Origin: Diplosphaera chodatii
Lineage: Eukaryota; Chlorophyta; Trebouxiophyceae; Prasiolales; Stichococcaceae
Length of the DNA stretch: 64,000 nt
Assembly (NCBI GenBank): GCA_032358165.1
Contig: JAALGY010000001.1
Coordinates: 186,001 to 250,000 of the forward strand
Direction of reading: 5' to 3'
Shown here: positions 1-64,000 of the stretch, piece by piece
How the letters are laid out: each line of letters opens with the position of its first letter
Position numbering within the stretch: position 1 is the stretch's first letter
The notes under the pieces: model-generated
Told to the model about the DNA's origin: nothing
Databases searched by the model: none
What the model saw: only the letters and a program-made list of their open reading frames with translations
Made by a program: the position numbers and the translations under genes

Positions 1-882
1 CAATCGGCAAATTCCTCAGGGTCGAAGCCATCGATCCACATATCCGAGAATTCGTCGCCATCCCAACTGCAACCACCAGTTCAGGGCGTGCCATTTGGTT
101 GCACAAATAGAATCCACCGTCAGACCCAACACATACAGCATGCATTCAAGCAGCCAACTGTTTAAAACTACATTCCACAGGCTTGTGTGCATGCACGGAT
201 GACATCGTTTGCTGCATTTATGGATGGCTGTTGGCGGTTTCACTGCCGCCAGGATCTGTTGATGAGCACGCGGCACTCACTGAATGGGAAGGTTGCAATC
301 AACCGCTGTGAGATAGATCCTCACTGCCACCGAGCTGTTCGCATCACAATCGTCAGGGTCGCCATAATTGCCATATGTCAGGCTCAAAGAGCCACTTCTT
401 GCCAAGGACCAGGCTGCATCCTCCTGCGCACAGATAGAGGCACTGCCACTACTGGACCTACCGGAGTACGTAGCGCCAACTGGAGTAGTGTTTCACTCAG
501 AAGCACGCTGCCAGTATGCCATATGCGCACAGCATTCATGAGTACCGTGTTGGGACATACCCACAACGTCACATTGCAACAGTATTGTTTACAAAATCAG
601 GACTTGAATGAATTGCACGACAATGTGGGTGCGCTTACGCTGAAGTAGCAGTACCCAATGTCCTTCACTTTGGCGTGAGCCTCTATGTCATCTTGCATGA
701 AAAACTGCTTTGCTGTGATGCCGCCCTCAGCAGTAAGGGTGTCGAACAGTTGGTCCAGCTGCTGGCGGGTGGCAGTGGGTTTGCTGGAGGCGCTACTGCC
801 GGCAGCGAGGTCTAACATGAAAGCTTCCTCGTCTGTTTCAGCTGGCGATGATCGATCAAACACAAAATCGTACCACTCACCG
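1..882 (-). CDS. Unrecognised acidic protein, 3' part only (runs off left edge)
   Basis: Three stretches on the minus strand read like real exons. About 639-882 starts near GEWYDFVFDRSSP, continues through an acidic Ser/Ala-rich stretch (DEEAFMLDLAAGSS) and ends KDIGYCYFS at a GTAAGC donor. About 325-423 reads EDAAWSLARSG then GNYGDPDDCDANSS between a GCGCAG acceptor and a GTGAGG donor. Positions 1-66 read WDGDEFSDMWIDGFDPEEF after a TTGCAG acceptor. The intron phases between the last two do not match, so a small exon is probably missing from the model. Upstream exons above 882 and the start codon were not found, and the C-terminus lies outside the window. The product is acidic and probably soluble. 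I do not recognise a family. Confidence 0.4.
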
Positions 883-1951
883 CTGGGGCCTGAACCTGCG
901 GCTTGTGCCAGGCAATGTTGCAAAGCTGCGCGATGTGGCAAGCGCAGCAGCGAAGCCCTGAGGTATGGCCGACTACTATTTGCAGGGACAGGCAACAACG
1001 GTTTGGACGGCAGATGATGTCCCAAGCCAGTGCTCCCGCAACTTCGGAGTGCATCGTGTGCAGATGCCAATGGCATGAGCTGCACCGGCAGGGTGTCTGG
1101 CGCATGCCTGGAAATATGGCATGCGAGAAAACCTGCAGAACAGCCTGCAAGTGACAACAGGCTTTGTGATGACCTTATGGTCTTCCCCTGTGAGACGACG
1201 TGTACCAAGCAGTGGCTGTGTATGCATCATCCGAGGACAGCGATGCATCCAGGGCAGTCCTTTCGCCCTTGGGTGCTAGGTTTACCTGCTCAGAACAGAC
1301 CCCCTGTACGTACCTACCTCGATGCCCGGTCATCACGCCCGTCTTCACTTTGCGCTGTCCCAGCCTAACTACAATCGTGCTGACCTTCGAGCCTTTTGCG
1401 CTGTCCTGACATGCATATGATCTGACCAGGGGAAGTTTCAGCCTGCTGTGAGAGGTTGTCGGCCGTCCCCAGACACCAAGATCTAAAACGGCGGTTGTGT
1501 GCGGACGGCCTGGTGATGATGCCTGCAATAAGCACTTGTGTCATAACCTGTACGAAGCTGATGACTCACTACTCTGGCGACTGCACAGTGTTGGGGCGGC
1601 CACGGTGGCTGCCAGAATGACTCCGGTCCAATGATTGCCAGATGGCGAACGTGTCCTCAACCGTCCGAAATGCATGGTCCCGATCACAAGCCTGAGGCAT
1701 TCTGCACCAGGGTTTGGCAGCCACGGTGACAGTAATGACACAGTTGCCGGTGTTGTAAGCCCGTCGTCACTCTGCCTTTTCACTCCACTCTCCCACCCTT
1801 CCATCCCACCCACGCTCGACGGGCCCACCGCCCGCTGCTGACACGTCCATCCAGCCGCCGCTACACTAACCAGCGGCAACACAGCGGTCCTGACCAGGAC
1901 CCCGAAGTACCGTCCATCAGCAGCAGCACAAACCTCAGGCGTATCATCACG
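883..1951. other. Spacer with the unresolved 5' part of the left-edge gene
   Basis: About 1.07 kb. It should hold the first exon(s) and promoter of the minus-strand gene ending at the left edge and the promoter of the plus-strand secreted-protein gene starting at 1952. Open frames exist on both strands but none has recognisable motifs or convincing splice phasing, so I leave it unassigned. The two genes are divergently arranged. Confidence 0.4.
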
Positions 1952-4900
1952 ATGGCTCGTGCAGCTGCACTACTGCCGATTGCCTGCCTCCTTCTGACGC
2001 TGCTTGTTGGTGAGTCTGCTTCTTCGGCGCAGAGTATGCTGTTGTGGGTTCCGCCTGCATGCCTAGATCGTCTGCCAGCCAGCGGGATCTTTCCGTCAGC
2101 GATGCTGGTCAGCTGGGCACATTCCCTGTTGTTGCACGCTCGTTCAAAAGCAAACAGCCCGTCAGCAGCATCGTGACATCACGTGCGTGGGCCGGGCCGG
2201 CTTGGGTGCCTGTTTCGGCAGCGGGCTGGCCCGTGCCTGCATTTCGAGGCCACTGCCTGATGATGACTGCTTGCTATGAGGGCTACATCCACAGCGGCTT
2301 AGCCAGCTCAATCAGAACCAGCCACTGGCACCGTACCAGGTTCGGCGTTCCGATGCGTGTGCTTGCAATGCCCTGCTGGCTGAGCGAGCTTGCACAGGGT
2401 TTGCTGGTCTTCTACATTGCCAGGGTGCAGATCATCTGGGAAGGGTTTAATTGTGGCAGCTCATAGCCCTACTGTGCTGCATGCCCGACACTGATTACTG
2501 TTCTTGTTGTTGGCAGGTGCCCACGCTGATGCCAGCATTGCCGGGCTGGGCCGCCGCCTCAGTAGTGAGTCTGTTGTCTGAGTGCAGCCCCTTGGATTCT
2601 TCCTGCATGTGCACTGTTGCGCACTACGGTATTTGCACACATGTGCATACAAGCACGCAGCAGCACAGCACCCAGGGTCCAAATAAAACTTGCTGCTGCC
2701 GCACATACAGCTGGTTGTTAGCTGCCACGCATCGCCGATTTGCAGAGCGGGCGCTGCTGGGCGCTGCTGCCAGCGCAGGCGGCGCTTCAAGCGGCGGCTC
2801 GAGCTCATCGACATCCACTGCAGCATCCACTGGTGGCTCTGCTGCGGCCGGAGCAGGTGTGCTGACTTGCGGGGTGTCCCCTAGCGTGCAATGCACAAGC
2901 GCCATGATCTACTGTCCCTGGAAGGCATGGTCCCTGGGCAGCTCTGTAAATAGCCTCGGTTGCCCAGAGCTCCAGAGCTCCAGCACTCGGGAATGTTTGG
3001 GTTGCATGCCATCGTGCATCCTGAGCATTGCTTCGATGAGCACAGGCGCCTGTGAATGGTGGACCCGTGCTGTGCTTTGCTAAGTATGGTGTGACCTCCT
3101 GCTGTTCAACTAACAACATTTGCAACATGTGTATTTGTAGCTTCGTCCAGCGGTAGCGACGGCAGTGGCAGCAACGGTGGGTCCGGACGGGACGGCGGCC
3201 AGGACGGCGGCAGCAGTGGAGGCTCCAGCGCAGCGTCGACGAGCGCTGCTGCGGCTGGTGGCGCTGCCGCTGCTGGCGCAGGTTGGTTCACACCTCCGCC
3301 TGCAGTCTCTGCTGCTGACGCCTTTGCCCAGAGCGGCTGCCAAGCGTTGCAGGGCGGCGGTTGCCTCATGGTGCACACCATTGGCAAATGGACGCGCAGG
3401 CAGCTGCATCGTTGGCTCGGGGTGTGCAATACTGCATCGTGACTGCAGCATCCTTCTGTTTTCGCAAGCAGGGCCAGGTGGTTGAAGAGGACCTGCCCCA
3501 CATGCTCATGTTGATATGATCATAGGTGCGGCCTCAAGCGACGGTGACGGCAGTTCTTCCTCGTCATCCTCGGCAGCGGCCGCTGGGGGCAGCGGCGGCT
3601 CTGCAGCAGGCTCTGCTGGTGTGTCTTTCGTCTGCTGCAAGTTGCATCAAGCAGGAGCTCATCATCATGAGCAGCAGCACTGCACGTGTCGTCTTTACCT
3701 GCTAGCTGCTGGTGCCGAAGCAGCTATGCGAACAGTCGGATGAAGCATGCAGCCTCCCATGCATGTGGCCTGCCTGGCCAGGTGGTTGTGAGCATTGGTC
3801 AACACGAGCCTTATTGGCACGAGACATGTGTTCTAGATGGAGGGACATCAAGGTTGGACTCGGACGGCAGTAAGCTTCCCATCAGCATCCATTGCTTGTA
3901 GAGGCCAGGCTTATCATGCTGCCTGCTTCCCAATGCAGGCGCAGCGTCTGGCGACGGCAGCTCCTCAGCAACGAGCGCGGTGCGTTCTCCTCACGTTGTT
4001 GGTCCAGTGCTGAGTGTATGCACAGCTACTGTGGTGCCAGCCTGGTCACATGGAAGCTGCACAAGAAATGAACTCTCCTGATCTGGGTGTAGGCTGCAGC
4101 TTCCGGGGGTGATAACGACAATGATGGCGTCTTCTTCGTTCCTGCACCTCAGCGGATAGGTGCGGGCATGGGCTGCACACCCCATGGGAGCGGGCAGCTC
4201 TGAAGAGCCTTTGTGGCTCGTGCGCATGGCTTTTAAAGTAGCCGCCAAACTTGCCTGGCAATAGCATGCATTCATGTCCACGCATGAGCATGTGCCTCAG
4301 GCTCAACAGGCCAGCCGCTGTCCTGGCATGTCCGGCATGGCGATCTCCAATGAGAGACAGGCCGGTTGGAAGCTGAGGCACCTGAGCTCTCACATGCTAG
4401 CTAATTGAGTGCATTTTAAGAGCTGTCATTTCATCTTGACTTCATGAACCGGTGCTGCAGTGGTGCCGGCACAGAGGAAAGTGGTGCCGGTAAGGCTCCT
4501 ACAAGTTGCTTTCACGAGCATCCGCGCGCTGCCTGCTACTGTCCTTGCTGTGAACAGAACAACAGCATCGGTGACAGAGACTGTGACTCGGCAGTGGCCT
4601 AGGTGTGCAAGCATGTTGACCTATCGAGGCGCCAAGCTGGCTCATTTGCTCATGTGGCACACCTTGTACAGGTTGCCAAGAAGCAGGTGGTGTTTGTTGC
4701 GCCGGCTCCGCCTCCGCCGAGGTTCATTTTGGTTCAGCCTGAGGTGATCTCTATCTGTAGAGTTAAGCCGTATAATAACGTGTTCACTCAATGGCATATT
4801 GTATGACACACGGCAGCAGACACGGCAGCAGTGGTGGGCACAGCCACTTGCTCCTCCAGATGCGCGGTGCAGCATCAGGCGGATGCGGCCTGCAGCTGCA

Positions 4901-5823
4901 CACCTGATCCTGTCAAGCCAGTGCAATGGCCGCGGTGTGGGAAGGCGCAGCCACACATGACGGCATGGCGCTTCCTGCGCTGCAGGTGGTGAAGCAGAAG
5001 GTGAAGCAGTTCCTGGTGTCCAAGGGCTTCTCGTCAAACGCCGTCGAGTTCGGTGTCAAGCAGGCAGAGCTGGTGCGCTCTAAACCCTGAACCCTCCCGT
5101 CATCTGTACTCCCATGCTGTGTTGCCAGCAGCATGTGAAATGAGTATGTCCTCCTGCAGGTGGCAGAGAACGGAGGGTCTGAGGAGAGCGCAGCGGCCGC
5201 TGCAGCCGCTGCGGCGGCAAGTTCAGCAGCAGACGGTGCGCATCCGACCATCTCAGTGCTTGGGCCCAACATCACGAGTCATGAGCTGACTCGCTCAGCA
5301 TGTCTGCCTTCTCAGGCAGCTCAGCCTCTTCCAGCTCTGCAGCCGCCGGCGGCGGTGCGGCAGCGAGTGGGGCAGCAAGCATGTACATGGCTGCATGCTG
5401 CCCCTAGGACGTTGTGTGCATGCATGTGCTGAGCTGGATGGGTACGCTGCACAGGCGACGGCGACCCTGACAACGGCGAAGATCCGGAAGATGAAGAAGA
5501 TGGCAGCGATGGTGGCAACGCCAGCACATCTTCGTCCTCTGCAGCGACAGACAACAGCGCTGCTGCGGGGAGTGCTGCTGCTTCCGACAGCCCAGGTGAC
5601 CAGGCTAGCCGTCGCGGTGATGGCAGTAAGACGGTGATGGTGATGATGAGAGCCTGACAAACCCGTCAACATCATGAGACATGCATGCAGCTGCACATCC
5701 ACTCAGTACCACCCTTGCCATATCGATGAAGACTGTAGCTCCTGCTTCCCTGAGGTTTGGGAGTGCTCTGCAGACGAGGACGGGTCCGCCTCGACGACGT
5801 CCGCAGCTGCAAGTGGCAAGTAG
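1952..5823 (+). CDS. Secreted Gly/Ser/Ala-rich mosaic protein, paralog 1 (about 323 aa, 13 exons)
   Basis: Predicted exons: 1952-2009, 2517-2564, 2746-2856, 3141-3281, 3526-3618, 3939-3979, 4475-4489, 4672-4743, 4986-5072, 5160-5235, 5316-5354, 5455-5595, 5774-5823 (TAG). They sum to 972 nt with every phase compatible. Exon 1 is a signal peptide (MARAAALLPIACLLLTLLVG) whose last codon is split after its first base. Exons 3-6 encode low-complexity Ser/Gly/Ala/Asp repeats. Exon 8 encodes VAKKQVVFVAPAPPPP, exon 9 a Lys/Gln/Val helix-like segment, exon 12 an acidic run followed by Ser/Ala. The protein probably enters the secretory pathway and is a wall, matrix or surface component; this is inference from composition. 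It shares its signal-peptide exon, phase-1 repeat exons and the VVFV-PAP segment with the gene at 18277-20720. The 15-nt exon 7 is the weakest call. I know no named family for it. Confidence 0.7.
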
Positions 5824-5981
5824 AGGCCTGCCCCTCTGCATAACCGCCTGACAGCTACGAGGTGAGGGGGCAGGGCTGCAGAGACGGTGCTGCAAGCAGA
5901 CCTCGCCGGCTTGCCTGGATGGATCTCCTATGCATGGCTGGGCACAATGTATGTGTTTGTCAAATGGTATATTGATAACCC

Positions 5982-5986
5982 TGTAA
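5982..5986 (+). terminator. TGTAA polyadenylation signal candidate
   Basis: TGTAA, the usual green-algal polyadenylation signal, lies about 160 nt after the stop codon of the secreted mosaic gene ending at 5823 and on the same strand. A 5-base motif is weak evidence by itself; the position supports the gene end. Confidence 0.45.
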
Positions 5987-6527
5987 CGTTATGAAGACAC
6001 GTATTGGTACTGTTCTGCTGGGCAACAGACATGATGGTGACAACAGTCTGGCTTGGCTGCAGGACGGCAGTGTGAACTTCTGCAACATGCAGCCACAACC
6101 TGAGCCCCCCATCAACATCCTAGCGACCCCCACCAACCCCTCTTCCCGACGCCCAAACCCGCCGCCACTGACAGCACATCACACATCTACCTCACCCAGC
6201 AGGCCGACACACACAGCGTCACCGCGCCCCAGCAGCCTCACCAAGACCACGACAGCACACACCCACCAACTTGCCTACACCCCCTGGAGCGGCCGGCTGC
6301 GGTGGCGTTTGAGCGGGCTGCCCCAGCTCCACCACATCTTTATGCAATGTGGCCACCCAGCAATGATTATGGAAATCGAACGACCGCAACCCTGGATCGT
6401 GTTTTGGGGAGGGTTGAGTTGACCCCAGCAGTGCTGTGTCATGCATTCTATGCACAGCAGTGCTGGTTTGAGAATCTGCTCCGATGTTGCTGTCCTGTAT
6501 CGTTGCTGTTCATTGCTTGTGCCAGTT

Positions 6528-6532
6528 TTACA
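6528..6532 (-). terminator. TGTAA polyadenylation signal candidate (minus strand)
   Basis: TTACA on the given strand, i.e. TGTAA on the minus strand, about 190 nt beyond the predicted GT49 stop at 6721. Position and orientation fit green-algal 3' ends; the motif is short and could be chance. Confidence 0.35.
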
Positions 6533-6720
6533 GCGATGTTTTTGACCTGTCGTGCTGCATATTGATCCCGACGTGCAACTATAGAATAAGGTTCTGCTCA
6601 TACTGCTACAGATCTGCACCACAGTTCACAACAGTTGGATAGCATGCTCTGGTCCCACAATACCGGCAGCTATCGTCGGCAGCGCCAATGCCCTATTTTG
6701 TGATGTATCTGGAACGCCGG

Positions 6721-9700
6721 TCATGCTTCCATACCATTGCTCCCGGTATCTCGTGTGCTGCTGCTGCCCGTGCCGCTTTTGCATGTCCAGATGCTGTGCG
6801 GCGAGTACCGCTGCTCTGTCATGGCCAACTTGGCCTGCCGCTCCAGCTGCACAATCTGCAGCAACACAGCGCTGTTTGGGTCATGAGCGTAACACTCCAG
6901 CACTGCTGGCCTCAGGCACATTCAACGCCACCTTGGCAGGGGCTTCTCATTGTCAACAACCACTTGGGCTGACTCAGCTGTCTGCCACCCGTGCAGGTAT
7001 GCGACCCGAGCGTATTTTGGGCAGCTGCGCAAACCATCACATGCCACGAACTGGCGGCGGCGGCTCATCACAGGGCTGTATTTCCTCTATAGGGCTGCAT
7101 CAATCTATCTATTGTCCAGCTGCTTCCTGTCACCTCCTTGGCGAGGCCCAGAGTCTTGACGGCCTTGAAGGCGCGGGAGCGGGGGTGCGGGGTGTGCACC
7201 ACCCACGCCCCCGGGTGCACCATGAAGCGGCGCCGCATGCGGTGCAGGTGCCGCAGCTGCAGCGCCTTGTTGGAGAAGTACCTGCGGCATTCAGGGCACA
7301 CCTCGATGTGCAGGTGTACTAGCTGGACCTCGGCTGTGGCTCTGCTGCTGATGCGGCGGAGGTGTGGTTCGAGGGCGTGCAGGCAGGCGCCTGGGGATTG
7401 GAGTGCGCCCTTCTTACAGAGCCTCCTGCAACATGGCGGTGCGCACCCCTTGAAGCGCTCGTCGTACGGCGGCGTCATGTCGTACCGCATGAGCACGTAC
7501 GGCTCGTAGCCCTGCAGGCACCCAATCACTGGGGATCGAGCACAGCCAAGCAGGTAGGCTGGCGACAGCTGCGCCACTCATGCATCACTCTGAACACAGC
7601 TGCCGGCGGTGCGGCGGCAGGCGCTCGCACTTAAGGTGGCTTCATTGAATTCATTTCAGATCAGTAAGCTGGAGCTTCACATTTTCGAAGCGCGCGCGGA
7701 ACAGGCGGTCGTTCTCCGCCCAGGTGGCGTACTCGGACGCGTAGTGGCACTTGATGCAGTAGGAGTGGAAGATGTCTAGGCGGCCTGCATTACAGGGTGG
7801 GCATCAGGCGCTCACGCCACTGCAATGTCGTGGCATTGCTGAGTGGGGCTGTGCAGTCTCAGGTTTGACTTGCCATCACAGCATGGAGGTGCACGTCAGA
7901 GGCAAGGGCACAAAGTTCAGCAAGAGCGATGAAGGATGCAGCGTCCTAATGCTACAGGGCCGCACCTGCGCGCCACATCCACACCACGTCCCGCTTGCTG
8001 CCTGCGCATCAAGTGCAGGCAAGCCAAGCTCAAACGGCATCATGACCATCACGGCTGGCTATGGAGCATAGCGGCAGGAGATCGAAGCTTGTCGTGTGTG
8101 TAAAACTGAGACACTGTGTGTGGTTAGTGGGGCGAAGCTGGAGAGGGGGCCGCATTGCGTCTGTGTCCAAAAGACGGGCAGCTAAACCCTAAACCCTGAA
8201 ACGCCCACCTGAGATGGCCTCCGCCTGAACTGCCAGCCCCTCGGCGATGTCGGCGATGCCCCACCGCACCACGTCCGCCGGCGGCAGGTGCTGCGTCTGC
8301 AGCGCAGCGGACACAGCAACCTGAGCAACCGTGATGAGATACCAACTGCTGGTGTAGCATCATACCGCTTGGCACGAATAGCAGCAAGATGGACCATGAA
8401 CTTGGTGTTGTGACATTGAAATATTGAGTTGGTGCCGATGTGGACCTGGTCTGGCTCCATGTCGAACTCCGCTGACTCAGCGGGCTCGAATGCCGGAAGC
8501 ACCACCAGGGCACCCTTCGCCAGCTCAGCCTGCGGGCGGCAGGGGCAGGGAAGCATGGGCGACGCCCAGAAGGGGAAGGAAAGGACTTGGACTGGACACA
8601 CAGCAGGAGCACTCCAGATTGGCCAGAGGCAAGGCCGGCAGCCGTCCTCAGGGTCGAGCAGCACAGCGCCAGCGCCGCAGCTGTGCTGTATGACACAGCT
8701 GAACTGCAGTGGTGCGTTTGCCAGGCGGGTGGACACCTGTTGCTGATGCCCACCTGCACGCCAGGGTAGTTGGCGATGCTGGCTACGGGGCCGCCGCCCA
8801 CCATGAAGTCCACATCCAGCAGCAGCACGTCCTGCAGACATGAGGGCAGACATGCGAGCAGGCTGGCTGTGGCTCGAATTGGGTTGCATCTGCCCCATGT
8901 GCCATGGTACAGGACACCTGCATCACCACAAGCAGCCACCCCCGCCAGCAGCAAGCTCTGCCAACAGCAACAGCATGCAGAGCTTGCTGCTGCTCATGGC
9001 CGGTCAGCAGGGGGTGGTGGACTGCGAAGGGCTGCTCCTCCTCCCTTCAGTGGGGCTGCTGGCCTCGCGATGGAGCGGCAGGCCGGGCGGGCCCACCTGG
9101 GTCTCCACCATCTGCAGCGCGCGGTTGCGCACGGCGTTGATGGGGTACACCGGCTCCAACTCGCCCGCCGCGTACGCCTCCGAGTACAGGCCCATGTCCA
9201 GCTGGCAGCGGCCTGCATGACAGAAACGCAGAGGGCTCACCGCTGAGCTCCTAGCGCAGAGTTTCGCAACTGGCGCAGCACTTCAGGCCTGAACCGCCTG
9301 AGGCATGGTACAGGATTGGGAACAGAGGGTTCTTTGGAGTGCTAGGCTGGATCAACGATGCTCTGCGGGGGGTCACACAGAGGGTGCAAGCTGGCAGCCA
9401 GCCGGGGCACAGTATGCGCTGCTGCATAACGAGCTGGCAACAGCACCCTGCTGTTGCTTCAGCAGCTTGCGGGCATCACTGGTTGGTGCAGCCATGTGCA
9501 GGGAGCAGTATGATGGTTCGCGCCAATGCGCATTCTCTGGCTTGCAGATATCCACCTTCTTCTTCCAGCTTGGCGTGCAGCCTGTTAAGCCTCGCCACTG
9601 CCTGGTCCACTGCCTTGCCGGGCTCTGAGGAAGCTGCGTCATCAGCTCCAAGGAGCCTCCGCACAAACCTTCTGAGGCCGCCCAGCAACTGCTGGTGGCT

Positions 9701-10550
9701 GCTCCCGGTGTGCACTCCGCCGCCAGACCCTGCGGCAGCGCTGAGCTGCATATGCTGCATGCTGCCGCTGCTGCTGCTCCTGCTGCTGCTGCCGCTGGCT
9801 GCTCGCAGCCTGCGAGTTATGGCGGCGGTTGCGCCACCGCCGGCGAGAGCCGTGTCCTCGTCTTCCACGGCGTCCTCACCGGCACCCTCCGAGCTGCTTG
9901 CTGTGCCGCTGGCGCCTGCTGCGGTGGTGTCGCCGCCGGCTGCGCTGCCTGCTGCTGCCGCCGCGCCGCCGCCGCCCTTCCCCGGGGTCTTCACGGTCAT
10001 GTAGACGCCCGCGGCGATGACGCCGTCAAAGTTGGCGCACAGCGCCGCCAACCGCTTGACTCTGCGCACAAGAGCACAGCTGTTGGGATGCTGCACTCGG
10101 TACGGACGGTGCAGGTTGCTGCGGCGGCGACTGGCATGCTGAAAGTGTCGCTGCTGTCCAGCTGCGTTACACTTGCGCATGGTTCGAGACTGCCCTGACT
10201 GTCACATCGCATTGCTCAGCAACACCTTGCAGCTCAGCGCCAGCATCTCCACCCAGGATCGGTGCTCGCCGTTGCACTAGTCACCTGGAAATTGTGAGCT
10301 GCGTCACCATGGTGACATTGGCTGCTGGCGCGCGGCTGCGCTTGCTGCGCCATGTGCCACGGTGCGTGATCTGGGGCAGGTCCGCCGGCGAGCAGTCGGT
10401 GGCGGGCGGCAGCTCGAAGGCCAGCTTGGGTCCGTGAGGAAGCTGCTGCGCCGCTGCCGCCACTGCCCGCTGCGCCTGCGCCGTGGCGGTTGGCAGTGCA
10501 ACGACGATGGCCAACAGCAGCAGCAGCGGGGCCGCTGCCGCGGCTTGCAT
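6721..10550 (-). CDS. LARGE-like glycosyltransferase family 49 protein (about 530 aa, 10 exons)
   Basis: Predicted exons from the start: 10550-10285, 10061-9556, 9212-9097, 8831-8754, 8529-8446, 8296-8209, 7784-7681, 7511-7447, 7281-7134, 6858-6721 (TGA). They total 1593 nt with all phases compatible. The N-terminus is a signal anchor (MQAAAAAPLLLLLAIVVALP), so a Golgi type II enzyme is likely. Family landmarks in order: VTMVTQLTISRVKRLAALC, DGVIAAGVYM, YPINAVRNRAL, DVLLLDVDFMVGGG with the DxD-type metal motif, LVVLPAFEP, GYEPYVLMRYDMTPPYDERF, MVHPGAWVVHTPHP. These match the GT49 catalytic domain of LARGE and B4GAT1-type xylosyl/glucuronyltransferases. The donor sugar cannot be told from sequence. 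Exon 2 inserts roughly 100 Gly/Ala/Ser residues after VYMTVKTPGK, unusual inside a catalytic domain. The exon 5 donor at 8446 is the least certain boundary. Confidence 0.85.
8182..8201. repeat. Interstitial telomere-like repeat (CCCTAAA)n
   Basis: CTAAACCCTAAACCCTGAAA, about two and a half Arabidopsis-type telomere units. It sits in a GT49 intron, only about 7 nt inside the donor of the exon at 8209-8296. Shorter relatives occur at 5076-5095 and 30353-30367. Confidence 0.7.
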
Positions 10551-11534
10551 TGGGACGAAACAGTTACTCTATGTGCTGCTGCATCATGTGGCGGGGTTTG
10601 TGGTCCGTTAGGCCACCAACAAGAGTGCTGAACCTGTGGATCCCAACTACCTTGGTGCAGAGGTTACGGCCGCGGCAGCCTGGTTAGCAGAGATCTCGAT
10701 GATGTGGTACTGTACTCCAATTGCATACCAGTTGACAGCATCAGAGCTGCATAATGCGTCCACCTATGTTCGGCGCATGGCTCATGCACAGAAACACCGG
10801 TTGTCAGACAGAACACCAGCTGTCAGACAAGGTGGTGGCACGCTGTTAGACCCGAGGGGTGGCAGCAGAGAAGTTGCGGGTGCGAGACGTGTGTTCCATG
10901 TCAATAGGTCGTGTCGTCTCGATAGCAGGCACTTGCAGCGGGCAGAGCCAGAAGAATGAGACTGGGGCTGGCACGCGCTCATCACATGATCATGTGGATA
11001 ATACAGAATGCAGATTGTTCTGGAGTTGCACCCCTGCGCAGCCGCAGGGCCAGTCCCCTGCGAGTTCGCAGGGGAAGATGCTGATATGCACGGCACACAA
11101 TGACCCCTCTGACCGTGCCGTACTGGGTCTCATGGACCGCAACATGTTCATACCCAAACCATACACCACCAAGACACGGGTGCGCTGCACACAGCAGCCA
11201 GAAGAAAGCCCGCCGCTGCCCAACGCCATGAACCAGCTCGCCACCATACGTGCCTTCAGAGCAGCCAGCAGCGGGAACAGCACCGCTGGGGCCTGCCGCC
11301 GCCACCGCCGCCGTGGCAGTCCCACGCTCCAGGCAGGGGCGCCTTTGCTCAAGCAACAGCGGCTCCTTGCGAGCGAGGCGCTGCTGCCATGGAACTCTTC
11401 CACTGCCACGTGTGAGGATCTTCGCCGTCGTGGCGGTCCCGCAGTTCCTATTCGGGGGAGCGGGTGCGGCTCCTGGCGGGGGAGACGCTGCAGCCAGGGG
11501 CGCACTGCTAACGATGCTGCCGCCACGGTAGTCC
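10551..11534. other. Spacer: SR-factor 3' end and GT49 promoter
   Basis: About 985 bp. Both flanking genes are on the minus strand, so this contains the 3' UTR of the SR splicing factor (right) and the promoter/5' UTR of the GT49 gene (left). The only structure I can point to is the inverted repeat at 11054-11075. Long open frames here on both strands show no family features. Confidence 0.5.
11054..11075. repeat. 10-bp inverted repeat (stem-loop) downstream of the SR gene
   Basis: TCCCCTGCGA, two bases, then TCGCAGGGGA: a perfect 10-bp stem with a minimal spacer. It lies about 460 nt beyond the stop codon of the SR splicing factor and would be in its 3' UTR if the transcript is that long. 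Confidence 0.55.
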
Positions 11535-14524
11535 CTACTCAGGGGAGCGGGAGCGGCTCTTGGCGGGGGAGGCGCTGCGGGAGGCGCTGCGGGCGGCGGC
11601 GGGCGATGCAGAGCGCGACTTTGACTTGCTGGCGGCGGGGCTGCGGGAGCGGCTGGCTGGGGAGCGGCTGCGGCTGACGGGGCTGCGGCTCCTGCACGGG
11701 CAGAACAGAGACACTTCTGATACTCTCGCCTGTCTGGTGAGCGGTGCTGGCAGGGGCCCAGCGCTGCCACGCCTGACAGTGGGCTTCTGTGGCACACACA
11801 CGCACAGTGCTGCAGCAGCGTGAGCAGGCCCAGCAGGGGGTCGACAGCTGGCCATCAAAGGAAGAGGGCTGGACAGTAGGGTGGTGGCTTGTGTCGCCAG
11901 CTTGGCAAGGGGTGCTCAGACAGCACCAGCACTGGAACCACATGCAAGGGCCGCCACGAAAGCGTATATCTACATGTGCACGTGTGTATTGCAGGAGTTG
12001 CGGGAGCAGCACCTGGAGGCGGGTGACCGGGATCGGCTGTCGCGGGGGCGCGCGCTGCGGCTGCGGGAGCGGCTGTATGACCTGCGACGGCAGCAGGAAG
12101 CGGAAGTCAATTGCCAGTGAAGTGCATGGCTCGTGTATATGGTGCTTCAGCCTGCCAGGCGCATGGCCGACGCCGCAGCCCTGCACGTCCGCAGGAACCA
12201 GACTCGAGGACCACACGATGTGCTACATGCAGGTCTCACCTGCCACGAGAGTGTGAGCGGGACCGTGAACGAGAGTAGGACCTGCTACAGCCACCCACAA
12301 CACCCGCTGAGTGCTAATCTTCCTGAGAACAGGCAACAACAAGAGGGGAGGTGCCCAAGCTGCCTTTGTGCCCCAGATGCCAGCGGCTGTCTCGTAGGGT
12401 CATGCCCCGATGTTCCGCCCGCCCCGGCAGTGTTCGGCTTGACTGAACAGCGTGACCTGAGCTGCAACAGCTGGTGGACACATGGGCACGATGAAGCCAC
12501 CCTGGGGTGTTGCATGGCTGCCAGACTCACCGGCCGCGGGAGCGCGAGCGGCTGTAGGAGCGGCGGCCGCCGTCGCCGCGGCTGTCATCCACCACGCGGA
12601 TGTAGCACTGCGAGGTACGATCGCAGCCTTGAGGCCAGCTCAGCTGAGGAGCGACTGTGGAAGACATGCAGCTCACAGCACATCGTGTCTACTGGCATCT
12701 GGTTGTGCAAAGTCCGGGACGCTCACCTTGTTGAAGGGGTTCTTGAACTCGGTGTCTGCACACGAGAAAAAGCAAACATCAGCGCGAGATCTTCGCTGCA
12801 CATGCTGGGCTGCACAGATCTTGGCTGGCTGACGACGTTGGGTCTAGATGGAACAACTTGCTCGAAGCCACGTCAGACAGCCAGATGCAGCCGCTCAGTG
12901 ATAGATAAATACAGCAATCCAGGTTCATGACCCCGCACCGTCCAGGTCGCGGATGGCGGCCTTGAGGTCCTCCTTGGTCTCGAACTCCACGACGCCCACC
13001 ACGCCGCCCCGGTCGTGAAACACGTTGGTGTAGCTGGGCTTGCGGCTCTTGCGGAAGTGGTCCTGCGGCAGGCGCACAGCAGTGCTGTGATTCAGACCAG
13101 GAGCTGCACGGCGGCAGGGTCTTCAGCAGGCCTCAAGGGGACAGCAGGCAGCAAAGAGCAGGCTGGCCGCCAACACTGCCGAACATGAAGGTGAACGACA
13201 CTGCCTAGAAGCTGTTTAGGCTACATACACTGTCGCCATTTGATCACCTTTAGGATGAACACAGCAGTTGTGGGCTGACAAGGCAGGCGGTCTTCGCACC
13301 TTCAGGTCCTGCCAGGAGGCAGAGATGGGCAGCCCCTTGACGATCGCGCGCCACTGGGAGCCGCGCGAGGGCATGCCCGCGCCCGGGCCCATGCGGGACG
13401 GCATGCCGTACCTGCAGCAGCGTCACTATCCGACTGGAACACGTGAGGCTGGGGCTGAGAGACCTTGGTTTCATGAGCACGCAGCACAGTCCCGTCCTCT
13501 GGTTCCCCGCATGAGCAGAACTGGCACAAACTGTGCATGCACCAGTAGGGGCAGGGCACAACCATGGGGATCCTTGCCACGTCTGGGCTGTCAGCACAGA
13601 AGAGGCCGCCGCCGCCGCCGCCGCCAGACTCTTGCCAGCAACAACAGCTCTAACACACAACAATGCCAAATGAGCACCACTTACCCGCCGCCATAGGGGG
13701 CTGGGGGTCCACCGTAGCCGCCGCCGAAGCCGCCCCCAAAGCCGCCGCCGCCGCCGAAGCCGCCGCCGCCGCCGCCCGGCTGGGCGCCCTTGGCTAGCTC
13801 CACACGCAGGCGGGCGCCGTAGAAGTCGTAGCCGTCGCGTGCACGCGCTGCCTCGTAGGCGTCTCTGGGATCCTCATACTCGACAAAGGCAAATGCCGGC
13901 GGCCGCAGCGGCGTCTTCAAGTCGATGTACTTGATGCGCCCAAACTGCAAGCATGCATCAGCGCTGTCAGCTTTCAGCACCACAATGCTCAGGTGAGAGT
14001 GCTGCCACAAGCTGACACCCCAGCATACATGCACTTAGTATGGAGAGTGATCCTCCTGCACAAGGGAAGAGGAAATCGTGACCTTGCCCAGTGCAACAGC
14101 CCCCTGGATGAGCTATCTCGCAAGCTGCCAAGGCTTGTGACATTTGGTTTGCTGAAGTGCAGGGTTCAGCTGGCGCTGACATTGGAGGCAAAGCAGGAAA
14201 GACGAAGCTTCGGCAAAACATGCTGCCTGGGCCGAAGTGGCAGTACCGGAGTGCCTGGCGTCAGGTGACCGGCAGCCCTAGCACCACAGCGACCCGGCAG
14301 TCCGGAGCGGGCAGCCGCCAGCACAGGCAACCAGCATCCAAGGCAGTCCGGCAATGGTTTGGCTCGAATCCAGGTTCCAGCATTCCGGCTTTCCGGCTTC
14401 CTGGCGGCCGGCTCGGCCTGCGCCCGGCATGCTGTCTCCTTGCCTTGTAGAAGAGGTCGTCAATCTCCTTCTCCTTCACGTCCGAGGGCAGGTTGCCGCA
14501 GAACACCACGCCTGGTCCGCGCAT
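11535..14524 (-). CDS. SRSF1/SF2-type serine/arginine-rich splicing factor (about 316 aa, 9 exons)
   Basis: Predicted exons from the start: 14524-14444, 13944-13685, 13411-13300, 13062-12939, 12755-12727, 12607-12531, 12281-12240, 12081-12013, 11691-11535 (TAG); 951 nt with all phases compatible. RRM1 carries RNP2 VVFCGNLP and RNP1 [13 protein letters not shown], followed by a Gly-rich hinge. The second, pseudo-RRM contains the diagnostic SWQDLKDH heptapeptide region and [19 protein letters not shown]. The C-terminal RS domain alternates SRSRS and SPAS repeats over four exons. This is the SRSF1/SF2-ASF (plant SR34-like) architecture: a nuclear protein that binds exonic enhancers and helps U1/U2AF recruitment. 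Intron 1 starts with GC rather than GT (AAG then GCAAGG), confirmed by continuity of [15 protein letters not shown] with animal SRSF1. Base counts near 11580 may be off by one. Confidence 0.95.
14442..14443 (-). promoter_or_regulatory. GC donor of a GC-AG intron in the SR gene
   Basis: The minus strand reads CTACAAG then GCAAGGAG. The exon must end at AAG because the next exon (TTTGCAG acceptor, then TTTGGGCGC) continues RRM1 in phase 0, giving LFYK-FGRI as in animal SRSF1. AAG/GCAAGG is the optimal GC-type 5' splice site. Confidence 0.85.
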
Positions 14525-15116
14525 CCTGTTGCCGTTTTGCGCACGCAGTCACGTTGCCCACTTCCTGCAGATGTGACCGGTTATCGCTGAGTCCCGACAA
14601 TCGGTGTTATGCTCATGTGGCAAGCGCTTCGCGGCGTGCTGGAGATAGGCTGACTGCTCAACAGTCCAGTGTCCAAGACTAAGGGGTCTGAAGAATGGGA
14701 CGCAGGGATGTGGATTTCTCGATTTGCACGGCTGATGATTACAGCAACCCTGACGATTTGGCGGGGTACATTCGGTCTTGCCGTGCATCATGTGCGACTT
14801 GATCACACATGAGGCGGAGCTCACCGCTGGGCAACAGGACGGGATCAACCCAAGTCAATATCGCTGGTGCGCGGTTGTACCACAGCGCAGAGGTTCATGT
14901 TCAAGGTCCCCATTGCACACAAAATTTGACCCCAAAGCTAAAGCTGCTCACAAGCACGATCTGGCCGCTGTGCTGATCTGATCAAAACTGCTTACCCCAT
15001 ACAATATACTCGTGTCCTGGCGCCATGCCGCCATACTGAGCTCGGGCTGACAGCAGTACCCACACTCCCGTGTGATGGCTGGCACTGATCGTAAGCCGTC
15101 CCCTGCTGCTGTGAGT
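14525..15116. other. Spacer upstream of the SR gene
   Basis: About 590 bp between the SR-factor start codon and the predicted stop of the GPI-tailed secreted protein; both genes are on the minus strand. It should contain the SR promoter and the 3' UTR of the neighbour. I see no gene or clear control element. Confidence 0.45.
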
Positions 15117-17490
15117 TTAGACCGTTGCGAGCGCTGCCAAAGCTGACGCCACTGCCGTAAGCACAGCCATGCTGCTGCCCGCCTGCGTAGCAATGTGACA
15201 CACACGCTCATCAGATGTAAGGACCCTAGTTCTCAGGCAGAATGACCAGAGGTAGGTCGTTATTTGGAGGCTGGCAGACAGGCCACGCCTGCGGCTCAGG
15301 ACAGTTCAGACGCCACTGACCTGCTTGGAGGCTGCCTGCGGCGCTGCCGCTGCGTCAGTGCTGACGCCTGTCGCGCCGGCGGCAGCAGCTGGCGCCACCT
15401 CATCTCCGCCGTCATCGGCGCCGTCATCATCTGCAGGATCCAGGTGCCGAGTGAACCCGCTGATTCTTGGGGGTTTCGAAGCGGTGCCGCCCAGCAAGCT
15501 GCGGGAGCAGCAAGCTCCCTGTACCCCTGATCGGCGGCTGGACTCAATACGCACCTGGGGCGGGGGCGTCTGCCAGCACCTCATCACCATCGCCTGCAAA
15601 CAAGCGGCACCAGGCCTCAGAGATCCAGCCACATCCGTCATGGTGCACTCATGAACACATGATGGCAGACAGACTCAGAGCTGACCTGGTGCATGTGGTG
15701 TGCTCAGGCTGAGGAGGGGCATGACATATCTCCTTGCCGCTCACCATTAGGGTCAGCCTCGGTCACGGCTCCAAGTGGGGTGGGCTCATCCGCGCCCTTG
15801 ACGCCGTTGGTGTCGACGCCCTCAGGGCTGGGGGCCAGCACCTCGTCACCATCGCCTGCACAGCAGTGTGGAACCTGATGGTGAGCAAGCACGCTCCTTG
15901 TTGGTCTGCTATGCACAGGCGCCGTGCGGAGGCTGCCAGTCCCGCAGCAGGGTGGGGCCCACAGCAGCAGCAGCAGCAGCAGCGGCGGCGGCGGCGGCGG
16001 GGTGTATTTATTGAGTGCTGTCTGTGATGCAGGTCATCTGCTGCAGCGCACCGTTGGGGTCAGCCTCGGTCGCTGCTCCAGGGGGCGTCGCCACATCAGC
16101 GCCCTTGACGCCGTCGGTGTCGATGCCGGGGCTGGGCGCCAGCACCTCGTCACCGTCGCCTGCAACGCAGCTCAATTTCCTTGGCGCTACGTATCCCAAG
16201 GCTGAGCAGGCACGACTGGTGCTGTTGCGTTGCTTCGCATGGCTGTTGCACCACTGTGGCTCTCAAACCGGTGCAGACGGGGCTGCAGTGCTTCCAGGGA
16301 AGCGACGCCGCCGCAGCAGCACTCAGCGTGTGGGGCACGTTCCATGCTGCCCTCTCACCATTGGGGTCAGCCTGGGTCGCCGCTCCGGGGGGCGTCGCCA
16401 CATCAGCGCCCTTGATGCCGTCGGTGTCAATGCCGGGGCTGGGCGCAAGCACCTCGTCACCATCGCCTGCAACAGAGTAGTGCATCTTATTGCAAGAGGC
16501 TGGGCAGACGGGCCAGTGGCATCATTGACCTTCTGTGCACGGCGCTGCATCAGGCACTGCTGGACACTGCTGTTGGACTGCAACTGAGCAGCAGCAGCAA
16601 CAGCGGCGCCAGCTTTGAAATTATACTCTGAAAGGACACGATCTGCAACCGCACCATTGGGGTCTGCCTCGGTTGCCGCTCCAGGAGGCGTCGCCTCATC
16701 CGCCCCCTTGACGCCATTGGTGTCGATGCCCGCTGTGTTGGCCAGCAGCACCTCATCGCCATCGCCTGCAGCGTGACATGCGTCAAGCTTGCAGCAGCTG
16801 GCTTGGCCATGTATATATATACTGTGAGCTGCGAGCCGTTGCCACTGCTGCAAGCCGGTCAGACTGCAACCGCCAGCTCAGCCTGGCCGCTGCCCTCCGA
16901 GCCGATCCGTCAATGCCGCACCCATCGTCAGGCTGCTACATGTGGCAAAAGGTCGCAAAGAGCACAGAACAACAGGTTAAAGCAGCGGTAAAGGACCACA
17001 CCGTTGGGGTCGGCCGTGGTGCCAGCACTGGGCGCTGCCGTGGTCTCAGCGCCCGCCACACCATTGGTGTCCACTGGCGTCTGCTGCAGGTTCCGGTGCC
17101 TACGCGCAACATGCAGCTTTGGCTTGGCTGTGTTGAAGCGCAGCATCATTGCCAGGCATCGGATCATGTATGTGGTGCTGCTGTAGAGCAGTCTGCCGTA
17201 TGACACACGCCCAGCTCGCACTGCTGCTGACACTCAGACGATGCACATACAGCTGCGCATGCACACCTCAAAGAGCCCAAGAGCTGTGTGTCTAGCCGTG
17301 TGCTACCCCGCACGAGCTTGCCTGCGAGACGCGACATGCCTGTCTCAGTGTATCGGCAGGTTATCCCAGCACGGTTGGCGGCGGATGCAACAAAGCATGC
17401 ACGGGTTTTCACTTCCGCACCTTTCGCGGTGTTCAGAGCGCTTGTCAGCGCGAGCAGCGCCAATAGCGTGACGGCCAAGTGCCTCCCCAT
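15117..17490 (-). CDS. Secreted repeat-exon protein with GPI-anchor-like tail, paralog 2
   Basis: Starts with a signal peptide (MGRHLAVTLLALLALTSALN) in exon 17490-17421, split after the first base of a codon. Then come repeated exons of 108-111 nt, each in phase 1 at both ends: about 17086-17002, 16765-16655, 16466-16359, 16159-16052, 15855-15745. A typical unit reads GDGDEVLAPSPGIDTDG then VKGADVATPPGAATEADPN. A short exon 15593-15555 (GDGDEVLADAPAP), an acidic then Ala-rich exon 15430-15321, and a last exon 15182-15117 follow. The last exon encodes AGSSMAVLTAVASALAALAT, a hydrophobic C-terminus resembling a GPI-attachment signal. Likely an arabinogalactan-like surface protein; this is inference. 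The 5' boundary of the exon near 17086 does not phase cleanly with exon 1, so a small exon may be missing. Same signal-exon logic as the genes at 1952 and 20720. Confidence 0.65.
15745..16765 (-). repeat. Array of four near-identical symmetric exons plus introns
   Basis: Exons 15745-15855, 16052-16159, 16359-16466 and 16655-16765 encode 36-37 residue versions of one unit (GDGDEVLxPxxGxDT...GAATEADPN). The two central units differ by roughly 9 of 108 bases by eye, so duplication was recent or the units are being homogenised. All are phase 1-1, so any copy can be gained, lost or skipped without a frameshift. Diverged units flank the array (about 17002-17086, 15555-15593). Confidence 0.8.
15961..16002. 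repeat. AGC/GGC microsatellite in an intron
   Basis: (CAG)n running into (CGG)n, about 42 bp, in the intron between two of the repeat exons of the secreted GPI-tailed gene. Confidence 0.75.
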
Positions 17491-17513
17491 TGCTGCGGCG
17501 GCACACTCAGGCA

Positions 17514-17524
17514 GAATATATAGC
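17514..17524 (-). promoter_or_regulatory. TATA-like sequence upstream of secreted paralog 2
   Basis: CTATATATTCT on the minus strand, ending about 24 nt before the ATG at 17490. If it is a TATA box, the 5' leader is very short or the ATG lies at the transcript start. The frame is also open upstream, so an earlier start is possible. Low confidence. Confidence 0.3.
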
Positions 17525-18276
17525 ACGGACGATTTGCAGCCTTTTGGCGGCACTGATAAGGGGCGGCGACTGCAGGCAGCAGGTGCTTCGGTAAGAGGGT
17601 GCGATCCGACGGCACAGCTCGGGCGTGCACGGGGATGGGCGCCGTCGTGCGGGCCTGCACTTCAAGCTTGTGTCCGGCTTGCGCCCGGCGCACGATCTCA
17701 AGATCTAGCTGCTCTCCCTCGTTCAGGGCAGGGGACCCACTGACTACAGCAACACAGGGCTACTGATGGGCAATCAGAGAGCATCTGCAATACAGCATGA
17801 CCATTTCGATGCGGCATGCTTGACTGGCAGCCCAGCGAGGAAATGCGCTCAACCAGCAGTGTGTGCTGGGCCCATTTTGGCAGGTAAGTGCGCTGCCACA
17901 CTATGCTCTGGCCTCGCAGCATCATTCCACGGGCGCTTTTAGATGCTACTAAACCACGACAAGAGATGTGAAGCCTCATGCAATTCATATCAGCCCTCCC
18001 CAAACCAGGTCTCAGAACAACTGCTGGCACGCGGTGCCCATTGGCACATGATGCGTGCCGCATGCAGCAAAATCACGTGGAGCAAGCATTACAGAATGGC
18101 TGGCGACACGAGCTGTCTCAATGGTGGGACATGGCTTTGTCTGCTGCATCTGTCGGTCATGGCCCCAACGGCTGCCGGGGAGGGTGGCTGGACGTCCTGT
18201 GCTGTTCTGGCGCCGTCCGTCAACGCACACCAATGAACAGCTGTCCGTCAACAGCAGCGGTGTCTGGCGCCACGCT
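17525..18276. other. Spacer between the two minus-strand secreted paralogs
   Basis: About 750 bp between the 3' end of paralog 3 (stop at 18277) and the start of paralog 2 (17490). It should contain the promoter of paralog 2. No gene or named element seen. Confidence 0.45.
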
Positions 18277-20720
18277 TCAGCCCACTACAATGAACTGGGG
18301 CGGGGGGTATGGCGCCGGCTCCGGCACCTCCAGCACAACCTTCTTGATGACCTTGGCCGGCGGCGGCGGCGCTGGCGCCTCAACGATGAACTTCTGCAGC
18401 AACGTGCACAAATGCATTGCAAACAGCCTCATGCACGAACAAGCAGCCGTACACCATCCTTTACACTGCTCAGCATCAACGATCGCGCATGTGGTAGTGC
18501 AGTACACCAGTGGGAAGTTGCAAAGGGAACTGGTTCCCCATATGACAAGCACATGGTGGATCGGCAAGCCAGGGCCATTGCAGTTAAAGTGACAACTGCG
18601 CACCTTGACAGGGGACTTCTTGGCTGCAGTCAGCAATAGAAAGTGGCCTCAGACGGAAGTTGTGCAGCAGGTATGGGATACCTTGGAAGCTCAGCACTAT
18701 CGGCACAGCAATGCCAAGCGCAGGAGGCATGGGTGCTGCGAGGGGTGTGCAGCACACGCATGGGCAAACGTGGCGAGGGTGGCGCTCACGCTTCTTAGCA
18801 GGTGCCGGGACGAAGACGACCTTGGCGGGGCTCGGCTCGGGCTCGGCGGGGCTCTTGTCAGGGCTCTCAGGAGGGTCGCTCGCCGCCGCCGCTGCGGCGG
18901 AGGACTGCACAGGACCAGAGTCCACTGGGCAAGAGGGTCAACACGCACGGCAAGCATGCACACATCGTGCACGACTATGCTGCAGACTGTGCTCATCAAC
19001 GTCAATACAGCACTGCTGTGTCTTTCATCTGCACATGCCGGTTTGGAGCAGGGCGCACGCTTGAGCTCGAGGAGTCGCCATCTGAGCCGGATGCAGCAGA
19101 TCCTGCACATGACACCCGGCAGCGCTACTTACTCACCCCACGACATGGGCAGCCCAGGTGGCATGGTACCAGCACCCAGGCCTGCGATGGGCAGTTTGGC
19201 ATATGTCATCTGACAGCTGGCGGCCACCTGCAGCGCCGGAAGACGAGCCATCGGCAGCCGCCGCGGAGGTGGATGTTGAGGAGTCGCCATCTGAGCCGGA
19301 TGCGGCTGAGCCTGCACATCATACATGGCAGCACATCAACAAACTTGTCAAGCGAGAGTGCATGTGGTATGACGTCAGCATCCCAGCCTGCTGTAAACAG
19401 GGGCACACACGTCATCCAACATTCCATCTGACAGCTCGCTGTCACCTGCAGCACCGGAAGATGAGCCGCCGGCGGCCGCAGAGGTGGATGTCGCTGTGGA
19501 GTCAGGCGCAGCGGCCGCGGCGCCACCTGCAGGGATCATGGATAGTTCACCCAATGCAGCGCTTTTGCATGTGTGCTTTGAGTGCACGAGACTACTGGCG
19601 CTGCGCTGTCATGTGCTGTTGCAGATCGCACCCGCAGGGCTGGTGCTGAGGCATCAATGAGGGGCTGCAGATAGACATGGAGCAATCGATGCAGGGCAGT
19701 CGTGCGGTCCTTCATGCAGCTGAGGGGGTGATGCAGGCGCTGCAGCAGCTGCCGAAATGGTGTGATGTGGCGCGGGCTGTTGCACAGGCCTGCGCTTGGT
19801 GCAACAGTAGCAGACCATGCTATGCCGCCAATGCGCACCGGCTGCGGCGCCGGGGACGGCGACTGCGGTGGTGCTGGTGCTGGAGCCGCCAGACGATGAG
19901 GCGCCGTCGCCTGCGCTGGAGGACGCGCCCAGCATTCGGCGGCTGGAGCTGGAGCCAACGGCTGCTGGGCGAGCCATGGTGCCTGCACGAAAGAAAGAAG
20001 TACACGTTGCACGGCAGTTTGCTCGCTTGACACACATTCCAGTCTATGCCAGAGACAGTCTGTGGTGACGGGTAAAGGATGTGCATCAAGTCACTGCTGC
20101 AAGGCTTCTACCATGCTGGCGCTGTAGCAATCAAAACTCATCGACAACGTTGATGATGCCGGCTGAAAACTTTGTGCAACAACTCCGTGAAGCAACGAAA
20201 GTCGTTAACAAACTGCATGGCGCGCACCTGCTGCCTCGGTATCCTCAGGAGTCGACGACATAGTAAGACAGGCAGGACTTCGGCCTCTACGGGGACATAG
20301 AGTCAGCATGTTTCCGAAAGCTCGCATTCAGTACGGCTGAGGGCAGAGGCGTGCTTGCACGGTGGTCGCTTTGACAGCATGCACAGCTCGGACAAGACGA
20401 AAGGTTCCGCAGCTGGGTATTTCGGCGGCACGACTGGCGATATGTCACCAGCGAGGCCGCTGCGTGCATGCCTCATTGAGTGAAAGACAAAACGTACAAT
20501 TCATTATTGACGGTGTGTCAACCCTTGCCGACCGTTCGACAGGCAGATTGATCGCTGAGCCCTCGAGTAGGTTCCCAGTACAACGCATTGACGACCAACC
20601 TTGTGCACATCATGCTCAGCAGTTTGCTGGAGAGTTTTCACAGCAATCGGCAGCAGGAGCCTGCTCACCAGCAAGCAGCGTCAGCAGGAGCGCTACAATC
20701 AGCGGTGCCGACCTCGCCAT
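18277..20720 (-). CDS. Secreted mosaic protein, paralog 3 (about 218 aa, 8 exons with a 20-nt microexon)
   Basis: Predicted exons: 20720-20669, 19982-19839, 19526-19446, 19311-19228, 19102-19059, 18904-18790, 18623-18604, 18393-18277 (TGA); 657 nt, all phases compatible. Exon 1 is a signal peptide (MARSAPLIVALLLTLLAG) that ends at the same codon and phase as the gene at 1952. Exons 2-5 are Ser/Gly/Thr/Ala repeats with a recurring GSAASGSDGDSS block. Exon 6 is acidic and Pro-rich, then KVVFVPAPAKK. The microexon adds PKKSPVK. The last exon reads KFIVEAPAPPPPAKVIKK and then VVLEVPEPAPYPPPQFIVVG. The VVFV-PAP and APAPPPP segments tie it to paralog 1, although orientation is opposite. Probably a secreted wall or matrix protein, possibly O-glycosylated on Pro/Ser/Thr; this is inference. 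No known family recognised. Confidence 0.7.
18604..18623 (-). other. Predicted 20-nt microexon
   Basis: Flanked by CTGCAG before and GTGCGC after on the minus strand. It joins a phase-1 donor (AAG AAG C) to a phase-0 acceptor (AAG TTC ATC), encoding PKKSPVK. Without it the last exon would be out of frame with the phase-1 donor, so it is required for the model. Exact support needs RNA. Confidence 0.6.
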
Positions 20721-21905
20721 GGCTGCGACGCTGCGAGTGTGGATGGGGCGGGTGCTGAAGGGAGAAAGGCGTGATGAATTGTGTGGGGAATGGGTGAGTG
20801 GTGGACAGACCAGGCACTGTTTTGTGCTTCTGGTTGCCTGCGAGGATGCTGCGTCGCTTTGACCCCAACCACAGCATATTCAGCCGAAGATGCCAGCCTG
20901 CCTTGGACAGCCCAGCTAGACGTCGAGAAAGTGCACGATCTCATTCAAGTATCGAGCTGTTGCCGTGTCAGGCAGTTGCTGCAGCAGCTCTTGCGTGATG
21001 GTCATGGTCCAGCGGTGCTCTTGACGGCTTCAGCTGTTCACACTGTTGGCCACTGTGCATATGTCTGTGGCACAGCATCAGTGCGCCTTCGTACAAGGAT
21101 TCATCCAGCATCTCAGTGCCTCAGGCGAACAGCTTGCCAACATACACTGTTTGACTGCCACAGCTGCTGAAGGCTGTTGCACTGGCGCTGTCAGCAACAG
21201 CACAACCACACACACACATCCCAGCAGACACGACTGCTGCGGCAGCTGTGATGCACTGACTGCTGCCTTCTGCTTCCATCGATGGCCGCAGCAATCCATC
21301 GGAGATAGAAGTAAGGCGCTCATCATGTTGCACTAGCTAGCTGCGCTGAGCATGTGGCAGTGTGGGCACACCCAGTGCTGCCACTTCCATGCAGGTGCAG
21401 CCAGTAAGCGGGGTAGAGTACCGTGCCAGGGCCTTGCGGGGTAGGCTCTGAGAATGAGTGCTCTGCAGATGGAAATACATCCATTTGAGGACCTAGCGGT
21501 TACCGTACCATTGCCATCAGCTCTTCATGTGTGAAGGAAAGAAGGCCTGCTCAGAACTGCGGTATGGAGACATCACTCATGCGAAGCAAGACTGGCCCCT
21601 CCCCCCAAAACCATCAGATCACACCAGAAATGTTAGCATTGTCATATGCATAAGGTTATACTGAGCAATGATGCTGATGCTGAGTGCGCTGCCAGACTTC
21701 GTACCCATACGCCTGAAAAAATTGTCCCACAGAACCAGGTCTGCCCAGAACCGGATCGATGATTCGTTGGCGTAGCCCCAACATATGTGTACTGTTCCGA
21801 GATGTAGATTCTATTGCTGCGGATCCAGCATGTGTGAACTCTAGCAAGCCGCACCCGTATGCCGCATCCCACGCTGCTGCGGTGCCTGCAGAGGCTGCTG
21901 CAGAT
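20721..21905. other. Spacer between secreted paralog 3 and the NIDO gene
   Basis: About 1.2 kb: promoter of paralog 3 (just above 20720) and 3' UTR of the NIDO gene (below 21906), both minus-strand genes. Small open frames on both strands show no recognisable features. Confidence 0.45.
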
Positions 21906-24303
21906 CTACATCAGACGCCGCCCATACGGATTCCGCAGCTTGGGGTAGTTGCGGTGCAGCTGGATGTTGTACTTGGCGATGAGTGGCTTCAGGTAGGCCA
22001 CCAGCTGCTGCTGCAGCTTCTGCTGGAGCTGCTGCAGCAGGGACAGCCTGGGCTGGGGCGTCTTTGCTGGCGGTGGGGGCGGCTTCGCGGCGGGGGGCGG
22101 CGGGGGTGGCGGTGGAGAGGGCGGTGGCGACTTCGGGGCCACCTTGGACGGCGGCAGGGGCGGCGGCGGCGGCGGGGACGGCGGCGGTGGCGGCGGCGAT
22201 GGCGGCGGCGGCGGTGTGCCTGACACGATGGTCGTGTCGACCTGGTAGCACCTGCACAGCGGAAAAGCAGCAACCTGTCAGGCGGCCCCTCACACACCGT
22301 CCGGATGCCGGATGTTCAGATGTGTTTGGGTGAACACCCTCACCAGCAGCCTCACAGACCTGCAGCACGGCTACAGCACTGGCACACACACTTCGCCGTC
22401 GGCCTGAGAGCTGCAAGGGGCAGTCGTACTATGCATTGGCAGCGTCAATACCACACATCTTGTGATTTTGAAGGATGGTAAGGATGGTACGAAAGCATTT
22501 CGAAGAGGCGCCTCACCAGGTGCCGGGCTCGCCGATGTTGCTGCTGCTGATGAGGTCCGGCATCAGGGACACATTCTCGCTCTGTGTCAGCTCGTACGCG
22601 GTGTCAGATACGTCGTCCTTCTCGAAGCCCTGCACCAGGGCTGAGTCCGTCTTAGCTACCCCATTCAAACAGGCAGGTGTGTCATCAGAAACGGACGTTG
22701 TGTCTTCAACAGCAGCAGTGTGCAGTCAGCACCAGCGGCAGGGGAATCTACTGCGTACCCTCTCTGCCTCGCTGTGGTCTTGTGACGGCATGTGCCATAC
22801 ATGCAGTGAACATACACGAGCGGCTGAGACTGACGCAGCATCACCACACGTGCTGTTGTATACCAGCAGCAGACAGAGCAGCCCGCGGGGCGCACCACTG
22901 CAGCCGGGCCCATCATGGTGGCGGACTGCGCCCACTGCAGGCCGCCCTGGGGGTAGAAGAAGCAGGCGAAGGTGCGCTGCGCGTCCCACGCCAGCACCGC
23001 CTGGAAGCTGTTGGACACGGCCGGGCTGACGGGCGGGTCGTCCTGGAACTTGCCCGGCAGCATGCCCAGCCTGCAGCCGCAGCACGCAGGTCGATTAGTA
23101 CATGGTCAATACTGTGGCGCTCGAAAGCAGGAAACAAGCTGCCGGCAGCCATCTGGTCGACTCCGACGAGGTGCTCCACTTCAGGCTGTGCAGAGCGGCA
23201 GCCATACCCTGCTGCCGTCAGACAGTCAGCAGGCCTCTGGAGTCAAAGCATGGGAGTCCATGCCAGCTGTCAAATCCCAAAGCGATACTTGGGGCTCACC
23301 AGGTGGCGACGAGGACCTTGGTCGGTGTGAAGGCGGGCGCGCTGGAGAAGGCCCGCTTGATCAGGCCCGTGGCGTCGGTGCCGTCCTGCGAGACGGTGTC
23401 GGACAGCCGGATGCGCAGGTCGCCGGCGGGGTTGCCACTGGCGTCTGTCGCCAGCAGCGAGGAGTCGCCGTAGAAAGGCGCCACCTGCAGGGGCAGGTGC
23501 GCTTGCTGTGAGCAGGAGGGACACCTGATCTGGACCGCCCCACCCCTTCACCCTGTTGTAAGGCACCGGGCTTACGGGGAAGCAAGCTGTTGCCCTGCCT
23601 GCTATACTGGCAGCCAACCAGCTGCATTGCTTTCCACACATACAAGCATCACAGTCTCGCTATTAGCAGGCGGAACTCGCACAGTATGATGGGCCCTCAC
23701 CTTGGGGCAGCCATCGGACTGCTTGCCAAAGGTGGTGGGCTCGTACGGATAGAAGCTCTCCCCAAACACCACATAGCCGTTGTCGCTGGCGGCGGCGGAG
23801 CTGAACGGCAGGCCGTAGTACTTCAGCGGCGCGTCTGTGAAGTCCACCTGCGAAACGTCCATGGCAGCGTCGTCAGGCACAGTAGGTCAGTTGCTGCAGC
23901 TGCTGCTGAGTGGTGGAAGCACTATAGGCCCCAGGGCTGCCCGCGCAGTGCGATGCTGCCTGCAACTGTCGATGGCAGCTGCCGCCATAAAGTGGCCTTG
24001 ACAGTGCAGAGTGTAGCGTGCTTCAAGACCTTGAGCACAGTGCCCACTCGGCTGCTGATGCGGCAGCGGCGGCGGCGGCGTGGACTGAGAAGCATTGGAC
24101 ACTGCAGGATGATAGCAAGCGCTCAAGGAAGCAGGAAAGCTCACCGACCAGCCGGCGTCGTCGCGGTAGTCGCCCAGCGCCGCGGTGCTGATGTCCCGCA
24201 GCGGGTCGGGGCCGAACGCCGATGCCGGCCAGATCACCGCCTCCGCGGTGGCGGCACATGTGAGCATCAACAGCACCGCCGCCGCCGCTGCGTGCTGGCG
24301 CAT
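21906..24303 (-). CDS. Secreted NIDO-domain protein with extensin-like proline tail (about 374 aa, 6 exons)
   Basis: Predicted exons: 24303-24145, 23847-23701, 23484-23300, 23070-22896, 22629-22517, 22251-21906 (TGA); 1125 nt, phases compatible. A signal peptide (MRQHAAAAAVLLMLTCAATA) is followed by ALGDYRDDAGWS, then FSSAAASDNGYVVFGESFYP and SNSFQAVLAWDAQRTFACFF followed by PQGGLQWAQ. The pattern of small displacement at neutral position, SNGYVSFG-like strand and AVLAWDG/GLQW motifs is typical of the extracellular NIDO domain of nidogen and tectorin. The last exon holds a long run of SPPPPPP blocks like extensin or pherophorin hydroxyproline spacers. It ends in a basic, Gln/Leu-rich segment (LLQQLQQKLQQQL then a conserved-looking KPLIAKYNIQ). 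Likely a wall or matrix adhesion protein. An in-frame ATG five codons upstream (24318) is an alternative start. Confidence 0.82.
22058..22216. repeat. GC-rich (GGC)n low-complexity tract coding for polyproline
   Basis: Imperfect GGC/GGGGGC repeats that encode the SPPPPPP region of the NIDO protein on the minus strand. Likely length-polymorphic. Confidence 0.8.
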
Positions 24304-27064
24304 CGCTGCTGGCTGCATGACTACCAAAGTTGATGTATGGCCGCTGTGCTTTCGGCGGATATGAACCGCTGCCACTGGTGTCGCCCCGATGTCCACTTGC
24401 GCGCGCGGTGCTACGGAGGCGAGTCTGCAGCGAGGGGAATTGGCGATCTGAGCAATGGAGCAGCGTAGAAGCTGGCAGCGCGGATCGGCACGAGGACGTT
24501 TTGGTGGCCTGGCCGCGATGAGTCAGTGGGGTCCCTCCGGACTATCTGCTGATGGCTGGACAGAATATTGCAAGCCAGCCAGCACGTGGCATGCGAACAA
24601 GGTCAAACAAAGGCTCTGAAGGGTAATGAGACAGCCTGCAGCGCCGCGGTTCGGCGGTTATTGTCGCACAGACACCTACTCTTGACCTACACATGGCCGG
24701 CCCCCAGCCAGGGGCCCGCTGCAAAGCCGCAACGGCTGCACTCGCTGAAGCCTGCCACTGACGATATAAGACATAATATCTTATATGATCATAAAACCAC
24801 CAAAGGGGCGGCAGCCTGGAGATTAAGGCAGGCAGCCACTGCACCTGTTGGTCGGGTGGTGGCGGTCACGACGTTGGTCAGCAGGCCCAACGGCAGGTCC
24901 AGCAACAGCGGGCGCTTACTGCTGGACGGAGCTGCTCAACAGCATGGATAGTATATGACACGGCAGCACCGGATGACTGGGGAACACAGCTTATGGGCCC
25001 GGGTGTGTTTGATGCTGTTGATCAGTCGGACGGTACGCCGACCACCTGGCGGCGTGACACGTGTCCCCAGTACGAAAGTACCAGAAAGCCAGTGGAACAG
25101 AATATGGGCGCGAGACGGTGCAGGTACACTGCATCAACACCGAAGTGTGCAACGCAGGCTGGTAGGATGAGTCAACTGGCACATCCCTCGCAGCTGATCA
25201 GAAACGAACAGGAACTCGCCAGCGCTCTGCACTCCTGCGGGGACCCCTTTGACACACACACGATGGACCCGCTTCCTCACGGGCTGATCAGCTCAGTATG
25301 ACTGACTGTGTTCACGAAGCAGCCCTACGCATGCTAATCCTCATCAGTTGCACCACATCTATCTGGCTGGCGTTGCTACTTTGCCGTGCACATCAAAGTT
25401 AGGTCTGGCACATGACTCCAGGGTCTGGCCTGCATGGTCTGCAACATGCATTCAGGTCCTGTGCATGCTGCTGCACACACGGCATCCTGCCGAACGTCAA
25501 TTTAGGCGGCAACAATAAACAAAGAGCAACACTGGGGGCTGGGGCATACGGTGTCAGCCTGCAAGAGCAACATACAGCTAGATATACCAACTCAACTTGC
25601 ACAGATGGGGCCTTGGCCACTCTCTAGCCCCTGCTTGCATCCTCAACAAAATTTTGCTACGGCAACATCATGCAGTACAGCCGGCCGTCGGTCACGTCAT
25701 GCCACATCACCGGGTGATGCCGACCCCCACCCCTTCCCTTCCGACCTGTCCGCTCGGCCCCGCAGAAGCTACGCCTTTCCGCGCCGAGGGCACGCCGAGC
25801 ACATCGCATTGTTTCAAGTTCCGGACTGCGACACCTTCACTGCCCTGCGCGTTGGGCTGTTTGGTTTGCTGGAACCGCAGCTGCAGGTGGGTTGATGCGC
25901 TCTGCAAATTCAGGCGACACAGTGCATCTAAGCGGTCTTTCACGGGCGTGCGTGCTCAATATGCTCCTCAAATAGCTTCAGCTGGCCTCTAACGTGCTGT
26001 ATTGCTATCCGTTGGCTGAAACGGCCAGGTGCCTGCCAGGGCCGATCAGCTGCATCAGCCCGTCAGCTAGCTATCAAGACCCACTGACCTGCCATCCAAG
26101 CGCGCCCTATCTGAAGCTCCACTGCTGTCCAGGAAGTCTGCAACACGTCCCACAACCTTGAATCTGTTGCTGCCACACTGCAGCGGCGCCAGCGCCCGGC
26201 ATGGTGGCTGGACAGAGGGGCCAAACTTCACATGTGGAGAACTTGGAAGACCAGCCGATGGGAGGGCAGCAGCGGACATCCAACGCTGGGCCTGCCAGCG
26301 CCTCCAACTTCTTCTGCCCCGCCGAAGGTGTGCTGCAGTCGCTGGTGATGAGTATGCCTTTGTTCGCGGGAGTACTCCACTTAGTGTCAAGCTTCGGCCG
26401 CCTGGCCCAGTACGGTGTAACGATGCAGTCGGCAGAGTGCTGCGGGCATGTGTGTCCATAGATACCTCCGATTGAAAAGAAGCCTGCTCCAAGCAGTTTG
26501 ATGCGCGACGGCCGTCTGATATGATCAGCAGGTGCATCGCAGCATTCTGTCGCTGGCCACTGCAAGCGTTAACGGCAAGCAAACCTTCGAACCTGGTTCC
26601 TGCTCATGGACCCGACGCGGTATAGCATACAACCTGCAAGCTTCAGATGCAGCGACGCCATCTGCCGCTGTTTGTGCCCGCTTTTGGAGTGCATGTGTTG
26701 CTCAGCCTGGTGCACTTTGCACTTTCGCCTTTTCGCTCGAGACGGTGAGAGCCTCCCAGAGATGGAGGACTGGCTGCAGCTGGAAACGCACTAGACTCGG
26801 ACCTGCATCGTGCTAGTACGTAGCACCGTGCAGCTCATAGATTGCCCATAAGCATTGCGTGCCGTCCTCAGTGCCGCGCGTCCCACTGCACCAGTTGTTC
26901 GCAGCGGCAGCAGACACAGACAGGCTGTGCAACAGCTGCTGAACTTTTCTATCTCACCCACAGCATCTCGAGCGCTGTGGGCGCTGCTTGCACGCAGCCC
27001 ACCGCAACGGCCTGCAGCCGGAAGGTCCATCAGCAGACGCCAGCGTCGCTAGCCCCAAGCACGC
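24304..27064. other. 2.7-kb intergenic region, no gene seen
   Basis: Lies between divergent genes (NIDO on minus, zinc-finger A on plus). I searched for an upstream exon of gene A encoding a CPFPG-type finger start, as in its two paralogs, and did not find one. A small inverted repeat (ATATAAGA, 7 nt, TCTTATAT) is at 24764-24786. Base composition is less GC-rich than the genes. No tRNA, repeat family or recognisable protein found. Confidence 0.5.
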
Positions 27065-29217
27065 ATGGCAGTGCTGTGCTGTGCTCGGTGCTTAGGACAT
27101 CCTGTTTTCCGCTGCGCAGGCTGCAGGAGGAAGTATTCGGAGCTGTGGCGGCTGCGGCAGCACTGCCGCGCGCCCCGCCGGCCCGGCGCGGGGCACGGCG
27201 GCCATGAGTGCGAGCTGCTGGTGAGCGGACGACTGGACGAAAGAAACGGGAAGGGAAATCAGGGGAAAGGAGCGCCATCAAGCAGCTGCTGCAACAGCAT
27301 TGGCGGCCAGTTCGTGACACTCCGGCTACGCACTGCAGCTGCGCCTGCGGGCAGCTGCAGCGCCTCATCGCGGCAGTCAGCCCAGGATACTGTTGGCCAT
27401 GATGGTGTGTATGTGTCGGTGCAGGCCTGCCCCAGGTGCCAACGCGCGCTCGTATCAGGCCAAGCGCATCTGGGTGGGTGCTCTATCAGCACTTCTGCCT
27501 GCGCCTCTCCAGGCTCCTATGCTGCCGGCGATGCTCATGCCCACGCGCCGCTGCTGATACACGCGTTTCTTTAAGCATACCAAATTATCAGCTGGATTCA
27601 CCTTAAATCTTTATGTATTACTTTTCTATTTACTGTGTTTTAGTTTGTCTTCATTTGTGTAATTCAGGAATATCGTTACATCTTCGTGTGATGGCTGCAG
27701 GCTGCCAAGCGGGCTTGAGCGCTCCGCGGCAGGCTGTGAAGCGGCGGCGGATGCAGGAAGAGGTACGGCTGTCTGGCACATAGTATGTGTGGGAGTCTGC
27801 AGTCGTTCAGCTGCACTATGCTGCTGCATGCAGCATAGTGATGTCTCATGCTATGCAGCAGCAGGCAGCAGCCGGTAGAGGTTACTGCGCTCACAGCTGG
27901 CACGCTGTCTGGTGTCGCAGGTGTCCGCACGGAGGGCGCAGAGGTGCGGCGGGTTGGGGGCCCCGCAGCCGCTGCAGCCGCAGGCGGCGCACACCCTGCA
28001 GCGGGCAGCGGGCGAGCAGAAACTGCTGTCTGAACGGAGGTGCTTTGCCGGTCCCCAAGCCAGCTCACCTGCGACACCTCCGCACTTCACCGTTCCACAG
28101 CCGGCCACCCCCAGGTGCTGGCGCACCTCATCCCCCGCCTGTCAGCCATGTCATATACCTGTGCCTCACTCCTGTCTTCCCCCTCACTGCTCCCTGGCTG
28201 TCCCTGGTGCCTCCTCCCATCAGGCATGCCTGTGATGAGACAGACGAGCCGAAGCACTTCATGGCGGCCTGCCTCGGCCGGGGCGCCCTGCTGAAGCTGC
28301 CGCGCAGTTGGTGGAGCACTGACTGGCATGTTCGCTGTGCAGCCGCGGCGCTCCCGGCCCTGCCGAAGCCACTCTTTCGTCAGGCCCCAGCAGCCCGCAA
28401 CCGCCGCCCATGACCGCTGCTACAGCCGTCACCCCGCAAACTGCCGTCGCAGCATCTGCAGCAGCCGCCGCCCCTGCCGCCCCGGCACAGCGGCCCGCCG
28501 TGTCGCCCATCATCTATCAGATAGTCCGCGCATTTGTGCAGACCATCCTGCAGCCCGAGGTGGGGCACAGTCTGATGCGCCACCGCTTGAGCACCTGTCA
28601 GGGGCGACGTTGATGTGCAGTTACACAGCTTGACATTGTGCGGCGTTGTAATATGTGCTTGGTATGCTTGGCTCAATGTTCCAATTGTTGTCAAGCTCCG
28701 TGTGTGCTAGCCAGCTGCAACACGTAGCACCCGATTGCTGGTTGTGTAGGTGGTGGAGCCGGCAGCCAGCGGAACGCATTCGCCAAGCCACAGCGGCTGC
28801 AGCGGCAGCGGCAGCAGCGGCACTCACATCGCAGCTGTCTACACGGATGTGCAGACCGCAGCACCCATATTGCAGCCCGCCCGGCCTCATGCAGCATACC
28901 CCTGGTGAGGAGCCGCCAGCTCACACTGTGACTGATGTGTACTATTGCCCTCTGACCGAAGCGAAGTTGATCCGCCCCATCTGGCACAGACAGTGATCAC
29001 TGGAGTCCACCTTCTTTCGCATTTTGCCAGACAGGGTGCGAGTGCTCGTTCACATGCTTGTTACCATGCTGCTTGTGCATTGCTGCAGTATCCGGCCAGT
29101 CACGCCGCTGGGCAACTGGGGCCTCAAGGCGAACAGGGCCCCCAGCCCCCCTGGGGCGCAGGATTGCCCAGCACCCCACCCGACCTGGGTGCCCAACGTG
29201 ACACTGCAGCAGCAACA

Positions 29218-29258
<41 letters not shown>

Positions 29259-29650
29259 GGCAACAGCAGCAGTGGCGGCAGCAGCAGTGGCAGCGACAGA
29301 GGGCCCACCCTGCAGCGGACCCGCTGACCTGGCGTGTGATCAGCGGCCAGGGCGCCGTCGACGCTCAAACGCCCCCAGCTGCGCCGCCGACCCCGCCGCA
29401 GCTGCAGTGGGGCTGCAGCTCCGCCGCCGGCGCAACGCCGGACCGGAGGCCGCAGGCGCAGCGGCAGCCGCCGTGCTGGGCAGAGGCCACCGCTGCGGAA
29501 AGCCCCAGCGGCGGCAGCAGCGGCACCGCAGCCAGCGCCGGCGGCGGCGGCTGGCAGCAGGAAGCGCACGGGGCGCCTGCACAGCTCGAGGCGCCGCGGC
29601 CGCGCACCAGCGGGGAGATGCTGCTTGCGTGGCGTTGCACGGGACCCTGA
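27065..29650 (+). CDS. C2H2-like zinc-finger nuclear protein A with poly-Gln C-terminus (about 423 aa, 7 exons)
   Basis: Predicted exons: 27065-27220, 27425-27473, 27701-27762, 27921-28039, 28391-28559, 28750-28904, 29089-29650 (TGA); 1272 nt, phases compatible. The first exon encodes FRCAGCRRKYSELWRLRQHC, matching C-x2-C-x3-Y-x5-L-x2-H. Exon 2 encodes a second Cys pair, CPRCQRALVSGQAHLG. Exon 3 encodes SAPRQAVKRRRM, a likely nuclear localisation signal. Exon 5 ends with the family helix PIIYQIVRAFVQTILQPE. The last exon has TPLGNWG, a run of about 17 glutamines, then Pro/Gln/Gly-rich sequence. Probably a DNA-binding transcription regulator; function inferred. The start is uncertain: its paralogs have an intron exactly before GC in this finger, so the first codons here may be retained intron. 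Confidence 0.7.
27814..27840. repeat. 11-bp inverted repeat in an intron of gene A
   Basis: CACTATGCTGC, five bases, GCAGCATAGTG: a perfect 11-bp stem inside the intron between exons 3 and 4. Confidence 0.65.
29204..29257 (+). repeat. (CAG)n tract encoding poly-Gln
   Basis: Near-pure CAG with a few CAA codons, in frame in the last exon of zinc-finger gene A. The paralogs have shorter, interrupted Gln tracts at the matching place. Confidence 0.85.
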
Positions 29651-30571
29651 CGAGGTGCGCATGACACCAGACAGGCAGAGATGCGAGGGTGCCGAGCAAG
29701 TTCAGGGCCCTGAGCTCACGCCGCTGCACCACCCTACTGCACCTGCTGGTATTCGCCTGACGCCATGTGAGTCAGGACGTCAGGCAGCCAGAGGCGTGTG
29801 AGTGGCACTGATGTAGCGTGGTCTTGTCCAGTGCAGCAGCCGCGGCTGGCGCCAGCTGCGTCTATCACGTCGCCGCCGCTGCCGCTGCCGTAGGCGTGAC
29901 GTGCGGCACGGCAACAGCACGTGGCCAACATTGGCAGTGCAGCTCATCGCCCCAGGGAGGGGCACCTGAACGATGCTGATCGGACGCCCGCAGGCCGCTG
30001 CAGCATTGGGAAGCAGAATGCCCTGGCTTGATGCGCTGTGGCAGAGGTACAAGAAGGTATCGCCAGGCGATAGAGAGCCTTGTTTCGGGTAGTGTAGAAA
30101 ATCAGTCACCGCAGCTACAGCATACCGCTCTGAAGCCGCACATACGTCCAGTACAGCTGCGCCAATGCATCTGGCGGCATGTTTCTGCCAACGGCGCTCC
30201 TATTTGACTGGAACTGCATATTCTCACACTGATACTGATCATGATATTGGTATGTGCACGCCGTGTGTGTACATTTGGGCCTCATGCCGGCGCCGGAGTT
30301 TTGAAACACCCTGCCATGACAAGTGTAGTGAATGGTGACGCGTGCTGAGCCCACCCTAAACCCTGATCGGCTGGTCAGCCTTGTACCACGACGACCACCG
30401 CTGATGTCGCCAGATGGCACGCTGTTGGCTTCGGGAGCAACCCGGCCTGATTTTTGCCTCACGCAGGGGGGCCTGTAGATGTTTTCCTTCAAAGCGCCTC
30501 TTGACGCGTGGACCTAGCTGGCGAATCTGGCGCCGTGCAGGCCGTCAGGCAGTAAGCTAGAGGGCAGCGCC
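29651..30571. other. Spacer between zinc-finger genes A and B
   Basis: About 920 bp between two plus-strand paralogs. It holds a telomere-like motif at 30353-30367 (ACCCTAAACCCTGAT). No gene seen; should carry the 3' end of A and the promoter of B. Confidence 0.5.
30353..30367. repeat. Short telomere-like motif
   Basis: ACCCTAAACCCTGAT, just under two CCCTAAA units, about 205 bp upstream of the gene B start codon. In plants, such telo-boxes sometimes act as promoter elements; whether this one does is unknown. Confidence 0.5.
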
Positions 30572-33500
30572 ATGGGGTCGGCTGGCACCGGCGATGCGGA
30601 GCACGTCGCACCAAGCTCCTTCCATTGCCCGTTCCCTGGTGACACGATTGTCGTTTGAACATGGGAAGGACGGCGCGGCGCGCGTCTTGCCCGCAGAGGA
30701 TGTCATTTGGAAGCGGATTTGCACCTGTGAAGTTCCTGCAATAATCGTGGCGCCCGGCTGATTGGTCGCCAATCTTTGTCGCAGGCTGCAAGCGCAAGTA
30801 CTTGGAGCTATGGAGTGAGCTCAGCTTGTATTCCCGTCGCATGCCTGCACCGAATGCTGAGATCTTGCCAGTCCTGCCTCCGACCTTTAGGGCTGTTTTT
30901 AGGCCCGGTGCCCGGCGTGCAGACCGCGCCTGGCCAGTGCAAGTGCAGTTTGGCCCACATTCGGGTGTGGCATGGTCCGTCCGGTGCGCTGTTTGCGTAA
31001 CAATCTATCTTCTGTTGTCGTCCTAGAGCTGCGGGCGCACGTCCGGGCGCCGCCCAGGGCGTCGGCGGGGCAAGGGGGCCACGGCTCAGAGCTCAGGTGT
31101 GTAGTATTCTGCGTCGTTGGTGGCAATGTCGCCCGGGCCAAGACATACGACGTGTCAGCTGCATGGTCCAAATCTTCCACCAGCTGAAGCAAGCCGAAGG
31201 CCTCAACCGATCGGAAATTTTCGGGTCTTGTGACTGCAGGTCATGCCCGAAGTGCGACAGGGAGCTCCATCCGTCCCTACCGCATCTAGGTGAGCATTCG
31301 TGCAGGTAACAGGCCGCCAGGGCCGTACCACGCGCCGTCTACCACGCCCTTTTGTGCGTCACCAACCTCCGAAAGCGTTCAAAGATTGCCGGCGACGACG
31401 GGGAAATTGCGTGCTTCGTTGTGCAGGATGCCTCAGCGGCCTGGCAGCGCCCCGGCAGGCTGTCAAGCGGCGGCGCATGGCGACGCAGAAGGATGGGGTG
31501 CGCCATCACCGCTGCGGTGTTATGCAAGACATTGCTGTAGATCGCAACACAGTGATCCTGGCTCCCTTTGACCACGTTCCGAGCTGCAGATGCGGATCGA
31601 GTCCATTGCAGCTGTTCTGACATTGTTGAAATGCGCGCAGGGCCGCACCACACGCCGGGCCACGTCTGCCGAGCCGGATGCCGTGGCGGCAGCGGCGGCG
31701 CGGCAGCTGCCGGCGGCGGAGCGCGCCGCCAGCGATCCCGCCCTGTCGCCGGGCTCGCCCTCCCGGCCGGAGACCCCCGTGGTGTGCTCCCCTCTGCGAG
31801 CGGCCAATCCGGCGGCACCTGCAACGCCCTCGCCGCTGGGCACCCCGCAACCACAAATGAACAGGTGTGATGATGCTGACCCTGACACCGGATCCTGCTC
31901 ATTTGTTCGCTGTAAGGGTTGCTGACCGTGCTGGTACGGTGAGGCACTTTTCTGGTCAGCACCTGACCAGCGCTGATGCACATCGCAGTGCTCTGGGGCT
32001 GCTGCCACCCGCACCCGCGGCGGATCAGCAGACTGAGCTGGCGGCGGCGTGCCTGCGGGCCGCGGCGGAGAATGCGGCGGTGCTGGCGAGCATCAAGCAG
32101 GCGGCCGCCGCCAGCAGGCAGCAGGCGGCAGCGCAGGCGGCCGCTGCAGGGCAGGCTTTCGACGCCGCCACCCCGGCCCGCCTGCCCATCGACCAGCTGG
32201 TCTCTGCCTTCGTCAGGGCCATCTTTGAGACGCAGGTGCTTTACACTGACACTGCTGTGACTGGCAGCTGGGTCTTGCACTGATGCAGTTGCAGCTCATG
32301 CCATGACTAAGCGATGATCTCCACTCCAGATTGTTATGCACAGTATGCAAAGACCTACAGCCAAATTTGCAGGGGGATCCTACGGCTGCAGTGCCACAAC
32401 TCCAGACCCACGCATGCAGAGTGTACTGGCCTGAATCAGCAGCTTCTGTGTGCTTGCTCAGCGATGTTGTTGGCCACTCCTGATGGGGCTGCCCTGCCGC
32501 CATGCGCGGCAGTCTCAGCAGAGCAACGGCACGCCTGTCCTGCAGCCAGGCCCTGTCAAAGCACATGCTGTCGGCCATGTCGCAAAGCCGAGCCTCACCA
32601 CCACCTATCTTCCGCCAGCGAGAGTGCTGTCTGCAACTTCCGAGTGACCCAAGCTTGGTGTCTTCCTCTTGCAGGATGGAGTGGCGGCGCCCAGGCCGGC
32701 AGCCGCCTCGCAGCACAGCGGCGGCCACAGCATGGCTGCGGACGGGGCGCCTCCGCTCGCGTCCCCGCGCCACCCCTGCTTTCGGCTCCCCAGCGAGGCC
32801 AGCGTCAGCCTGTCGCCGGCGCTGGCGATGGCGCCCCACCCTGCAGCGAGCGGACCGCACATGCCCTACAGCGCCAACGGCCAGCGCGCGCTGCACAGCC
32901 GGCCCGCGACGCCAACCATGTCAGCGGACCCCAGCCAGCAGCACGGCGGGTATGCCAGCCCCTTCCAGGCCGCCGTTGCCAGGTGCGTCACCCCTGCTGG
33001 GGGCCGGTGTATGAGTGTTCTTTAGCAGTGCTGCTGTACAAGGATGAGGAACTACACCGCATCAGCGGGAACTGGGAAGGGACTCTTCTGACATGCCTCT
33101 CCACACGATGCAATGTCCCCTCTGCTGCAGGCCGTCCAGCATGTCAGACATGTCCGGCTGGGCGCCGATGCAGTACACAACCGACCGGCTGCCCGCGCAG
33201 TCAGAGCCGCTGTTGTCCTTGGGGCCGCAGCCGGCAGCCCCGCAGCCGGCGGCCTCGCAGCCGGCGCCGCCGCCGGGGCCGCCACCGCACGGGCAGCAGT
33301 GGGTGCTGATGCCGGCCTCCGCACCGCTCCCTGCAGCCGCCATGGCTGTCACTGCAGCCATGCCGGCGGCACCAGACGCCATGCAGCCACTGCCTCTGCC
33401 GGAGCCCGTGCCTGTGCCTCCACCCACCGTCGGCAATTATTCGCCTGGCGACCTCCGCCCCGCCAGCGACGCCAACTGGGGCTGGCTGAATGCGTTCAGC

Positions 33501-34187
33501 AGTGGGTTCCCCGTCGCCGCAAACCTGGCGACGGGTGGTTCTGGCCCCCCTGGGGTGCCAATGGACCCGGCGGCCTGGCAGCAGCAGCAGCAGGAAGCAG
33601 CAGGCCCGCAGCAGCAGGCGGCGGCGAGGCCGGTTTCCCCCCAGCCGTTGCCGCCGACGCTGTCGCTGGGCAACTGGCAGCAGGCGGCGCCGCAGCCGGT
33701 GCCGCAGCTGGCGGCGCATGACATCTCGGCGGCGCTGCTGTCGCAGCCGCTGAGCGCGCCGCTCGCCAGCCGCAGCATTGGCGGCCTCGACTGGGGCGAT
33801 CTGCAGGTAGGGATCATAATGGTTTGTTTGGTAGGGTTTGCAAAGGTGTTCACCCTCAATGTGCATTGCTTCAGGCAGGTCCTCGCAGGTCCAGGGGTCA
33901 CTTGGGCTTTGCTAGGTCTCTCATGATGCCAACACATGCTGGCGAGGGATGTCATGGCACACAGGGATAATGCTTGCCGCACCACTTCATGCATCGGCAA
34001 GGGCATTAGCTTGGCTAGCAGTTGCGGGCTACATGCTACAGTTTGTCTGAGCATATTCGAACCAGCTTCTTGTGGTTTGCAGTTTCTAACGACTGCGCTG
34101 CGGTCGGGATCCATCAATGCGGGAACGCTGCTGCGCGGGGAGTCCCTGACGAACGAGAACTGGCTGCAGGAAGCAGAGTTCAAATGA
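30572..34187 (+). CDS. C2H2-like zinc-finger nuclear protein B (about 615 aa, 10 exons)
   Basis: Predicted exons: 30572-30638, 30785-30814, 31027-31096, 31240-31289, 31427-31497, 31641-31864, 31989-32235, 32675-32982, 33131-33806, 34083-34187 (TGA); 1848 nt, phases compatible. The finger is split over three exons: FHCPFPGCKRKYLELWKLRA followed by H (C-x4-C-x3-Y-x5-L-x2-H). A second Cys/His cluster follows (CPKCDRELHPSLPHL). Then come GLAAPRQAVKRRRM (likely nuclear signal), the helical block LAAACLRAAAENAAVLASIK, the family helix DQLVSAFVRAIFETQ, and a long Ala/Pro/Gln-rich region with LSLGNW. The C-terminus reads RGESLTNENWLQEAEFK. Most likely a transcription regulator with an N-terminal DNA-binding region and a low-complexity activation region; this is inference. 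Same orientation as A, converging on C. Confidence 0.78.
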
Positions 34188-35695
34188 GCCAGCGGCGCGT
34201 GAGGGGCATAGTGGTGAGCTACCTGCATGCCCAGTCATTTCGTTGGCTTGGCTGGCCTTCTTGACCTTAGGGCCATGCCAGGTGCATTGGCACTGCATCA
34301 GCGCTGTCACAGACGAGAGCTTTACTATCTGTTGTCAAGTATGGGTTCTGTCGTGCTTGCAGGCCCTCTGATGGTAGTTGGGATTTGTATGCGATCTGGT
34401 ATGCCTTCAGATGAGGCGCCCACAGACGACGACCATGACAACGAACGGTCCTGAAGACCTACATACGCTGTGACCCCTCCGGCATATCGCCCAGGAAGCA
34501 GCCAATTGGCGTAGAAGCTTGAAGACATGTGCAGCTTTATAGATAGGCAGCCGCTCATCGCCCCTAGCACACCTCCATTTCACCGCATATACAGCACTGC
34601 AGCGCCGACTCCCGCTGATGGGTTGTCCGCTGCATCAAAACATCAGTAGCATCCCGAGCTCGGATTAGGCACCAGGGCATGACTACACGTCAGGAGCTTT
34701 CTAGTATTTGGGGGCTGGCAGCTGAGCACGGCACACTGCTGCTGCTGGGGGGATGGTTGTGAGGCTCGTAGATGGTGCACACATCCATGAGCATCATGAG
34801 AACTTTTTAATAGGTCAGCAACAGGCCTTTCTTTGAAGTTGCGCTGCTTAGCACCGTGCCCATACATCGCTGGCCAAGGCTGCTTTGTGGTGCATCGCTT
34901 TGTCAGTTCTTGCATTGAATTCCTATCATTTAGCCTTTTCTCATTGTTGTGCAGCAATTCGTGCCTGACCAGCATTGCACATTGACACTCATCATATACT
35001 TTGACTCCACTAACTGTGGCGTTTGTGCATCTGGCTGTTACATCCTCGAACCAAGAAGCAATCTCGCCGATATATATGTACGGCACGTGCCATCAAACAG
35101 ATGAACAAATCGATACATCGAAAGCTCTCAGACCTAACACTATACTACCTGCTACCTCTGAAAGGCATACCAATCACGACTCCCCATATGCCTGCCGACC
35201 TTTCCGAACCACCTCAAGCACCCTATCTGCGCCCAGTATGCCGTCCATTAGCATACGTTTCAAAGAACAAAGGAATCGGTTCAGAACCCAAACCAACACT
35301 AAAGCCGCCTACAACAGCGCTCAAGTTCGCACAACACAGCCCCAACAAGTTTTACGAGTATCAGATGGCATAGCTGGCAGCAGACCAGCAGTGATCACAG
35401 ATTACCACGGATGTGTTTCAATGAGGAAGCGTCTGAACTAGGCCGTCAGAGTGCTGCAGAGGAACAACATTACCAAAATGAGGGTTCAGTGGGCAGGCCT
35501 GCAAAGCTGCTGCAGCGCCGTGATCCGCGTCATGCCCATACATCCTCTTGCTCATACTTGCTGACATTTCAGCATCGCCGGCGATGGTGTCGGCAGCGGC
35601 GGCTGCATAGTACCCGCTGTGAGGCACTCCGCTGCTACACCTCATGTTACGCTGCTGCCAGCAGTCGTCCTCGGTGCAGATTGGTGCCATGGCTG
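34188..35695. other. Convergent spacer between zinc-finger genes B and C
   Basis: About 1.5 kb between the 3' ends of B (+) and C (-). The stretch 34980-35440 is less GC-rich than the rest and open in more than one frame, but shows no splice sites or motifs I trust. TTACA at 35037 could be a distant TGTAA signal for C. Confidence 0.45.
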
Positions 35696-38600
35696 TCAAA
35701 ATGGGTTGGTGTCGAAGGGCGAGGACGCGGGGGGATAGGATGCCGAAATGGCTCCAGGGTGCATCAGCGGCGGCGGGTGCGTCTGGGAGTGGCCAGCCGC
35801 CATCTGCAACGTACAAACACAAGCATCAACAAGAGGTGACACTGCGAACTGCTGTGGCGTGGCACTGGTGAATAACATATGAGTGCCTATCACCCCTGTC
35901 CCTCATGCCTGCAGCACCACAGTGCGTGGCAAAATACGAAGCAAGCTGGCTCCCACCTCCGGATTATGCATCCAGCCTGGGAGTTGTGGCAAAACGTCAG
36001 GTGCCTGGCAGTCCACCCCGTAGCCAGCAGTCGCCTCAAGAGGCGCCTTGCCGCCTGGCTGCCCATGCGGCCAGTTGCCGAGGGGCGGTGGTGGAGTGCC
36101 CTGGGGCACTGCCCAACCTGACGGCCCTTGCTGCTGCTGCTGCTGCTGGCCATGCTGGCCATACTGCGGCTGGTCATGGTGCGGCTGAAGCGGCAGCGGC
36201 TGGGAGTACATGCGCGGCTGCGAGCTGCCGTGGCTTCCCTGTGGCGGCGCCGCCAGCTGGCGGTGGTGGCCCGCCATCATCTGCCGCCCCTGCTCGGCGG
36301 CCTGCCTCGCGACCAGCGCGTGGCACTGCTGCAGGGTGGGCGAAGGCGCCGACTGCTGCTGCCGCTGGTGCTGCTGCTGGTGGTGGTGGAGGTGGTGGTA
36401 GTACTGCTGCTCCAGGCGGGACACCAGCCCCTGCTGCGGGGGCCACAGCGCAACATGTGGGTCGGCAGCCGCCATGGCGGCAGCAAAGCTTCCGACGGGC
36501 GCCGGCAGCGGATCGGAGGCGGTGGCAAAGCGTGGGGCAGTGGCGACGGCGGCCTCGGCCGCTGGCCACCCTGCAGAGGCGGTCGCGAAGCGTGCCGGCG
36601 GCGCCGAGACGGAGGCCCCAAAAGGACTCGGCCCACCAATGGGTACAGGCCTGCACGTGCTGACATCACACCTCAGCGCGAGTTTGTACTGCGAGTGTGA
36701 GCCTTGGCGATGCTTCCCATGGCCCAGTTATGCCCACGTCCTGCATACTCAGTCCCTGCTGCAGCAGGGATCAGCACGAACACATGTGCACACCCCATAG
36801 CGGAAAGAGCTGCAGGTGAGCCCCTCAGGACTGCACAACCCCGAGAACCCTCGTGGGCGCAGGCGCACGGCCGAGGACAGTGCAAGCGACATCACTCGGC
36901 GGCCCTGCAAGATGCGCTGAGGCATGACTGTCAGGGGCCATACATCTGCAGCAGGTCGGGCTCACCCGTCATTGGTGGCCAGGTCACGCAAGGTGCTAGT
37001 GAAGGCGGTGTCGGCGCTCTCAAGAGACTGCGCGGTGGCGCGGCTGCCCGGCAGCAGCGGCGACAGCGCCGTGACAGGCGAGCCGGCAGGGTGCTCGCCA
37101 GAGACTGCGGCGAAGATGGCGGCTAAGTCGGCGGCGCTCAGCGACGGCAGCGCCAGCTTTGCATCGGCGGCTGCGGTCGGCGTGATGCCGTGCACGAGCT
37201 CCGGGGCGGCTGCAGAAGCGGAGGAGCGCTGCAGGGTGGGCGGCGACGGCAGCGGCGGCGCCCTGGCGGAGGGGGATGCAAAGGCGCTGGCTGGGGCCTG
37301 GAGCGCTACAGGGCCGCCGGCCGCCATGCCCCCGTTGGCGGCTGGCTGCTGGGGGGAGCCGTTGCTGGGGTTGCGACCGGCGGGGGTGAGGTCATATGCC
37401 GCGCCGGCGCTGTAGCTCTGCTGCAGGCGGCTGTGCGCGAGCGGCGTGTGGGGCGGCGGGGCGCCGATCAGGGCCGCATCAGCGCTGCGGCTGTGCTGCA
37501 GGGTGGGCGCCGACGGCGGGCGGGGCAGCGGCGGCAGCGGCGCCGGCGCCGTGAAGTTGTGCATGCTCCCGCTGCTGTAGCGGTGCTCGAGTGGGGCTGC
37601 GCTGGGTGTGACCACCTGCATTACACCCAGAAGGACTATCCATAAGCTCCGCGGAAGCCACAGTCAAGACGACCAGTGGAGTGGCATCAACCCATTTGTT
37701 GAAGCAGGTGCACTGCTCATCTCTGCAGCACACCCAGGCAGCTGCAGTGGATGTTCTTGGCAGTGCAGGCGGACCTGCGTCTCGATGATGGCACGCACGA
37801 AGGCGGCCACCATTTGCTCGAGCTGCGGCTGAAGGTGCCCCTGGGCGGGGTTGAACCCTGGACTCGCGGTCGCCGCCCGGTTTGCCGCCACAGCCGCCCT
37901 GATGCTGGCGACCGCCGTGGGGTTCGCGGCCACCGCCTGCAGGCACGCCGCCGCGAGCTCCGCCTCCTGATCTGCATCCTGACCCTCCACCACAGGCGGC
38001 ACAGGCACGGGCAGCGGCGCCTGCCTTTCGTGGCTGCAGGCACTGGAACCATCTGTTGGTGATGTGCCATACTGAAGGTGACAATGCAACATCCACGGCG
38101 GCGCTCCCCGTTGGCAGACTTGCAATGCCGGGCACCATCGACTCCCCCCTTTTAGTTTGTCAGCTGCAGGACAGATTCGGCGGCGCGCCCACAGTGCACC
38201 CACTTGAGAGCGGCCGTCACTAATGACCCTCAGCAACATCAGCAGGCACTGCACTGAGTGGTCGTTAGAGGCAGTTGGCACTTTGCCAGGCTGCATTCTG
38301 AAAAGCAATGATGCGGTACACCGCATGACTAACAGCCCAGAGTTGCGGTTTTAGCCCAGGACTGAGATGTGTCACGCTGTGGTGCCTTGAGCCCAAAGAT
38401 GCCCCAGCTGCTACCGCATCTGCACACGGGCAGCAGCCGGCCAGAGCACCAGCATGTTAGGATTCTAAATGGTGGGACTGCCCGCATCGCTCACCTGGCC
38501 TGGGTCCTGAAGGCAGGGGGCGCCGACGCCGCCGCTGAGAGTGCACATGAGACCGGCGGCTGCTGCAGCGACGCCGCCGACTCAATAGGTGCCGAGTGTG

Positions 38601-39985
38601 TCAGCCGCAGCGGCGGCTGCTGCTGCCATGAGGGCTGCGGCACCTGCAGAGCGGTGGTAAGCGCCGCCGAGATGGCCGCCGCGACACTGTGTCCATCCGC
38701 AGTTTGCTGCTGCTGGAGGCGGTGCGGCTGGAGCTGCTGCTGCAGGGTGGGCTGCAGCGCTAGAAGGTCAGCGCTGGCGGAGCGTCGCATCGAGCGCTCC
38801 TGCAGCATTGACACCGAGGCCTCACGCTTTGGTCACTCTACGCCGCCGTCAGTGACACGCACACGAAGGCAGCCAAAACGGGTCGTTGCGAGCAGCCCAC
38901 CTGTTCCTGCTTGGTGCGTGTGCGCCGGCGCTTCACCGCCTGCCGTGGCGCCGCCAGCCCGTTCAGGCACCCTGCGACACACACCCACTGAGAGCGTCAG
39001 CGCAGAAAGCACAGGTCGCTGCCATGAGCAGCGCCAGCGGTCCGCTGCGGAATCAAGCCAGACACCAGGCTGGAAGCACTCAGAGCGAGCTGTTTCGCTG
39101 CAGTGATGCGATCACATAGGTATGGCCCTGGCCGCATAACGCCTACCCAGGTGCGGCTGCGATGGATGAAGCTCCCTGTCGCATCTGGGGCAAAGCCTGC
39201 GTGCCAGAGGGGTCGGTGGGTGCCGAGCGGAGCCAATACCAAAAGTGCTCAAGGAGCAGGCGCACGAAGGCATACGCAGCGATCGGCGGCGCGACGGCGG
39301 CAATATTGGCAGAAAGACGCACCCTAGCTCCTGGCCGTGCCCGCCCTGGCGTGCGCTCTCGCGGGGCGGGGCTCTAAAGTGCTGCCGCAGCCTGCGACCC
39401 AAAACAGATTCTTTGTCAGGGCACCGACCGCGGAATGCTGCCGGGGCGTGTTCAGGCCCACAGGCTGCTCAGTGGGCACCAAGAAAGTACTGAACAGCAT
39501 GCCCAAACAGCTGGATGTGATGATCGGGCAGAAACAACTGCAGAAGCCGTCGTGAGGCGTGACATCAAAGGTGGCAAGATGAGGGGCCCAGGGAGCGCGA
39601 GAAGGCATGCAGGCAGAGAGGCAGGGACTGACTTCCAAAGCTCCGCATACGAGCGCTGACAGCCTGCAGCGGGGTGCAAAATTGATAGTTGTAAATTTCT
39701 ATGCCTTGCGCCCGGTCTCTATCAGAATCAATAGGAGGCACTAGGCAGCGAGGCGACGCAACAGACTACAGTGGGTTTGCATGCAGGGTTGCTGCAGGCA
39801 GCTAGATTGTAGGGAGTGGTCATGCTCACTTCGCGAATGCCTCGCTGTTGGGGCTCATGTTGCAACAAACGCAACCAAAGCTTGCTACGCAATCACTGAC
39901 CTGGAAACGGGCACTTGAAGTGCGACTGAGCCGCGGCAGAGTCCTCCGGAGCGTCCTCACTCATGGGCGGTTGGTAACTAGGCAT
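35696..39985 (-). CDS. C2H2-like zinc-finger nuclear protein C (about 753 aa, 10 exons)
   Basis: Predicted exons: 39985-39901, 39663-39633, 39391-39323, 39196-39147, 38971-38901, 38799-38495, 38033-37775, 37615-36966, 36650-36017, 35803-35696 (TGA); 2262 nt, phases compatible. The finger reads FKCPFPGCQRSYAELWKLRQ followed by HFR across three exons. It is followed by LCPRCDRELHPSQPHLG, GLAAPRQAVKRRR (likely nuclear signal), ELAAACLQAVAANPTAVASI and the family helix EQMVAAFVRAIIETQ. The C-terminal half is Gln/His/Pro-rich and contains TPPPPLGNW. Nine introns sit at positions matching gene B, so B and C are clear duplicates. Start could be the inner ATG at 39964. Likely a nuclear DNA-binding regulator; target unknown. 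Not a family I can name. Confidence 0.8.
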
Positions 39986-41167
39986 GCACCAACGGGCCGT
40001 AAGACCTGCTCTGTCACGATAGACGCGCTGTACTGTGGTGCAACTGTCCGAAAGCCATGCAGCTAGCTGATACTGCGCCGTGCGGGCCACGCAGGCAGGT
40101 TACCTGCCAGCTGTAGGCTGCCTGCCAAGGCGGCCGAATCCAAGGGTTGGCCTCTCTACTGCGCTGCCACCGGCAGCCGTCAGCGACACGAGCTTTGCTA
40201 TTACTCTGCGCTACTAGCAGCTCGCGTGTGCTGAGGCGGCGGGCGAGGCCGGCGGCGGTGTCGCGCAGTGTTATGCGGCCGGGATGTCAACAGACAGTGT
40301 CACAAGCTGGGAGGTGCAGTGGCACTATGTGCTCAACAGGATCGCTCTATTTGTCTTTCAAGAAGCTCGAAGACTTCTGGAACGCGTCAGCTACTGGTGT
40401 GAGGCAAGACGGCAGGCTTACGCTCCACGAGCCGGCACGTGGCCAACGTAACTGGGTGTCAATCTTCGTGGGTCATGGTTCGGCACATCTTGGTGCGGCA
40501 CTGATCGGGCGCCCGATTCCTTCGGCCCATGACACCGTGACAAGTGCCAGCTGATCATGAGCTATGGTGTGACACAAACACACAATGGTCGATCGTGTCT
40601 ACCATGTGAAGAGGACCAGCCAGCAGATGCCTCCAGATGATCCGTCGACGATCACAGTTGCCTTACAGGAGTGCGCTACCCTGGGGAATGAATGTTGCAG
40701 CATGCTGCAAATACAGGTGTGGATGCTGGTGCTGACAGCACCACGCTTCATTGAACAAGCTTCAATCACAGAAACCACGAGCGAAGGGAGTTCCAAGGTG
40801 CTTGATCATCAGCTGGCGTGCGTCACTCTATAATATGGTTTGCTGCCAGGAGCACCTGAGCTCGGCTAAAATTGTCTGTATAGCATGTGCTTAGATCTTT
40901 ACGCCAACAACACCCCGGTGCTGCGGGTGTCTGCTTGCATGTCGCGACTCGACACTTCGGCGGTGCCAGCTGCAGTACTTCTGACTTCTCTAGCGCCCTG
41001 GCGCAGCCCCTGACCCTATCTGAGTGCGCCCCGCAGCCTCGCTGTCGCACACGCCAACTGCTGGTACGCCGGAATGGGGGCACCGCATCACTACTACGTC
41101 ACCCTACGCTGCCTGCCACAGTGTCTTGTTTCTGCCTCTACTCTCCTCCTTCCTGCTGCCTGCCACC
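39986..41167. other. Spacer between zinc-finger C and the giant glycosyltransferase gene
   Basis: About 1.2 kb: promoter of gene C on the left and 3' UTR of the glycosyltransferase on the right (both minus strand). The plus-strand open frame at about 40261-40554 has no start context, splice logic or recognisable motif, so I do not call a gene. Confidence 0.45.
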
Positions 41168-44100
41168 TCAGCCGACGTGCAGCTCCGACAGCATGCTGGA
41201 CCTGCGCGCGAGCGCCGCCCAGACCGGTGGCAGGGAGGCCGCCCTGGAGCGCTCGCTCTCCCAGCGCATCAGCTCCCCAAGCCGCCCGCTGACAGCCCGC
41301 ACCGACTGCACCGCATCCGGCGAAGGCTGCCGCTGCATCCGCGCCCCCGCCGACAGCGCTGCCAGCGGGGCGGCGTCTGAAGCTTGGTGCTCCGGAGGCA
41401 GCAGAGCTGAGGCGGCTGCAGCAAGCCGCGAGGGCCGCCGTGCTGATATGAATGGCGACACGAACGCCTGCTGAGCTGGCGCCGTCGCCGGCTGCTGTGA
41501 AGCTGCCGCCGGGCTGCGCTGCAGCTCTGGAGACGGCTCTGCTGCTGCATCTGCCTGCCGCTCCGCCATCGCCGCCGCCACCGCCGCCGCCGCCTCGGGG
41601 ATGGACGCGTAGCGCAGCAGGCTGCCGCGGCGCACGGCATCGCGGCTGCCCGCCCGCGGGCTGAGGGGCCCGGCGCTGGGCACCCGCACGCTGGTCGCGC
41701 GGCTGCCGGCTTCTGATGCCGGCACAGAGGGAGGCTCTGCCACGGTCATGGCCAGCGCCTGCCGGCGCAGCACCCCGATGTACAGCGCCTGGCGCTGCTG
41801 CTGGTTGTGGCGCGCCAGCTGGAACGTGTCCAGCACGTGCTGCCGGTAGGACATGCCCCACACCCGGCGCTGCTCGGCCACCTCGGGGCTCACCAGCCGC
41901 GCCTGCAGCACATGTGTGGTCAGCAGCATCAGCATGCTGGAAATCATACGGGAGCTGCTGTCCGGGCGTCCGATAGCAAAGTCCAGGCATCCACTAAGCA
42001 TGGTCCCTGCGCCAGCTGACACACACGGCCAGGATTACAGCGCACCTTGATGTCGGCTTCATCAACCTTGGGCGGCTGCTGCAGCTTGGCAACCTTCAGC
42101 GATGGCAGCATCGCCATCACCTCCAGCTGCGCGTACGCGATCATGTCCGGGTCGCACGCGGCGCACAGCCGCCCAAAGGACGCCGGCTTGTCCTTTTCAC
42201 CACCTGACAGACACCAGAACAGCGCCTCAGCTAACCCGCTCCTGATGCTTGCATGGTTTGATAGTGCCTGTTGCTTGTGTAGGTTAGAAGTGTGCGCAGC
42301 TCCTGGACCCTGGCATGCTCGAGGCAATGGCATTGACGTGTATGTGCATGGGGCAGGCGGTGTATCACGGGGCAGCAGGCTAGGCCGTTGCTCACCAGGG
42401 GGCGCGGCCAGCAGCTCGGCGCAGCCGCCGACGTTGGTGCACACCACGCACAGCCCGCACAGCGCCGCCTCCAGGATGCTGATGGGCAGCCCCTCGCTGA
42501 TGGACGACTGCAGCACACATACCAAAGGGACTCGGACTCAGGCTACCTGTCCATGTCAACAGCAGCTTCAGAGGAAGCAGAGGAAGTCATTTGGTGCCTT
42601 TCATCGGGGGTAAGGTCTGCTGACCTGCAGGTAGCACCAGCCCTGGGCCAGCACTGCGGTGGGCTTGCCCAGGCCGCGCAGCTCCACGTTGTTGGTCAGG
42701 CCCAGGGCTGTGATGAGCCCGCGGCAGCGCTCCACGTAGCCCGCGTCGAAGGTCAGCGACCCGTACACCAGCAGCTGGTAGTCTGCAGCGACAGCAGCAA
42801 GCAGCACTCATGTCACCAATGCATCGAAAAAAACCAAGCATCCGCTGCGGCCTTCGCACCTGCTGTCAAAGCAGCATCTGCAGCGCAGCCCCATGACCTC
42901 TGCCGCTCAGTCAACCAAAAATGGCCCCCACCTGTGACGTGGTACTTGTGCACGATGATGGCAGCGGCGCGGATGGCCGACACGATGTCCTTCAGCGGGT
43001 ACACGTGGCTCAGCATCACGGTCGTCGGCCGCGGCGGCCGTGGCGTGGTGCTGATGGGGTACTGGTCGATGTCCACCGCGTTCAGCAGCGGGCTGATCCG
43101 GCTGACCGGCGCGCCCAGCCACGCCTGCAGTTGTTGAGGGACCAGTTGATTGGTGCTCAGCAGGTGCTTCGGCGACAGGTGCTGTGGCCCAGTCGCGAGG
43201 AGAGCCAAGAGCAGCATTGCACAGCGCGATGGCGCGGTGTGCCTGCTGCACTGCGGTGCGGCATGGCTGTCGCAAATGTTGCAGCATCTCAGCGATGAGG
43301 GCTGTGCCGCCTGCGCACCTCCCACTTGGTGTTAAAGGTGGCGTTGCAGGGGATGACGATGTCGCATGCAGCGTACAGGCAGCGCCCCGTCACGCGGTGC
43401 AGCCGGATCAGCTGCTCGCGCACAAACTGGGGCAACGCACGGCTCTCCAGACAGTCCCAATAGATCACCTGATTTGCCAGCACCAATGCGAGTCAGTAGT
43501 TGCACATATGCCCAGTGCAGTAGTCGTCCCACAGGTACAGTGTAGTTATCATTGAGTACAGCGCACTGGCTGGCAGCTGATGACAACACAGCTTTTGTTG
43601 CAGCTGTGATGGCATGAGACGAAACATGTCAGCAAGTGTGCTGGAGGGATAAGCACCTTCTCACGCATCAGCACGCCGTGGTCCCAGATCAGCAACGCCT
43701 GGTTCTCCTTGCGCTGCACCACGAGTCCCCCCAGCGTCTGCGCTCGTGCACAGGGCGCCTCGTCGCACGTCCACACTCAGAGGCAAGCATATGCCAACCC
43801 TCTCCAGCAAAGGGTCTCACAGCAGCATCCAGGAAGTGTCCTGCTGGGTTCTGATCAGGGCAGCAGCCAGTGCAGCTGAAAGATGGCAGCGTTTCAGGCC
43901 ACACCTGCAGGCTGTGGTGGGAGGAGTGCACGACGTCGCCGGGCGGCAGGGTGGCCGCCAGCGACTTGAGGTAGTGCTGCAGCAGGTCGTAGAAGGCGGC
44001 GAGCTCGGCGGGCGTCGGCGCCGGTCGGCTGTTGCCGTACATGCCCACCTGCGCTGCCGCAAGCGCGCCAGCGAAGAAGTCCCGCACCTGGCAGCACGAT

Positions 44101-47100
44101 GGTCTGACGTCAGTGCTGGAATCAGCACCATGGGCATTACTGTCCAATCTGAGGTACTCAGCCCTGCAGCAACTACAACCCAACGACAGGCAACCTGCCA
44201 GCGGCTGCATAAAAAACGGTCAGATGCCCAGCAGTTGGCGCATTCTGGCATCACTCAAGCGCCAGGTGAGGATTGAGAAGCGCCGCACCAGGCCCGACTG
44301 CCAGGTCATGTCCCAGCTGTAGGCCTGGAAGTAGGCGTGCAGGCGCAGCACGCTGCCGGCCAGCGCCTCCAGGTCGGCGGCGCTCAGGCAGGACGCCTTG
44401 CACATGGCGCCCAGCACGCCGCCCAGCGCCGGCAGGAAGTGGGCCGCGATCGCGGCGGAGGTCGTGGCGGCATTCCTGCAGCAGCATGCACGGCCTGGCC
44501 GTCAGCATGACACGGCCGGCGGTGCGGGGGCTCGGCAGCAGCAGCGGGTGCAGCAGCAGCAGCTGCGCGGCAGCTGGGCTGCGCCAAACGAACACCAACC
44601 ATGGACGCCGACTGATGACAGGTGTTGTCGAGGATATGCAGCGGGGATCAGCGGCACCTGCGGGACAGCTCGTGGAAGGGAACCGCCGCCGCCAGGGACT
44701 GCGCGGGGGACTCGTGCTGCAGGTCCCACTGGGGGACCAGGTCCACGCGCGCCGTGTGCTCCCCGGGCACAAATTTCGGGATGACCTGCAAGGCAGGCAG
44801 CGATGCAGCTCAGGACCTGCGGCAGACGACCGTCACAGCAGCGCCACCTCCTGTGCAGCAGGAAGCAGCAGCGGCCTGCGGAAAGGTTGAACCCTCATGT
44901 GCTCAGTCGCGTGCCGTGAATGGGAGTGAGAAGGCGTCAAACGAGGGTGATCGGCGCTCGCCAGCGTCAAATTCAGTCACTGTGCACGCCCCGTGAGCAG
45001 GCCCTGCAGCTGCTGACAGCAGCTCACCTGCTTCAGGTCGTTGGCGATCTCGGCCTGGCAGCTCCACACCACGTCGGGCAGCCCCTCCAGCACGATCTGG
45101 CGGCAGGTCGCCACGCCGCCACCGTCCATGGGGTAGGTGCCCGAGTCGAGCGCCGTGACGCGCAGCTTCCGCGCGGCCGCCCCCTCCCGCGGCGACGACG
45201 GCGCGTGGTCGATGGAGCCGACGGCCACGGCCAGCTCAGGGTCCAGGCTCGACTCTGGGATAGACACAGACCAAATTTCAGTCATGAGACGTCTGCCCCA
45301 ATCTGGCAGGGTGTCATTATAGCAGATTGTCACGCAGCCAGCCAGAGCATTCCGAGGGGGTTCACTGCATGACATCTTCAAGCTGGGATCATCTCCTAGG
45401 CGTTTCCCCCTATAGCCTGTTTCAGCTTGCAAAGCTGACCTGCGGTGACGGAGGGGGCGCAGGCGCTGCGCCGCCGGAACAGGCGCCGCCAGAGCGGCAC
45501 CGTGGCGGCAGCGCCGGCGGCCAGCCCTGCGGCAGTCGGCCGCTGCAGGGCCGCCTGCGGGGCGGACACGGCCGCGCCGCCCGCATACGAGTTGCCGGGC
45601 ACCTGCAGCACACCCCACTTCAGTAAAATGCTGTAGAGGGCGGTGAAGACACAAGGCTGGCCGCTTGCAGCACATGCAGTTCCGTCTTGTTGACTGGGCT
45701 GGCGACATGAGGCCTGCATCGCACCGTGGACATTGCTGTCAGGGTGTCGATGCTGTGAGGCAGGTGGCTGAAGACGCCCGCCACGCTCATCAGCTGGCTG
45801 CCGATCGCGGCCTGCAGTGTGGGGCCAGCGGCAGTGTGAGTGTTCAACAGCACTGTTGACCATGCAGTTGAATGCTGCAGGCAAAAGCACTGCCCTGCTG
45901 CCCCCACCGTGGGCCGGATCCAGTGGAAAGCGTGAGTGTGAACTCTGCATAACTGCCATGTCATCCACAGAAAAGCCATTTCCATTCGGTGGACCCATGA
46001 GGCACACCTCCAGGAGCTGCTGGTTGGCGGTGACGAAATCGGCGCAGCCGGCGTCCATCGCGTGGCGGCCCGCCCAGTAGGGTTTGAGCAGCGGCTCGCC
46101 GCGCAGCATCGCCTCATCCAGCAGCGTGGCCGTGAGGCCGTCCAGCACCGGCACCGGCACCTCAGGATTGACAGGCTTGGGCTTGGCCACCGCCGCCTTG
46201 TCGCCTTCCGCTGCCCCCTCCCCCGGCGGCGCATCTTCGCGCCCCCTGCGCAGGCCACACGCTGACGCTGCAGCCGCCGCCGCGGCCTGCAGACCCGAGC
46301 GCAGGCGGCCGCTGAACCCTGGAGCTGAGGCGGTGATGAGCTGGCGCTGCAGCTCCGCCGCGCCGCCGGCCCACGCCCACCACAGGAACGTTCTGGAAAC
46401 GCCGGCGTCGGCACGGGCCGCCTGGTACGCCACCGCGCTGCCCGCCTTTCCGCGCAGGCTGCACAGCATGGACGGGGTCAACCATCAGCATACGAGATGA
46501 AAGGCATGTGCTTAGGGAATTTCGCAGCAGCAGCACAAGGCTGCGTGCCGTGTGGCAGGGTTCAATCAGGGCTGAGGTGGTGTAGGCATAAGCATGCAGC
46601 AATCAAGGTGTCGAGATGGGCATGCCTGAGGTTGCGGGGCAGGTAGGGGGCCTCCTGCCACACAGACGCCGCCAGCGGCACGGCCAGCACCTGCAGTATG
46701 ATGGCGACAGCCTTGCAAGGTGCACCCTTATGACGTGAAGTGCACGGGCATGCAGCAGCTGCTGCGGCTGCTGCTGCTGCCCACTACATGCCATACTTTA
46801 GGTTTTGCGTCGGCAGACCACTGGCAGCAAAGGGAAAGGGACAGGGCATCAGCCCACAAAAGCATTGCCAGTACAAACTCTGTCGCTGACGACACTGCTG
46901 GTGATATGCCATTCAGTCTGGCAGGCACACCTTCAGCAGGTGGAGCACCCAGGGCGGGGTGGGCACCGGGGCCCAGGGCGCGCCGCTGCTGTCGTTCACA
47001 TACCGCATCTCGCACTCTGCCAGCACCGGCGCGGACGGCCACAGCCGCGGGGCGCCATGCGACTTGGCCGCATCGCACGGCTCGCAGGCCACGCGCCACG

Positions 47101-50100
47101 ACGCGCCCTCGCAGGTCACCTGCGCATGATGTGCCGTGAGCTTCACGATAGTGTTTGCTCTGTGTTTGCTCTGTGATCAGACTACTGCCTGTGATTGGCA
47201 CGCAGTGAAAACAACCAATTTTTGAAATGACACTCATAAGCAGGTGCAGCCAGCACCGGAGACCTGAACCTGGCCTCACAAGGACACACTGGCTGACAGC
47301 ATCTGTTGTTTTGTTTCATTTGGTTCACGACTGTGCAGTTGACGGCGCGGCAAGCTCGCTGGAATGTGGCGGTGGAAGCTCACCGTGACGCTGCGGGGGA
47401 AGGGGGCCGCGGAGTGGTGCTGCGTGCTGGAGGCCGCCTGCTGGCCCCCGCCGCCGAAGCAGAAGGCGCTCCTGGCTTCCTGCTCCCACACCAGCTCCAC
47501 AGCGCACCGCTCGCCGTTCGTAAACTGCAGCCACGGGAGGGAGCTTCTGTGAAAGGTGACTGCAACAAGCAACGGATTCGGCAGCGCGCAAGAGCAGCCA
47601 AGCATGACCAGGGCATCCCTGATCCATCCACCCTTAGGTAGGGTTGCGGCCGGCGCACCTGCATGCAGCCGTTGGCGGTGGCGAAGGCCGAGTCCGTCGC
47701 TGGCAGACCAGCAGCCGCGGTGAAGTGCAGCGTGGTTGATATGCGCGAGCCGTCGCCCTCCAGCGCCGACTCCATGGACAGCGACTGCACGCGCCCACTG
47801 TCATCATACTGCATCGCCATTGCAATGTGCTGTCAGCATCAAGCGGATGTTGCACAGCCGTGCTGCTCAACAGCCTTTGGTGTTGAGCCGCTGGCTGCTT
47901 GGTCTACAGGACACCCTCATAGCCCTGCCGCGTGAGCCACCTGATGCAAAGCAGAAGCTCGGGAAACAGCCCGCATGCAACTGGTAAAGCCTGAAGCTCT
48001 AGGGAAGCGGGGGCGCACCACGACCATGCGGGAGGGGCCCTCGCCGGATTTGCGCAGCCTCAGGGTCGCCACATCCTGCGTCTCCACCCCGGTCCACACC
48101 TGCGCACACAGCTCGGACAGCGCTCAGACATCGGGAGCCCACTGCTGCCAGCAGACTGCCGCGGCGTCAAGGGGAGGCAGAGGCATGCGGGCCACTTCCA
48201 GTGCTGCCTTGGGGTGTCTCAGCAGAGTTGGCAGGGTGCAGGGGGGTTGCAGGGCAGCACCTCGCTGCAGATGGGGGAGTGGGAGCCCAGGGGGCTGTAC
48301 CGCCACCGGGTTGCGGTCTTGGCGGCGGCATCATACTGCCAGACCGGCATCCTGCACACAGTGCCAACTGCTTCATAAGGGTGCAAACCTGCAGCTGTAC
48401 CAAAGTCCAATCCTCCAACTTCTCAGCACAGCTCTGACTCGTTTCTTGCAGCCCAAACAGAAACGCTGCTCGTGCCAGTAAGAGCCAGCAATCAGTGGCA
48501 ATGGCAAAAACCTGGCGGCAGGTGACTGGCGCTTCAGGAAGCGGCGGCGCGCCGGGGCCGGCATCACGAAGGCCGTGCGCTGCATTGGATCGCCTCCAGC
48601 TGCAAACTTTGCGCCGGCATGCGTCTCCGCCACGACTGCAGGTCAAAGCAACAAGACAGGACAGGGTCAGCAGCAACTCCATCATTTGGCTGCCCGCAAG
48701 CAGATGCAGCTCGCCATGAGACCTCTCTGACACTGCCAAGAGAAGGGCTTCGCTTTGACGTACAGCACAACATGTGCCTCGCCACAGCTATGAAAGTCAC
48801 AAGCTCGCATGTCAGCATCAGCTGTGTCTAACCCAGCTTATCTTGAGGTTTCAGGGCCGCACCGATGGTCATGTCGGGGTGGAACAGGGCACCCATGAGC
48901 GAGGCGGTGAGCTGCGCCTCGGAGTCGGGCGCCAAACCCTCCTCCGCCAGCTGCGCGTTGAACTCCTCCTCGGAGTCCGCCCCGTAGGTGCTGCCGCTCA
49001 GGCTGGTGGCGCTGCTGTGCGCCGTCATCTGCAGACAACTGGTGCCGTCGACTTAGCACCCTGGCTGCTGCTTGCGCGATGAGTGCTCATGTAGTTGCAG
49101 GGCTGCGGGTGTCACAGACCGCAGGAACTGGGACATGTACAGGACGCGTTGTGGCACGAGGGTGCGTGCTGTTTGCAGCGTGAGGGGCGACAAGGGTGTG
49201 GCACGGCGGAACAGGCTGCACAAGCTGTTAAGCCCCACCTTGCCGGGGGAGGCCAGGGTGCGGAATTGGCTGGTGCTGATGCCCTGGCGGCCGAAGGCGA
49301 GGCACAGCTTCAGCACGGCGTCGGCGTCGTAGCTGGCGATGGCGGCTATCGGTTTCGATGCCGCAGCCAGCAGCCACGTGTACATGCCAGGCCACGCCCA
49401 GAGCATGCGACGGCACAGCGCCTGCGAAACCGCCTGCAAGCAGAGGATTATAAAAGGGTCGAACCTGTGGCTCTGTGCTGTTTGACATCCTGCAACTGAC
49501 AGCTGACCCCAAGTCACCAGGTGCAGGGCTTTACGTGGCCACTGTGAACAGGTGCTCTACCATGAGCCTAACAGCTGATACAGTGGCTGATGCTGTTCAC
49601 GTGGGTCACATCATTATCATTCCATCTGAGGGTCTTACCTGGGAGCAGACCGCCAGCAGCTGCAGCGCCTGGAACCCCGGCAGCAGCGCCCAGCGGGACA
49701 GGCCGCGCTTGCCCTGCAGCGCCGCCGCAGCCTGCGCAGCAACATGGAAGCCATGTTGGCAAGCAGGGGTCCACTGGGTTGGCTGCCCGACACTTGCCTT
49801 CTGTCATCGCCATGCAACGCCACTTGACGCGCTGCAGCAGGTTTGATGGGCAGGTGGGTAGGCGGAACGCACCTCAGGGAAGAATGAGATGTCCCCCATG
49901 GCCGCCAGGAACAGCAGCCGCAGGCCCTCCTCCAGGGCCACTGACAGACGCGCCGCCAGCGGCAGGCCGCGCTTCTGACCCGGCACTGCTAACTCCGCGG
50001 AAGTCCCGGCGACCAGGCCGCAGGGGGAGGAGCCCGCGCCGCCCGCGGGGGCTGCCAGGCAGGCCGCCCGCACCGCCAGGGCTGCGCTGGCCGCGAGCGT

Positions 50101-51913
50101 CGCGCGACGGAAGGCACGCTCTGACGCCTGCGCCGCCGCCGCCGCACCCGATGCAGCGTCGCCGGCGCTGGCGCACCCGCTGCTGGCGGCGGCTGCGGGG
50201 GCCACCGGCGCAGAAAAGAAGGTGCGCTGCTCGCCGAAGCTGACCACCTCCAGGGCGGTGGTCAGCGAAAAGGCCGCCGGCCTGGCGTCGGCCGCTGCCG
50301 CGGGCGCTGCCGCATCACCTGAGCTGGCGGCGGCGGCGGCGGCGGCTGAGCATGCGACGGCCATGAGCGTGCGCCGTGCCTCGGCCGTCAGCAGCTGCCA
50401 TGCAGAGTTGAGCAGCGCCGGCGTCAGGTCCGCCACCAGATCCTCTGCACCCTGTCCATGAAGTGAACACCAGAGCTTCGACCACAGCCAACAATGGGAG
50501 GTGCGACAGGAATTGAACAGAGTCTGGCTTGTGTGCATGAGGGTTGTCTACGAGCAGGAAGGCACATGTGTGCCAAGTGGTGGGCCCTGACCTCGGCAGC
50601 GTAGCCCAGTGCTACAGGGAGACCCGCCAGGTGGCGCACGGCGCCGTTGACGATGCTGAGCGGCGTGCGTCCCACCTGAGCACAGCACGAGTGCTGGTCA
50701 ATTTTAGCACACAGGAAAGCTCTGTATCAGCATCTTGTCATCATCACACCTGAATAGCACTCGAGTCAGTGACCCATTGGCGCATAGTCAGCATAATTAA
50801 TGCTGACTATGCGCCAGCTTGAGCCCCAGCAGCAGCAGCCAGCGCAGCCCAATACCACTGCATTGCCCAGCAAGCAAACTGCACAGGTGGTGGCACATGT
50901 GGCAGCTGTCCCCGCACCATGATGGGCAGCGCTGCGGGCGGCAGCGAGGCCAGCTCCTCGGCGACTCGGGCCGGCACCGCACCCTTGCTGGCCCCGCAGG
51001 CGAACTCCCACATGCAGGCGTTCAGGTGCGCCAGCGTCACGCCGCCGGTGGCCTGTGCGGAACCACAACAAGCAGGGTTCACCACAATGGCAAAGACGTC
51101 ATCATTGGGCCGCCTGCCGGGGCGCAACCGATGTTCAGGGGGAGGCGGAGGGCGCCTTGTCATGGCAGCAACCGCAGGGCTGGTTGGCTGCAGCACAGTC
51201 CCCAGGCATGGAGCAGTTCCACAGCGTTTGGAGCTCAGCGCCTCACCAGGCCGGCCCTGCGCTGCCGGTGGATGAGGGACTCTAGGACGACCGCCTCCGC
51301 CACACGCGCCGCGACCTGGTCGGCGTTGCACCTGGTGCCGCCGGCGAGGCCCGGCAGCCGCTCCGGGGGGGCCGACACGCCCACGAACACGTCCAGCTTC
51401 CCCTCCGACGGCACGCCCAGCGCATAAAACTGCACAGCACGCACTTCGAAAAGGTTATCTGTCAGCGCAGCCACAGCAAAGCAGCTCACGACCACCAGGC
51501 ATGAGGTGCGTTGCTGGGAGCATGCAGCAAGGTGCCCAGGAGCATGACTGACGAACGGGAGCATCCGCAGGGAGCGTATTCTGGGCGGGCACCTGGGGGG
51601 CGCCGCCGGTGCCGTTGAGGGCGTCCAGGGGGACCAGGTGCGCTCTGGTAGTCCCGGCCGTCCAGCCCGCCTCCACCGCCGGCAGCAGGGGGCGGAACTC
51701 GGGGTACGCGAGTGCCAGCCGGCCCAGCCGCGCGCCCGGGGAGTTGGGCGCGGCGTACGCCGCTGCCACATCCCCCTGCCATGCCGCCAGCGCCTGGTGG
51801 TGGTACACGTGGCACATGTCGGCTGGATGCCACGCGCTTCTGACAGCATTCTTGTCTCTCTGCCTTGTGGGGGCTCTGCCTGCTGGCGCTTCCGGTACAA
51901 GCAGGCAGCCTTG

Positions 51914-51948
<35 letters not shown>

Positions 51949-54900
51949 GCTAACATGCACTAAACGACCCTGCTTGGTCCCAGGAGAAAGGAGCGTCGCG
52001 CTGCATCTGAGAAGTTGTGTGTTCTGGAGCTCCGACAAGCCTGCGAGACTGCGTAGCCAAGGCCGCGGTCGGGCGCGACGCGGCAGGGCGCTGTGGTGCT
52101 GTGGCGCAGCCGCCACTCCGCTGCTTCCAGCTGCCCGGGCTCCACGGCAGTGCACGACAGCGCGTGCTGCCCGCTCGTGTGGCTGCGCGCCATCTTGACC
52201 ATTGTCCGCAGCCTGTGCCACATGGCAACAACCAGCCGTCGACTCCTTCTCCCTTTTCGCTGAAAGGTTGTCTATGTCAGGATGACGTAGGAGCATGCAA
52301 TCTGCGCATGGCTACGATATCCTGCTTGGGTTGCACATGGCAAGGAATGAAAGCAGCAGGCGCTGAAGAGGGCTGCCCAGTCTTCTGGCAGGTACATCTG
52401 TGCCTTGCACTTGCTGTCATGGCAGACCACCTTACGAAGGCTGTCACAAATCTCACTGATTGGCGGAGCGCTCGACGAGGTTGCCCTGGGCAAGGCGGTG
52501 CAGCAGGTTGGCCAGCGCCAGGTACGCCAGCCCCGTAGCGGCCACCGCCACCGGCGGCACATACTGGAAGTTGGAGACGGCCTTCGCCAGCGGCAGTGCC
52601 ACCGCCTGGGAGACCAAACCACACATCAGCATGGTTCTGATTTGACAGGCAATGGTTTCACTGACTGCATGATGCCTGTGGGCGATGGCTGACTTTGCTG
52701 CATGTGTCTGGCAATGCCTGCACTGGACGTACAGCCCTCTTCGTCCATACATGTTGGCCGCTCACCAGCATGACGAGCAGCGCGCCCAGCATCGCGGTGA
52801 CGTCCTGCCGCGGCGGCGGCAGCACCGGCCGCATCGTGTACTGCCACCGCACCTGATGAAACAGCAGATCAGAGGTCGGATGCCGCTGTCAGCATGCTTG
52901 AGCAGCTGCTGCGGACGCACCAGTGAGGTTATCCCGGCATCCAGGCTGCAGTGTGTTGTGCAAGCAGCCGGCGTGTGCAGGCGCACCAGGATCATGCAGC
53001 TGAAGCCGAAGACCATGATGCAGTAGCCCACCATCTGCGCGGTCAGGCCGCTGACCACCTGCAGGGGGGGACTACAGAGTCGTGAAACCTGGGACCTTGA
53101 TGCAGCATGTGCCTGAGCACCAGCAGCTGACAGGCAGACTCGCAGTCGGCTGTCCCACCAGCCTCTGGCTGCAGGCTGAGTGCAAAAGCACAGACAACAG
53201 CTGCTACCGTCACACTGCGGTACCTACACAAAACAATGCGAACAACGTGCACCTGCAGGTAGTCGCTGAAGTTCTTCACTTGCGGGTCGCCCCGCGTGGT
53301 CTCCAGCAGCACCAGCAGCAGCAGCCCCGATGCGGCCATGCCCGCGCCCCAGTGCACCAGCTGCGCCAGCGTGCGGACCCGGAACCCCGTGAACCGCCGC
53401 ATCAGCCCCCTGTGGCCCTTGCCGCCGCCCGCGGCACCCTTCCGCAGCGCACGGGCGGCCTGCAGGATGTAACTCACGTTCTGAGCTCACATCACCTATC
53501 TACACATCTGCACCAACTGTTCATGGTGTTGCAGCCAGGCATGCGAACGAGGCGGTGCTGATGATGGCATGCTCAGCAGTCGGCAGGCACTTGGTGACCG
53601 GCACGAGAATGCAGTTCACTCCGTGAGTTTGGAGCCTGACACAGGCATCGGCAGCTAGATGACAGGCGCACCTCGTAGCGGGCCCGCAGGATCATGCACC
53701 ACTCCAGGTAGGAGCCCGCCAGCAGCACATACGCCGTCGCCAGCAGCATCGCGCCGTTGTTGGCGCCCAGCCACGCGTTGCCGACCGCCCACTCGCTGCA
53801 GATGCAGAGGATGGCGCGTCAGCTAAGTGAGGCAGCCAGAATGAGTCTGCCCGGCCTTACTGTGTATGCGCTTGCAATGCATTTATTCAAACAGCTGCAA
53901 CAGCAGCATCACCCCACACTATAGATAGTGATGCGCCTCTTACTAAGGCGACCACGGCCCCACCTGAGCCAAAAGGGCACGGTGATGAGCAGGTGGTTGA
54001 GGCCCCCCTGCGGTAGCGACCATGCGTAGTCGGCGTACAGCAGCGGCAGCCGCAGCCGCCGCATCGTGCGCAGCTTCTGCTTCAGCGCGGCCGCCGCGCC
54101 GGCGGCAACCGTCAGCCGCTGCTTCGGCTCACACTTGGCCGGCACCAGCGTCTGGTTGTGCAGCGCGTTGTGCAGCGCAAACAGCAGCTGCACCGCCGCC
54201 TCGCTGCAGATCGGGGAAATCACAATGTCAGCAGCATGGCTGCAGTCAGCAGTCTGCGCCGTGCCAAGAGCAAGTGTTCCTGACATGGTACCCGACTGAT
54301 CACTGCAAGCTTGCACTCAATTGTCTGCGCAATGCTGCAGAAGCACACCTGACTTGCTCGATGTCGGATGTCTTGGTCACTGCCACAGCCTCCGCAAACA
54401 GCCGCACGTGCGACCGCATGTGGAACCACAGCAGCACCGCCGCCAGGAGCAAAAACAGAGCGAGGCCGACCAGATTCGACAGCACGGAATCGATGTCTGG
54501 GAAGCTGTAGGATGCGCGGTTGAATGCCACCTGCGAGGAATCGAAAGTGGTACATAGGGTAACAGACCCATGTGCGTCAAAAACGTCACGAGAGCAAACT
54601 GCAGGCTTGCAGGGGGTAGCAGAAGGACTTCCCACTGGTTACCTGTGCCACAAAGACTGCGAGCACGGTGCGGCCGCCGCGGCTGCCCCATGCATCGTTG
54701 CTGACCACGGTGGTGTAGATGAACAGCAGCTGCACACGATGCCATAGCAGCGTTAGCTAAACTTCACTGTGACAGTCACAAAGTATGCCGGCTCTGCAAT
54801 GGCCAGGCCAGCATGGCGCCATCAGGCATGGCGCAGGTGGGGATCCCGCAAATGGTCTCTCCCAACTTCAAATCATCGATCTCACCAGCGTCAGGTACAT

Positions 54901-57900
54901 GCACAGCAGCCAGAACACGGCGCTGGAGAACCAGGCGAGCGCCCAAGAATCATAGCGCAACAGCACGTACAGGCCCGGGAAGGGCGCCGTTGCGGTGTAG
55001 AATATCAACGATGCCACCAGGCCCTGTAGCACAATAATGGGTTTGCGGGTATGCCATGCACGCGGCGCTGAGTATATATACGTATCGACGTGTGTGACAA
55101 GCAGCCTGCACGGCTGTCTCAGGACTATTAAGCTGGCTCTGCGAGACGCACAGTAACATGAGTTACAGAAGGAGTGCAGCTTTGTCTCACCTGGCAGAGC
55201 AGCACATTGCGCGCGGGGCCCGCAAAGCGGTGCTGCTGGTAGCACAGCATCATGAGCAACAAATTGAAGAATGCGCCCACCGCCAGGTAGGCACAAAAGA
55301 ATCCCCAAAACATCCACCTGCGGGCACAGCACGGCGTCTCGTTTAAACGGCTACATCCCGTTCAAAGGAAGGGGCGTGGGGTCTCAAGCAAAACCATAGC
55401 AGGTGCAGAAATTACTGCGGACGTTTTGTACTTTCGTGATCTTGTGCACTTGGCAGGAGCGCACTTGGCGTGGTCGCGGTCAAGGCGGCCATTATCGAAT
55501 AGGCCAGAGTGGAGGCTGGTGCTGGACGCCCAGTACATGATGTAGGGCAGCAGCCAGAACAGGCCGTTGCCAACCGCGACGGTGAACCCGGCATGCGGGT
55601 CCTCAGCATCTGCCGCGGGGGAGGCGTCTGGCGGCGCCTGCTGCAGCGTGGCTGCCGGCTGCTTTGCTGTTGACTGGCCGTCCGCTGCAGGAAGGATAGT
55701 AGACACAGTTCGAGCCACCGTCCCATACAGAACTGGACTGGCAGTGTAGATCTGTGGGGCCTAGCACCATCCGACGATGCCAGCTGCAGCAGTGAACAGC
55801 ATGCACTCATCAGCAGTGCGTTGCCATGTGCCAGGCAGCGGAGAGATGGTCCGCACCCTGGCGTGCACGCAGCTGCTGCTGCAGCCGCGCCCGCAGCAGC
55901 CGCCCCAGCTGGAACTTGTTGACGCCGAAGTAGGGCTCCACCTCGTTGGAGATGCCCTGCAGTCCCAGACACTCACTGGCTGCAGCTGGCTGACATGACC
56001 TGAGACACCGCTGCGTTACGAAATGCATTTGCCACCCGAAATATCAAACCGCTGCTCCCGCTCACCAGCTGCTCCAGGTAGACGACCATGATGTCGGGGT
56101 CCTGCAGGAAGGAGTCCTCGCTGTGGTTCGCGTTCTCCACGATCGCGTTGAGCAGCCCCGGGATCGCCGTCTCCAGGCACACCCGCTGCACCTGTTGACG
56201 GCAGAGACGTCAGTGTGCCAGCAGCAGCAGGAGGCCAAGCATGGACACGAAATGGTCACATGCAACCACGCTGGGCACGCATGCCCCGCGACTGCTTCTG
56301 GTCATGGCCACAAGCAAGCTGCAAAACTAGCTTCGGCATTGTCACTGTTGACACATTGAACCACCTGGCGCAGGACGGACACGGTGCCAGTGTTGACGGC
56401 CCGCTCGCGCGCCATCCAGAAGGTGACCGCCCCCAGCAGCTCCTCCCAGTACTGCTTTGCCGACAGCTCCTGACATGGATGCACACACGACAACCTCAGG
56501 GCACGCTCTGCTGTTTGTCAGACGGACGACCTCACGCACGTGTGCGTCCCCAGTGCAACATTCAATCGTGTTGGTGACATGAACCTCCATCACCATCAGC
56601 ACAAGCCAGGCGCTACCTGCGGATCAGCAGGCGGCTGGTAGCCGGGCAGCTGCTCCGCCTGGTGCTGCAGGGTGCACTGCCTGGCCAGCTCCACCCACGC
56701 CGCATGCGTCGCCTGCAGACATGAGCAGGTGTGGTCTGGCCCCCACACTTTGCAACGGCATCAGGCTGGGTAGCGTGCAGCACCTTGCAAGCTGCACAGG
56801 CGAGGGCAAGGTGGGCTGGCAGGCCTGAGATGGGCTGGCGGCTGATGCTAGGGGGTCCCACGACCAGTGCGACTGCTCTGCACGTCACCCATACATCCGG
56901 AAACCCGTCTGCCAGCCTTGAATGCAGGAAGGACCTGCATCCAGGCGTGGTCGGGCGCCAGCTGCAGCGCAGCTGCGTCCACCGCCGCTGTGATCGCTTC
57001 CAGCTGCCGCGCCGCCAGCGCCGCAAGCCGCTTGGCCTGCAGCCCGCGGTGATGCGCGGGCTGCTGCTGCGGCTGCTGCTGCTGCACCGCTGCTGCTGGC
57101 TGCGGGGCCTCGACCAAACCAGCGCCGCCGGCTGCCAGGGCCTGTGTGCATGGGAAGACTCTCATTCTCAGCTCCATGTCCAGACCTTCGCCGCGTAACA
57201 GGTTGGTCTTGTTCTGCAGCAACTGTATTGAGTACATTCAGTACATGAGCATCATATAACACGCCTCTGCTTCCGGGGCACATCGTGAAGGGCAACTGGA
57301 CAGCCTGCTCGAGCTCCCTGCCGTGGACGGCTGTCTGGGAAACCCTGCTGTTATGTGCTGGAAAACCCTGCAAACATGTGTGTGTCAGGGGGCACTCGAT
57401 GCCACCAGCCAATCAGAGAGTGCCGTCAGGCGGCACTGCCGCACCTGCAGCAGGTCGGCGGCGGTGACGCACTCGAGCTCCTCGCGCACGCGGCTGGACA
57501 CCAGCGTCACACCGTCATCGTCGCTGCGGGCGCCGTCGGCGGCGCCGCGGCTGCACAGGCCATCTGTGCGGCAGCAGCCGATGACCGCCTCTGCCAGACA
57601 CGCCACCTCATGCGTCTGCCCCTGCAGCGGTGGCACAGCCTCACATCGGTGGGAATGCATATGGGAGGCGCAGCCCGGGGTCTCAGGCCCAAGCTTGTGG
57701 TCACCCAAAATGTGGAGGTTGAGGTCTCACTGCTGTGAGATCGGTGGCGTGTGTTGCTGGAAGCCCTGTGCCTCGCCTACCTGGAGCAGCAGCAGCGTGT
57801 GGACGAGCGTCTCCAGCACATCGGGGCACAGGCTGTCGATGTACACGTGCACTGCTGGGTCCTCTGCCGTTGGCGCCGCCGCGACTGCCCAGAAGCGCAC

Positions 57901-60900
57901 CGGCGCGCATGCTGCAAAGGTTTTGGACAAGCGGGTGTCAGGCACAGAACACATGCAATGGCAGAGCAGGACACTCAAAAGGTTGGCATGCCCACCGGTG
58001 TTCAGCATGGTACGCTGGGCAGGCGTCTGCCAGAGGCCAGGATGCTGGACTGTTTCACGGGAAGCTTGCCACGGCATCACCGTGAGCACCTGCGGGCTCG
58101 GCGGTCATGGCGATGCGGGGGCACAGGTGCACCGCGATGCGTCCCGCGGGCAGCTCCCCCACCAGCTGCTGCAGCACCGCCTGCAGCGGCGCGGCCAGCG
58201 GCGACAGCGCCGGCCCCGGCAGCCGCATCTCCTTCAGCACCAGCTGCACGCACGCCTGCGCACCGCAGAAGGGCGCCATGTCAGGCGCATTGTGGCCCAA
58301 ACGCCACTGGACTGCTGCACACTGCTGAGGTTGGCCCTTTGCCCCGTGTGCGGTGTTGCGTGCGTGGCACACGGCATGGCAAAGGTCGCCCTGCCACCGC
58401 ACCCACAAAGTGCTGCGTGGCCACCCACCGTGAGGCTCTTGACGGACGCCGCGTCTGCCGACAGGCCCACCACGCCGGTCGCCCGCAGCGTGTGGCCCTC
58501 TGGTAGCCCGGACCACAGGCCGGTGGCCAGGCCCCCCTGCAGCACGTGCAGCACGCGGGCGGCGGCGGTGCTGTCGTCGGCGGACCTGGCGCCCAGGGGC
58601 GCGACCATGCAGGGCATGAAGGCGGCGCCCTCGGGGCCCGCCACCCCCCGCCGCTGCAGCAGCGCGCCCAGCGCCGCCTGTCGCTGCTTGGCGCTGAACT
58701 GGCCGCTGTTGCCGCTGCTGCTGCTGCCTGCTGCTGGCGTGCTGTCGCTGACGGCAGCAGCAGACTCGTCATGCGAGTGCGGGAAGCTGCTGAGGAGCTG
58801 CGCGATGCCCGGCAGGCGGCCCGGCGCCGGCTTGCTGAGCTGGCCCACCGCCACCACCTCGGCAGCGTACTCAGCCCACGACCTGCAGCAGGATGGGCTC
58901 GTTGCTGTTCTCAGCTCTGGACGGTGTGCGCATGACGCTGGCTGGCCGCTTGAAAGCCTGAAAGACGGCAGTACTGGGAGACCCTCTGGCGATCCACCGC
59001 AGACGGGCCTGAAACATACAGCGCCGCCTCTGGACGGTGTGCACATGACGGTGGCTGCTGCTCGAGCTCTGAACGGCGGCGGTATTGGCCGACCTACAGC
59101 GGATCACTGACCTGTCGGCGGGGCCGCTGCGCCAGGGCAGGCGGTGGTACCCGGTCACCTTCTCCCCTTCGGGCTGCGGCTCCTCGCCAGTGTGCATGAC
59201 GCCCAGCATCCAGTTGTTCGCCAGCCGCGCGACTGCACGCGCAGGAAAGCCACAGAGTAAGCTGTGAATGATTGCCAGATAGCGCTGGGACCACGGCGGC
59301 ACTGCAAAAGGCCTCGCACCGCAGCCTTGGCGGGCGCTGTACAAGGCGATGGTGAAGCAGGGGATGGCCTCACCTGAGAGAGCGTCGCTCAGGTTCATTT
59401 TGGCGAGCTCCCCTGGCGGGCACTGCACTGTCTCCGCTGCCGCTGCCTGCTGGCTGTCTGCACCATCCGGGGCTTTGGCCGCCGGCTTTACATCTGCCTT
59501 CGTCTCCGCCTTCCGGGCGCCTGTGATCGCCGCCGAGTCTGCCGAATGCTCGGCTGACAGCGGCAGCAGGGCCTGCGAGGCGGCGCCGCCGGCGCGCGTG
59601 AGCCGCCAGCCGCAGCACAGGCTGCGCAGCGCGCCGCGGACGACGCCATTTTTTCGCCGCAGCTGCGCCGCCGGCATGCCGAGGCCCACGAACAGCTGGC
59701 AGTACAGCAGCTCCAGCAGCCACACCAGCCAGGTGCCGTAGGTGTACACCAGGAACTGGTCCGTCCATGACCTGTCGTTGGTTCACACACATGCCAGCTG
59801 GATGCGTGACTGTGAACCCTGGCAAAGTCCTGACACCGGCACGGCGCAGCAGCACCATCATCAGCGCAGCCCACACACCGCATGGTGCATAGCTCGCAGG
59901 TGTGAACGTGCACACGGCTGTGGTTATGAGGCGGAACCTATGCAGGTCTGCTGACCTCAGGGCGATGAGCAGGAGGCCCGTGAGGACGTATATCGCTGCG
60001 ACGGCGCCGACATAGCGGCTGCGCAGCCGCAGGCCCCCGACCAGCCACAGCGCCGCCAGCGCTGCCGGCAGCCCCACGCCCAGCGCCGCAAAGTACGCTG
60101 GGTTGTGCTGCCATCCTGCAGTCCATGCAGCAGCAGCAGCTCAGCAGATGCGGCGCCGACGAGGCCCATGGCAGCGCCACCATGGCATCGTGAGCATGCC
60201 TGGAGCAGCTGTGCACCGCGCGTGGAGCTGGCCAAGTGGTGAACGTTACGAGCAGCTGGAAATGGCAGATTGGTTGCTGCTACGAAGCCTATTTCGGGCT
60301 TTCTGCACAAGGCTACAGGGCGTCAGAAGCTGGCATGTCAGCCAGCAGGGGGTTGCGTGCCTGCTGGTGGAAGGTGTTGCGGCAGCAACTACATTCATAG
60401 CTGTAGGCTCTACCTTCAAGGAACAGCCGGCGGGAGTCAAAGCCGGCGGCTTTCAGGCCGAGCTCCAGGCCGAGGTGGCAGCCCACGCCCAGGCACAGGG
60501 AGGCAATCCAGCACAGGGCCAGCCACCGACGACGCGGCGCTGGCTGCTTGCTGTCTGTGCTGCATGTAGCATTCGCAACGCCGGCCAGCGCGATGCCCAA
60601 CAGCCCACATCTGCGAGCAACAGCACGCGTGGCACCATAATCGAGCAAGCCGAAAATTCATGAGGGGCTGACGGCAGGGCAGAGCTGTCTCTCGCTGCAA
60701 CTGCGTGCTGCAGTGCATTGGCCACTGGCAGAGCTAAAGGAGCTCGCACGTGAGCGCCGCGATGGTTGAGCTGCTCCACAGCGTCGGCTGGTTCAGCCAC
60801 ACCGACGGCAGCTGTGTCAGTAGTAGGGCCTGCAGCAGCCGCAGGTGCGAGTGGGCCTGCCTGCCGCGGAATACGCAGCGTGCCAGCAACGCCTCCAGAA

Positions 60901-60952
60901 TCACCGACGCCAGCAGCGCCACCACCGTGTTGCTCTGCGGTGGGCCCGGCAT
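41168..60952 (-). CDS. Giant polytopic membrane glycosyltransferase with PelF-type GT4 domain (about 3,300 aa, about 55 exons)
   Basis: A single chain of phase-compatible minus-strand exons covers nearly 20 kb. The first nine are 60952-60750, 60610-60414, 60115-59956, 59771-59374, 59232-59112, 58882-58429, 58255-58090, 57911-57781 and 57588-57445. The protein starts with membrane segments, has a second block of roughly ten membrane spans (exons about 55.9-52.5 kb), a long middle region, then a PelF/DUF3492-like plus GT4 domain. Landmarks there are LDSGTYPMDGGGVATCRQIV, LLIWDHGVLMREK, VMLSHVYPLKDIVSAIRAAA, LVYGSLTFDAGYVERCRGLI and SISEGLPISILEAALCG, the last with the GT4 EX7E pattern. A Ser/Ala-rich tail ends at 41168. 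By family it should polymerise sugar from a nucleotide-sugar donor and export it across a membrane, as bacterial PelF with PelG or the large fungal GT4 membrane proteins do. Several internal boundaries, and the join near 42000, remain uncertain; two adjacent genes cannot be fully excluded. Confidence 0.82.
42046..45254 (-). other. PelF-like and GT4 catalytic region
   Basis: Exons include 45254-45028, 44087-43905, 43737-43657, 43468-43319, 43124-42932, 42782-42625, 42507-42396 and 42203-42046. Order of motifs: TYPMDGGGVATCRQIVLEGL; VDLVPQWDL; DVVHSSHHS; WDHGVLMREK; ACDIVIPCNATFN; ISPLLNAVDIDQYP; HVYPLKDIVSAIRAA; ERCRGLITALGLTNNVEL; SEGLPISILEAALCG followed by TNVGGCAELL. This is the same order as bacterial PelF (EGTYPYVxGGVSSW, LTEHGIYxRER, GRVVPIKDIKTFI, SISEGQPLVILEA). 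Confidence 0.88.
50779..50815. repeat. Perfect 16-bp inverted repeat in an intron
   Basis: GGCGCATAGTCAGCAT, AATTA, ATGCTGACTATGCGCC. The stem is perfect with a 5-nt loop, in an intron of the giant glycosyltransferase gene. No target-site duplication or second copy was noticed in the window. Confidence 0.85.
51915..51947. repeat. (CAG)n microsatellite in an intron
   Basis: About 11 CAG units between predicted exons of the giant glycosyltransferase, therefore intronic. Confidence 0.8.
52455..55930 (-). other. Second membrane block (about ten spans) of the giant glycosyltransferase
   Basis: Successive exons encode hydrophobic segments such as GLFWLLPYIMYWASS, WMFWGFFCAYLAVGAFFNLL, AWFSSAVFWLLCMYLTL, LSNLVGLALFLLLAAVLLWF, NHLLITVPFWLR, GAMLLATAYVLLAGSYLEW, GMAASGLLLLVLLETT, QMVGYCIMVFGFSCMILV, MLGALLVMLVS and VAVAATGLAYLALANLL. 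This many spans suggests a transport channel fused to the catalytic domain. Confidence 0.7.
59374..60952 (-). other. N-terminal membrane block of the giant glycosyltransferase
   Basis: Exons 1-4. Hydrophobic stretches: TVVALLASVILEALLA, LQALLLTQLPSVWL, WLALCWIASLCLGVGCHLGL, LPAALAALWLVGGLRLRS, VGAVAAIYVLTGLLLIALR, and WLVWLLELLYCQLFVGLG. Exon 4 also carries a Lys/Ala-rich cytosolic-type stretch. The predicted start is the ATG at 60952; about 740 bp separate it from the AGM1 stop. Confidence 0.7.
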
Positions 60953-61690
60953 GGCAAGCGCGCCAGAAGCGGTTCCTACGAGCGTATCGCACTACAGCAC
61001 TCGCCAGCGCGGCGTGAATGCATGTGGCATTTCAAAGTTGACAGAACGTACATGTCAATGTACTATCTCAACAACCGTTTGGGCATCCTCACCCTGCACC
61101 TGGGAGGCCTCGTACCACCATCGATCTGCTGAGCTGGCAAAATATCAGTGGCATCATTGCTCTTTTGATGTACTCAGGTTCATTCCCGGCGCCGCGGGCA
61201 CTCTTACACCAGCCAAACAGCTACATTCCGGATGTACTAGGCGGCAAGTGACCCCCGAAGCAGCATGAGGTGTTGCAGCGGAGCAGTGCACGCTCGCACA
61301 TTGCACCGAAGCCTGAAGTGCAGCACGGAATTTCAGTGCAAGACACACCCCGAAACCCATGCGACCCAGTCAATATCTGTTTGAATTATCGTGTGCAAGC
61401 CAGGTGTGACTGTTTCCATCGCCAGAGTCGGTGTTTGGCATGGTGCACAGTAATGTGCCAGCCACAGCTGCGCCTGAGCTTCTGCCGGCGTGCTCGACGC
61501 GGGTAACCGCCAATCTGCTATCACAAGGCTGCATCATGTGGAGTCATGCAGCGGCGCGGTGGCCCGGATCGCCGACTGCTCGGCCCTTCACACCGCTCGC
61601 CCCACATGGCGGCACGCCTTTGGCGGCGCTCTCACAGGACGCCGCCAGCAGCAGCACGGCCAAGCCCAGCTGCCAAGCCGCCGCCGCCAG
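60953..61690. other. Spacer between AGM1 and the giant glycosyltransferase
   Basis: 738 bp between two minus-strand genes. It should contain the AGM1 3' UTR and the glycosyltransferase promoter. No further gene or clear element seen. Confidence 0.5.
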
Positions 61691-63906
61691 TCAGAGGCCG
61701 CCGGCGAGGCGCTCCACCTGCCTCCCCACGGCCGCCGCCAGCGCGTCCGCCTCCTGCTGCGTGGCTGCTTCGGCGTACACCCGCACCACATCCTCCGTTC
61801 CGCTGGGCCGCACAAACGACCGGCCTGCGGATCAAGGAAGTGCATTGCTTAGATATGTGCCCAGCGGCTGTGTGCAATGCCAGCGGCTCCTCACAGGCGC
61901 TGCAGCCGATCCGCCAGCACCGGCATTAGCCAGCTCCCTAAAAGGTACAGGGGAGCATATGCGCAGGCGCAGTCCCCCCGACACCGCACCCTGCAACATC
62001 TGGGCCTGCGCCACCTGCTGTGGTCGCGGCCTTCCGCCACGTGCAAGCCAAGCCCGTCAGACTGCAGGCCCAAACCTCGGCGCTGATGCCGGCCGCTGCT
62101 GTTTGAGAGGCGCATGGCCTTGGGACGGCTGTGCACAGGAACTACATCAGCGCGGTGCGTTGATGAGGAACGCTGGCGTCTGAGTCGCGGGATTTTCCCT
62201 TTGGACCTTCTTTTTGGAGTAGGGTGAAGACTCCTCTGCAGTGGCAGCATGCACCTGAGGCGACTCTGGCGACCTCGGCGTCGATGGCAGCCTGCAGCCC
62301 GGCGGGCGCCACCACCCGCGTCTCGGCGTCCGCCGTCTCCACCACCGAGCGGTCTCTGACCAGCACCTGCGCCGCAGCAGCCGCCTGGTCAGTGTCCACC
62401 AACGAGCGGCGTTTCGCCAACACGTGCACCGTGGCGGCATCCCCGAAGGCTGACACTGGGCGGTCCTTGACTGGCACCTGCGCCACAGCAACAGCCTGAT
62501 TAGTAACTGGTCGATGACCTGCCAGCTGGCACCTGCACTTTATAGTACGGTACATGGGCAACCTTTTGTTGCCAGAACAACCCTGAACCCTGGAAAGCAC
62601 AACCAGTGGGACAATGCGAAGCACGGCTGCAGATACGGCACCAGGTGGCCAGCGCTGCACACGCCATCAGGCAGTGCGCACCTTGGACCCACAGCTTGGG
62701 CACATCAGTTCAGTGGGCGTGGCCGTCAGGTGGGAGGTGGGGTGTCAGGCGATGGGGAGCCCCTATCACCTTGGACTGGCGGCTGGGCAGGTCGGCGTAC
62801 AGGGCGGCCCAGTCAGGGAGGCCCCACCCGCGCCGCCGCAGCGCCACCTCCACCAGCAGAATGCCGCTGATCGCGTCGCCCACCGCCTGCAGGAACGCCG
62901 ACTGTCATCATCACTAAGAACACCAAGGATGCAGAGTTTTATCTTTGGCTGCGCTCGTAAGATGAGAGATGATTTTCTACAGTCGACCAGGGACATAGGA
63001 ATGCTGCCCCAGCGTCACATCCAATCGCCCGCCGCCCGCCTGCACCCTCTGATCTTGTCTTGCGGTTTGCCTGTGACGCCCTGCCACCGCCGCTGCAGCA
63101 TGGCGGACGCCATCAGAACAGCATGCTAATGCTGTGGCATGCTAATGCTGTGGCAGGCAGATATAGTCCCACCTGGTTGTTGAGCTGCTCCAGGGCCAAC
63201 AGGCCGGCCGCCGCGGCGTTGGACGCCGCCAGGGGCCGCAGCCGCGCCACCAGCGCCGGCGCAAACAGCACGGTGCCGTGGCCGTTTGCCTCGAAGTAGA
63301 TGCCCACGTCGAAGCGCTCCGCGGCATGGTGCAGGAACTTCACGCCGGTGGGCGTCACCGCCACCGACACCCCCGGCAGCTGCTCCCTGCACCGGGAAGG
63401 CTGAGGTTCAACCTGCATGTGAGCCCAGGCCTGGTCTCATGCAAGCTCGGGTGCAATCCTCGGGAGCAGTGACTGTGACGCAACCAAAGTAGTAGTTGTT
63501 TGCAGGAGCGCCGGCGCAGGACAGCATCTGCAGCATGCAGGGCATTGCCACAACCGCCGACGCGTGCCTGATGAAGCGCGTCGAGCCGCCGTTGGCGTAG
63601 GCTGTCTGCACGATGCCCACCTGAAGCAGGGAGATACGACGTCGGACCTTACATCGGCTATGACGTAGCGTACGACAGCAAGGGGCAGCCCGCTTGAAGA
63701 GCAATCCCTGCAGAGTGCGCCAGCAGTTCGTGTCAGGGCTCACAGTCACGGGCGGCTGATCCGCCGGTAGCTCCGCCAGCAGCCGCTGCACCGTGAGCGC
63801 GGACAGCGCCGCGATTCGGTCGCCGTCCAGCAGCAGAAGGCCGTCAGCGTCGTCCCGCGGCGTGAAGTACACCAGCCGGTCCCCGTCGCCATCAATGCTT
63901 GCACAC
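61691..63906 (-). CDS. AGM1: Phosphoacetylglucosamine mutase (AGM1/PGM3), C-terminal half
   Basis: Converts GlcNAc-6-phosphate to GlcNAc-1-phosphate in UDP-GlcNAc synthesis (cytosol), feeding N-glycans, GPI anchors and amino-sugar polymers. Predicted exons: 63906-63744, 63620-63568, 63386-63173, 62886-62770, 62366-62255 (or from 62477) and 61824-61691 (TGA). The N-terminal half, with the active-site serine, lies beyond the right edge. Metal loop: [12 protein letters not shown]. Family signatures: [36 protein letters not shown] followed by [10 protein letters not shown] (sugar-binding loop), [20 protein letters not shown], and the phosphate-binding loop [18 protein letters not shown]. The length of the visible part matches the human and yeast enzymes except at one exon with duplicated acceptor sites. 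The donor at 63567 appears to be GC. Confidence 0.96.
62255..62477 (-). other. AGM1 exon with duplicated, in-frame 3' splice sites
   Basis: On the minus strand, a branch-site-like, acceptor and exon-start segment occurs twice, 111 nt apart. One copy is GCTGTGGCGCAG then GTGCCAGTCAAGGACCGC; the other is GCTGCGGCGCAG then GTGCTGGTCAGAGACCGC. Use of the inner site (62366) gives a protein matching AGM1 from other organisms. Use of the outer one (62477) adds 37 residues in frame. Confidence 0.75.
63122..63153. repeat. 16-bp direct tandem duplication in an AGM1 intron
   Basis: CATGCTAATGCTGTGG occurs twice back to back, about 20 bp from the donor of exon 63173-63386. Confidence 0.75.
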
Positions 63907-64000
63907 CTGCGCAAAAAAGGTCCTCATCCTTCGTTTTCTCAACTAGCTTCCAGAAACACACTGGCACAAGAGCACCTGTGACACAGGATGTCATAAGGCC
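63907..64000 (-). other. AGM1 intron, continuing off the right edge
   Basis: Upstream of the exon ending at 63906. The minus-strand sequence ends TTTTTTGCGCAG, a normal acceptor; no coding features up to the edge, so the next AGM1 exon is outside the window. Confidence 0.6.

Follow-up and report, generated by a model that had tools for sequence, protein, structure and literature searches.

The window that we analysed, a 64-kb stretch of the Diplosphaera chodatii genome (C1:186001-250000, C1 being contig JAALGY010000001.1; 85.57 Mb in 55 contigs for the whole genome), carries on its minus strand a gene, A, that is confirmed as one gene for a giant PelF-type membrane protein, read through a predicted exon model. 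Its in-frame ATG at 60952 and its stop at 41168 are identical to the bounds given in a preliminary description of this DNA, and the layout of the protein, the neighbouring genes and the further synthase copies are collected in Table 1. Rfam and tRNA scans of the 64-kb window gave no matches.

Table 1. The synthase gene, the parts of its modelled product, its copies and its neighbours (window positions, unless a contig is named)
Feature	Location	Strand	Basis
Giant PelF-type synthase gene (A)	41168..60952	-	paralogue-guided model, 57 modelled exons, 3172 aa; membrane-region search
N-terminal membrane block, ~aa 1-222, six hydrophobic spans	59374..60952	-	hydropathy; first exon uncertain
Domain D1, ~aa 512-688, copy 1 of internal duplication	57088..58255	-	hhalign D1 vs D2
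Main membrane block, ~aa 789-1383, predicted MOP-flippase-like fold	52457..56191	-	models of Trebouxia and Thermoascus homologues
Domain D2, ~aa 1428-1628, copy 2 of internal duplication	50592..51793	-	profile alignments
~aa 1629-2432, no recognised domain, model least certain	45501..50451	-	model versions differ
DUF3492 part, ~aa 2433-2721, motifs DSGTYP..GGV and WDHGVLMREK	43319..45165	-	profile searches, alignment
C-terminal GT-B half, ~aa 2722-2975, SHVYPLKDI and EX7E motif SISEGLPISILEA	41764..43124	-	profile searches, alignment
Low-complexity C-terminal tail, ends SSMLSELHVG-stop (paralogue B: SMMLTELHAG-stop)	41168..41763	-	reading of both genes
AGM1 (phosphoacetylglucosamine mutase)	62713..64000, on past window end	-	PF21404 36.1 and 74.4 bits, two exons, cutoff 27.1
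Paralogue B	~C1:296-313k	+	collinear blastn blocks; ~48 kb from A; membrane-region search
Synthase copy	C51:1669-1672k		membrane-region search
Synthase copy	C51:1729-1732k		membrane-region search
GNA1-like acetyltransferase (GNAT)	C1:227-373k		PDB 3t90, 9.2e-14
UAP1	C1:227-373k		8.8e-26
UDP-hexose 4-epimerase	C1:227-373k		8.9e-133 to solved UGE2
GFAT, three genes	C1:227-373k		2.7e-85 for joined exons
Agd3-like, four genes	C1:227-373k		one with joined exons 2.6e-53 to solved Agd3 6nwz, near full length
Spherulin4, two genes	C1:227-373k		profile matches
GH114 exon	C1:227-373k		26.3 bits, below cutoff 27
TPT-like transporter exon	C1:227-373k		21.4, below cutoff 30

The splice model was obtained with a custom two-sequence dynamic programme that admits GT-AG introns only and is guided by A and its paralogue B as a pair. 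Neither the model of A nor that of B (53 exons, 3156 aa) has an internal stop, and the two proteins are 65% identical across 3084 BLASTP columns. Three model versions of A diverge most at the N-terminus and at aa 1660-2430, and some ends were placed manually; the first exon is uncertain because B lacks an in-frame ATG where A has its start.

Hydropathy of the modelled protein shows two membrane blocks, at aa 1-222 and about 880-1375, and the N-terminus of B has a similar set of hydrophobic spans. D1 and D2 lie on either side of the main block and represent one duplicated domain (hhalign prob 97.8, E 7.9e-13, against 0.1-0.2 for three controls), for which we found no Pfam match and no name; Pfam matches are likewise absent from aa 2010-2397, and within the membrane block no similarity was found between its first and second half (prob 1.0). 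At aa 2433-2975 the protein matches DUF3492 with 54.7 bits (cutoff 23.3) and Glycos_transf_1 with 55.4 bits, the gene-model protein reaches 109 bits against the NCBIfam PelF equivalog (cutoff 100), and it retains four PelF motif regions, with an intact EX7E (SISEGLPISILEA) among them. The preliminary description had seen two blocks of membrane spans in one protein and a C-terminus following PelF motif by motif, and both observations hold for the modelled product. Matches to cytochromes and O-antigen enzymes in a PDB search were set aside as weak.

Copies of the synthase and the genes around them

A blastn comparison of the window with C1:250001-370000 reveals short conserved blocks, collinear between window positions 41.7k-59.8k and paralogue B. 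Searching the genome with a 404-aa membrane region gave 36 exon matches (E <= 0.001) in the four places shown in Table 1; a 58-aa GT piece has an extra, C-terminal-only match at C51:1650k, where the membrane-region search has none, and a partial relative of the synthase was found by blastn at C1:331-333k. For the A-B comparison as a whole dN/dS is 0.40; the ratio is lower in the membrane block, at 0.25, and in the C-terminal half of the GT domain, at 0.16. In that half (window 41764-43124; C1:311.4-312.9k) dS is 0.157, compared with 0.38-1.06 in the other parts, a drop suggestive of gene conversion between the two copies. We also note that a gene family (ELAAACLQAVAANP...) with no Pfam match recurs near synthase copies, at window 37667-38350 (minus strand), C1:315995-316195 and C1:336004-336156.

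Genes of hexosamine supply and of GAG type surround A in the interval C1:227-373k, which includes B as a second synthase. Among the families searched at C51:1613-1744k there are two synthases, three Agd3-like genes, three GFAT genes, two Spherulin4 genes and one GH114 gene (188 bits). The two intervals, drawn after the matches had been seen, make up about 0.32% of the genome and contain all 35 of the Agd3_CE exon matches found genome-wide, 49 of the 61 GFAT-profile matches and six of the ten Spherulin4 matches (four of the four over the cutoff); a control stretch, C1:100-180k, has no GFAT, Agd3, Spherulin4 or epimerase. Judged by these homologies, the algal set is made up of the same gene types as the fungal GAG cluster plus a putative supply route to UDP-GlcNAc. 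A fungal-like identity was considered for the cluster epimerase, but the enzyme looks ordinary, its best solved relatives being ordinary UDP-glucose 4-epimerases.

Other genes were noted in passing. Putative exons of a P-type (heavy-metal-like) ATPase were recognised by eye at C1:259-263k, inside the cluster; GH114 genes also lie off the clusters, several per place, at C45:499-505k and C17:170-177k; and a GFAT/glmS match at C46:1816976-1819126 is a single 733-aa open frame (556 bits with neighbours), unlike the intron-rich cluster copies, and on this evidence is a bacterial-type gene or a contaminant.

Relatives of the synthase in bacteria and other eukaryotes

A homologue search with A found at least 44 proteins of 1928-4408 aa at E <= 1e-3 among 7989 candidates scored. 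The matches listed include giant homologues from Trebouxia, Sphaeroforma, chytrids, an anaerobic fungus and ascomycetes, and a CFRG-tagged protein that is presumably from Creolimax; the closest relatives in this search and a second one are those of Monoraphidium (50%) and Trebouxia (46-47%). The Trebouxia homologues are single chains of 3175 and 2892 aa and, together with the collinear and open second copy B, they bear out the earlier proposal of a single gene of about 20 kb.

Similarity among the giants extends beyond the glycosyltransferase. An algal profile lacking the GT domain was compared with ten homologue groups, with reversed controls; it is collinear with the ascomycete set over aa 526-1730 (983 columns, prob 99.2), and the probabilities are 98.6 with the chytrids, 92.3 with the ichthyosporeans and 94.4 (413 columns) with P0041/P0042/P0044. 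Eight of the ten groups score 77.8-99.2, P0006/P0007 and P0016 only about 52, and the reversed controls 0.1-1.9. This collinear homology outside the GT domain, along with the cluster of GAG-type genes, supports the likeness to the fungal GAG synthase pointed out in the preliminary description.

We constructed a tree of 56 rows, comprising 29 of the at least 47 homologues found, A, B and a sequence designated L029, 12 bacterial PelF proteins and 12 other GT4 proteins (sucrose synthases themselves not included); the PelF rows were taken from prokaryote genomes because a second homologue search, which gave three proteins, yielded no bacterial PelF. The eukaryote giants group together in a single clade (100/100), which a 99/96 split joins to bacterial PelF and separates from the 12 other GT4 rows, in agreement with the PelF-type assignment first made; this position argues against an ordinary, sucrose-synthase-like GT4 identity, as far as a tree with no sucrose synthases among its rows can tell. 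Five algal rows (this genome, Trebouxia and Monoraphidium) are one clade (100/100), and a branch with support of 100/100 separates the algae from the 22 opisthokont rows. Several branches are long and both window rows have an odd composition, and the root among the eukaryotes is therefore left unplaced. L029 (SUTP01000071.1, labelled a Methanosphaera stadtmanae MAG) carries a fungal-type synthase piece that groups with Orpinomyces (100/99), and probably represents DNA of an anaerobic fungus that was misbinned into an archaeal MAG.

In bacteria the PelG gene lies next to that for PelF, and A had been described as joining what bacteria split into these two proteins. As regards fold, the proposal is strengthened: the membrane block is predicted to have a MOP-superfamily fold, from MOP-flippase-like models of two homologues (Trebouxia and Thermoascus), although the algal model is of low confidence (pLDDT 54.7) and the best Foldseek E values, 9.4e-4 and 4.5e-3, are weak, which we count against the functional reading given below. 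As regards sequence it is not, as comparison of the block with PelG profiles gave no significant similarity (prob 0.3-1.8) and direct homology was rejected at the level of the reversed controls (0.1-1.3). An exon-wise genome search also gave no match to a separate PelG (PF16933), which is weak evidence because such searches miss the synthase gene itself: NF038011 (NCBIfam PelF) reached at most 25.8 bits, and PF11997 (DUF3492) had no matches because its exons are short.

Proposed function and comparison with known systems

We propose, with a probability of about three in four, that A is a one-chain polymerase-exporter of a GAG/Pel-like alpha-1,4 GalNAc polymer, partly deacetylated to GalN and perhaps containing galactose. 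The clustered GFAT, GNA1, AGM1 and UAP1 would supply UDP-GlcNAc, which the clustered 4-epimerase would convert to UDP-GalNAc, and/or the epimerase would provide UDP-Gal; the cytosolic PelF-type GT4 domain would elongate the chain, and the MOP-flippase-like membrane block, flanked by D1 and D2, would pass it out. On the outside it would be deacetylated by Agd3-like CE18 enzymes and cleaved by those of the Spherulin4/GH135 and GH114 families. Alpha links are expected because GT4 is a retaining family, and Agd3-like, Spherulin4/GH135 and GH114 enzymes are known from GAG handling. What the analysis itself establishes is the modelled gene with its domains, its family relationship, the cluster and the predicted fold; the donor sugar, the linkage, export through the membrane block, the cell location and the product we infer. 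Pel is itself an alpha-1,4 GalNAc/GalN polymer (PMC9135694).

Some observations count against this reading. The two post hoc intervals contain only two of the 12 GH114 matches found genome-wide, one of the Spherulin4 exons gave no hit among solved structures, and the algal copies have other residues in place of the DK/DR motif that is seen in PelG and in most opisthokont giants. The epimerase has a valine where human GALE has cysteine and E. coli GalE tyrosine, which makes its use of UDP-GlcNAc uncertain. The same machine could use a different donor, either galactose only or GlcNAc/GlcN, and so make another polymer, with the neighbouring genes serving general wall amino-sugar metabolism. The ordinary UDP-glucose 4-epimerase relationships of the cluster enzyme, whose GlcNAc use is putative, and the many donors used by the GT4 family speak for such a product; we nonetheless think it improbable, as the Agd3-like, Spherulin4/GH135 and GH114 genes sit in the same clusters as the synthases, and GalNAc polymers are associated both with PelF and with the Gtb-type synthases of fungi (PMC9135694, PMC13245733).

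The preliminary description had also raised transfer versus ancient inheritance. If the synthase or the whole cluster had come from fungi by horizontal transfer in recent times, for example through lichen-like contact, this would explain why the gene content mirrors that of the fungal GAG cluster and why all five named proteins among the matches listed in an Agd3 search (at least 11 proteins) are fungal, and Trebouxia is a lichen partner. The many introns of A speak against such a recent origin, however, and the sampled fungi are an unlikely source because the algal synthases form one clade outside the sampled opisthokonts, which lie across the branch; we give recent transfer less credence than a different polymer. 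The tree is compatible with either an old transfer or old inheritance. In A. insuetus a synthase (P0035) and an Agd3 (P0055) come from contigs of the same length, 129611, and so may lie together. The least credible alternative is that two or more adjacent genes have been read as one, the upstream part encoding membrane protein(s) and the downstream part a PelF-like enzyme. In its favour, A is a predicted model, Monoraphidium P0045 is annotated as 666 aa covering the C-terminal part only, and C51:1650k has a C-terminal-only match; against it, the exons are conserved and collinear over 20 kb in B, single chains of similar length occur in Trebouxia, ichthyosporeans, chytrids and ascomycetes, and for V. 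dahliae a single VdGtb protein, 2856 aa long, is reported (PMC13245733).

Returning to the GalNAc polymerase-exporter, we suggest more tentatively, at somewhat short of even odds, that GAG/Pel synthesis is an old eukaryotic exopolysaccharide system, built in both green algae and opisthokonts around a MOP-flippase exporter naturally fused to a PelF polymerase; here the path from fructose-6-phosphate to a deacetylated, trimmed polymer would be encoded in two operon-like clusters, assembled independently of the fungal cluster or inherited in parallel with it. Among the papers listed in the literature searched (titles and openings of abstracts, with few subscription journals) there is no description of GAG in algae, and a 2013 survey of algal glycosyltransferases, which has a GT4 section, mentions neither DUF3492 nor PelF (PMC3797821). 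If true, our proposal would add green algae, with a full candidate pathway, to the moulds and bacterial biofilms from which cationic adhesive polymers of the GAG/Pel class are known, and would represent a rare primary-metabolite-to-polymer gene cluster in an alga. The fungal synthase is thought to polymerise and export GAG yet is called uncharacterised (PMC7329490, PMC4817252); a MOP-flippase block fused to the polymerase would be a concrete model for that export step.

Like bacterial PelF, its sister clade in the tree, A passes the DUF3492 and PelF cutoffs and shares the motifs; PelF is a separate protein, whereas in A a PelF-type domain is fused into a 3172-aa membrane protein. With PelG (EPS-E) and the MOP flippases MATE, WzxE and MurJ it has in common the predicted fold of the membrane block, from a low-confidence algal model, but no detectable sequence homology. 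The fungal GAG synthases (Gtb3/Gt4c, VdGtb and NCU05132) are likewise giant membrane proteins with a C-terminal GT4 domain, collinear with A beyond it; VdGtb has 11 predicted spans and is needed for GAG, deletion of the V. dahliae synthase abolishing GAG (PMC13245733) and that of the N. crassa synthase lowering galactosamine (PMC11356417). The algal synthase differs from them in its six-span N-terminal block and in lacking the DK motif of the membrane block. The fungal cluster of five genes, gtb3, agd3, ega3, sph3 and uge3 (PMC7329490, PMC4817252), resembles that of the alga in combining a synthase with epimerase, Agd3, Spherulin4/GH135 and GH114 genes, whereas the algal cluster adds GFAT, GNA1, AGM1, UAP1 and a second synthase, and is present twice.
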